From Thalassococcus profundi (GTDB lineage: Bacteria; Pseudomonadota; Alphaproteobacteria; Rhodobacterales; Rhodobacteraceae), in assembly GCF_003344785.1 (NCBI RefSeq), contig NZ_QPMK01000009.1:1-35353 (forward strand): a stretch of 35,353 bases of DNA, read 5' to 3'. Shown in pieces: positions 1 to 35,353 of the stretch (position 1 is its first letter; every line of letters begins with the position of its first letter). Below the pieces are notes generated by a model. It was given only the letters and a program-made list of their open reading frames with translations. It was not told where the DNA came from and did not search any database. A program made the position numbers and the translations under genes.

Positions 1-290
1 TCAAGGGCCAGGGCATCTACTGCTACGTGACCCTGATGAACGGGGTCGAGCCTTCGGACGAGCTCACCAAGGAACTGCGCACCTGGGTGCGCCAGGAGAT
101 CGGCCCGATCGCCAGCCCGGACCTCATCCAGTGGGCCCCAGGCCTGCCGAAAACCCGCTCCGGCAAGATCATGCGCCGCATCCTGCGCAAGATCGCCGAA
201 AACGACTACGGCTCCTTGGGCGACACCTCCACCCTCGCCGACCCCGATGTCGTCGACAACCTCATCGAAAACCGCATGAACCGGGGGTGA
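1..290 (+). CDS. acs: Acetyl-CoA synthetase, C-terminal fragment (5' end outside window)
   Basis: Only the last 95 or so codons are present; the reading frame enters at base 3 and stops with TGA at 288-290. Acs converts acetate, ATP and CoA to acetyl-CoA, AMP and pyrophosphate. The fragment carries the family's C-terminal signature [11 protein letters not shown] (bases about 147-180), whose lysine is the catalytic residue that known Acs enzymes have acetylated by Pat-type acetyltransferases. A short acidic tail follows. The next gene, adenylate kinase, begins 5 bp after the stop, so the two are almost certainly co-transcribed. A propionyl-CoA synthetase-type relative cannot be excluded from so short a piece, but the adjoining symporter genes favour acetate. 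Confidence 0.9.
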
Positions 291-295
291 GGGCG

Positions 296-982
296 ATGGA
301 CGGTAGCAAAACCTTGAAAACCCCGCCGGTCTTCATCCTTCTCGGCCCCCCGGGGGCCGGGAAAGGCACCCAGGCGCGGATGCTCGAACAGGATTTCGGC
401 TTCGTGCAGCTTTCCACCGGTGACCTGCTGCGCGCCGCCGTCAAGGCGGGCACCGAGGCCGGAAAACGCGCCAAGGCGGTGATGGAGGCCGGCGCGCTGG
501 TCAGCGACGACATCGTCATCGCCATCCTGCGCGACCGGCTGGCGCAGCCCGACACGGCGCGCGGCGTTATCCTCGACGGCTTTCCCCGCACCACCAAGCA
601 GGCAGAGGCGCTCGACCGGCTGCTGTCTGAGAACGGCCAGAAGATCGACGCCGCGATCAGCCTCGAAGTGGATGACGACGAGATGGTCACGCGCGTTTCG
701 GGCCGCTTTACCTGCGCGGACTGCGGCGAGGGCTACCACGACCGCTTCAAGCCGACCCGCGTCGCGAACACCTGCGACGCCTGCGGCAGCACCGAGATGA
801 CCCGGCGCGCCGACGACACCGCGGAAACCGTGTCGAGCCGGCTCGAGGCCTATCACGCCCAGACCGCGCCGCTGATCTCTTATTACGACGGCCAGGGCGC
901 GCTGACCCGCGTGCCCGCCATGGGCGCCATCGACACGATCGCCAAGCGGCTGCGGTCGCTTGTCAAGGATACCATCCAATAA
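296..982 (+). CDS. adk: Adenylate kinase, long form with zinc-type LID
   Basis: A 228-residue nucleoside monophosphate kinase interconverting ATP + AMP and 2 ADP in the cytosol. The P-loop GPPGAGKGT is at residues 17-25, followed by STGDLLR (AMP site) and DGFPRT. The LID domain has the paired CxxC pattern of zinc-binding adenylate kinases (CADC and CDAC). The ATG at 296 lies just upstream of the conserved N-terminal strand; the open frame reaches further upstream but only into acs in another frame. It sits 5 bp after acs and 37 bp before the DUF4212 gene, with a small CCCCC/GGGGG hairpin at 983-996 in that gap. The position suggests it recycles the AMP made by Acs. Many relatives carry another adk in the ribosomal-protein operon, so this may be a paralogue, which is not visible from here. 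Confidence 0.93.
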   Translation: MDGSKTLKTPPVFILLGPPGAGKGTQARMLEQDFGFVQLSTGDLLRAAVKAGTEAGKRAKAVMEAGALVSDDIVIAILRDRLAQPDTARGVILDGFPRTTKQAEALDRLLSENGQKIDAAISLEVDDDEMVTRVSGRFTCADCGEGYHDRFKPTRVANTCDACGSTEMTRRADDTAETVSSRLEAYHAQTAPLISYYDGQGALTRVPAMGAIDTIAKRLRSLVKDTIQ

Positions 983-1019
983 CCCCCGTCCGGGGGCATC
1001 AAGAGGAGGAGGACACCTC

Positions 1020-1307
1020 ATGACGGACAAACCGCAACGGTCCGCGCTGGAGATTTCGGAGGCCGACAAGGCCTACTGGAAATCCAACGTGCGGATCATT
1101 CTCATCAGCCTCGTGATCTGGGCGCTGGTCAGCTTCGGCTTCGGCATCCTGCTGCGTCCGATGCTTTCGGGCATCAGCGTCGGCGGCACCGACCTTGGCT
1201 TCTGGTTCGCCCAGCAAGGGTCGATCCTGGTCTTCCTGGCGCTGATCTTTTTCTACGCCTGGCGGATGAACAAGCTCGACCGTGAATTCGGCGTCGAGGA
1301 GGAATAA
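1020..1307 (+). CDS. DUF4212 small subunit of sodium/solute symporter
   Basis: A 95-residue membrane protein with two predicted transmembrane helices (about residues 27-48 and 63-83), a soluble N-terminus with a YWKSNVRI segment, and the acidic C-terminal end LDREFGVEEE. Length and layout match the DUF4212 family, which accompanies the VC_2705-type sodium:solute symporters. The ATG at 1020 is preceded by a strong AGGAGGA ribosome site. The stop is 3 bp before the symporter start, so the two are translated as a pair and presumably form one transporter complex. The exact role of the small subunit is not known to me. Confidence 0.9.
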   Translation: MTDKPQRSALEISEADKAYWKSNVRIILISLVIWALVSFGFGILLRPMLSGISVGGTDLGFWFAQQGSILVFLALIFFYAWRMNKLDREFGVEEE

Positions 1308-1310
1308 CCA

Positions 1311-3095
1311 ATGGATCAGTTTACCATCAACCTGCTGTTCGTGGGCGCAAGTTTCGCGCTCTACATCGGCATCGCGATCTGGGCCCGCGCGGGCTCCACG
1401 TCGGAATTCTACGCCGCCGGACGCGGCGTGCACCCCGTCACCAACGGCATGGCGACTGCGGCGGACTGGATGTCGGCGGCGTCGTTCATCTCGATGGCGG
1501 GGCTCATCGCCTTTACCGGCTACGACAACTCCACCTACCTCATGGGCTGGACCGGCGGCTACGTCCTGCTGGCGCTGCTACTGGCACCCTACCTGCGCAA
1601 GTTCGGCAAGTTCACCGTGTCCGAGTTCATCGGCGACCGGTTCTACAGCCCGACCGCGCGCCTGGTGGCGGTGATCTGCCTGATCGTGGCCAGCCTGACC
1701 TACGTCATCGGCCAGATGACCGGCGTGGGCGTGGCCTTTGGCCGCTTCCTCGAGGTGGACAACACCACCGGCCTCCTGATCGGCGCTGTCGTCGTCTTTG
1801 CTTACGCGGTCTTCGGCGGCATGAAGGGCGTGACTTACACGCAGGTGGCGCAGTACGTGGTGCTGATCATGGCCTACACGATCCCGGCCGTCTTCATCTC
1901 CCTGCAGCTGACCGGCAACCCGATTCCGGGTCTGGGCCTCTTCGGCACCGACCAGGCAAGCGGCGAGCCGCTGCTGGCGCGTCTCGACCAGATCGTGCGC
2001 GAGCTGGGCTTCAACGAATATACCGCCCACAATGGCGATACGTTCAACATGATGCTTTTCACCCTGTCGCTGATGATCGGGACCGCCGGTTTGCCGCACG
2101 TCATCATGCGCTTCTTCACCGTGCCGCGCGTCGCCGACGCACGCTGGTCCGCGGGCTGGGCGCTGGTGTTCATCGCGCTTCTGTACCTCACGGCTCCGGC
2201 GGTGGGTGCCATGGCACGGCTCAACATCACCGAGCAGTTCTGGCCGAACGGGACGGACGGCGAAGCTGTGAGCCTCGAGACCATCGCGGACGATCCGGCC
2301 TATGACTGGATGGCGACCTGGCAGCAGACCGGCCTTCTGGGCTGGGAAGACAAGAACGGCGACGGCCGTATCCAGTACTACAACGACGCCTCGCCCGCGA
2401 TGCAGGAGAAGGCTGCGGGCGAAGGCTGGAGCGGCAACGAGCTGACCAACTTCAACAACGACATCCTCGTTCTGGCAAACCCCGAAATCGCCAACCTTCC
2501 GGGCTGGGTGATCGGTCTTGTCGCGGCGGGCGGCATCGCGGCGGCGCTGTCGACGGCGGCGGGCCTGTTGCTGGCGATTTCGTCGGCGGTCAGCCACGAC
2601 CTCATCAAGGGACGGTTCAAGCCCGATATCTCGGAAAAGGGAGAGCTGCTGTCCGCACGTATCGCCATGGCGATCGCGATCGTCGTGGCCACGTACCTGG
2701 GCCTGAACCCGCCGGGCTTTGCCGCGCAAACCGTGGCGCTGGCCTTCGGCCTTGCGGCGGCGTCGATCTTCCCGGCGCTGATGATGGGGATCTTTTCGAC
2801 CAAGGTGAACAACCGCGGCGCGGTGGCGGGCATGCTCGCCGGCCTGATCGTGACGCTGGTCTACATCTTCCTGCACAAGGGCTGGTTCTTCATCCCGGAC
2901 ACAAACTCCTTCACGGATGCGGACCCGCTGCTGGGCACGATCAAGTCCACCTCGTTCGGCGCGGTCGGTGCGGCGATCAACTTTGCCGTGGCCTACATCG
3001 TGTCGGGCATGACCAAGCCGGTTCCGCAGCACATCCAGGAACTGGTGGAAAGCGTGCGGATCCCGCGCGGCGCCGGGGCGGCTCAGGACCACTGA
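1311..3095 (+). CDS. Sodium:solute symporter, large subunit (ActP/VC_2705-like)
   Basis: A 594-residue polytopic inner-membrane protein of the SSS family with about 13 hydrophobic segments. Early residues YAAGRGVHPVTNGMA and the later AGLLLAISSAVSHDLIKG are typical SSS regions. Between helices there is an extra hydrophilic stretch (about residues 318-385) containing DKNGDGRIQYYN at 347-358, which resembles an EF-hand calcium loop. The pairing with a DUF4212 subunit and the position downstream of acs point to uptake of acetate or a similar short carboxylate with Na+; the substrate is inferred, not read from the sequence. It is the last gene of its row, and a strong terminator follows within 25 bp. 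Confidence 0.9.
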   Translation: MDQFTINLLFVGASFALYIGIAIWARAGSTSEFYAAGRGVHPVTNGMATAADWMSAASFISMAGLIAFTGYDNSTYLMGWTGGYVLLALLLAPYLRKFGKFTVSEFIGDRFYSPTARLVAVICLIVASLTYVIGQMTGVGVAFGRFLEVDNTTGLLIGAVVVFAYAVFGGMKGVTYTQVAQYVVLIMAYTIPAVFISLQLTGNPIPGLGLFGTDQASGEPLLARLDQIVRELGFNEYTAHNGDTFNMMLFTLSLMIGTAGLPHVIMRFFTVPRVADARWSAGWALVFIALLYLTAPAVGAMARLNITEQFWPNGTDGEAVSLETIADDPAYDWMATWQQTGLLGWEDKNGDGRIQYYNDASPAMQEKAAGEGWSGNELTNFNNDILVLANPEIANLPGWVIGLVAAGGIAAALSTAAGLLLAISSAVSHDLIKGRFKPDISEKGELLSARIAMAIAIVVATYLGLNPPGFAAQTVALAFGLAAASIFPALMMGIFSTKVNNRGAVAGMLAGLIVTLVYIFLHKGWFFIPDTNSFTDADPLLGTIKSTSFGAVGAAINFAVAYIVSGMTKPVPQHIQELVESVRIPRGAGAAQDH

Positions 3096-3118
3096 GCCCC
3101 TCCCCTGACAAAGGCAAA

Positions 3119-3146
3119 GGGCCGCTCTTCGGAGCGGCCCTTTTTT
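3119..3146 (+). terminator. Intrinsic terminator after the symporter gene
   Basis: A perfect 9-bp stem, GGGCCGCTC at 3119-3127 pairing with GAGCGGCCC at 3132-3140, with a TTCG tetraloop and six T residues at 3141-3146. It lies 23 bp after the symporter stop codon and ends the acs-adk-symporter transcript. Confidence 0.95.
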
Positions 3147-3186
3147 CGTGCGATGCCGGGACATTTTCATCTGCCGCACGCGCATG

Positions 3187-3214
3187 AAAAAACCGCGCCC
3201 GAAGGCGCGGTTTT
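3187..3214 (-). terminator. Intrinsic terminator of the CarD-like gene
   Basis: On the minus strand an 11-bp stem (AAAACCGCGCC and its complement, 3204-3214 with 3189-3199) closes a TTCG loop and is followed by a run of T, read on the plus strand as the A run at 3187-3192. It lies 21 bp beyond the stop of the CarD-like gene. With the neighbouring plus-strand terminator it separates the two convergent transcripts. Confidence 0.92.
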
Positions 3215-3235
3215 CTCTGTCTTCGTATGGCTGGA

Positions 3236-3745
3236 TCAGGCGGCGCGACCGACCAGGACCTCGTCCACCTGCTTGGCCGCGGCCAGTTCGTCGCCGCCGG
3301 AAACGGCGGCCACTTCACGGGTCAGACGCTCCAGCGCCGCCTCGTAAAGCTGACGCTCGGAATAGCTCTGCTCGCGCTGGTCGTCGGCGCGGTGCAGGTC
3401 GCGCACCACCTCCGCGATGGCGATCAGATCGCCGGAGTTGATTTTTTGCTCATATTCCTGCGCGCGGCGCGACCACATCGCCCGCTTGACCTTGGCCTTG
3501 CCCTTCAGAGTCTTCATCGCCTGGTTCACGACGTCGGGCGAAGACAGCGAACGCATGCCGATCTCGGACGCCTTGTGGGTCGGGACCCGCAAGGTCATCT
3601 TGTCTTTTTCAAAGGAAATGACGAAGAGTTCCAGCGAGATGCCGGCGATATCCTGCTCCTCGATCGACACGATCTGTCCGACGCCATGGGCGGGATAGAC
3701 GACGTAATCGTTGGGGCGGAATTCGGATTTCTTCGACTTGGTCAT
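3236..3745 (-). CDS. CarD/CdnL-family RNA polymerase-binding regulator
   Basis: A 169-residue cytosolic protein. Residues 7-70 (FRPNDYVVYPAHGVGQI...) match the CarD/TRCF RNA-polymerase interaction domain, and the C-terminal two thirds is helical and basic (KGKAKVKRAMWSRRAQEYE), as in the DNA-binding part of CdnL proteins. Such proteins bind the RNAP beta subunit and stabilise open complexes at rRNA and other promoters. The ATG at 3743-3745 is chosen because a GAGGAA ribosome site lies at the right distance; upstream in-frame codons do not look like CarD. The gene is last in the minus-strand row and has its own terminator. A 284-bp leader separates it from fdxA, so it may have its own promoter. 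Confidence 0.92.
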   Translation of the reverse strand: MTKSKKSEFRPNDYVVYPAHGVGQIVSIEEQDIAGISLELFVISFEKDKMTLRVPTHKASEIGMRSLSSPDVVNQAMKTLKGKAKVKRAMWSRRAQEYEQKINSGDLIAIAEVVRDLHRADDQREQSYSERQLYEAALERLTREVAAVSGGDELAAAKQVDEVLVGRAA

Positions 3746-3888
3746 AGAGTGGTTCCTCACAGGCTCACCCGCGCACAGGCGACAAGAAAGGCGACCGGAA
3801 ACACGTATATCTCCGTTCACCTTGGATCATGGACGTTGGTTATGTCACCGGGGGCAGACAGACCCGGTTCGCAGCGCGTGGTGTTGTC

Positions 3889-3914
3889 ATTTGTGATATG
3901 ATCATACCACAAAT
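3889..3914. promoter_or_regulatory. 26-bp near-perfect palindrome, operator-like
   Basis: The half TTTGTGATATGA (3890-3901) is followed directly by its reverse complement with a single mismatch (TCATACCACAAA, 3902-3913); the flanking A/T pair extends symmetry to 26 bp. It is AT-rich within GC-rich DNA, lies 144 bp upstream of the CarD-like start and 116 bp beyond the fdxA stop, and is not followed by a T run. This looks like a dimeric repressor or activator site rather than a terminator. The spacing does not fit a CRP/FNR site (TGTG and CACA are 12 bp apart rather than 8). The cognate protein is unknown. Confidence 0.6.
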
Positions 3915-3970
3915 TTCGCATACTTCCTAGCAGCATGCGATGCTGGCGAAATATGACAGTTTTACAACGG

Positions 3971-4005
3971 CTTGCCGCCGGACATTACCGCAAAACGGCG
4001 GCAAG
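3971..4005. repeat. 10-bp inverted repeat downstream of fdxA
   Basis: CTTGCCGCCG at 3971-3980 is the exact reverse complement of CGGCGGCAAG at 3996-4005, with a 15-nt loop. It starts 25 bp after the fdxA stop (minus strand). No T run follows on either strand, so it may be an mRNA 3'-end stem or a weak terminator that lets some reading continue towards the CarD-like gene. Confidence 0.55.
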
Positions 4006-4029
4006 ACGGGCGTGCCGCTCGAATCAAGC

Positions 4030-4365
4030 TCAGCCGCCCTCGCCCGGCGCCTCGGAAAAGAGCTCCATCTTGCCGGGTTTGCCGTCCATTTCCTCGGCGG
4101 TGGGCAGCGGGTCCTTCTTGGTGATGATCACGGGCCACATCTCGGAGTACTTCCGGTTGAATTCAACCCATTTTTCCATGTCCGGCTCGGTGTCGGGCCG
4201 GATCGCATCGGCGGGGCATTCCGGTTCGCAGACGCCGCAGTCGATGCATTCATCGGGGTGGATCACCAGCATGTTCTCGCCCTCGTAGAAACAATCCACG
4301 GGGCAGACCTCGACGCAGTCGGTGTATTTGCAGGCGATGCAGGCATCGTTGACGATATAGGTCAT
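4030..4365 (-). CDS. fdxA: 7Fe ferredoxin FdxA
   Basis: A 111-residue ferredoxin of the Azotobacter FdI type. Cysteines fit one [3Fe-4S] cluster (C9, C17, C50) and one [4Fe-4S] cluster (C21, C40, C43, C46); C12 and C25 are the extra cysteines usual in this family. The motifs are CxxCxxxxCxxxCPVDC and CxxCGxCxxxCP. The C-terminal half is the ordinary extension with EMWPVI. It carries single electrons to unidentified partners in the cytosol. It lies 49 bp after the S4 gene on the same strand, in a gene row (helicase, S4, fdxA, carD) that I recall as common in Rhodobacterales. Confidence 0.95.
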
Positions 4366-4414
4366 TGGGCGTTCCGTAATCCGTTTGACCGCCTAGCTAG
4401 AACAGTGCGCGGGA

Positions 4415-4804
4415 TCATTCAAGCGCCTGCCCGCGGGTTTGATCGAGGCGCCTGCGGTCGCGCTTGGTGGGGCGGCCTCCGCCATCGTATTTCGGCGCGG
4501 CGGCTTGCCCGGGATCCGCCGCGTCGCGGGGCTGCGGCGGGTCCAGGTCGGTATAAAGCGCCTGCGCCTCTGATGCCGGGCCGCGGCGGGTTCCCAACGC
4601 CTCGACCCGGATCACGCGGACATCACGTTCCTTGGAGAAGGTCAGCACATCGCCCGGCGCCACGCAGAACGCCGGTTTCGAAATCCGCTGGCCGTTGACG
4701 CGGATCCCGGAAGTCACGGCCTTGGCGGCGAGGCTGCGGGTCTTGAAGAACCGCGCCTGCCAAAGCCACTTGTCCAGCCGAAGCTTGCCCGCCGGGTCCG
4801 CCAA
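4415..4804 (-). CDS. S4-domain RNA-binding protein (Hsp15/RlbA-like)
   Basis: A 129-residue protein with an S4 fold at residues 8-65 (LRLDKWLWQARFFKTRSLA, then GIRVNGQRISKPA). The rest is low-complexity and charged, ending with basic GGRPTKRDRRRLDQ as in Hsp15 relatives. Known Hsp15 binds nascent-chain-bearing 50S subunits after heat shock. The only reasonable initiation codon is the TTG at 4802-4804, directly after the TAA of the helicase and in the same frame, so the two are separated only by that stop codon. An AAGGA site lies about 10 nt upstream inside the helicase. Translation is probably coupled to the helicase. Confidence 0.87.
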   Translation of the reverse strand: MADPAGKLRLDKWLWQARFFKTRSLAAKAVTSGIRVNGQRISKPAFCVAPGDVLTFSKERDVRVIRVEALGTRRGPASEAQALYTDLDPPQPRDAADPGQAAAPKYDGGGRPTKRDRRRLDQTRGQALE

Positions 4805-7804
4805 TTACGACTTGTCCTTGAGCCCCATCAGAGCTGCGGCAAAGGGATTGTCCGGGTCGATCGGCTTTTCCTTGCGCGGCGGACGCGCCTCGAAATTCTT
4901 CGGCCCCGGCTTGCCGCCGTCCTTGCCGCGCGGCTTGCCCTTGCCCTTCGGACCGCCCGCGGATTTCCCGCGCGGCTTGCCGTCCTGGGTCTGACCCCTA
5001 CCCTGTCCTGGTCCTTGGCCTTGCCGGCGTCCACCGCCGCCTTCGCGGCGCGGGCCGCGATTGCCGCCCCGGTTGCCACCCCAGGTGAAGGTGTAGAAGC
5101 TTTCCATCTCGGGCGCTTCGATTTCGGCATCGGGGGCCGTGCCGGGGGGAACGTCTTCGGCAGACACGTCCGCGACCGGATCCTCGGGCGCGGGTTCCGC
5201 CGGCTCCTCCGAGATCGGCGCTTCGCCCGCATCGGGGATCGCGGTGACCTCTTCGGGTGCTTCCGGGGCTGCGTCGTCGACCTCGGGCGGCGCCACGACG
5301 GCTCCGGCCTCGGCGCTCTGTCCCTCGTCGAAAACCGGCGTGTCGGCATTCTCCTCGGCGGGGGTCTCTTCGACCGGACGCGCGACCTCGGCCTCGGCGT
5401 CTTTGGGCACGACCGCATCGACGGGCTTGACCTTGATCCGCTCGCCGGCCTCGGCCTTGTAGCCCAGCCCCTGCATCAGGTCCGCGAACTGTTCCAGCGT
5501 CAGGCCCGTGATCGACAGCATGTCGGCCTTGGCCTCGAACCCGCCGCGGCTGTCCTCGGCACGCAGGAGATCCGCCAGTCGCTCCAGCATGTCGATCCGG
5601 ATGGCGCGCTGCCCGGACTTGCGGTAGCCCGCGATCAAGTAGTGTTCAGCCGGGATGCCGTCGATATTCGGCACGGTCACCAGCCCCGGCGGCGGCGCTT
5701 CGGGGAAATGGTCGAGCCCGCGCGCGAGGCTCCAGAGCACCAGACGCAGCCGCGTCGGCGCGGGTTTCAGCAGCAGCGGCATGAAGATCGTGTATTGTCC
5801 GAAGCGGATACCGTGCTTGCGCAGGCTCGACCGGGCGTCCTGGTCCAGCGCCTTGACCTCGTCGGCCACCTCGGCGCGCGACAGGATGCCCATCGCCTCG
5901 ACCATTCGGAAGCCGAAACCGCGGGCGAGACCCGTCAACGTCTCGTCGTGCTGGATGTTCAAGAGCGGCTCGAACAGCGCGGCGATCTTGCGGTCGATGA
6001 AATGCTGCAACCGGCGCTGCACCTTCTGCGCCACGTCCGGCCCTGCCTCGTCGTCGACAAAGGCCTTGACCCGCGGCTTCAGCGCATCGTCCCCGGCCTC
6101 GAGCTTGCCAACCGCTTCGGTGCCCCACATCAGGCCACCCTGTTCGGTAAAGTCGATCTCGGTATCGGGCGCATTGTAGAACCGGTCGGCGCGCAGATGG
6201 AAATGCGGCGCCAGCGCCTGGATCGACGCGGTCTTGAGCGTCTTGGCCTCCTGTCCGGACGCCTCCTTGTCCTGGCGGAACCGGAACCCTTCGAGCTTAC
6301 CGACGAATTCGCCTTCGACGGTCACCTCACCCTTGTCATTCACTTCGGCCAAAAGGGCCTCCTTCTGCTTCAACCGGCGAAGCAGCACGCTGGTCCGCCG
6401 GTCTACAAATCTTTGCGTCAGACGGTCGTGCAGCGCATCCGACAGCCTGTCTTCTACAGCGCGCGCACGGTCGCGCCAATGGCTTTCGTCATTCACCCAT
6501 TCCCGGCGTTGCGCCACGTAGGTCCATGTGCGGATAAACGCCAACCGCCGCGACAGGGTGTCGATGTCCCCCTCGGTCCGGTCGATCCGGTTGATCTGTC
6601 GTGCCAGGAAATCGTCGGGGATCACCCCCCTCTGGTGCAAATGACCAAAGATAACGTCCAGCAGGCCCGCATGTTCCGCATGGCTGATGCCGCGGAAATC
6701 GGGGATGCGGCAGACGTCCCACAAGAGCTTGACCGACGCCGGGTCGGACGCCCGTGCGGCCACCTCGGCCTGGGCGCTCAGCGCCTTCAGCGCCTGCAGG
6801 TCATCCGCCTCGCGCGCCTTGACGAGCCGGTCGTCCTTCGGCGACTCCTCGAGCGAGGCGATCAGCGTGTCGATGCTGCCGAAGCGCAGGTCGGCGTTGC
6901 GCCAGTTGAGCTTGCGCAGCGGGGTGAAGCGGTGGTTGCAGATCGCCTCGGCCCACTCATCGGGGATCGGCCCCGCCTCGCCCGTCACGCCAAAGGTGCC
7001 GTGGCTCATGCCGCGCCCGGCCCGGCCCGCGATCTGCGCCAGTTCGTTCGGTTGCAGCGGCCGCATCCGCCGCCCGTCGAATTTCGTCAGCGCCGAAAAG
7101 GCGACGTGGTTGATGTCGAGGTTGAGCCCCATTCCGATGGCATCGGTCGCGACAAGGTAATCCACGTCGCCGTTCTGGTAGAGGTCCACCTGCGCGTTGC
7201 GGGTCCGCGGGCTGAGCGCGCCCATCACCACCGCCGCCCCGCCCTTCTGACGGCGCAAAAGCTCGGCGATGGCATAGACGTTCTCGACCGAGAAGCCGAC
7301 GATGGCGGTGCGCGCCTGCAAGCGGCTGATCTTCTTCGAGCCGGTATAGCCCAGTTGGCTCATCCGCTCGCGACGCACGAACTCCACCCCCGGCACCAGT
7401 TCGGCAATCGGCCCGCGCATGGTGTCAGAGCCGAGGAACAGCGTCTCGTGCTGGCCGCGCATCCGGAGCAGCCGGTCGGTGAAGACATGGCCGCGCTCGG
7501 GATCGGCGCAAAGCTGGATTTCGTCAACGGCGACGAAGTCGGTGCCCATGCCCTCGGGCATCGCCTCGACCGTGCAGATCCAGTAGGTCGCGCGCGGCGG
7601 CACGATGCGTTCCTCGCCGGTGACAAGCGCCACCACGCCCGGGCCACGGGCCATGACGACCTTGTCATAAACCTCGCGCGCCAGAAGCCGCAAAGGCAGG
7701 CCGATCATGCCGGTGCGGTAGCCGAGCATCCGGTCGATCGCGTAATGGGTCTTGCCGGTATTGGTCGGGCCGAGAACGGCCGCGATCCGCGCGCGTGTGG
7801 ACAT
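4805..7804 (-). CDS. SUV3-like ATP-dependent RNA helicase with disordered RG-rich tail
   Basis: A 999-residue superfamily 2 helicase. Walker A GPTNTGKT is at residues 12-19, the Walker B box is DEIQ (94-97), and motif VI is QIAGRAGRG. This set (DEIQ and GRAGR) is that of mitochondrial SUV3, whose partner is a 3'-5' exoribonuclease; the bacterial protein presumably acts on structured RNA. From about residue 780 the sequence turns into an acidic, Pro/Ala/Glu-rich linker, then a Gly/Arg/Lys-rich tail with GGNRGGNRG and GRGQTQDGKPRGK, suited to RNA or protein contacts. The ATG at 7804 is preferred over the GTG one codon earlier; AGGGG lies 5 nt upstream of that GTG. It follows the TPR gene by 21 bp. 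Confidence 0.92.
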   Translation of the reverse strand: MSTRARIAAVLGPTNTGKTHYAIDRMLGYRTGMIGLPLRLLAREVYDKVVMARGPGVVALVTGEERIVPPRATYWICTVEAMPEGMGTDFVAVDEIQLCADPERGHVFTDRLLRMRGQHETLFLGSDTMRGPIAELVPGVEFVRRERMSQLGYTGSKKISRLQARTAIVGFSVENVYAIAELLRRQKGGAAVVMGALSPRTRNAQVDLYQNGDVDYLVATDAIGMGLNLDINHVAFSALTKFDGRRMRPLQPNELAQIAGRAGRGMSHGTFGVTGEAGPIPDEWAEAICNHRFTPLRKLNWRNADLRFGSIDTLIASLEESPKDDRLVKAREADDLQALKALSAQAEVAARASDPASVKLLWDVCRIPDFRGISHAEHAGLLDVIFGHLHQRGVIPDDFLARQINRIDRTEGDIDTLSRRLAFIRTWTYVAQRREWVNDESHWRDRARAVEDRLSDALHDRLTQRFVDRRTSVLLRRLKQKEALLAEVNDKGEVTVEGEFVGKLEGFRFRQDKEASGQEAKTLKTASIQALAPHFHLRADRFYNAPDTEIDFTEQGGLMWGTEAVGKLEAGDDALKPRVKAFVDDEAGPDVAQKVQRRLQHFIDRKIAALFEPLLNIQHDETLTGLARGFGFRMVEAMGILSRAEVADEVKALDQDARSSLRKHGIRFGQYTIFMPLLLKPAPTRLRLVLWSLARGLDHFPEAPPPGLVTVPNIDGIPAEHYLIAGYRKSGQRAIRIDMLERLADLLRAEDSRGGFEAKADMLSITGLTLEQFADLMQGLGYKAEAGERIKVKPVDAVVPKDAEAEVARPVEETPAEENADTPVFDEGQSAEAGAVVAPPEVDDAAPEAPEEVTAIPDAGEAPISEEPAEPAPEDPVADVSAEDVPPGTAPDAEIEAPEMESFYTFTWGGNRGGNRGPRREGGGGRRQGQGPGQGRGQTQDGKPRGKSAGGPKGKGKPRGKDGGKPGPKNFEARPPRKEKPIDPDNPFAAALMGLKDKS

Positions 7805-7825
7805 CACCGCCCCTTGCTGGCCCTG

Positions 7826-8413
7826 TCAGAGAGCCGTGCCGTCGATTTGCGCGGCGAGGCGCTGCATCGCCTCGGTCACTTCGGGATCATGCGGCCGCAG
7901 TTCCAGAACCCGTTCATAGACCTGGTGCGCCAGCGCCGGGCGCTCGGTCTGTTCGAAAATCGCGCCGAGGCCGCGCAGCGCGCCGAAATGCGCGGGGTTG
8001 AGCGCCAGCACATGCTCCAACGCATCCGCCGCAGGGCCGTACAGGTCTTCTGCGTAATACGCACGGGCAAGGCCCTGCCAGCCCTCGGCAAACTCCGGCG
8101 CGTGATCGGTCAGCGCGGTGAAATGCTCGATCGCGGCGTGGGTGTCGGAAACCTCCAGCGCATCGCGCCCGCGCTTCAGCAGAAAGTCCATCGCGGCAGA
8201 GCCGGACTTGGACCACTCCAGTTGCAATTCCCGTTCCAGCCGCGCGGCCTCGGCCTCGTCCGCGTCGCGCAGCTGCATCAGCAGCTCCGCCGCACGGTCC
8301 GACTCTGCCGGCTCCCCGACCTGCTGCGCGGAGAGGTCCTGCGGCAGAAGTAGGGAAATCGTGACTAGAACGGCAAATGCCGTGACGGTAGATTTGAATT
8401 TCATCGCACCCAT
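7826..8413 (-). CDS. Exported tetratricopeptide-repeat protein
   Basis: About 195 residues. An N-terminal signal peptide (MKFKS, a hydrophobic stretch, then LSAQQ) is followed by a helical region and at least three TPR units (for example AAIEHFTALTDHAPEFAEGW, then AADALEHVLALNPAHFGAL, then ALAHQVYERVLELRPHDPEV). It is expected in the periplasm as a protein-interaction module; no catalytic motif is seen. Starts at 8419, 8413 and 8404 are all in frame. The AGAGG site fits 8413 best, while the signal peptide itself begins at the 8404 methionine. It is divergent from the SCP2 gene and runs towards the helicase, whose start is 21 bp downstream. Confidence 0.82.
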   Translation of the reverse strand: MGAMKFKSTVTAFAVLVTISLLLPQDLSAQQVGEPAESDRAAELLMQLRDADEAEAARLERELQLEWSKSGSAAMDFLLKRGRDALEVSDTHAAIEHFTALTDHAPEFAEGWQGLARAYYAEDLYGPAADALEHVLALNPAHFGALRGLGAIFEQTERPALAHQVYERVLELRPHDPEVTEAMQRLAAQIDGTAL

Positions 8414-8512
8414 GCTCATAACACCTCTGAGTGTAGCGTCTGTGCTGGGAATTGCCAGCATCCGAAAAGGCAAAACACACGACACGCAGATGACAATCCA
8501 GGGAGACCCCGC

Positions 8513-8803
8513 ATGAGCGATTACGTGACCGAAGCCGTCAAGGCGATGAACGAAAAGATGGACGGCCAGGGCTTTGACGGTACGGCGAAATTCGAGATCG
8601 CCGGCGAAGGCAGCTTCATCGTCGACCAGAACGGCGCGCATGCCGGCGACGAGGATGCCGAGGTGACGCTTTCCGCCGATGCGGAGACCTTCAAGTCGAT
8701 TCTCGACGGCGACCTCGACCCGACCTCGGCCTTCATGTCCGGCAAGCTTGCCATCGACGGCGACATGGGCAAGGCGATGCAGCTGGCGCAGGTGCTGAAC
8801 TGA
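8513..8803 (+). CDS. SCP2 sterol-binding domain protein
   Basis: A 96-residue single-domain protein of the SCP2 family. The typical C-terminal part is visible: DAEVTLSADAETFKSILDG then a FMSGKLAIDGDMGKAMQLA helix. The fold makes a hydrophobic tunnel that binds lipids or acyl-CoA in known members. A GGGAGA ribosome site precedes ATG 8513. The TGA overlaps the next gene's ATG (TGATG), so this is translationally coupled to the lysophospholipase-like hydrolase, suggesting a joint lipid-handling job. Confidence 0.9.
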   Translation: MSDYVTEAVKAMNEKMDGQGFDGTAKFEIAGEGSFIVDQNGAHAGDEDAEVTLSADAETFKSILDGDLDPTSAFMSGKLAIDGDMGKAMQLAQVLN

Positions 8804-9765
8804 TGGATCTGGCGCCCGCCCCCTTCCACGCCGACCTGGCCGAAGGTCCGGCGGGCGCCCGTGCACACTGGGTGCACACCTCGGACGGCCTGCGCATCCG
8901 GCTGGGCCATTTCCCGGCGGAAGAGCCGCGCGGAACGGTGCTGCTGTTCCCGGGCCGCACGGAGTATATCGAGAAATACGGTCGCACCGCGTCGGACCTG
9001 GCGGCGGGCGGCTATGACACGCTCTGCATCGACTGGCGCGGCCAGGGGCTGGCCGACCGCCTGCTCGAGGACGTGCGCACCGGGCACGTGCATGTGTTCG
9101 AGGATTACCAGCGCGATGTCGCCGCCATGGTCGACACCGCACGTGCGCTGGACCTGCCGCGCCCCTGGCACCTCATTGCGCATTCCATGGGCGGCTGCAT
9201 CGGCCTGCGCGCCGCGATGGACGGGCTGCCTGTGGCCTCCTGCGCCTTTACCGGCCCGATGTGGGGCATCCGCATCTCGGGCGCAATGCGCCCCGCCGCC
9301 TGGGCGCTGAGCTGGGGGCTGGGACATCTGGGGCTCGGCCATATGGTCGCGCCGGGCACCAAGTCCGAAAGCTACGTGCTGGCGCAGCCCTTCGATGACA
9401 ACCAGCTGACCACCGATGCCGAGATGTTCGACTACATGCGCCGCCAGGTGCAGGCCGAGCCGGGCTTCGGCCTGGGCGGCCCGTCGCTGCGCTGGCTGCA
9501 CCAGGCGCTGGCCGAATGCCGCGACCTCGCGCGGCGGCCCTCGCCGACCCTGCCCTGCATCGCCTTCTGCGGCACCAACGAACGCATTGTCGACCTGGCC
9601 CGCATCCAGGATCGCATGGCGCGCTGGCCCGGCGGCCGGCTCGAGATGGTGGCGGGCGCGGAACACGAGGTGTTGATGGAATCCGCCGCCCTGCGCCGCA
9701 AGGTGACCGACGCGATCCTCGACCTCTTCGACGGCGCAGGGCATCCTGCGGCAAGATCGGCCTGA
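8803..9765 (+). CDS. Alpha/beta hydrolase, lysophospholipase (PldB-like)
   Basis: A 320-residue serine hydrolase of the Hydrolase_4/PldB type. The oxyanion strand is LLFPGRTEYIEKYGR (about 47-61), the nucleophile elbow is AHSMGG with S128, a later NERIVD supplies a likely acid residue, and AEHEVLME the catalytic histidine. PldB proteins cleave acyl chains from lysophospholipids or monoacylglycerols; the substrate here is unproven. No signal peptide is seen. It starts inside the stop of the SCP2 gene by a 1-bp overlap. Confidence 0.88.
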   Translation: MDLAPAPFHADLAEGPAGARAHWVHTSDGLRIRLGHFPAEEPRGTVLLFPGRTEYIEKYGRTASDLAAGGYDTLCIDWRGQGLADRLLEDVRTGHVHVFEDYQRDVAAMVDTARALDLPRPWHLIAHSMGGCIGLRAAMDGLPVASCAFTGPMWGIRISGAMRPAAWALSWGLGHLGLGHMVAPGTKSESYVLAQPFDDNQLTTDAEMFDYMRRQVQAEPGFGLGGPSLRWLHQALAECRDLARRPSPTLPCIAFCGTNERIVDLARIQDRMARWPGGRLEMVAGAEHEVLMESAALRRKVTDAILDLFDGAGHPAARSA

Positions 9766-9781
9766 CCCCCGGCGCCTTGGC

Positions 9782-9802
9782 CCACCGGACACCACCGGAC
9801 AC
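9782..9802. repeat. Tandem 10-bp duplication
   Basis: CCACCGGACA occurs twice head-to-tail (9782-9791 and 9792-9801) in the 91-bp gap between the hydrolase and the exonuclease gene. It may be a simple replication-slippage duplication. Confidence 0.6.
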
Positions 9803-9856
9803 CGAATTCCGCGCGCGCCCCCTGTCCGACGCCGCCTGCGGGCCTATTCTTGGCTT

Positions 9857-10867
9857 ATGCGCGATCCGGTCCTCACCTTCACCGACCGGGGCATCTACTG
9901 CCCCGCAGGCGACTTCTTCATCGACCCCTGGCGTCCCGTCGACCGGGCGTTGATCACCCATGGCCATGCCGATCACGCGCGGTCCGGCCATGCCCGTTAC
10001 CTCGCCACCCATGCCGCCGGTCCGGTGATGCGCCACCGGCTGGGCGAGATCGTGATCGAGGGCGCCGATTACGGCGAAACGCTGCGGCTGGGCGACGCGA
10101 TCGTGTCGTTCCATCCCGCCGGCCACATCCCCGGATCGGCGCAGATCCGGGTCGAGGTGGGCGGCGAGGTCTGGGTTGTCTCTGGCGATTACAAGCTGCT
10201 GGACGACGGCCTGTCCGAACCGTTCGAGCCGGTCCGCTGCCACACCTTCATCAGCGAATGCACCTTCGGCCTGCCGGTCTTCAAGTGGACCGCGCAGGAA
10301 GTGGTGGCCCGAGACCTCAACGACTGGTGGCGCGGCTGCGTGGCTGAAGGACGTACCGCGATCCTCGGCGCCTATTCGCTGGGCAAGGCGCAAAGGCTGA
10401 TGCGAATGCTGGATGCGGAGATCGGCCCGATCCTGACCCATGGTGCCGTGGAGGGCACAAACCGGGTACTGCGCGACCAGGGGCTTTCCCTGCCCGACAC
10501 CGTGCCCGTGACGCCCGAAACGAAGATCAAGGATCACCCCGGCGCGCTGGTGCTGGCACCGCCCGCGGCCCTTGGCTCGGCCTGGGCGCGGCGCTTCGGC
10601 CCCGCCTCGACCGGCTTTGCCTCGGGCTGGATGCGGCTGCGCGGCGTGCGGCGGCGGCGCGCGGCGGACCGCGGATTTGTCATCTCGGACCATGCGGACT
10701 GGCCGGGCCTCCTGCAGGCGATCACTGATACCGGCGCGGAAAATGTCTATGTCACGCATGGTTACACGGACATCTTCGCCCGCTGGCTGAACGACCGGGG
10801 CTGGAACGCGAAAGTTCTGCCAACCGAATTCGGCGGTGACGAGGACGAGGCAGAGGCCGCCGCATGA
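9857..10867 (+). CDS. Ligase-associated DNA exonuclease (metallo-beta-lactamase/beta-CASP fold)
   Basis: A 336-residue enzyme with the metal-binding motif HGHADH at residues 35-40, a second histidine in FHPAGHIPGSAQI and an aspartate in VSGDYK. The beta-CASP-like middle is followed by FVISDHADWPGLL and YVTHGYT near the end. This matches the family annotated as ligase-associated DNA exonuclease, related to CPSF/Artemis nucleases. It overlaps the ATP-dependent ligase gene by ATGA, so the two are made together and probably process and seal DNA ends. The usual further partners, a large helicase and a metallophosphoesterase, are not in this window. Confidence 0.9.
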   Translation: MRDPVLTFTDRGIYCPAGDFFIDPWRPVDRALITHGHADHARSGHARYLATHAAGPVMRHRLGEIVIEGADYGETLRLGDAIVSFHPAGHIPGSAQIRVEVGGEVWVVSGDYKLLDDGLSEPFEPVRCHTFISECTFGLPVFKWTAQEVVARDLNDWWRGCVAEGRTAILGAYSLGKAQRLMRMLDAEIGPILTHGAVEGTNRVLRDQGLSLPDTVPVTPETKIKDHPGALVLAPPAALGSAWARRFGPASTGFASGWMRLRGVRRRRAADRGFVISDHADWPGLLQAITDTGAENVYVTHGYTDIFARWLNDRGWNAKVLPTEFGGDEDEAEAAA

Positions 10868-12456
10868 AGGACTTTGCCCAGCTCATCACCACCATCGACC
10901 AGACCACGAAAACCAGCCTGAAAACAAAGGCTTTGGCCGAATATTTCACCCGCGCGCCGGACGACGACAAGCTCTGGACCATCGCGCTGTTCTCGGGCCG
11001 CCGCCCGAAACGTGCAGTCAACACCACGCAGTTGCGCGAATGGGCGGCGGAGCGCGCGGGCCTGCCCCTGTGGCTGCTCGAGGAAAGCTATCCCATCGTC
11101 GGCGACCTGGCCGAGACCATCGCGCTGATCCTGCCCAAAGCGGAGGGGTCCTCTGACCGCTCTTTGACCCATTGGATCAACTTCTTGCGCGCCCTGTCTC
11201 AGGCGCCGCAGGAAGACCGCAAGCCGCAGATCCTTGCCGCCTGGGACGAGTTGGACGACACCGAGCGGTTTCTCTTCAACAAGCTCATCACCGGCGGCTG
11301 GCGCATCGGGGTGAGCCAGAAGCTGATGACCCGCGCGCTCGCGGAGGCCACCGGGCAGGACGAGGCGAGCCTCGCGCACCGGCTGATGGGCGGCTGGACG
11401 CCGGACGACGTGAGCTATCACAACCTGATCGAGGCCGAGGACAAGGCCGCCGACCTCAGCCGGCCCTATCCCTTCTACCTGGCCTACCAGCTGGCCGACG
11501 GACCCGACCCGCTGGGCGATCCGGGCGACTGGCAGGCGGAGTGGAAATGGGACGGCATCCGCGGCCAGCTGATCCTGCGCATGGGCGAACACCACGTCTG
11601 GTCGCGCGGCGAGGAACTGATGACCGACCGATTCCCCGAACTGGCCCGGGCGCGGGATTTCCTGCCCGACGGCACGGTTCTGGATGGCGAGATCGTCGCC
11701 TGGGACGGCACCCAGCCGCTGCCCTTCAACACGCTGCAAAAGCGCATCGGGCGCAAGACCGTGCCGAAGAAGCTGCTGACCGAGGCGCCGGTGATCCTGC
11801 TGGCCTACGACCTGCTGGAAGCCGACGGCAAGGATCTGCGCGACACGCCCCTGCGCGACCGGCGCGCCGCCCTGAAAAAGCTGATCGACCCCCTGCCCGC
11901 CGACGCCCCGCTGCGCGTCTCCGAAGCCATCGACTTTGCCGACTGGGAGGCGTTGGCGCAGACCCGCGCCACCGCCCGCGACCGGCGCGCAGAAGGGCTG
12001 ATGCTGAAGCGTCTCGACAGCCCTTACCTTGCGGGCCGCAAGAAGGGCGACTGGTGGAAATGGAAGCTAGACCCGCTGACCATCGACGCGGTGATGATCT
12101 ATGCCCAGCAGGGTCACGGGCGGCGCGCCAACCTCTTTACCGACTTCACCTTCGCGGTCTGGGACGGCGATGCGCTGGTGCCCTTCACCAAGGCCTACTC
12201 GGGCCTGACGGACGCGGAATTCGGCAAGATCACCGCATGGGTGCGGAAGAACACCCAACAACGCTTTGGCCCCGTGCGGCAGGTCACGCCGCACCACGTC
12301 TTCGAAATCGCCTTCGAAGGCATCCAGGAAAGCCCGCGCCACAAGTCCGGCGTCGCCCTGCGCTTTCCTCGCATGAGCCGCTGGCGCCACGACAAGCCGC
12401 TGGCCGAGGCCAACACGCTGGACGATCTCAAGGCGATCCTGTCGGCCTACGGCTGA
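10864..12456 (+). CDS. ATP-dependent DNA ligase (exonuclease-linked bacterial type)
   Basis: A 530-residue ligase. The N-terminal third is the helical DNA-binding domain of LigI/LigB-type enzymes. The adenylation domain carries motif I EWKWDGIRG with the AMP-accepting lysine K228, motif III VLDGEIVAWD, motif IV EGLMLKR and motif V WWKWKLDPLTID. A C-terminal OB domain ends with ESPRHKSGVALRFPRMSRWR. It seals nicks using ATP, an accessory activity beside the housekeeping NAD-dependent LigA expected elsewhere. The start codon lies within the 3' end of the exonuclease (4-bp overlap). Confidence 0.93.
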   Translation: MKDFAQLITTIDQTTKTSLKTKALAEYFTRAPDDDKLWTIALFSGRRPKRAVNTTQLREWAAERAGLPLWLLEESYPIVGDLAETIALILPKAEGSSDRSLTHWINFLRALSQAPQEDRKPQILAAWDELDDTERFLFNKLITGGWRIGVSQKLMTRALAEATGQDEASLAHRLMGGWTPDDVSYHNLIEAEDKAADLSRPYPFYLAYQLADGPDPLGDPGDWQAEWKWDGIRGQLILRMGEHHVWSRGEELMTDRFPELARARDFLPDGTVLDGEIVAWDGTQPLPFNTLQKRIGRKTVPKKLLTEAPVILLAYDLLEADGKDLRDTPLRDRRAALKKLIDPLPADAPLRVSEAIDFADWEALAQTRATARDRRAEGLMLKRLDSPYLAGRKKGDWWKWKLDPLTIDAVMIYAQQGHGRRANLFTDFTFAVWDGDALVPFTKAYSGLTDAEFGKITAWVRKNTQQRFGPVRQVTPHHVFEIAFEGIQESPRHKSGVALRFPRMSRWRHDKPLAEANTLDDLKAILSAYG

Positions 12457-12537
12457 TCCGGGCCGCCTGCGCGCACAAACCGCATGACCCTGCCCGTCCG
12501 ATCCGCTATCACGGGCCCGCAACCGGCGGAGCGCTCC

Positions 12538-14346
12538 ATGACCCAAGACCTCGCGGCCTTCCTCGCCTCGGTCCATCCCTACAACGCCATCGACGCCGCG
12601 GCGCTGGACAATTTCCTGCCTGCCTTCCGCACCCGGTCCTACGCCGCAGGCGCCGCGATCTACGACTTCGGTGAACCGCTCGAAGGGCTCTACCTGATCC
12701 GTTCGGGCGCGGTCGAGATCACCGACGAGGCGGGAAACACCGTGTCGCTTCTGTCGGCGCGCAATTCCTTCGGGGAACGCGGGCTGACCCGCGACGGCCT
12801 TGCCGCGACCACCGCGCGGGCGACCGAGGACACCGACCTGCTGGTGCTGCCCAAGGCCGATTTCCTGCGGCTCATCGAAACCCAGCCGCCCGCCGCACGG
12901 TTCTTCGACCGCTCCCGGCCCGCACGCCCCGCCCGGGCAGAGCTTGCCACCAGCCGCATCGACACGCTGATGACCCGCGACCCGCTGACCTGCGGTCCCG
13001 ATGCAACGGTGCAAGAGGCCGCGCAGGCCATGCGCGCCGCCCGCGTGTCTTCGATCTGCGTGACCGAGGGCGCGCGGCTGACCGGCATCATCACCCTGCG
13101 CGACCTCGGCAACAAGGTGGTGGCGGAAGGCCGCGACGCGGGCACGCGGGTCAGCGCGGTGATGACGCCCGACCCGATGACCCTGCCGCCCGGCGCCGTG
13201 GGGTCCGACGTGCTGCACCAGATGATGGAGCACCGCATCGGCCATGTCCCCGTGACCGAGGGCGGCACGCTTCTAGGCATCGTCACACAGACCGACCTCA
13301 CGCGGTTCCAGGCGCTGTCCTCGGGGCACCTGATCCGCGACATCGCCGGCGCCGAGGATGTGGACGGGATGGCCGCCGCCACCGCGCGCATCCCGGCACT
13401 GCTGGTGCAACTGGCCGCCGCGGCGACGCGGCACGAGATCACCACGCGGCTCATCACCGACATCGCCGACGCGGTCACGCGCCGTCTGCTGAAGCTGGCC
13501 GAAGAGACGCTGGGCGCGCCGCCGGTGCCCTACCTCTGGGCCGCCTGCGGTAGCCAGGGGCGGCAGGACCAGACCGGCGTGTCCGACCAGGACAACTGCC
13601 TGATCCTGAGCGACGAAGCGACGGACGCACATATGGGCTATTTCGCCGACCTCGCCCGCTTTGTCAGCGACGGGCTAAATGCCTGCGGCTACGTCTACTG
13701 CCCCGGCGACATGATGGCCACGAACCCGCGCTGGTGCCAGCCGCTGCGGGTCTGGCGCGGCTATTTCGACGGCTGGATCCGCACCCCCAGCCCCGAGGCG
13801 CAGATGCTGGCCTCGGTCATGTTCGACCTGCGGCCCATCGGCGGCACCCGGGCGCTGTTCGACGCGCTGCAAAGCGGCACGCTGGAAAAGGCGTCGAAGA
13901 ACTCGATCTTCGTCAATCACATGATCAACAATTCGCTGACCCACACGCCGCCGCTGGGGCTCCTGCGCGGCTTTGCCACGATCCGGTCGGGCGAGCATCG
14001 CAACACCGTGGACCTCAAGCACAACGGCGTCGTGCCGGTGACGGACCTTGCCCGCATCTACGCGCTGCGCGGGCAACTGCGCCCGGTCAACACCCGCGCC
14101 CGGATCGAGGCCGCGCGCGCCGCCGGTCTGGTCAGCGCAAGCGGCGGGCAGGACCTGCTCGATGCCTATGACGTCATCGCCGAGACGCGGCTGCAGCACC
14201 AGGCCGCGCGGATCAAGGCGGGCGAGGCGCCGGATAATTTCCTTGCACCGAGCACGCTTTCGGATTTTGAAAGAGCGCACCTGCGCAACGCGTTCGTGGT
14301 GGTGAAATCGCTGCAATCGGCGCTGGGACACGCGCGGCGGACCTGA
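12538..14346 (+). CDS. cNMP-binding / CBS pair / DUF294 nucleotidyltransferase-like protein
   Basis: A 602-residue cytosolic protein in four parts: a cyclic-nucleotide-binding jelly roll (about 10-115, with FGERGLT), two CBS repeats (about 145-260), a GlnD-like DUF294 nucleotidyltransferase domain and the DUF294_C domain. The transferase signature is intact: GSQGR at 338-342 and DQD at 350-352, the expected metal-binding acidic pair. The ATG at 12538 is chosen over the one at 12484 because CGGAG lies 7 nt upstream and the cNMP domain begins here. Relatives commonly neighbour DUF4212/sodium symporters and a DnaQ-like exonuclease. The transferred group and target are unknown to me; nucleotide-responsive control of carboxylate uptake is an inference. 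Confidence 0.9.
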   Translation: MTQDLAAFLASVHPYNAIDAAALDNFLPAFRTRSYAAGAAIYDFGEPLEGLYLIRSGAVEITDEAGNTVSLLSARNSFGERGLTRDGLAATTARATEDTDLLVLPKADFLRLIETQPPAARFFDRSRPARPARAELATSRIDTLMTRDPLTCGPDATVQEAAQAMRAARVSSICVTEGARLTGIITLRDLGNKVVAEGRDAGTRVSAVMTPDPMTLPPGAVGSDVLHQMMEHRIGHVPVTEGGTLLGIVTQTDLTRFQALSSGHLIRDIAGAEDVDGMAAATARIPALLVQLAAAATRHEITTRLITDIADAVTRRLLKLAEETLGAPPVPYLWAACGSQGRQDQTGVSDQDNCLILSDEATDAHMGYFADLARFVSDGLNACGYVYCPGDMMATNPRWCQPLRVWRGYFDGWIRTPSPEAQMLASVMFDLRPIGGTRALFDALQSGTLEKASKNSIFVNHMINNSLTHTPPLGLLRGFATIRSGEHRNTVDLKHNGVVPVTDLARIYALRGQLRPVNTRARIEAARAAGLVSASGGQDLLDAYDVIAETRLQHQAARIKAGEAPDNFLAPSTLSDFERAHLRNAFVVVKSLQSALGHARRT

Positions 14347-14372
14347 GCCGCGCCGCCGAGGGAGGAGAGGCC

Positions 14373-14870
14373 ATGTTTCTGGAACTGATCGCCGTGGCGG
14401 TCGCGGGGTTTGCCGGGGCCGGTGCGATCATGGCGCTGCGGCTGGTGCTGGGCGACCGGCTGCCGCGGTGGCTGGTCCCGGTTGGCGCGGGCCTCGCCAT
14501 GCTGGCCGCCACCATCAGCAGCGAATACAACTGGTTCTCGCGCACCGCCGGTGCCCTTCCCGAGGGCGTGGTGGTGGCCGACAGCGTGACCGATACCGCG
14601 CCCTGGCGGCCCTGGACCTACCTCGTGCCGCTCACCGACCGCTTTGTCGCCGTGGACACCGGAAACCTGGTGCAGAACGAGGAACAGGGGCTCTACATGG
14701 CCGACCTTTACTTCTTCGGGCGATGGAAACCGGTGCAGTCGGTGCAGATGATGATCGACTGCGCCGATGGCCGGCGGGCCGATCCGGCGCTGGGCGACGG
14801 CTCGGATCCGGTCTGGCGCGATGTCGGCAGCGAAGATCCGATCGTGCGCACCGTCTGTTCCGGAGGATAG
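14373..14870 (+). CDS. Unrecognised two-helix membrane protein
   Basis: A 165-residue protein I do not recognise. Residues 4-25 and about 33-49 are hydrophobic and probably span the membrane; the remaining 115 residues are soluble, with TAPWRPWTYLVPL, a YFFGRWKPVQ segment and two cysteines (DCADG and TVCSGG). The ATG at 14373 follows a good GGAGGAG ribosome site, 26 bp after the DUF294 gene. The sensor-like exonuclease begins 4 bp after its stop, so it lies within a three-gene operon and may be a membrane partner of either neighbour. The two cysteines may be paired if the domain is periplasmic, but the topology is uncertain. Confidence 0.75.
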   Translation: MFLELIAVAVAGFAGAGAIMALRLVLGDRLPRWLVPVGAGLAMLAATISSEYNWFSRTAGALPEGVVVADSVTDTAPWRPWTYLVPLTDRFVAVDTGNLVQNEEQGLYMADLYFFGRWKPVQSVQMMIDCADGRRADPALGDGSDPVWRDVGSEDPIVRTVCSGG

Positions 14871-14874
14871 CGCC

Positions 14875-16290
14875 ATGCCCCGCCTTTCGGTCCGCCAACG
14901 CGTGTTCCTGACCTTCGCGGGGCTGGCCGTGGCCGCGCTGGCGATGCTGGCGCTGGCACTCTGGGGCGGGCAGAACCGCGCGGCCACGGGCGCCAACGGC
15001 TATCTCTTCGCCTTCATCCTCGGCGGCTTCGGCCTTGTGGGCATGATCGCCGGGGTGTGGCTGATGTTCGATGAGACCATCGCCAAACCCGTGGACCGCA
15101 TCGCCGCGGACCTGCGCAGCCGCACCCATGCGGGTCTGTCGCATCCGATCGACCCCGCCACCGCAAGGCACCTTGGCGACCTCGGCCCCGCCGCCGACGC
15201 CATGACCCGGGCGCTGAGCGCCAGCACCGTGGACGCTGCGCAAAGGGTCGCGTCCGAGACCGCGCGACTCAGCGCCGAGGCGAAACGGCTGACCGCCCTC
15301 CTGACGGAAATCCCGGTGGCCACGATCCTGTGCAGCGCCGACGACCGGATCGTTCTCTACGACGGACAGGCGGCGCAGGTGCTGGCGCAGATCGCCGTGC
15401 CGCGGCTGGGGGCGCGGCTGGGCGCCTATTTCGATGCCCGCGCGATACAGGCGGCGCGCGGCAAGCTGGCGCGCAGCGGCAAGGACGTGAGTTTTGCCGC
15501 CTCGGGCATCGACGGCGCGCAAAGCTTCGAGATGCAGATGAAGCACATGGACGGCGGTGGCTACCTGCTGATCATCGACGCGGCGACGGTGCGGCTGGCG
15601 CCCGAGGGCAACCGCCCGCTGACCTTCGATTTCGACCTGCTGGACCGCGCCCCCGCCCTGGCTCTGGCCGAGACGCCGCTGCGCGCCTTGTGTTTCGCGG
15701 TCTTCGATACCGAGACCACGGGGCTTCTGCCGCACAAGGACGAGATCGTGCAGATCGCCGCGCGCCGCATCTTCGGCGGTCGGCTGGTCGAGGGCGAGGT
15801 GCTGGACATGCTGGTCGATCCCGGGCGGCCGATTCCCCCGGCGGCGACCAAGGTGCACGGGATCAGCGATTTCATGGTGGCGGGCAAACCGGACCCGGAC
15901 GCGGCGGCGCGCGCCTTTCACCATTTCTGCGAGGATGCGGTCATCGTCGCGCATAACGCGCCGTTCGACATGGCCTTCCTGCGCCGCCGGTCAGCGCAGA
16001 ACGGGCTGACCTGGGATCATCCGATCCTCGACACGGTGCTGCTGTCGGCGGTGCTTTTCGGGGCGGCGGCACCGCATACCCTGGACGCGATCTGCGAGCG
16101 GCTCGACGTGACGATCCCCGCCCGCGCGCGCCACACCGCGCTTGGCGATGCCGAGGCCACGGCGCGGGTGCTGCTGCGGATGCTGCCGATGCTCGAGGCG
16201 CGCGGGCTCGACACCTTCGGCAAGGTGATCCGCGAGACGACCCAGCACGGGCGTCTCTTGCAGGACCTCAACGCCGCGCCGCAGGCCTGA
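14875..16290 (+). CDS. Membrane-anchored PAS-linked DEDDh 3'-5' exonuclease (DnaQ-like)
   Basis: A 471-residue protein. Two transmembrane helices (about 12-32 and 43-66) lead into a helical, HAMP-like linker (KPVDRIAADLR...), then a PAS-like domain (about 142-240, beginning LLTEIPVATILCSADDRIVLYDG). The C-terminal part is an intact DnaQ-type exonuclease: DTETTG at 278-283, HNxxxD at 360-365, H420 and D425, so all DEDDh residues are present. The input half looks like that of a sensor kinase with an exonuclease in place of the kinase. GGAGG precedes ATG 14875; the open frame upstream overlaps the previous gene and is not used. It is the last gene of its row before a terminator. The substrate (DNA, RNA or a short oligonucleotide signal) is not readable from the sequence. 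Confidence 0.88.
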   Translation: MPRLSVRQRVFLTFAGLAVAALAMLALALWGGQNRAATGANGYLFAFILGGFGLVGMIAGVWLMFDETIAKPVDRIAADLRSRTHAGLSHPIDPATARHLGDLGPAADAMTRALSASTVDAAQRVASETARLSAEAKRLTALLTEIPVATILCSADDRIVLYDGQAAQVLAQIAVPRLGARLGAYFDARAIQAARGKLARSGKDVSFAASGIDGAQSFEMQMKHMDGGGYLLIIDAATVRLAPEGNRPLTFDFDLLDRAPALALAETPLRALCFAVFDTETTGLLPHKDEIVQIAARRIFGGRLVEGEVLDMLVDPGRPIPPAATKVHGISDFMVAGKPDPDAAARAFHHFCEDAVIVAHNAPFDMAFLRRRSAQNGLTWDHPILDTVLLSAVLFGAAAPHTLDAICERLDVTIPARARHTALGDAEATARVLLRMLPMLEARGLDTFGKVIRETTQHGRLLQDLNAAPQA

Positions 16291-16402
16291 CACCGGAAAC
16301 GCGAAACGTCTCACCCCGAAACAGGTCGCCGACCGCCGCGCGACATCACCGATGCCAAAGCGTCGGACGGGCTGATTCAAGCTGACGTCCAGGAAACAGA
16401 AT

Positions 16403-16432
16403 CGCCCCGGACCACTGGCCCGGGGCGTTTTT
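16403..16432 (+). terminator. Intrinsic terminator after the exonuclease gene
   Basis: Stem CGCCCCGG (16403-16410) with CCGGGGCG (16420-16427), a 9-nt loop and TTTTT at 16428-16432. It lies between the convergent exonuclease and RNase E genes; on the minus strand the stem also follows the RNase E stop, though without a T run. Confidence 0.9.
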
Positions 16433-16449
16433 CATGTCTGCGGACCGGG

Positions 16450-19254
16450 TCAGCGACCGATCGACCACCAGCCGCGCTTCTTCGGCTTGGCGTCACCCTC
16501 GTCGCTGCCGGCCTCTGCGGGTTCCAGCGGCTTGTCCTCTGCCGCAGCCGGCTCCGGCGTCGGCGTGGGCTCCGGCATCGGCGCGGGCTCCGGCATCGGC
16601 GCGGGCTCGGGCGCTTCTTCGCTCACCACGTTGAGCTCTTCCTCGACCGGCGGCGCCACCGGGGCGGCGGTGCCTTCGTCGGGCTGCTCGATGGCCTCGG
16701 GTTCGGCCAGCGCGCCCTGGTCGAGCGCCGCATCCACCGGCGCGGGCGCCTCCTCTGCGGGCTGCGGCTCTTCAGCGACCGGTTCGGGCGCCGGGGCCTT
16801 CTTGCGGCTGCGCGAGCGCTTGGGCTTGGGCGCCTCCGCGGCCACGGCCTCCTCGGCGGCGGGGGCGGCCTCCTCGGCGGGGGCCTCCTCGGCCAGTGCG
16901 GCCTCCTCGGTCTTCTTCGACCGGGACCGCGAGCGGCTGCGCTTGGGCTTCGGCGCGTCCTCGGCAGGCGTTTCCCCCGCGACGGTTTCGGACTGGGCGG
17001 CCTCGGACTGCCCGGAGTCGGCCTCGGCGGTTTCCGGCTGTGCCTCGCTCTCCTGCTCCGCACCGGAGTCCTGCGTGTTCCCGTTCTCGCCGTTGTCCCC
17101 GTTATCCGAGGATTTGCTGCGGCTGCGGCGGCGGCGGCGGCGTCGCTTCTTCGGCTTGCCGTCTTCCTGGCCGTTCTCGCCGGTGTCGGACGGGCTCTGC
17201 GCCTTGTCTTTCTGGGCATTCGCGGCGGCGGCTTCGGCCGCCTCTTCGGCGGCGGCCTCGGCTTCGTCATCGTCCCAGGCCGATCCCTGGTCCTCGTCCA
17301 CCTGATCCATCAGCGAGGTGTCGACCGACACCACCTGGCCGATGGCCTCGGGCACGGAGCGGGTCGCGGTCTTGAATTTCTCCATGGAGAAATCCGGGCT
17401 GACCAGATGCGCGTCGCCTTCGATCCGCACCGCCATGCCGTAGCGCAGCTCGATCTGGGCGATGTGTTCGCGTTTCTGGTTCATCAGGTAGTTGGCGATG
17501 CCCACCGGGCATTTCACCAGCACCTCGCGCGAGCGTTTGCGCACGCCTTCCTCTTCGATCTGGCGCAGCACCTGCAGGGCGAGGTTGTCGTCGGACCGGA
17601 TGAGGCCGGTGCCATGGCAGGACGGGCACGGCGCCGTCGTCGCCTCGATCATGCCGGGGCGCAGGCGCTGACGGCTCATTTCGAGCAGGCCGAACCCGCT
17701 GATCCGCCCCACCTGGATGCGGGCGCGGTCGGTCTTGAGCTTGTCCTTGAGCTTCTTCTCCACGGCGGCGTTGTTCTTGCGCTCGTCCATGTCGATGAAG
17801 TCGATCACGATCAGGCCCGCAAGGTCGCGCAGGCGCAGCTGACGCGCCACTTCCTCGGCGGCCTCGAGGTTGGTCTTGGTCGCCGTTTCCTCGATCGAGC
17901 CTTCCTTGGTGGCACGCCCGGAGTTCACGTCGATGGCGACCAGCGCCTCGGTCACGCCGATGACGATGTAGCCGCCGGATTTCAGCTGCACCGTCGGGTT
18001 GAACATCGAGCTGAGGTACGATTCGACCTGGTAGCGCGCGAAAAGCGGCATGGCGTCGGCGTAATGCTTCACGTTCTTGGCGTGGGACGGCATGATCATC
18101 TTCATGAAGTCCTTGGCGATGCGGTAACCGCGCTCGCCCTCCACGAAGACCTCGTCGATCTCGCGATTGTAGAGGTCGCGGATCGAGCGTTTGATCAGGT
18201 CGCCCTCTTCGTAGATCTTTGCGGGCGCGATGGATTTCAGCGTCAGCTCGCGGATCTGCTCCCACAGGCGCTGCAGGTATTCGTAATCGCGCTTGATCTC
18301 GGTCTTGGTGCGCTTGGCGCCGGCGGTGCGGATGATCAGACCCGCGCCCTTCGGCACGTCGATCTCGCTCGCGGTGGCCTTGAGCTTGGAGCGGTCGGCG
18401 GCGTTGGTGATCTTGCGGCTGATGCCGCCGCCGCGGGCGGTGTTGGGCATCAGGACGCAGTAGCGCCCGGCAAGGCTCAGGTAGGTGGTGAGCGCCGCCC
18501 CCTTGTTGCCGCGCTCTTCCTTGACGACCTGTACCAGCAGGATCTGCCGGACCTTGATGACTTCCTGGATCTTGTAGCGGCGGGCACGCGGCTTGCGGAC
18601 CGGGCGCAGGTCTTCCTCGGTGTCGTCGTCGGCGACGCTTTCGATGTCGCTGTCCTTGTCGGACGCGCTCGGGGCGTCGTCGTCCTCGGCATCGTCGCCG
18701 TCGTCGGACTGGTCGTCGGCGGGCTCTTCCACCGGCGTTTCGGCCACGGTCTCCATCGGCGACAGGCCTTCGGCATCCTCGGATGCCTCGGTCTCCGAGA
18801 TCTCGTCCTCGCCAAGGTCGATGGTTTCCATCCCGGCGATGTCCTGCGTCGCGGTTTCGTCCTGCGACGTCGACTTTTCGGCCTTGGTGGCACTGCGCGA
18901 CCGCGAGCGGCTGCGCGGGGAGCGCTTGGGCTTCTCGTCCTCGTCCTCGCGGCGCTGCGCGTCGGCCAGCGCCTGCTCTTCCTCCATCAGCGCCTGACGG
19001 TCGGCGATGGGGATCTGGTAGTAATCCGGATGAATTTCGGAGAACGCCAGGAACCCATGGCGGTTGCCGCCGTAATCGACGAAGGCCGCCTGTAGCGACG
19101 GTTCGACCCGGGTTACCTTTGCGAGATAGATGTTGCCAGCAAGCTGGCGTTTGTTCTCGGATTCAAAATCGAATTCCTCGACCTTGTTTCCGTCCACCAC
19201 CACGACGCGGGTTTCCTCCGCGTGGGTGGCGTCGATAAGCATTTTCTTAGCCAT
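16450..19254 (-). CDS. rne: Ribonuclease E
   Basis: A 934-residue endoribonuclease, the core of the RNA degradosome. The S1 domain (about 35-90 plus the region after 215) is interrupted by a long acidic, low-complexity insertion, as in alphaproteobacterial enzymes. Catalytic aspartates align to D442 (AIDVNSGRAT) and D485 (VIDFIDM); the zinc link is CPSCHGTG at 543-550. The C-terminal third is disordered, with basic clusters (KKRRRRRRRSRSKS, KRSRSRSRSKK, KRSRSRKK) and Pro/Glu-rich repeats (PEPAPMPEPAPMPEP), the expected scaffold for RNA, helicase or exonuclease partners. The start at 19254 (MAKKMLIDATHAEE) agrees with relatives; an in-frame ATG seven codons earlier is possible. The long leader upstream allows feedback by its own cleavage, as known for E. 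coli rne. Confidence 0.95.
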   Translation of the reverse strand: MAKKMLIDATHAEETRVVVVDGNKVEEFDFESENKRQLAGNIYLAKVTRVEPSLQAAFVDYGGNRHGFLAFSEIHPDYYQIPIADRQALMEEEQALADAQRREDEDEKPKRSPRSRSRSRSATKAEKSTSQDETATQDIAGMETIDLGEDEISETEASEDAEGLSPMETVAETPVEEPADDQSDDGDDAEDDDAPSASDKDSDIESVADDDTEEDLRPVRKPRARRYKIQEVIKVRQILLVQVVKEERGNKGAALTTYLSLAGRYCVLMPNTARGGGISRKITNAADRSKLKATASEIDVPKGAGLIIRTAGAKRTKTEIKRDYEYLQRLWEQIRELTLKSIAPAKIYEEGDLIKRSIRDLYNREIDEVFVEGERGYRIAKDFMKMIMPSHAKNVKHYADAMPLFARYQVESYLSSMFNPTVQLKSGGYIVIGVTEALVAIDVNSGRATKEGSIEETATKTNLEAAEEVARQLRLRDLAGLIVIDFIDMDERKNNAAVEKKLKDKLKTDRARIQVGRISGFGLLEMSRQRLRPGMIEATTAPCPSCHGTGLIRSDDNLALQVLRQIEEEGVRKRSREVLVKCPVGIANYLMNQKREHIAQIELRYGMAVRIEGDAHLVSPDFSMEKFKTATRSVPEAIGQVVSVDTSLMDQVDEDQGSAWDDDEAEAAAEEAAEAAAANAQKDKAQSPSDTGENGQEDGKPKKRRRRRRRSRSKSSDNGDNGENGNTQDSGAEQESEAQPETAEADSGQSEAAQSETVAGETPAEDAPKPKRSRSRSRSKKTEEAALAEEAPAEEAAPAAEEAVAAEAPKPKRSRSRKKAPAPEPVAEEPQPAEEAPAPVDAALDQGALAEPEAIEQPDEGTAAPVAPPVEEELNVVSEEAPEPAPMPEPAPMPEPTPTPEPAAAEDKPLEPAEAGSDEGDAKPKKRGWWSIGR

Positions 19255-19804
19255 ATGATCCAATTGCACACCCATATGGCGCCCGGCCCCCGTGAGGGCA
19301 GCGCATGCGGGTGGTGTCTTGTCTGAGCGAGGGGATGCGCGCAGACGGGCACGGACCTTGACGGGTCTGCCATGTGCCTCACTGTCGTCGCGCGCTTCAT
19401 CGCGGTTCTTCTCCGACGCATGTCGCGGGGTGTGAGCCCGGCTGCGCCCATTATAAGCCCGTCGCTGTCGCGTCCGGGCGGACTTGCTGGCCCTGGGGCC
19501 TGATCGGTCTGTCCAGAGATCGGGGCTGTGCCCTGAAACCGTCTGTCCAGCGAAACTCTCGTGTGGCGCCTCCGTTCGGGACGGAGCGCAGCCTGACAGA
19601 CAGCATAATGCCAGCGGATGCGAAATGACAATGGGCAATCGACGACAACCTGACGCCAATGCGCGACAGGTCGGGGATGCGGGCGGACACCGGCTGCGTG
19701 GCGCCGATTCCTCAGATTGGACATGCGGTTCTACCAGAATGGACAACTCGCGCGTTGCCGCTGCCGCGGCAGGGTTTCTAATCGGCCAACGGAGGAGACC
19801 AGAC
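19255..19804. other. 550-bp divergent control region between rne and the dehydrogenase row
   Basis: I see no protein gene supported here; open frames on both strands lack family resemblance. The stretch holds the candidate rne -10 box, two exact copies of GTCTGTCCAG (19507-19516 and 19541-19550, 34 bp apart), an inverted GACAGAC (19595-19601) and a CATAAT (19604-19609) that might be a plus-strand -10. A strong GGAGGAG ribosome site at 19791-19797 serves the short leader ORF at 19805. Confidence 0.55.
19450..19455 (-). promoter_or_regulatory. Candidate -10 element for rne
   Basis: The minus strand reads a consensus TATAAT here, rare in this GC-rich DNA, 195 bp upstream of the rne start. No good -35 box is seen at 16-18 bp. 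If used, it gives a leader of about 190 nt. Confidence 0.4.
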
Positions 19805-19849
19805 ATGCGACATTCACCTTGCGACGATTCCCGGCGGGCGGTGCGCTGA
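19805..19849 (+). CDS. Possible 14-codon leader ORF, coupled to the dehydrogenase
   Basis: ATG 19805 lies 7 nt after the best ribosome site in the region (GGAGGAG, 19791-19797) and reads MRHSPCDDSRRAVR before TGA at 19847-19849. That stop overlaps the dehydrogenase ATG (TGATG), whereas the dehydrogenase itself has only a weak GGCGG site. The arrangement implies ribosomes load at the leader and reinitiate. It has four arginines, two coded by adjacent CGG. Alternatively the dehydrogenase starts further upstream in its own frame, but its family N-terminus begins exactly at 19849. Confidence 0.5.
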   Translation: MRHSPCDDSRRAVR

Positions 19850-20715
19850 TGCGGGTGGGGTTTGTTGGGCTGGGACGGATGGGCGCGCACATGGCGCGCA
19901 ACCTCGCCGGCGCCGGGCACGAATTGACGCTGTGGAACCGGTCCGCGCACAAGGCCCATGCCCTCGGCGTTGAGATTGGCTGCGCCGTTGCCGCGACGCC
20001 GCGGGCCCTGTCGGACAGTGCCGACGTGGTGGTCACGATGCTGGCCGACGATCCGTCCTCCGAGGCGGTGCACGGCGGGACCGACGGGCTTTTCGCCGGG
20101 GCCGCGCGTCTCTTCGTCGAGATGGGCACCATGAGCCCCGGCCACATCGCCCGGCTGGTGGCCGACGCCCCAACCGGTGCGCGGGTGATCGACGCGCCGG
20201 TCTCGGGGGCCACGCAGGCCGCCGCCGATGCGCAACTGCTGATCATGGCGGGCTGCACGCCCGAGGAGGCGACACCCCTCGCCCCGCTTTTCGATGCCCT
20301 TGGCCGCAAGACGCTGTGTCTCGGGTCCGCGGGCAGCGGCGCGGTTATGAAGCTGGCGGTCAATTCCCTGATCCACGGGCTTAACCAGACCCTGGCCGAG
20401 GCGATGAGCCTCGCGCAGGCCGCGGGCATCGCCCCCGACGCCGCCTTTGACGTGATCGAAGCCAGCGCCGCCGCCGCCCCGATGCTGAGCTACCGCCGGC
20501 CGCTTTATCTGGACGAGGCCGCGCACGAGGTGACCTTCACCGTGGCGCTGGCGCGCAAGGACATGGAGGTGACGGCGGAGCTGGCAGAGGCTCTGGGCAC
20601 CGCGATGCCGCAAGGGCTCATCACGCTCGACACCCTCAGACAGGCCGAGGCGCAGGGATACGGCGCCCGCGACATGGCCGCGATCCTGACCTACATGCGA
20701 AAGGAGATCTCATGA
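19849..20715 (+). CDS. 3-hydroxyisobutyrate dehydrogenase-family oxidoreductase
   Basis: A 288-residue beta-hydroxyacid dehydrogenase. The Rossmann motif GLGRMG is at 7-12, the substrate loop DAPVSGA replaces the usual DAPVSGG, and the catalytic lysine is K168 with N172 in MKLAVNSL. The enzymes oxidise 3-hydroxyisobutyrate, tartronate semialdehyde or related acids with NAD(P). The substrate is not determined by the sequence; the ThuA-like partner gene, overlapping by 4 bp, suggests carbohydrate-derived acids rather than valine breakdown. Confidence 0.88.
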   Translation: MRVGFVGLGRMGAHMARNLAGAGHELTLWNRSAHKAHALGVEIGCAVAATPRALSDSADVVVTMLADDPSSEAVHGGTDGLFAGAARLFVEMGTMSPGHIARLVADAPTGARVIDAPVSGATQAAADAQLLIMAGCTPEEATPLAPLFDALGRKTLCLGSAGSGAVMKLAVNSLIHGLNQTLAEAMSLAQAAGIAPDAAFDVIEASAAAAPMLSYRRPLYLDEAAHEVTFTVALARKDMEVTAELAEALGTAMPQGLITLDTLRQAEAQGYGARDMAAILTYMRKEIS

Positions 20716-21422
20716 AAGCCGCATTGTTCGTCGGTGGATGGGAAGGCCACACCCCCACCCATTTCGCCGACTGGTACCGCGACCTGCTGACCGCGAACGG
20801 GTTCGAGGTCGATGTCTACGACACGCTGGAGCCGCTGGAGCGGCCCGAAGGGATGGCCGACGTCGACCTGATCACGCCGATCTGGTCCTCGGCCCGGTCC
20901 GGCCACCAGGAAGAGTTCGGTAACATGACCAAGCCACAGGAAGACGGGCTGTTGCAACTCATCGGCAATGGCTGCGGTCTGGCGGGCTGGCACGGGCACA
21001 TGGGCGACGCCTTCCGCGACCGGCCGACCTATCATTTCCTGATCGGCGGTCAGTTCGTGGCGCATCCGCCGGGCTGGCCCGACAACCTGCAGCCGCGCGA
21101 GGATTACATCGACTACGACGTGACGATCTGCAAACCGGACGATCCCATCGTGCAGGGCATCCGCAGCTTCCGCCTGACCACCGAGCAGTATTACATGCTG
21201 GTCGATCCGTCGAACGAGGTGCTGGCGACGACGACCTTTTCCGGCGATCACCTGTGGTGGATCGAGGGCACGGTGATCCCGGTGGTCTGGAAACGCCGCT
21301 GGGACAAAGGCCGGGTATTCTACTGCTCCATCGGGCACGAGCTCGACGACCTGAAGGTGCCGCAGGTGACCGAGATCATCCGCCGCGGCGCGCTCTGGGC
21401 GGCGAAGGGCAGAACGGCCTGA
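20712..21422 (+). CDS. ThuA-domain protein
   Basis: A 236-residue protein of the ThuA family, which adopts a class I glutamine-amidotransferase-like fold and was named for trehalose utilisation in Sinorhizobium. The start has KAALFVGGWEGHTPTHF, the middle GLAGWHGHMGDAFRD, and the end GRVFYCSIGHELDDL, all typical. The biochemical role of the family is unsettled, with glycoside or keto-sugar chemistry suggested. ATG 20712 overlaps the dehydrogenase stop (ATGA), so both proteins are made together. It is the last gene before a gene-free stretch. Confidence 0.85.
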   Translation: MKAALFVGGWEGHTPTHFADWYRDLLTANGFEVDVYDTLEPLERPEGMADVDLITPIWSSARSGHQEEFGNMTKPQEDGLLQLIGNGCGLAGWHGHMGDAFRDRPTYHFLIGGQFVAHPPGWPDNLQPREDYIDYDVTICKPDDPIVQGIRSFRLTTEQYYMLVDPSNEVLATTTFSGDHLWWIEGTVIPVVWKRRWDKGRVFYCSIGHELDDLKVPQVTEIIRRGALWAAKGRTA

Positions 21423-21914
21423 AGGGAGGCTTATGGCGTTTCGCGTAAAATCTGGATCACCAACGCCGCCTGAACTTAAAGGTATCAACGCGTCAGGTGA
21501 TGCATCTCGATTCACGTCAAACGCAAAACGCTCTGGCTGCGCCGCGCGTCATCATGCGCGCCTGCAGCCGCGCATCCAATGCCCGGCGACCGGGTTCGGC
21601 CTTGCCACCCCTCCTGCCGGGAGCGGCAAGGCCGAACCACGGCACGGCGATTTGGCGGGGCTGTCGCACCGTCTACAGAACGCCCGGGCTGGGCAGGCAC
21701 CGGCTCGATCGTCGCAGACGAACATCGAAAGCCGCACGACACGTCGCAGGCGCCGTGCCAGCCCCGCACCCGAATGCGGCGTTCGGGTTTCGCCAGGCAC
21801 GCAGCCGAAACCGCGAACGGATCGGGCTGCGATAAAGCGCTTGCGCGGACAGGTCCGATTCGCCCCCCGGCGCGGCACCGACGCGACCCCACCTTCGGGA
21901 TGATTTTCGGCGGC
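21423..21914. other. 492-bp gene-free stretch between convergent genes
   Basis: It lies between the ThuA-like gene and the acyl-CoA ligase, which converge. The first 100 bp are noticeably less GC-rich. An ATG at 21433 with a GGGAGG site opens a 156-codon frame, but its codon use and sequence do not look like a protein gene. The rest holds a 14-bp inverted repeat (21593-21638) and a 7-bp hairpin, ACCCGAA (21768-21774) with TTCGGGT (21782-21788). Neither is followed by a T run. I see no RNA gene. Confidence 0.6.
21593..21638. repeat. 14-bp perfect inverted repeat
   Basis: GGTTCGGCCTTGCC (21593-21606) is exactly complementary to GGCAAGGCCGAACC (21625-21638). The 18-nt loop contains a smaller CTCC/GGAG hairpin. 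It is the most stable structure in the gap and could end or stabilise either convergent transcript, or be a remnant of a mobile repeat. Confidence 0.75.
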
Positions 21915-23426
21915 TTAGTCGCTCAGAAGACCCGCGAAATGGCTCAGCAGCTTGTGCTTGAGGATCTTGCCCGTTGCGGCGGCCGGCAGCACGTCGACGA
22001 TGTAGATGCGGCTGGGGCGCTTGTAGGCCGACAGCGTCCGGGCGGCGAAATCGCGCAGCTCGTCGGGTGTCACGGTGCCGCGACACTGGACGAAAGCCAG
22101 CACGTCCTCGTTGCCGTCCCGGGCCCGCCCGATCACCGCGCATTGCACCACCGCCGGGTGATCGTTCAGCGCCGCTTCGACCTCGGGTGGATAGACGTTG
22201 AAGCCGCCGCGGATGATCAGCTCCTTCGCGCGCCCGACGATGTGCAGCCGCCCGACGTCGTCGATGCGCCCCAGATCGCCGGTGCGCAGAAAGCCGTCGC
22301 CGGTCATCGCCTGGGCGGTGGCCTGCGGGTTGCGGAAATAGCCTTGCATGACATGCGGACCGCGGGTCTGCACCTCGCCCACGCCCTCGGCAGTGCCGAC
22401 CGAGGTGTCGAGCCGCACCTCGACCCCCGGCAGCGGCGGGCCGACGCTGGTGTCGGGATCGCCGATGGCGTTGCGCGTGCCGCTGACCCCGGCGGTGCTT
22501 TCGGTCATGCCGTAGCCGTTCTGAAGCGGGATGCCGTAGAAGGCTTCGGCCTTGCGCTTCCAGGCCGGATCAAGGGGTGCCGCACCGGAGGAGACATAGC
22601 GCAGCCGCGCGGAGTCGAGCCGGGTGTGCCCGTGTTCGGCGGCATAAGCCATGAGCAGTGCATGCATCTGCGGCACCGCAGGGACCACCGTCGCCCCGGC
22701 GCGCAGCGCCTCATAGAGCGCTTCCGCAGAGAAGCGCGCGGCCAGTTGCACGGTTGCCCCGGCGAAAGCCGACGCCATGAGCATCGAGGCAAGCCCGAAG
22801 ACATGGGTGAGCGGCAGCGCGCCGTAGACTTGATCCGCCGGGGTCAGATCGCGCAGGGTGGCCGAAGCACGGGCGGCGAAGATCAGGTTGCCGTGGCTCA
22901 GCATGACGCCCTTGGGATCGCCGGTGGTGCCGGTGGTGTAGAGCAGCACCGCCGTACCCGCCAACGGCTCTGCCGCGCCCGCCGCGAAGCGCTGCCCGTA
23001 AAGCGCGTCACAGCCGCAAAGCTCGGGCCCGGCGCCGGCGGCATCGGCATGGGCGGCGGCCTCTTTCGAGGCGCCGATGGTGTAGAGCACAAGTTTCGGA
23101 TCGGCATGGGCCTGGATGCGTGCCAGTTCGACGGCGGACATGCGCGCGTTCACCGGCACGGCGATGGCACCGATGCGACTGCACGCCATCAGCACGACCG
23201 CCACTTCGAGGCAGTTCTCTGCCACGATCATCACCCGGTCCCCGGCAGCGATCCCGGCCTCGGCCAACTGGTTGGCCTTGCTATGGCTGAGCGTGGCATA
23301 CTCTGCCCAGGTGACCGCGCGCCCGTCGCCGTCGATCACCGCAACCGCGTCGGGCCGCTGCTCTGCCTGCCGGTCGAGCATCCGGTGAATCCGTGTGAAA
23401 TCATTCATTTGCGTGGCGTCTTTCAT
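21915..23426 (-). CDS. Acyl-CoA ligase (class I adenylate-forming)
   Basis: A 503-residue AMP-forming ligase joining an organic acid to CoA with ATP. Motifs: YTTGTTGDPKG at 163-173, GYGMTEST in the middle, TGDLGRID, then GRAKELIIRGGFNVYPPEVE and the catalytic lysine K487 in ATGKILK. Length fits FadD/PimA-like acyl-CoA ligases. The start at 23426 is chosen because earlier in-frame codons (up to 23531) code a Cys/Arg-rich stretch unlike the family; 23408 is also possible. It is the last gene of the TRAP-beta-oxidation operon, 108 bp after the thioesterase, and would activate the imported acid. Chain-length preference is not readable. Confidence 0.9.
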   Translation of the reverse strand: MKDATQMNDFTRIHRMLDRQAEQRPDAVAVIDGDGRAVTWAEYATLSHSKANQLAEAGIAAGDRVMIVAENCLEVAVVLMACSRIGAIAVPVNARMSAVELARIQAHADPKLVLYTIGASKEAAAHADAAGAGPELCGCDALYGQRFAAGAAEPLAGTAVLLYTTGTTGDPKGVMLSHGNLIFAARASATLRDLTPADQVYGALPLTHVFGLASMLMASAFAGATVQLAARFSAEALYEALRAGATVVPAVPQMHALLMAYAAEHGHTRLDSARLRYVSSGAAPLDPAWKRKAEAFYGIPLQNGYGMTESTAGVSGTRNAIGDPDTSVGPPLPGVEVRLDTSVGTAEGVGEVQTRGPHVMQGYFRNPQATAQAMTGDGFLRTGDLGRIDDVGRLHIVGRAKELIIRGGFNVYPPEVEAALNDHPAVVQCAVIGRARDGNEDVLAFVQCRGTVTPDELRDFAARTLSAYKRPSRIYIVDVLPAAATGKILKHKLLSHFAGLLSD

Positions 23427-23534
23427 GCTTCTGGTAAAGTCTGGAGCCGCAGCCGGGCCAGCGTCGGCACTGGACTGGCCGCATGGCCCGGCGCGGCACC
23501 GCGCTGTGCGAACCTCGCCGGGACAGGACATCGG

Positions 23535-23960
23535 TCATGCGTCGCCCCCCGTGGCCAGCTTGTCCTGCGGCACGCGCTTGAAGACGCCGGTGGCGCTGGC
23601 GATGAGCCGGTCGGTGTCGTCGCGCAGCTCTCCGGCGATGAAGAGCAGCGACCGCCCGCCCCCCGTGACCCGACCCGTGGCGGTTACCCGGCTGCCTGAA
23701 TGCGCGGCGGCAACGAATTGCGTCGATAGCTGCACGGTCAGAAACGGCGCGCGGCCCGTGGCATCCACGGTCAGCGACCCCGTCGCCCCCATGGCGGAAT
23801 CGAGCAGCAGCCCCGCGATGCCGCCGTGCAGCACGTTGTGCCGGTTCACATGCGCCTCCGTCACGTCGAGCCAGCAGCGGGCCGAGCCGCCCTGCCCCGT
23901 CACCTCGATCACGTAGCCGATGCTGCGCTGGGTGCCGGTTTCGTCGCGGATCGTCTCCAT
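23535..23960 (-). CDS. PaaI-type hotdog thioesterase
   Basis: A 141-residue single hotdog domain with the motif HNVLHGGIAGLLLDSAMG (residues 41-58), including the HGG and the acidic D54 of PaaI enzymes. Such thioesterases hydrolyse stalled or dead-end acyl-CoA esters and free CoA. The ATG at 23960 follows the acyl-CoA dehydrogenase stop by 1 bp (TGAGATG), so it is translationally coupled. Within this operon it is likely a housekeeping valve that releases CoA when intermediates build up. Confidence 0.88.
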   Translation of the reverse strand: METIRDETGTQRSIGYVIEVTGQGGSARCWLDVTEAHVNRHNVLHGGIAGLLLDSAMGATGSLTVDATGRAPFLTVQLSTQFVAAAHSGSRVTATGRVTGGGRSLLFIAGELRDDTDRLIASATGVFKRVPQDKLATGGDA

Positions 23961-23961
23961 C

Positions 23962-25092
23962 TCAGGCGGCGGCGAGGCGGATGAAGCGTTCGAGGTGGTA
24001 GTCGGCATCACCGAAGCGGTGGTCGATCATCATCAGCCGCTTGGCCAGATGCGCCAGAGCGTATTCGCGTGTCATGCCGATGCCGCCGTGCATCTGGATC
24101 GATTCCTCGACCACCAGTTTGCCCACCCGCCCGATCAGGTTCTTGGCGGCGCTGACGTGGCGTTCGCGAATGGTCCGATCGGCCTCGAGATGCCCGGCGA
24201 GGTTGATGACGGCAGAGCGCGCCTGTTCGATCTCGATCAGCACGTCGGCCATGCGATGCTGCAACGCCTGGAACTTGCCGATGGGCTGGCCGAACTGCTT
24301 GCGGGTCTGCAGGTACTCGGTGGTGAGCGCGCGGATCGATTCCATCAGCCCCAGCGCCTCGGCGCAGACGGCGCAGGTGGCGCGGGCGTGGGCGGTCTCG
24401 ATGGCATCGAACGCGCCGCCTTCGGGTCCGATCAGCGCGTCGGCGGGCAGGTCCACGTCGACGAGGCTCAGCTCCGCGGCACGCCCGCCGCCGTTGACGG
24501 TGTAGTCGCGGGCCGAAAGGCCAGTGACGTCGAGCGGTACGAGGAAGAGCGACAACCCGTCGCGGTCCGCCACCGCGCCGGAGGTGCGGGCGCTGACGAC
24601 GGCGTGGGTCGCTGCGGGGGCATGAGGCACGACGGATTTGAGGCCGGTGAGCGTCCAGCCCTCGCCGGATTTCGCCGCCCTGGTGGTGACGCGGGACAGG
24701 TCGTAGCGGCTGCCCGGTTCCGCGTGGGCGTAGGTCAGGATGTCCCCGCCGATGATCGCTTCGATCCGGGCCTTCTGTTCGTCGGACCCCAGCGCCGCGA
24801 TCAGGCCGCCGGCGAGGATGCCTGTCTCGAGCAATGGCTCGAACGCCCCGGCGCGGCCCATCTCTTCGAAGGTGAGTGCGATGTCGAAGCCCGCGCCGCC
24901 GAAACCGCCGTCCTCCTCGGAAAACAGCGCCCCGATCACGCCCATCTCGGCCAGCCCCTGCCAGAGCGTTTCGGAATGGCCGGAGGCGCTTTCGGTCGCA
25001 TCTTCAAGCAGGTCGGGCGTCACGGTGTCGCGCAGGTAACGGCGCAGGCCGTCCTGCAGCATCTGGCGTTCTTCGGTCAGGGTGAAATTCAT
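23962..25092 (-). CDS. pimD: Acyl-CoA dehydrogenase, small subunit (PimD-like)
   Basis: A 376-residue FAD-dependent acyl-CoA dehydrogenase with the N-terminal helical domain, the middle beta domain and a C-terminal domain with RKQFGQPIGKFQALQHRMAD and IQMHGGIGMTREYALAHL. Its middle domain is degenerate, as in the second subunit of heteromeric enzymes. It is paired 57 bp behind a different acyl-CoA dehydrogenase, the arrangement of pimeloyl-CoA dehydrogenase PimC/PimD in Rhodopseudomonas palustris. An AGAGGA site precedes the ATG. The pair probably desaturates a dicarboxylyl-CoA or similar thioester; the substrate is inferred from gene order. Confidence 0.75.
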   Translation of the reverse strand: MNFTLTEERQMLQDGLRRYLRDTVTPDLLEDATESASGHSETLWQGLAEMGVIGALFSEEDGGFGGAGFDIALTFEEMGRAGAFEPLLETGILAGGLIAALGSDEQKARIEAIIGGDILTYAHAEPGSRYDLSRVTTRAAKSGEGWTLTGLKSVVPHAPAATHAVVSARTSGAVADRDGLSLFLVPLDVTGLSARDYTVNGGGRAAELSLVDVDLPADALIGPEGGAFDAIETAHARATCAVCAEALGLMESIRALTTEYLQTRKQFGQPIGKFQALQHRMADVLIEIEQARSAVINLAGHLEADRTIRERHVSAAKNLIGRVGKLVVEESIQMHGGIGMTREYALAHLAKRLMMIDHRFGDADYHLERFIRLAAA

Positions 25093-25149
25093 CGGGTGTC
25101 CTCTTGGTCATCGGGGCGCGGGCGCCGGGCGGGAGCGTGGGCCGTGGCC

Positions 25150-26346
25150 CTATAGCTCCAGGATCATCTTCGAGACGATCTGCCGCTGCACCTCGTTCGA
25201 GCCGCCGTAAATCGACAGCTTGCGATTGTTGAAATAGGCCTGCGTCGCGGGCATGGCGTAGTCCGGGCCGACGGGGCCTTCGTTGCTGCCCTCGTCCAAG
25301 GCTTCCGAGACGAAGGGCATGGCATAGGGGCCCGCCGCCTGCCGCGTCAGCGCGTTGATCTCCTGCCGGATCAGCGTGCCCTTGACCTTGAGCATGGAGG
25401 ATTCCGCCCCCGGCGCCTGCCCCGCCGCGGCGGCGGCGATGGTCCGCAGGTTGGTGGTGGCCATGGCCATGAGGTCGATCTCCACCTGCGCGATCTTGGC
25501 GGCGAAGAACGGGTTGTCGATCAGCTTGCGGTCGCCGTCGTTCTCGAGCCCCGCGATGCGTTTCAGCGCCGCGAGTCCCGCGTTGGCGAAGCCCACGCCG
25601 GCGATGTTGGTGCGCTCGTGGGTCAGCAGGTACTTGGCATAGGTCCAGCCCTTGTTCTCCTCGCCCACGAGGTTCTCGACCGGCACCTTCACGTCGTTGA
25701 ACCAGACCTCGTTGACCTCGGCCTCGCCATCGAGCAGCACGATGGGCCGGACCTCGACGCCGGGGATGTCCATGTCGATCAGCAGGAAGGAAATGCCCTC
25801 CTGCCGCTTGCCCTCTTTCGAGGTGCGGACAAGGCAGAAGATCATGTTGGCGTGCTGGCCCAGCGTGGTCCAGGTCTTCTGGCCGTTGACAATGTAGTGG
25901 TCGCCGTCGCGCACCGCCGTGGTCTTGACCGACGCCAGATCCGACCCGGCGCCCGGTTCGGAATAGCCCTGGCACCACCAGTCGTCACCATTGAGGATGC
26001 GCGGCAGGTAATGCGCTTTCTGCGCGTCGGAGCCGAATTTCATCAGCACCGGCCCCAGCATGTTGAGCCCGAAGGGCACGATGCGCGGTGCATGGGCGGC
26101 GGTGGTCTCTTCCTCGAAGATATGCCGTTCGACCGCGTCCCAGCCGGTGCCGCCGTGCTCCTTGGGCCAGGTCACGCCGAGCCAGCCCTTTTCGTTCAGA
26201 ATCGCGTGCCATTCCTCGTAATCGGCCTTGGTCAGGCGCTTGCCGCCCGCGACCTTGTCCGACAGCCGCTTGGGCAGCTTTGCCTCCAGAAAGGCGCGCA
26301 CGTCGTCGCGAAAGGCCTTTTGCTCGTCGGTGTAATTCAGGTCCAT
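25150..26346 (-). CDS. pimC: Acyl-CoA dehydrogenase, large subunit (PimC-like)
   Basis: A 398-residue acyl-CoA dehydrogenase. Clear family landmarks are [17 protein letters not shown] (FAD/substrate loop), [15 protein letters not shown] and the C-terminal [17 protein letters not shown]. The long run of residues around [17 protein letters not shown] and [14 protein letters not shown] resembles what I recall of pimeloyl-CoA dehydrogenase large subunits. It should supply the main flavin site of a heteromeric enzyme with the next gene. The ribosome site AAGGA lies 6 nt before the ATG; the 14-bp gap after the thiolase stop repeats the one before the thiolase. Confidence 0.82.
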
Positions 26347-26359
26347 ATCCGGTCCTTTC

Positions 26360-27535
26360 TCAGAATATCTCGAAGAGGCCCGCCGCCCCTTGGCCGCCGC
26401 CGATGCACATGGTGACGACGCCCAGCTTGGCGCCGCGGCGCGCGCCTTCGACCATCAGGTGCCCGGTCATCCGCGCGCCGGTCATGCCGAAGGGATGGCC
26501 CACGGAAATCGAGCCGCCGTTGACGTTGAGTTTCGCGTCGTCGATGCCCAGGGTGTCGCGGCAGTAAAGCGCCTGAGAGGCGAAAGCCTCGTTCAGCTCC
26601 CACAGGTCTACGTCCTCGACACGGACGCCCTGCCGGTCCAGCAGGCGCGGCACGGCATAGACCGGGCCGATGCCCATCTCGTCCGGCTCGCAGCCCGCCA
26701 CAGCGTAGCCCCGGAACCGGCCCAGCGGGGTGAGGCCCTGCCGTACCGCTTCGTCCTCGTGCATCATCACCAGCGCCGCGGCGCCGTCCGACAGCTGCGA
26801 CGCGTTGCCCGCGGTGACGTAGTGGCCCGCGCCCCGCACCGGTTCGAGCTTTTGCAGATTTTCCAACTGCGTGCCCGGGCGGTTGCATTCGTCCTGCGCA
26901 AAGGTCAGCGTCTCGTGGCTGACCTCGCCGGTGGCCTTGTCCTTGACGGCCTTGGTGACCTCGATCGGCGCGATTTCCTGGTCGAAGCGCCCGGCCTCCT
27001 GTGCCGCCGCCGTGCGCGCCTGGCTTTGCACCGCCAGCGCGTCCTGCGCCTCGCGGCTGACGCCGTAGCGTTCGGCGACGATGTCGGCGGTTTCGATCAT
27101 GGTGAGGTAAAGCTCGGGCTTATTCTCCTTGATCCACTGGTCGTGTTCGGCCCGCGCGGGCGGCTGCACGAGGCTGATGCTCTCGACCCCGCCCACCAGC
27201 ACCGCGCGCGCGCCTTCGCAGTCGATCATGTGCCCGCCCATGGCGATGGCCTGCAGGCCGCTGGCGCAGAAGCGGTTCACGGTGGTTCCGGCGATGCTGA
27301 CCGGCAGCCCGGCGCGGATCACCGCCTGCCGCGCGACGTTGCGCCCGGTGACGTACTCCGGGTAGCCGCAGCCCCAGATGCTGTCCTCGATCAGCGCGGG
27401 GTCGATGCCGGCGCGGTCCACCGCGTGTTTCGCGGCATGGCCCGACATGGTGACGCCGTGGGTGATGTTGAACGCGCCCCGCCCGGCCTTGCCGATGGGC
27501 GTGCGCGCGACAGAGACGATGACGGCCTTGGTCAT
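26360..27535 (-). CDS. Acetyl-CoA C-acyltransferase (beta-ketothiolase)
   Basis: A 391-residue thiolase. Catalytic C90 sits in [11 protein letters not shown], the histidine in [16 protein letters not shown] and the second cysteine in [13 protein letters not shown], so all active-site residues are present. It releases acetyl-CoA from 3-ketoacyl-CoA, the last step of each beta-oxidation turn. It lies between the multifunctional FadB-like gene and the PimC-like gene and is the PimB counterpart in a pim-type cluster. AGGA lies 7 nt before the ATG. Confidence 0.93.
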
Positions 27536-27549
27536 GCTGCGGTCCTTTC

Positions 27550-29637
27550 TCAGCCGTTGAGGCTGCTGAATGTCTGGTTGTCCTTGGCCAAGCGCCGCAA
27601 GAGCGGGGCCACCTGCCAGAAATGATCGTCCTCGGCGGCATAGCTTTCGATATCAGAGACCAGCTTGGGCAAGCCCACGGTGTCGGCCCAGTGCATCGGC
27701 CCGCCGCGCCAGCGCGGGAAACCGTAGCCGTAGAGCAGCGTCACATCGACATCGAGCGGGCGGGCGGCGATGCCTTCGTCCACTACGCGCGCGGCCTCGT
27801 TCACCATGGCGGCCATGTAGCGGCGCTGGATCTCTGCATCGGAGAATTCGCGCGGGGTCACACCGGCCTCGGTGCGCGCCTCGGCCACCAGTTCCTCGAC
27901 CTCCGGGTCGGGGGTGCCTTTGCGGCCTTCGTACACGTAGTAGCCACGGCCCGTCTTCTGGCCCAGCCGCCCCTTGTTAAAGAGCGCATCGGCCCAGGTT
28001 GGTACCACGTCGCGCGGGTGCCGGTCTGCGGCCTTGCGCTGCCGCGTCATGTAGCCGATGTCGAGCCCGGCCAGGTCTGCGACCTCGTAAGGGCCCATGG
28101 CGAAACCGAAATCCTTCATCGCGCGGTCAATCTGGAACGGGCTGGCACCGGCCAGAACCATACCATCGGCGGCGGCGCGGTAGTGCGACAGGATGCGGTT
28201 GCCGATGAAGCCGTCGCAGACGCCCGCGCGTACGGCGGTCTTGCCCAGCCGCTTGGCCAGGGCAAAGGCCGTCGCCGTCACTTCGGGCGCGGTCTTCTCG
28301 GCCACGACCACCTCGAGCAGCTTCATCACATGGGCGGGTGAGAAGAAGTGCAGCCCGATCACGTCGCCTGGGCGCGAGATGCTGGCGGCGATGGCGTCGA
28401 TATCCAGATACGAGGTGTTGGTGGCCAGCACTGCGCCGGGTTTCGCCACGCGGTCCAGTTCGGCAAATACCGCCTTCTTGACGTCCATGTCCTCGAACAC
28501 CGCCTCGATCACCAGATCGGCGTCCGACAGCGCATCGTAGCCGGTGGCGGCGGTCAGCGCATCCAGCGCCGCGTCGCGCCTGGCCTCGGTCAGCTTGCCG
28601 CGCTTGACGGCGGCGGCGAGGTTGCCCGCGATGGTCTCGCGCGCCTTGGCGGCCGCCGCGTCGTCGCGCTCGATCAGCGTCACCGGCAGGCCGCGCAGCA
28701 GCGCCGCCGTGGCGATGCCCGCGCCCATGGTGCCGCCGCCGATCACTCCGATCGTGCCCACATCGCGGGGGATGACGCCCTCGATCTCGGGCAGCTTCGC
28801 CACCTTGCGGTCGTTGAAGAAGGCGTGGATCAGGCCGGCGCGCTGCGGCGTCTCCATCATCTCGCGGAAGATGCGGCGCTCTTCGTCCAGCCCGTCCATG
28901 ATGTCGAGCCGGGTAGAGGCCTCGACCGCGTCGATGGAGGCCAGCGGTGCGACCTCGCCGCGGGCCTTTTTCGTCCATGTCGCGCGGGCCGCCTCGATGG
29001 CGTCGGGTTCGGCTTCGGGCATGGGCATCTCGCCGGTGGGGCGCGGTTTGGCGCCCTGATCCAGCAGGTCGCGCGCGTAGGCGAGGCCCGCGGCGCGCGG
29101 GTCGTCGCCTTCGCCCAGAACGTCGATCAGACCGGCCTCGAGCGCCTTGTCGGCGGTCAGCGTGCCGCCCGCCGGGATCATGTCGAGCGCCGCCGCCAGC
29201 CCCATCAGGCGCGGCGCGCGCTGGGTGCCGCCGGCGCCGGGGATGACGCCCAGCTTGACCTCGGGCAGGCCCAGCGTCGTGCCGGGCAGCGCCAGCCGGT
29301 AGTGGCAGCCAAGTGCCACCTCCAGCCCGCCGCCCAGGGCCGCGCCGTGGATCGCGGCGACGACCGGCTTGGGGCAGGCTTCGATCCGGTTGATGACGGC
29401 GGGCAGCCACGGGTCCTTGAGCGGCTTGCCGAATTCCGAGATATCCGCGCCGCCGATGAAGAGCTTGCCGGCGCCGACGATCACCGCGATCTCGGCGGCG
29501 CTGTCGGACGCGAAGCGTTCAAAGGCCGCGTCGAGCCCCGCGCGCACCGCCTGCCCCAGCGCGTTCACCGGCGGGTTGGCGATGGTGACGACGGCGATTC
29601 CGCCTTCGGTCAGCTCGTAGGTCACTGGATCGGTCAC
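27550..29637 (-). CDS. Enoyl-CoA hydratase / 3-hydroxyacyl-CoA dehydrogenase (FadB/PimF-like)
   Basis: A 695-residue fusion. The crotonase domain (about 1-190) has GGADISEFG and ALGGGLEVALGCHYRLAL, with the acidic residue in PEVKLGVIPGAGGTQR. The dehydrogenase half begins with GVIGGGTMGAGIA near residue 295 and ends with two C-terminal 3HCDH domains (FFSPAHVMKLLEVV, then GYGFPRWRGGPMHWAD). It performs hydration and NAD-dependent oxidation of enoyl-CoA. The initiator is GTG (29635-29637), preceded by GGGAG. It follows the IclR gene by 19 bp and corresponds to PimF in the pim operon. Confidence 0.93.
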   Translation of the reverse strand: MTDPVTYELTEGGIAVVTIANPPVNALGQAVRAGLDAAFERFASDSAAEIAVIVGAGKLFIGGADISEFGKPLKDPWLPAVINRIEACPKPVVAAIHGAALGGGLEVALGCHYRLALPGTTLGLPEVKLGVIPGAGGTQRAPRLMGLAAALDMIPAGGTLTADKALEAGLIDVLGEGDDPRAAGLAYARDLLDQGAKPRPTGEMPMPEAEPDAIEAARATWTKKARGEVAPLASIDAVEASTRLDIMDGLDEERRIFREMMETPQRAGLIHAFFNDRKVAKLPEIEGVIPRDVGTIGVIGGGTMGAGIATAALLRGLPVTLIERDDAAAAKARETIAGNLAAAVKRGKLTEARRDAALDALTAATGYDALSDADLVIEAVFEDMDVKKAVFAELDRVAKPGAVLATNTSYLDIDAIAASISRPGDVIGLHFFSPAHVMKLLEVVVAEKTAPEVTATAFALAKRLGKTAVRAGVCDGFIGNRILSHYRAAADGMVLAGASPFQIDRAMKDFGFAMGPYEVADLAGLDIGYMTRQRKAADRHPRDVVPTWADALFNKGRLGQKTGRGYYVYEGRKGTPDPEVEELVAEARTEAGVTPREFSDAEIQRRYMAAMVNEAARVVDEGIAARPLDVDVTLLYGYGFPRWRGGPMHWADTVGLPKLVSDIESYAAEDDHFWQVAPLLRRLAKDNQTFSSLNG

Positions 29638-29656
29638 GTCTGGACTCCCTCTCGTT

Positions 29657-30472
29657 TCAATTGCGCATGGCGATGGCAGAGCCCTGGCCCATCATCCGCT
29701 CGAGTTCCTGAACGGCGGCGTGCAGCTTCGGGCCGACGTCGGTCTGCATGCGTTCGACGCTCAGATCGGCGGGCATGGCGCCGCAGGTGAAGATCACCGG
29801 CTCGCCCAGGTCGCGGGAATGGAAGGGCGTCGCGACGGCGTGGATGTTGGCGGCGAAATATTCGTCGGGGGGGGCGATGACGAAGCCCTGGCCGACAAGT
29901 TGACCATAGGCGGACTTGCGCACGGTGTTGGCGCGCTCCGGCGTCAGGCCGCGGTCGCCCTGTGCCGCCGCGACCGTGCGCGCAAAACCATCGTCGCTAT
30001 GCGCACCGAGGAACGCGTGACCCGAAGACGAGCCGTTGAACGGCAACCGGTGCCCGACCTCGAGCCAGAGCGACGCGACGCCGCGCGGCCGCCACGTCTT
30101 GGCGATCAGCATCTTGTTCTCGTCGCGCACCAGCAGCAACGCCAGCGTGCGCGTTTCGTCCGCCAGCCGCTGCATGATCACGCCCGCCAGCTCCACGAAA
30201 GAGATCGATGAGGCCGCGACGTTGCCGAGCGCCAGCAGCGCCGGACCCGGGCGGTAGCGGTCGTGGCGGCGGGCATGGGTCAGATACCCCAGCGCCTGCA
30301 GCGTGAAGGTCAGCCTCGACACGGTGCTTTTGGGCAGCCCCGTGCGCTCGGCGATCTCGGCATTGCCCAGCCCGTCGTCCGACGGCCGGAAGGCGCGCAG
30401 CACCGACAGGCCGCGGGCCAGCGTGGTGGCAAAGCGGCGGTCGGCCTCGGGCGCGGTCACAGGATCGGTCAT
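29657..30472 (-). CDS. IclR-family transcriptional regulator
   Basis: A 271-residue regulator. A winged helix-turn-helix (about 17-80, LGNAEIAERTGLPKSTVSRL) is followed by the IclR effector domain with VGHRLPFNGSSSGHAFLGA. IclR proteins bind small organic acids and usually control the neighbouring catabolic operon. The ATG at 30472 is 2 bp after the DctM stop and has GGGGAG 9 nt upstream; a GTG at 30478 overlaps that stop but is badly spaced. Being inside the operon it controls, it would be autoregulated; the likely operator is the AT-rich region at 33.6 kb. Confidence 0.92.
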   Translation of the reverse strand: MTDPVTAPEADRRFATTLARGLSVLRAFRPSDDGLGNAEIAERTGLPKSTVSRLTFTLQALGYLTHARRHDRYRPGPALLALGNVAASSISFVELAGVIMQRLADETRTLALLLVRDENKMLIAKTWRPRGVASLWLEVGHRLPFNGSSSGHAFLGAHSDDGFARTVAAAQGDRGLTPERANTVRKSAYGQLVGQGFVIAPPDEYFAANIHAVATPFHSRDLGEPVIFTCGAMPADLSVERMQTDVGPKLHAAVQELERMMGQGSAIAMRN

Positions 30473-30474
30473 GC

Positions 30475-31812
30475 TCACATGCTCCCCGGGATCAGCAGCG
30501 ACAGGATCGGGAAAGCCATGATCAGGATCAAGACCAGCACGTCCACGGTCAGGAACCGCAGGATGCCCGAGAATATCCGGTCGATGGGCACATCCTTGCC
30601 CACGACGCCCGCGATGACGAAGACGTTGAGCCCCACCGGCGGCGTGATCAGCCCGATTTCCAGCAGCTTGATTACCACGACGCCGAACCAGATGAGGTCG
30701 AGCCCGTAGCCTTCGACCAGCGGCACCATCAACGGCAGGGTCAGCACCATGATCCCGATGGGGTCGAGGAACATGCCCAGAAGCAGGTAGATCGCGGCGA
30801 TGGCCAGCATCAGCAGCACCACCGACAGCTGCGCGTCGGTCACCACTTGCACGATGGAGGGTGCCACTCCCGTGAGCGCGATGAAGGCCACGAAGATTTT
30901 GGCCCCCGCCGCGATGAGAAAGATGCTGGTGGTCTGGATGCAGGTCTCGCGCAAAGCCTCTACGATGTCGCGGAAGCTGAGCTTTCGCTGCGCGAAGCCG
31001 ATCAGCACCGCGGCGCTGACGCAGATCGCCGCCGCTTCGGTCGCGGTGAAGAACCCGCCGTAGATGCCGCCCACGATGATGACGAAGAGCGCCGCCGCCG
31101 GCCAGGCCGCAAGGCCTGCGCGCCATTTGTCGCCGAAGGTGATGGTCTCGGCGTATTTCGGCGCAGCCGCCGGGTCGCGCCAGACCCAGAACCAGATCAC
31201 CAGCAGGAACCCCGCAAGGCTCAGCAGCCCGGGCAGGATGCCGGCGAGAAAGAGCTTGGAGATCGAGGTTTCGGTGAAGATGCCGTAGATGATGAACAGA
31301 ACCGACGGCGGAATGAGCGACCCCAGTGTGCCGCCCGCCGCGACCGAGGCGGTGGCGAGACGCTTGTCATAGCCCATGCGCAGCATCTCGGGCGAGCAGA
31401 TGCGGCCCATGGTGGAGGCACAGGCGATGGACGAGCCGGTGATCGCGGAAAACCCGCCGCAGCCCACCACTGACGCCATGGCGACGCCGCCCGGCACATG
31501 CGCCAGCCAGACCCGCGCGGCGTGGTAGATCTTGGTGGTGATCTCGGCCCTGTAGGCGATGTGTCCCAGCGCCACGAAGAGCGGGATCATCGACAGATCG
31601 TAGGAATGGATGAGGTCGAAGGAGTTCGAGAACACCAGGCTCGACGTCGGCCGGATCGCCCGGTCGGGCATGAAGACCCCGGTGCGGAAGGCGAAGATGA
31701 CAAAGGTGCCCACGGTGGCCACACCCGCCAGCGCAAAGGCGATGGGCACCCGGATCGCCAGGAGCCCGATGACGGCGGCAAAGGCGACAAGACCGATCAG
31801 CGTGCCATCCAT
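30475..31812 (-). CDS. dctM: TRAP transporter large permease subunit, DctM
   Basis: A 445-residue protein with about 12 hydrophobic segments. Typical DctM stretches are CGGFSAITGSSIACASTMG, GTLGSLIPPSVLFIIYG, TEAAAICVSAA and LEIGLITPPVGLNVFVIAG. It is the ion-coupled permease (Na+ in studied members) of the TRAP system. The start lies 3 bp after the DctQ stop. Its stop almost touches the IclR start, tying transport and regulation into one mRNA. Confidence 0.95.
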   Translation of the reverse strand: MDGTLIGLVAFAAVIGLLAIRVPIAFALAGVATVGTFVIFAFRTGVFMPDRAIRPTSSLVFSNSFDLIHSYDLSMIPLFVALGHIAYRAEITTKIYHAARVWLAHVPGGVAMASVVGCGGFSAITGSSIACASTMGRICSPEMLRMGYDKRLATASVAAGGTLGSLIPPSVLFIIYGIFTETSISKLFLAGILPGLLSLAGFLLVIWFWVWRDPAAAPKYAETITFGDKWRAGLAAWPAAALFVIIVGGIYGGFFTATEAAAICVSAAVLIGFAQRKLSFRDIVEALRETCIQTTSIFLIAAGAKIFVAFIALTGVAPSIVQVVTDAQLSVVLLMLAIAAIYLLLGMFLDPIGIMVLTLPLMVPLVEGYGLDLIWFGVVVIKLLEIGLITPPVGLNVFVIAGVVGKDVPIDRIFSGILRFLTVDVLVLILIMAFPILSLLIPGSM

Positions 31813-31815
31813 GGC

Positions 31816-32328
31816 TCAGCCCTCCCCGCGCAGATAGGCGGTTTCGGCCAGCGGCCGGCCGGCGCGCAGGTCGCGCAGGTCCGTGACGACCATCACCAGA
31901 AGCCGCAGCCAGCACATGGAGATACCCAGCAGGAACAGGATCCGCCCGGGCCATTTCGGCAGTTGCAGATCGCCGAAGAAGAACCCGCCCGAAGTCAGCG
32001 CATGCGTCGCCTCGCGCCAGCCCGCCCAGATCAGCGGCGCCAGCGCCAAAAGGCCGAAGACGGAGCCGAAGACGATCAGCGCCTCCTGCCCCCGGCGCGG
32101 CAGCCGATTCGACAGGAACTCCACCACGATATGCGCGCGCTGCGCCGTGGTGACCGCGAGCGGCAGCACGATGGCCGCGACCATCAGTTCGCGGACCATG
32201 ACAATGGTGTCCGGCACGCCGGAATTCACCGTCACCCGCAGCACGACGCTGGCGGTGATCAGCAGGCCCAGAGCCGCCACGGCAAAGACCGCGAGGTCGA
32301 GCAGGAGCATTTCTATGCGGCGCAGCAT
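31816..32328 (-). CDS. dctQ: TRAP transporter small permease subunit, DctQ
   Basis: A 170-residue protein with four hydrophobic helices (about 10-30, 46-63, 85-105 and 127-149). The typical segment VRELMVAAIVLPLAVTTAQRAHIVVEFL places it in DctQ. It partners DctM in the inner membrane. A 180-bp gap with stable hairpins separates it from DctP upstream, which may lower expression of the membrane subunits relative to the binding protein. Confidence 0.92.
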   Translation of the reverse strand: MLRRIEMLLLDLAVFAVAALGLLITASVVLRVTVNSGVPDTIVMVRELMVAAIVLPLAVTTAQRAHIVVEFLSNRLPRRGQEALIVFGSVFGLLALAPLIWAGWREATHALTSGGFFFGDLQLPKWPGRILFLLGISMCWLRLLVMVVTDLRDLRAGRPLAETAYLRGEG

Positions 32329-32362
32329 GGGATGCCCTTTCGGCTAGGAGTTTCGGTGTTCC

Positions 32363-32461
32363 GGGACCGCGGGGCGCAGGTCCCCGTCACGGCCTCCGCG
32401 AGTGGTGGCACGCCGTGTCGGTCCGGCCCCGGAACGCGGGGGTGCCGGGGCGGACCCCGGC
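32363..32461. repeat. GC-rich hairpins in the DctP-DctQ gap
   Basis: Three stems are visible: GGGACC (32363-32368) with GGTCCC (32379-32384); GCCGGGG (32444-32450) with CCCCGGC (32455-32461) around a 4-nt loop; and an alternative longer pairing of 32420-32432 with 32445-32456 that excludes the second. No T run follows on the minus strand. Confidence 0.55.
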
Positions 32462-32508
32462 CTCGTCGGAACCCGGCCCGGCGCGGCGCCGGACCGGTCA
32501 GCGCGGGA

Positions 32509-33552
32509 TCAGCCGCGCTCCCAGGGGTAGCCCTGTTCGTCGCGCTCGGCGGTGTATTTCTCGATCAGCGCGCGGTACTCCTCGAGCAACGCCTCGCCGT
32601 CGAGGCCCGCAGACGCGGCGCGTTCGGTCCATTCGTCGATATAACCCGCGCCCTTCTCGACCAGCTTCATCCGCTCGTCCTCGGGCAGTTCGATGATCTC
32701 GACGCCCGCTTCGCGCATGGTCTCGACCGCGCGTTCGTTGTCGGCGGTGATGAGACGGCCCAGCTCGTCGGCCATGCCTTCGCCGGCGGTCATCAGCGCC
32801 TCTTGCGTGGCCGGGTCCAGCGCATCGAAGGACTGCTTGTTGGCGAAGACGCCCAGCGCCCCCACCTGGCCCCAGTTCAGCAGCGTGTAGCTGTCGATGA
32901 CCTCCTGCTGCTTGAGCGCCGCGGTGGCGTAGGAATAGCCCTGGCTGCAATCCAAGAGCCCGGTGTCGAGGCCCTGGTAGGCGTCGTAGATCGACATCGA
33001 GACCATGTTGGCACCGAAATCGCGGAAGGTATCGCCATAGGCGCCCACGCCGCGGACCTTCAGGCCCTCGATATCTTCGACCGTGCGGATCGCCGTGCCC
33101 TTGCAGCCGATATGGACCGCAGAGGTGGTGAAGGTGCCGAGGTAGACCAGGTTCATCGATGCGAGATTCTGCTGGATCGCCTCGCTCGACCGCATGAGCG
33201 CGTCGGTGGCCTTCATGCCGACCCAGGCGTCGGGGTTCTGCAACGGCAGGTCGGCGATGCCGTAGGCGACCATCTCTTGCGGGAAATAGACCGCGATGAT
33301 CGTGCCCATGTCGGCGACGCCGTCGGCGATGCCGTTGAGCGCGGCGCCGGCCTTGAACAGCGCCCCGCCCCACTGGATGTCGAGCGTCAGGCCATCGGCC
33401 ATCTCGGTCGCGGTATCGGCAAACCACTGCAACGCATCGGCACGGGCCCCGCGATTGGGGCCGGCCTCGCCCACGAACAGGGTCTGCGCTCCGGCGCTGC
33501 CGGCGCCGCAGATGGCCGCGCCCAGCGCCGCCGCTTTCAGAAATCCTTGCAT
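32509..33552 (-). CDS. dctP: TRAP transporter substrate-binding protein, DctP
   Basis: A 347-residue periplasmic binding protein. The signal peptide (MQGFLKAAALGAAICGAGSAGA) is probably cleaved before residue 23. Conserved DctP parts include GVADMGTIIAVYFP, HIGCKGTAIRTVEDIEGLKVRG and QGLDTGLLDCSQGY. The arginine of the KVRG segment is at the place where TRAP proteins bind a substrate carboxylate, which suggests an organic acid ligand. The ATG at 33552 has GGGAGGAG just upstream; a GTG two codons earlier is less likely. It is the first gene of the operon. Confidence 0.93.
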   Translation of the reverse strand: MQGFLKAAALGAAICGAGSAGAQTLFVGEAGPNRGARADALQWFADTATEMADGLTLDIQWGGALFKAGAALNGIADGVADMGTIIAVYFPQEMVAYGIADLPLQNPDAWVGMKATDALMRSSEAIQQNLASMNLVYLGTFTTSAVHIGCKGTAIRTVEDIEGLKVRGVGAYGDTFRDFGANMVSMSIYDAYQGLDTGLLDCSQGYSYATAALKQQEVIDSYTLLNWGQVGALGVFANKQSFDALDPATQEALMTAGEGMADELGRLITADNERAVETMREAGVEIIELPEDERMKLVEKGAGYIDEWTERAASAGLDGEALLEEYRALIEKYTAERDEQGYPWERG

Positions 33553-33772
33553 GTCCACTCCTCCCAGAATTTCGACACTTCAATTTTGGAGCTAATTCTA
33601 CTATGCAGAATTATTTTCCACTATGCACGTTGGTAGCCGCCCGATGCCGTGATATCAAGCACCTTGTGAACCGCGCGCGGCATTCCGCCCGCCCGCGCCC
33701 GTTCCTTTCCGCGCCGATCCGCGCTAGAGCTTTGGGCAGGCTCGACAAACCCGCAACGCCCCGGAGGATTCC
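33553..33772. promoter_or_regulatory. Divergent control region of the TRAP/beta-oxidation operon and pcaD
   Basis: The region at about 33577-33635 is AT-rich. ACTATGCA occurs twice, at 33600-33607 and 33620-33627, exactly 20 bp (two helical turns) apart. Between them is an imperfect palindrome (33604-33620, minus strand TGGAAAATAATTCTGCA) resembling IclR-family sites. A TAGAAT on the minus strand is a possible -10 for dctP. The GGAGG site for pcaD lies at 33762-33766. Confidence 0.6.
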
Positions 33773-34564
33773 ATGCAGATTGCCCGTCTTGACGACCTTG
33801 CCGTTCACTACCGCATCGACGGCGACCCGGACGGCGCGCCGGTCGTGTTCGCCAATTCACTGGGGACCGACCTGCGGCTCTGGGACCAGGTGATTCCCCT
33901 GCTGCCCGAGGGGCTGAAGTTCATCCGCTACGACAAGCGCGGGCACGGGCTGACCGACTGTCCGCCCGCGCCCTATGCGATGGGTGCGCTGGTGACCGAT
34001 GCCGAACGGCTGATGGATCACCTGGGCGTCACCGGCGCGGTCTTCGTGGGGCTCTCGATCGGCGGTCTGATCGCGCAGGGGCTGGCGGCCAAGCGGCTGG
34101 ACCTGGTGCGCGCCATGGTGCTCAGCAACACCGGCGCCAAGATCGGCACCCGCGACATCTGGGCCGAGCGGATCGACGCGGTGAACGCGGGCGGCACGGC
34201 GGCAGTGGTCGACGCCACGATGCAGCGCTGGTTCGCGAAACCCTTCCACGACACACCGGATTTCCACGCCTGGCGCACCATGTTCCTGCGCTGCCCGGCA
34301 GAGGGCTGGACCGGCTGCGGAGCAGCCATCGCGGGCAGCGACTTCATGACCACCACCGCCGCACTGCGCCTGCCGACGCTGGGCATCGCCGGGTCCGAGG
34401 ACGGCTCGACCCCGCCCGATCTCGTGCGCGAAACCGTCGACCTGGTGCCCGGCTCCGAATTCCACCTCATCCGCGGCGCGGGCCACCTGCCCTGCGTCGA
34501 GAAGCCCGAGGAATACGCGCAGGTCCTGGGCGATTTCCTGAGCCGCCACGCGGGCACCGCCTAA
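33773..34564 (+). CDS. pcaD: 3-oxoadipate enol-lactonase (PcaD-like)
   Basis: A 263-residue alpha/beta hydrolase. Early residues VVFANSLGTDLRLWDQVIPLL and YDKRGHGLTD are typical of PcaD; the nucleophile S95 is in GLSIGG, the acid in AGSEDGSTPP and the histidine in GAGHLPCVEKPE. PcaD opens beta-ketoadipate enol-lactone to 3-oxoadipate in protocatechuate breakdown. The rest of the pca pathway is not nearby, so it may be a solitary copy or a related lactonase. GGAGG lies 6 nt before the ATG. The stop overlaps the next start by 1 bp (TAATG). Confidence 0.83.
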   Translation: MQIARLDDLAVHYRIDGDPDGAPVVFANSLGTDLRLWDQVIPLLPEGLKFIRYDKRGHGLTDCPPAPYAMGALVTDAERLMDHLGVTGAVFVGLSIGGLIAQGLAAKRLDLVRAMVLSNTGAKIGTRDIWAERIDAVNAGGTAAVVDATMQRWFAKPFHDTPDFHAWRTMFLRCPAEGWTGCGAAIAGSDFMTTTAALRLPTLGIAGSEDGSTPPDLVRETVDLVPGSEFHLIRGAGHLPCVEKPEEYAQVLGDFLSRHAGTA

Positions 34565-35298
34565 TGGCGCGCATCCTGCTGGTGCACGGCTCCTGTCACG
34601 GCGCCTGGTGCTGGCGTGACCTGATCCCCGAGCTCACCGCCCTGGGCCATGACGCTTTTGCCATCGACCTGCCGTCGCACGGCACTGACACCACGCCCAT
34701 GGCCGAGGTGACGCTCGATCTATACGCGCAGGCGATCCTCGACGCGCTCGACGGCCCCACCATCGTCGTCGGGCATTCCATGGCGGGCTACCCGATCAGC
34801 CGCGCCGCCGACCTCCGCCCCGCCAATATTGCCCGCCTCGTCTACCTCTGCGCCTACGTGCCCTGGGACGACCACAGCCTGGTGGAGATGCGCCTGCGCG
34901 CCCCGCGCCAGCCGATCCTCAAGGCGCTGGAGAAATCCGCCGACGGCCAGAGCTTTTCGGTGATCCCCGAGCACGCGCGCGAGGTCTTCTACCACGATTG
35001 TCCGGACGAGGCCGTCGCCTTCGCGCTCGCCAACCTCTGCCCGCAGCCGATCCGGCCGCAGGCCACGAAGGTCACGCTGGGAGCCAATTACGAAAGCGTC
35101 CCGCGCAGCTATATCCGCTGCGAAGCCGACAGTGCCATCCCGCCGGAATTCCAGGCCACCATGGCCGCTGATTTCTCGCCCGACCAAGTGCGGCACATGC
35201 CAACCTCCCATTCCCCGTTCTTCGCAGCTCCCGCCGCCCTCGCCCGCCACATCGACACCCTGGCGCGCCATGACCCGCCCGGGCCGCCTGCATCCTGA
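34564..35298 (+). CDS. Alpha/beta hydrolase, plant-esterase (MES/MKS)-like
   Basis: A 244-residue hydrolase. LLVHGSCHGAWCWRDLIPEL (near residues 5-24) and DLPSHG are typical of the methylesterase/hydroxynitrile lyase group. The nucleophile S72 is in GHSMAGYP, and a histidine near the C-terminus is in TSHSPFFAAP. Group members cleave methyl esters or short acyl compounds. It is coupled to pcaD by a 1-bp overlap and likely acts on an adjacent step, for example freeing an acid or lactone before ring-cleavage products enter beta-oxidation; this is inference. Confidence 0.82.
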   Translation: MARILLVHGSCHGAWCWRDLIPELTALGHDAFAIDLPSHGTDTTPMAEVTLDLYAQAILDALDGPTIVVGHSMAGYPISRAADLRPANIARLVYLCAYVPWDDHSLVEMRLRAPRQPILKALEKSADGQSFSVIPEHAREVFYHDCPDEAVAFALANLCPQPIRPQATKVTLGANYESVPRSYIRCEADSAIPPEFQATMAADFSPDQVRHMPTSHSPFFAAPAALARHIDTLARHDPPGPPAS

Positions 35299-35353
35299 AA
35301 GCCACCACCGCAGGCACGGCTCCGACCCGCATCAACGGAAGATCCCACCCCCG

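Follow-up and report, generated by a model that had tools for sequence, protein, structure and literature searches.

The gene at 14875–16290 raises the question of why a protein that begins like a membrane-bound sensor kinase should end in an exonuclease. To our knowledge, the bacterial membrane sensors described so far carry kinases, cyclases, diesterases or methyl-accepting tails at their output end. The earlier note on this DNA had called two membrane helices, a HAMP-like linker, a PAS-like fold and a catalytically complete DnaQ-type exonuclease in a single chain, and had proposed sensory control of the nuclease. The features of the window (the whole stretch of 35,353 nucleotides that was analysed) on which the question turns are as follows.

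1311–3095, + strand: VC_2705-family sodium/solute symporter (TIGR03648), identified with NCBIfam and found beside DUF294 in relatives
12484–14346, + strand: protein of 620 aa with cNMP-binding, CBS-CBS, DUF294 nucleotidyltransferase and DUF294_C domains, identified with Pfam
14373–14870, + strand: small conserved protein of 165 aa with a hydrophobic N-terminus (one hydrophobic segment above threshold), present in 114 of the 123 loci compared below
14875–16290, + strand: sensor-exonuclease gene, 471 aa, with the layout TM-TM / HAMP-like / PAS / DEDDh, from the open reading frame, residues and model
14902–14958, + strand: first membrane helix, residues 10–28, from hydropathy (model helix 6–35)
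15013–15069, + strand: second membrane helix, residues 47–65, from hydropathy (model helix 41–86)
15070–15303, + strand: HAMP-like linker and signalling helix, residues 66–143, two helices in the model, with HAMP matches in only 2 of 70 members
15307–15582, + strand: PAS domain, residues 145–236, from the model, relatives and a PDB profile search
15691–16185, + strand: DEDDh exonuclease domain, residues 273–437, from RNase_T (1.7e-34), Foldseek (PolC, DinG, epsilon) and catalytic residues

The open reading frame begins with the ATG at 14875, and its stop codon ends at 16290. A GGAGG at 14862–14866 precedes this ATG, and the stop of the upstream gene lies 4 bases before it; an in-frame ATG also occurs earlier, at 14767, and the alignment of relatives begins at 14875 instead. 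The AlphaFold model of the protein, built with 38 sequences (mean pLDDT 88.6, pTM 0.84), shows a pair of long membrane helices followed by a helical stretch resembling HAMP, an alpha/beta domain of PAS type at residues 148–235 and, from residue 273, the exonuclease. The hydrophobic segments at residues 10–28 and 47–65 coincide with the long helices of the model, in agreement with the two membrane helices of the earlier note. Since relatives at E ≤ 1e-30 occur in 116 of the 246 sampled family genomes, 60 of these 116 (own genome included) with a near-full-length match, the architecture is not a chance feature.

In the PAS region, the model follows the strand–strand–helix–helix–three-strand order of a PAS fold. 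Pfam returned no PAS match for the window protein, even at E ≤ 1, and no HAMP match; among the 70 members, it matched PAS in 26, PAS_4 in 22 and HAMP in two (all at E ≤ 0.01, the best HAMP match at 8.3e-10). The Pfam gathering cut-off is passed in the corresponding region of three relatives, by PAS_4 in L036 and L038 and by both PAS and PAS_4 in L044, and the N-terminal half of the window protein matches these relatives with E values of 2e-41, 5e-25 and 3e-11, respectively. A profile of the PAS region (29 rows, window first) searched against the PDB retrieved the PAS domain of ThkA at 4.8e-6 and, weakly, that of WalK (0.003–0.005). The earlier note had staked its reading on a PAS-like fold at residues 140–240, and the model, the relatives and the PDB profiles all point to one there, Pfam being silent on the window protein itself.

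The exonuclease half is more readily assigned. D278, E280, D365, H420 and D425 are all present where the earlier note had placed them, the five catalytic columns show no variation across the 70 rows of the cross-phylum alignment A2 (the window protein and 69 of the 80 named loci described below), and RNase_T is the sole Pfam family above cut-off in the window protein (1.7e-34). Fold and residues place the protein among the DEDDh (DnaQ-like) enzymes and, judged by sequence, it is predicted to be catalytically complete, as had been claimed. Among the 25 NCBIfam matches listed, only the broad DnaQ-family model TIGR00573 reached its cut-off (95.3 against 71.5 bits); the higher-scoring PolC, PRK07883 and epsilon equivalog models did not reach theirs. 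PolC, DinG and epsilon are also the closest solved nucleases to the window model among the Foldseek matches listed. The best 50 rows of that search were all exonucleases or polymerase/helicase entries with an exonuclease domain, none of them informative on the PAS domain; PAS and kinase folds were compared with the long-form model and profile searches instead of the window model. The window protein thus shares its fold and five catalytic residues with the DnaQ/epsilon, PolC and DinG domains. In contrast to these, it has no polymerase or helicase domain, carries a membrane-sensor N-terminus and misses the specific epsilon and PolC cut-offs.

Two other identities were considered and rejected. 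The protein is not the replicative epsilon subunit, because the equivalog cut-offs are missed (TIGR01406, 99.4 against 222.7 bits; NF004316, 102.5 against 196) and another RNase_T protein of the same genome, on contig C1, outscores it. A phage or defence gene was rejected as well: in a scan of viral contigs with at least 80 loci, 79 of the matches listed fall inside residues 236–470 and one (L292) inside 204–369, so that none of them reaches the membrane and linker region. PADLOC gave only DEDDh and PDC-S48 matches, both to the exonuclease part.

Relatives were compared in two sets of loci. The 123-locus set comprises the window, 19 loci (among them three pseudo-exonuclease paralogues and four loci from other families of the class), 100 loci and three shorter loci, with the split G515 fragments left out. 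The 80 named loci were divided by title and similarity into 28 Rhodobacterales-like loci, one of which is titled Rhizobiales, and 52 others, here called distant. The profiles used for counting (DHp, CA, REC, SSF, DUF294, small protein and kinase) were built from these same loci.

Some relatives are short like the window protein, and others are long, about 700 aa, with some 245 extra residues between PAS and exonuclease. This insert is a histidine-kinase core (DHp-CA). The model of one long form (L219, labelled Zoogloea, 721 aa; pLDDT 83.8, pTM 0.50) has a two-helix hairpin at 268–341 and an alpha/beta sandwich at 348–485. Foldseek against the PDB returned WalK (2.1e-20 over 481 columns), the VicK-like 4i5s (2.9e-15), ThkA (3.6e-12) and DivL (5.2e-9), with LOV-histidine kinases among the best matches and exonucleases from rank 12. 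Whole-chain TM-scores of the kinase matches are low (0.14–0.22 by query length), as expected if the domain arrangement is poorly predicted (pTM 0.50), and this fold evidence therefore bears on domain content, not on arrangement. A DHp-CA profile searched against PDB sequences retrieved the histidine kinase 9m08 (9.6e-9) and DivL (3.5e-7); designed ankyrin proteins, which appeared in the same list from about 0.02 upward, were taken as chance. These matches of the longer relatives, in fold to WalK, the VicK-like kinase and DivL and in sequence to histidine kinases and DivL, bear out the earlier note in its view of the N-terminal half as the input part of a sensor kinase. WalK/VicK-type kinases (TM-HAMP-PAS-DHp-CA), the best structural matches of the long form, have this input half and domain order in common with the family. 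In contrast to them, the long relatives have lost the kinase residues, the window protein is without the entire kinase core, and an exonuclease is added at the C-terminus.

The kinase core of the long form looks catalytically dead from its residues. The position of the phospho-acceptor histidine holds Glu in 24, Asp in 12, another residue in seven and a gap in three of 46 rows, three of which are short forms; His is found in none of the 43 rows with a residue there, and Arg at +3 is kept in 38 of these 43. HATPase_c was matched by none of the 70 members and HisKA by two (Pfam), and by eye the N-box and glycine boxes are absent from the CA domain of the long form. Many beta/gamma rows carry a His four residues ahead of the Glu. 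We kept the Glu as the equivalent of the His because R+3, L+6, I/L+9 and R+10, which we take to correspond to kinase H-box positions, fit this register, and because HMMER places the Glu opposite the His of SHEL in 9m08. The window protein has neither DHp nor CA, and with them it is without the phospho-acceptor His and the ATPase of a sensor histidine kinase. DHp was recognised in 40 of the 52 distant named loci, and the long form is spread over records labelled as several phyla, many of them metagenome-assembled. Because the long form is so widespread, we regard the short form as presumably derived, the core and the receiver gene being absent from the window branch most simply by loss; the tree itself is silent on gain versus loss.

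Immediately upstream of many long forms is a stand-alone receiver gene; the window locus has none. The phospho-acceptor Asp is retained in the consensus of 84 such receivers, along with the acidic pair, the Thr and the Lys. Of the 123 loci, 41 have both DHp and receiver, three have DHp alone, one has the receiver alone and 78 have neither (Fisher p 7e-28, kinship ignored); nine of the 123 keep CA with DHp absent, eight of them without a receiver. The corresponding counts for the 80 named loci, kinship again ignored, are 38, 15, two and 25, the 15 including contig-edge cases (L213, L226, L245) whose upstream gene is out of view. Over both sets, 18 DHp-positive loci have no receiver within 1.2 kb. 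These counts use a DHp cut-off of 1e-2; at 1e-3, L098 and L100, in which the receiver is present, turn DHp-negative (39/3/3/78), and one named row or more shifts as well. A quick DUF294 tree of 114 rows implies at least six changes of the receiver and eight of DHp. In five supported independent pairs, the receiver goes the same way 3.3 times on average and the opposite way 0 times, which is not significant, and within CA-positive rows the test has three pairs only. The co-change of DHp and receiver on the tree is suggestive, resting on few events.

In 23 of the 52 distant named loci, a genuine histidine kinase is encoded on the same strand no more than 1.2 kb away, and all 23 have both receiver and DHp. 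Such a kinase is found on the same strand in one locus of the 123-locus set (L117), on the opposite strand in L106, and on the same strand in none of the 28 Rhodobacterales-like named loci. The eight kinases scanned from long-form loci all carry HisKA and HATPase_c, and ten beside the long form have 9–13 hydrophobic segments each, with 53–67% identity to L219 or L211 over about 610–640 N-terminal residues. The gene at L219:874-3888 and nine similar genes encode histidine kinases of about 890–930 aa with a conserved multi-helix N-terminus. Their hydrophobic segments, HisKA and HATPase_c liken these neighbours to the SLC5/STAC kinases CrbS, RpuS and CbrA, from which they differ in that SSF was found in only one of the eight scanned, weakly and below cut-off, and that L254 has GAF domains instead. 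Among the window proteins scanned, there is no SLC5/STAC-type kinase.

According to the available part of the source, DivL of Caulobacter binds DivK~P via its dead kinase core, and the substitution R553A weakens the binding (PMC4211667). The long relatives likewise combine a PAS-DHp-CA core without the acceptor His with a stand-alone receiver gene nearby; their Arg at +3 falls at the position of DivL R553, and DivL matches them in both fold and sequence. In contrast, DivL acts through CckA, with no nuclease described in that part of the source (PMC4211667), and the window protein lacks DHp, CA and a receiver partner and is not a DivL-like pseudokinase.

Genes in the family usually follow the order symporter, DUF294, small protein, receiver where there is one, and exonuclease. 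DUF294 is encoded no more than 3 kb from the exonuclease in 119 of the 123 loci and 33 of the 52 distant ones, in several distant loci in opposite orientation, and an SSF symporter within 6 kb in 112 of the 123 and 18 of the 52. In the window, the symporter lies about 9.4 kb from DUF294 (3095–12484), though the two are adjacent in relatives; between them lie genes for a TPR protein, a Suv3-like helicase, an alpha/beta hydrolase and a pair of TIGR04122 exonuclease and TIGR04120 ligase. The small protein at 14373–14870 matches no Pfam or NCBIfam family. The DUF294 protein has a GS...DxD motif at residue 356, which we assume to be that of a nucleotidyltransferase. The make-up of the operon suggests control of carboxylate use. 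An RNase E/G gene on the opposite strand (16450–20613) is convergent with the exonuclease gene.

Published phenotypes exist for counterparts in Pseudomonas, and are given here as far as the available parts of three papers describe them. In P. putida KT2440, the CBS protein PP_0354 and the RNase_T protein PP_0353 form an operon, and ErdR binds the PP_0354 promoter (PMC9927547). Growth on pyruvate is impaired by deletion of PP_0353 and not of PP_0354, plasmid copies restore the mutants, and neither deletion affects growth on 20 mM acetate or succinate; deletion of actP-I also impairs growth on pyruvate (PMC9927547). The authors describe the exact function of PP_0353 as unclear, with mRNA decay as a speculation (PMC9927547). 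In P. aeruginosa, PA3232–PA3235 are reported to be up about 16-fold on propionate and PA3233–PA3235 down two-fold after propionate addition, and a PA3234 mutant is normal on propionate (PMC9765439). A DUF294-type protein of P. fluorescens is predicted to nucleotidylate proteins, and its mutant is described as being without a phenotype (PMC5715377).

Both PP_0354/PP_0353 and PA3232–PA3235, which adjoins actP in P. aeruginosa, resemble the window in pairing a CBS/DUF294-type protein with an RNase_T exonuclease, and show carboxylate-linked expression or phenotype. The window locus has the pairing of the PP_0353 type, and the growth phenotype comes from P. putida alone. In contrast to the window, the DUF294 gene of a Pseudomonas genome is followed by a short exonuclease (L268) that is 28% identical to the window domain; the long sensor form with receiver and kinase (L241) sits apart from the pair of DUF294 and short exonuclease. 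The short enzyme would correspond to PP_0353, which is probably a sensorless, distant counterpart of the window exonuclease.

The best explanation, to which we assign a probability of roughly 0.6, is a membrane receptor built on a kinase chassis with a DEDDh exonuclease as its output, sensor-gated and directed at a carboxylate-linked nucleic-acid target. Starting from the sequence, the predicted fold, the intact catalytic residues, the neighbourhood and the co-distribution of receiver and DHp, we propose the following hypothetical scheme, in which nuclease activity, sensory control, receiver docking, substrate and physiological role would be connected: (i) the histidine-kinase output of a membrane receptor was replaced by a DEDDh 3'-5' exonuclease, presumably in this direction; (ii) the dead core of most distant relatives (PAS, His-less DHp and CA) would be a docking site for the neighbouring receiver, as DivL docks DivK~P; (iii) in the long form, a receiver docked on the dead core would add gating of the exonuclease; (iv) in the window branch, the membrane/HAMP/PAS input most likely switches or positions the exonuclease by itself; (v) the target would likely be RNA or another nucleic acid, whose turnover tunes the uptake and use of acetate, pyruvate and related carboxylates, a tuning in which two other operon products, the symporter and the DUF294 nucleotidyltransferase, would act alongside the exonuclease. 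With the kinase core and the receiver gene absent from the window branch, PAS is joined almost directly to the exonuclease, and step (ii) does not apply to the window protein, which lacks DHp, CA and receiver.

We also consider, tentatively and at somewhat less than even odds, a two-component pathway with nucleic-acid cleavage as its end point: the stand-alone receiver, phosphorylated by a transporter-like histidine kinase, would dock on the dead core and gate the attached exonuclease at the membrane, the window branch would have shortened this to a receptor whose PAS domain drives the enzyme directly, and the DUF294 protein may provide what the enzyme trims off. Such a pathway can be likened to the eukaryotic sensor-nucleases IRE1 and RNase L. 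It is unlikely that the N-terminal half is merely the membrane anchor of a housekeeping exonuclease for repair or RNA decay, with a vestigial PAS and no switching. The missing kinase core of the window form, the divergence of its PAS below Pfam detection and, among the matches listed, the proofreading-type and DinG exonucleases as nearest solved folds would all fit an anchor; however, 60 near-full-length matches in the family retain the N-terminal half, the PAS is confidently modelled and the gene stays in an operon with symporter and DUF294. The main warning against taking catalysis of the window protein for granted is a paralogue in three same-genus genomes (L039:4995-6299, L040:4283-5608, L048:4038-5393), in which S/E/R/R/Q replaces D/E/D/H/D and four of the five catalytic residues have been lost. 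It lies about 1 kb from an acetyl-CoA-synthetase-like gene (by Pfam in L039, by clustering in L040 and L048). Between L039 and L040, a dN of 0.274 against a dS of 1.038 indicates purifying selection on this dead nuclease, and an exonuclease domain can therefore be kept for a non-catalytic reason. The genomes of L039 and L040 gave no DUF294 match; that of L048 has one, together with an intact exonuclease copy (L032). That the window domain, too, mainly binds and reports a nucleic acid or nucleotide, with catalysis secondary, seems improbable to us in view of the five catalytic residues that are invariant throughout A2.

The close company of DUF294 and exonuclease could also mean that the former attaches nucleotides to a protein or an RNA end, from which the DEDDh enzyme removes them under sensory control. 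The pairing within 3 kb persists in distant loci, several with opposite orientation, and includes the short, 28% identical exonuclease of the Pseudomonas genome, and the GS...DxD motif is present. We know of no DEDDh enzyme that removes nucleotides from proteins. Growth of P. putida on pyruvate, moreover, is hit by deletion of the exonuclease only, not of DUF294, in the available account (PMC9927547), and we give such a cycle little credence. The earlier note had further suggested that the protein might degrade an oligonucleotide messenger, for which in particular we found no support. The DEDDh superfamily includes oligoribonuclease, which would allow a pGpG or nanoRNA hydrolase that ends cyclic-di-GMP signalling. 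Such a role is very unlikely: among the matches listed, PolC, PRK07883 and epsilon lead the NCBIfam models and PolC, DinG and epsilon the folds, and the genome encodes three proteins of the PF01612 exonuclease superfamily, one or more of which could perform this function. One of these, a 277-aa open frame, could, we assume, be NrnC. No GGDEF or EAL domain was found among the neighbour proteins scanned.

Titles and abstract openings, some from partial lists, yielded no sensor- or pseudokinase-linked exonuclease, and a word search in the available part of a 2005 signalling census met exonuclease solely in the reference list. If the reading as a sensor-gated exonuclease holds, nucleic-acid trimming would be added to the direct signalling outputs of membrane sensors, and the long form would stand beside DivL as another natural case of a dead kinase core that a receiver may read, here with a measurable enzyme attached. 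The family also suggests a cause that can be tested for the growth phenotype of PP_0353 on pyruvate. One Pseudomonas genome has both a long sensor-exonuclease (L263) and a separate pair of DUF294 and short exonuclease (L268), which suggests DEDDh partners of two kinds for DUF294.
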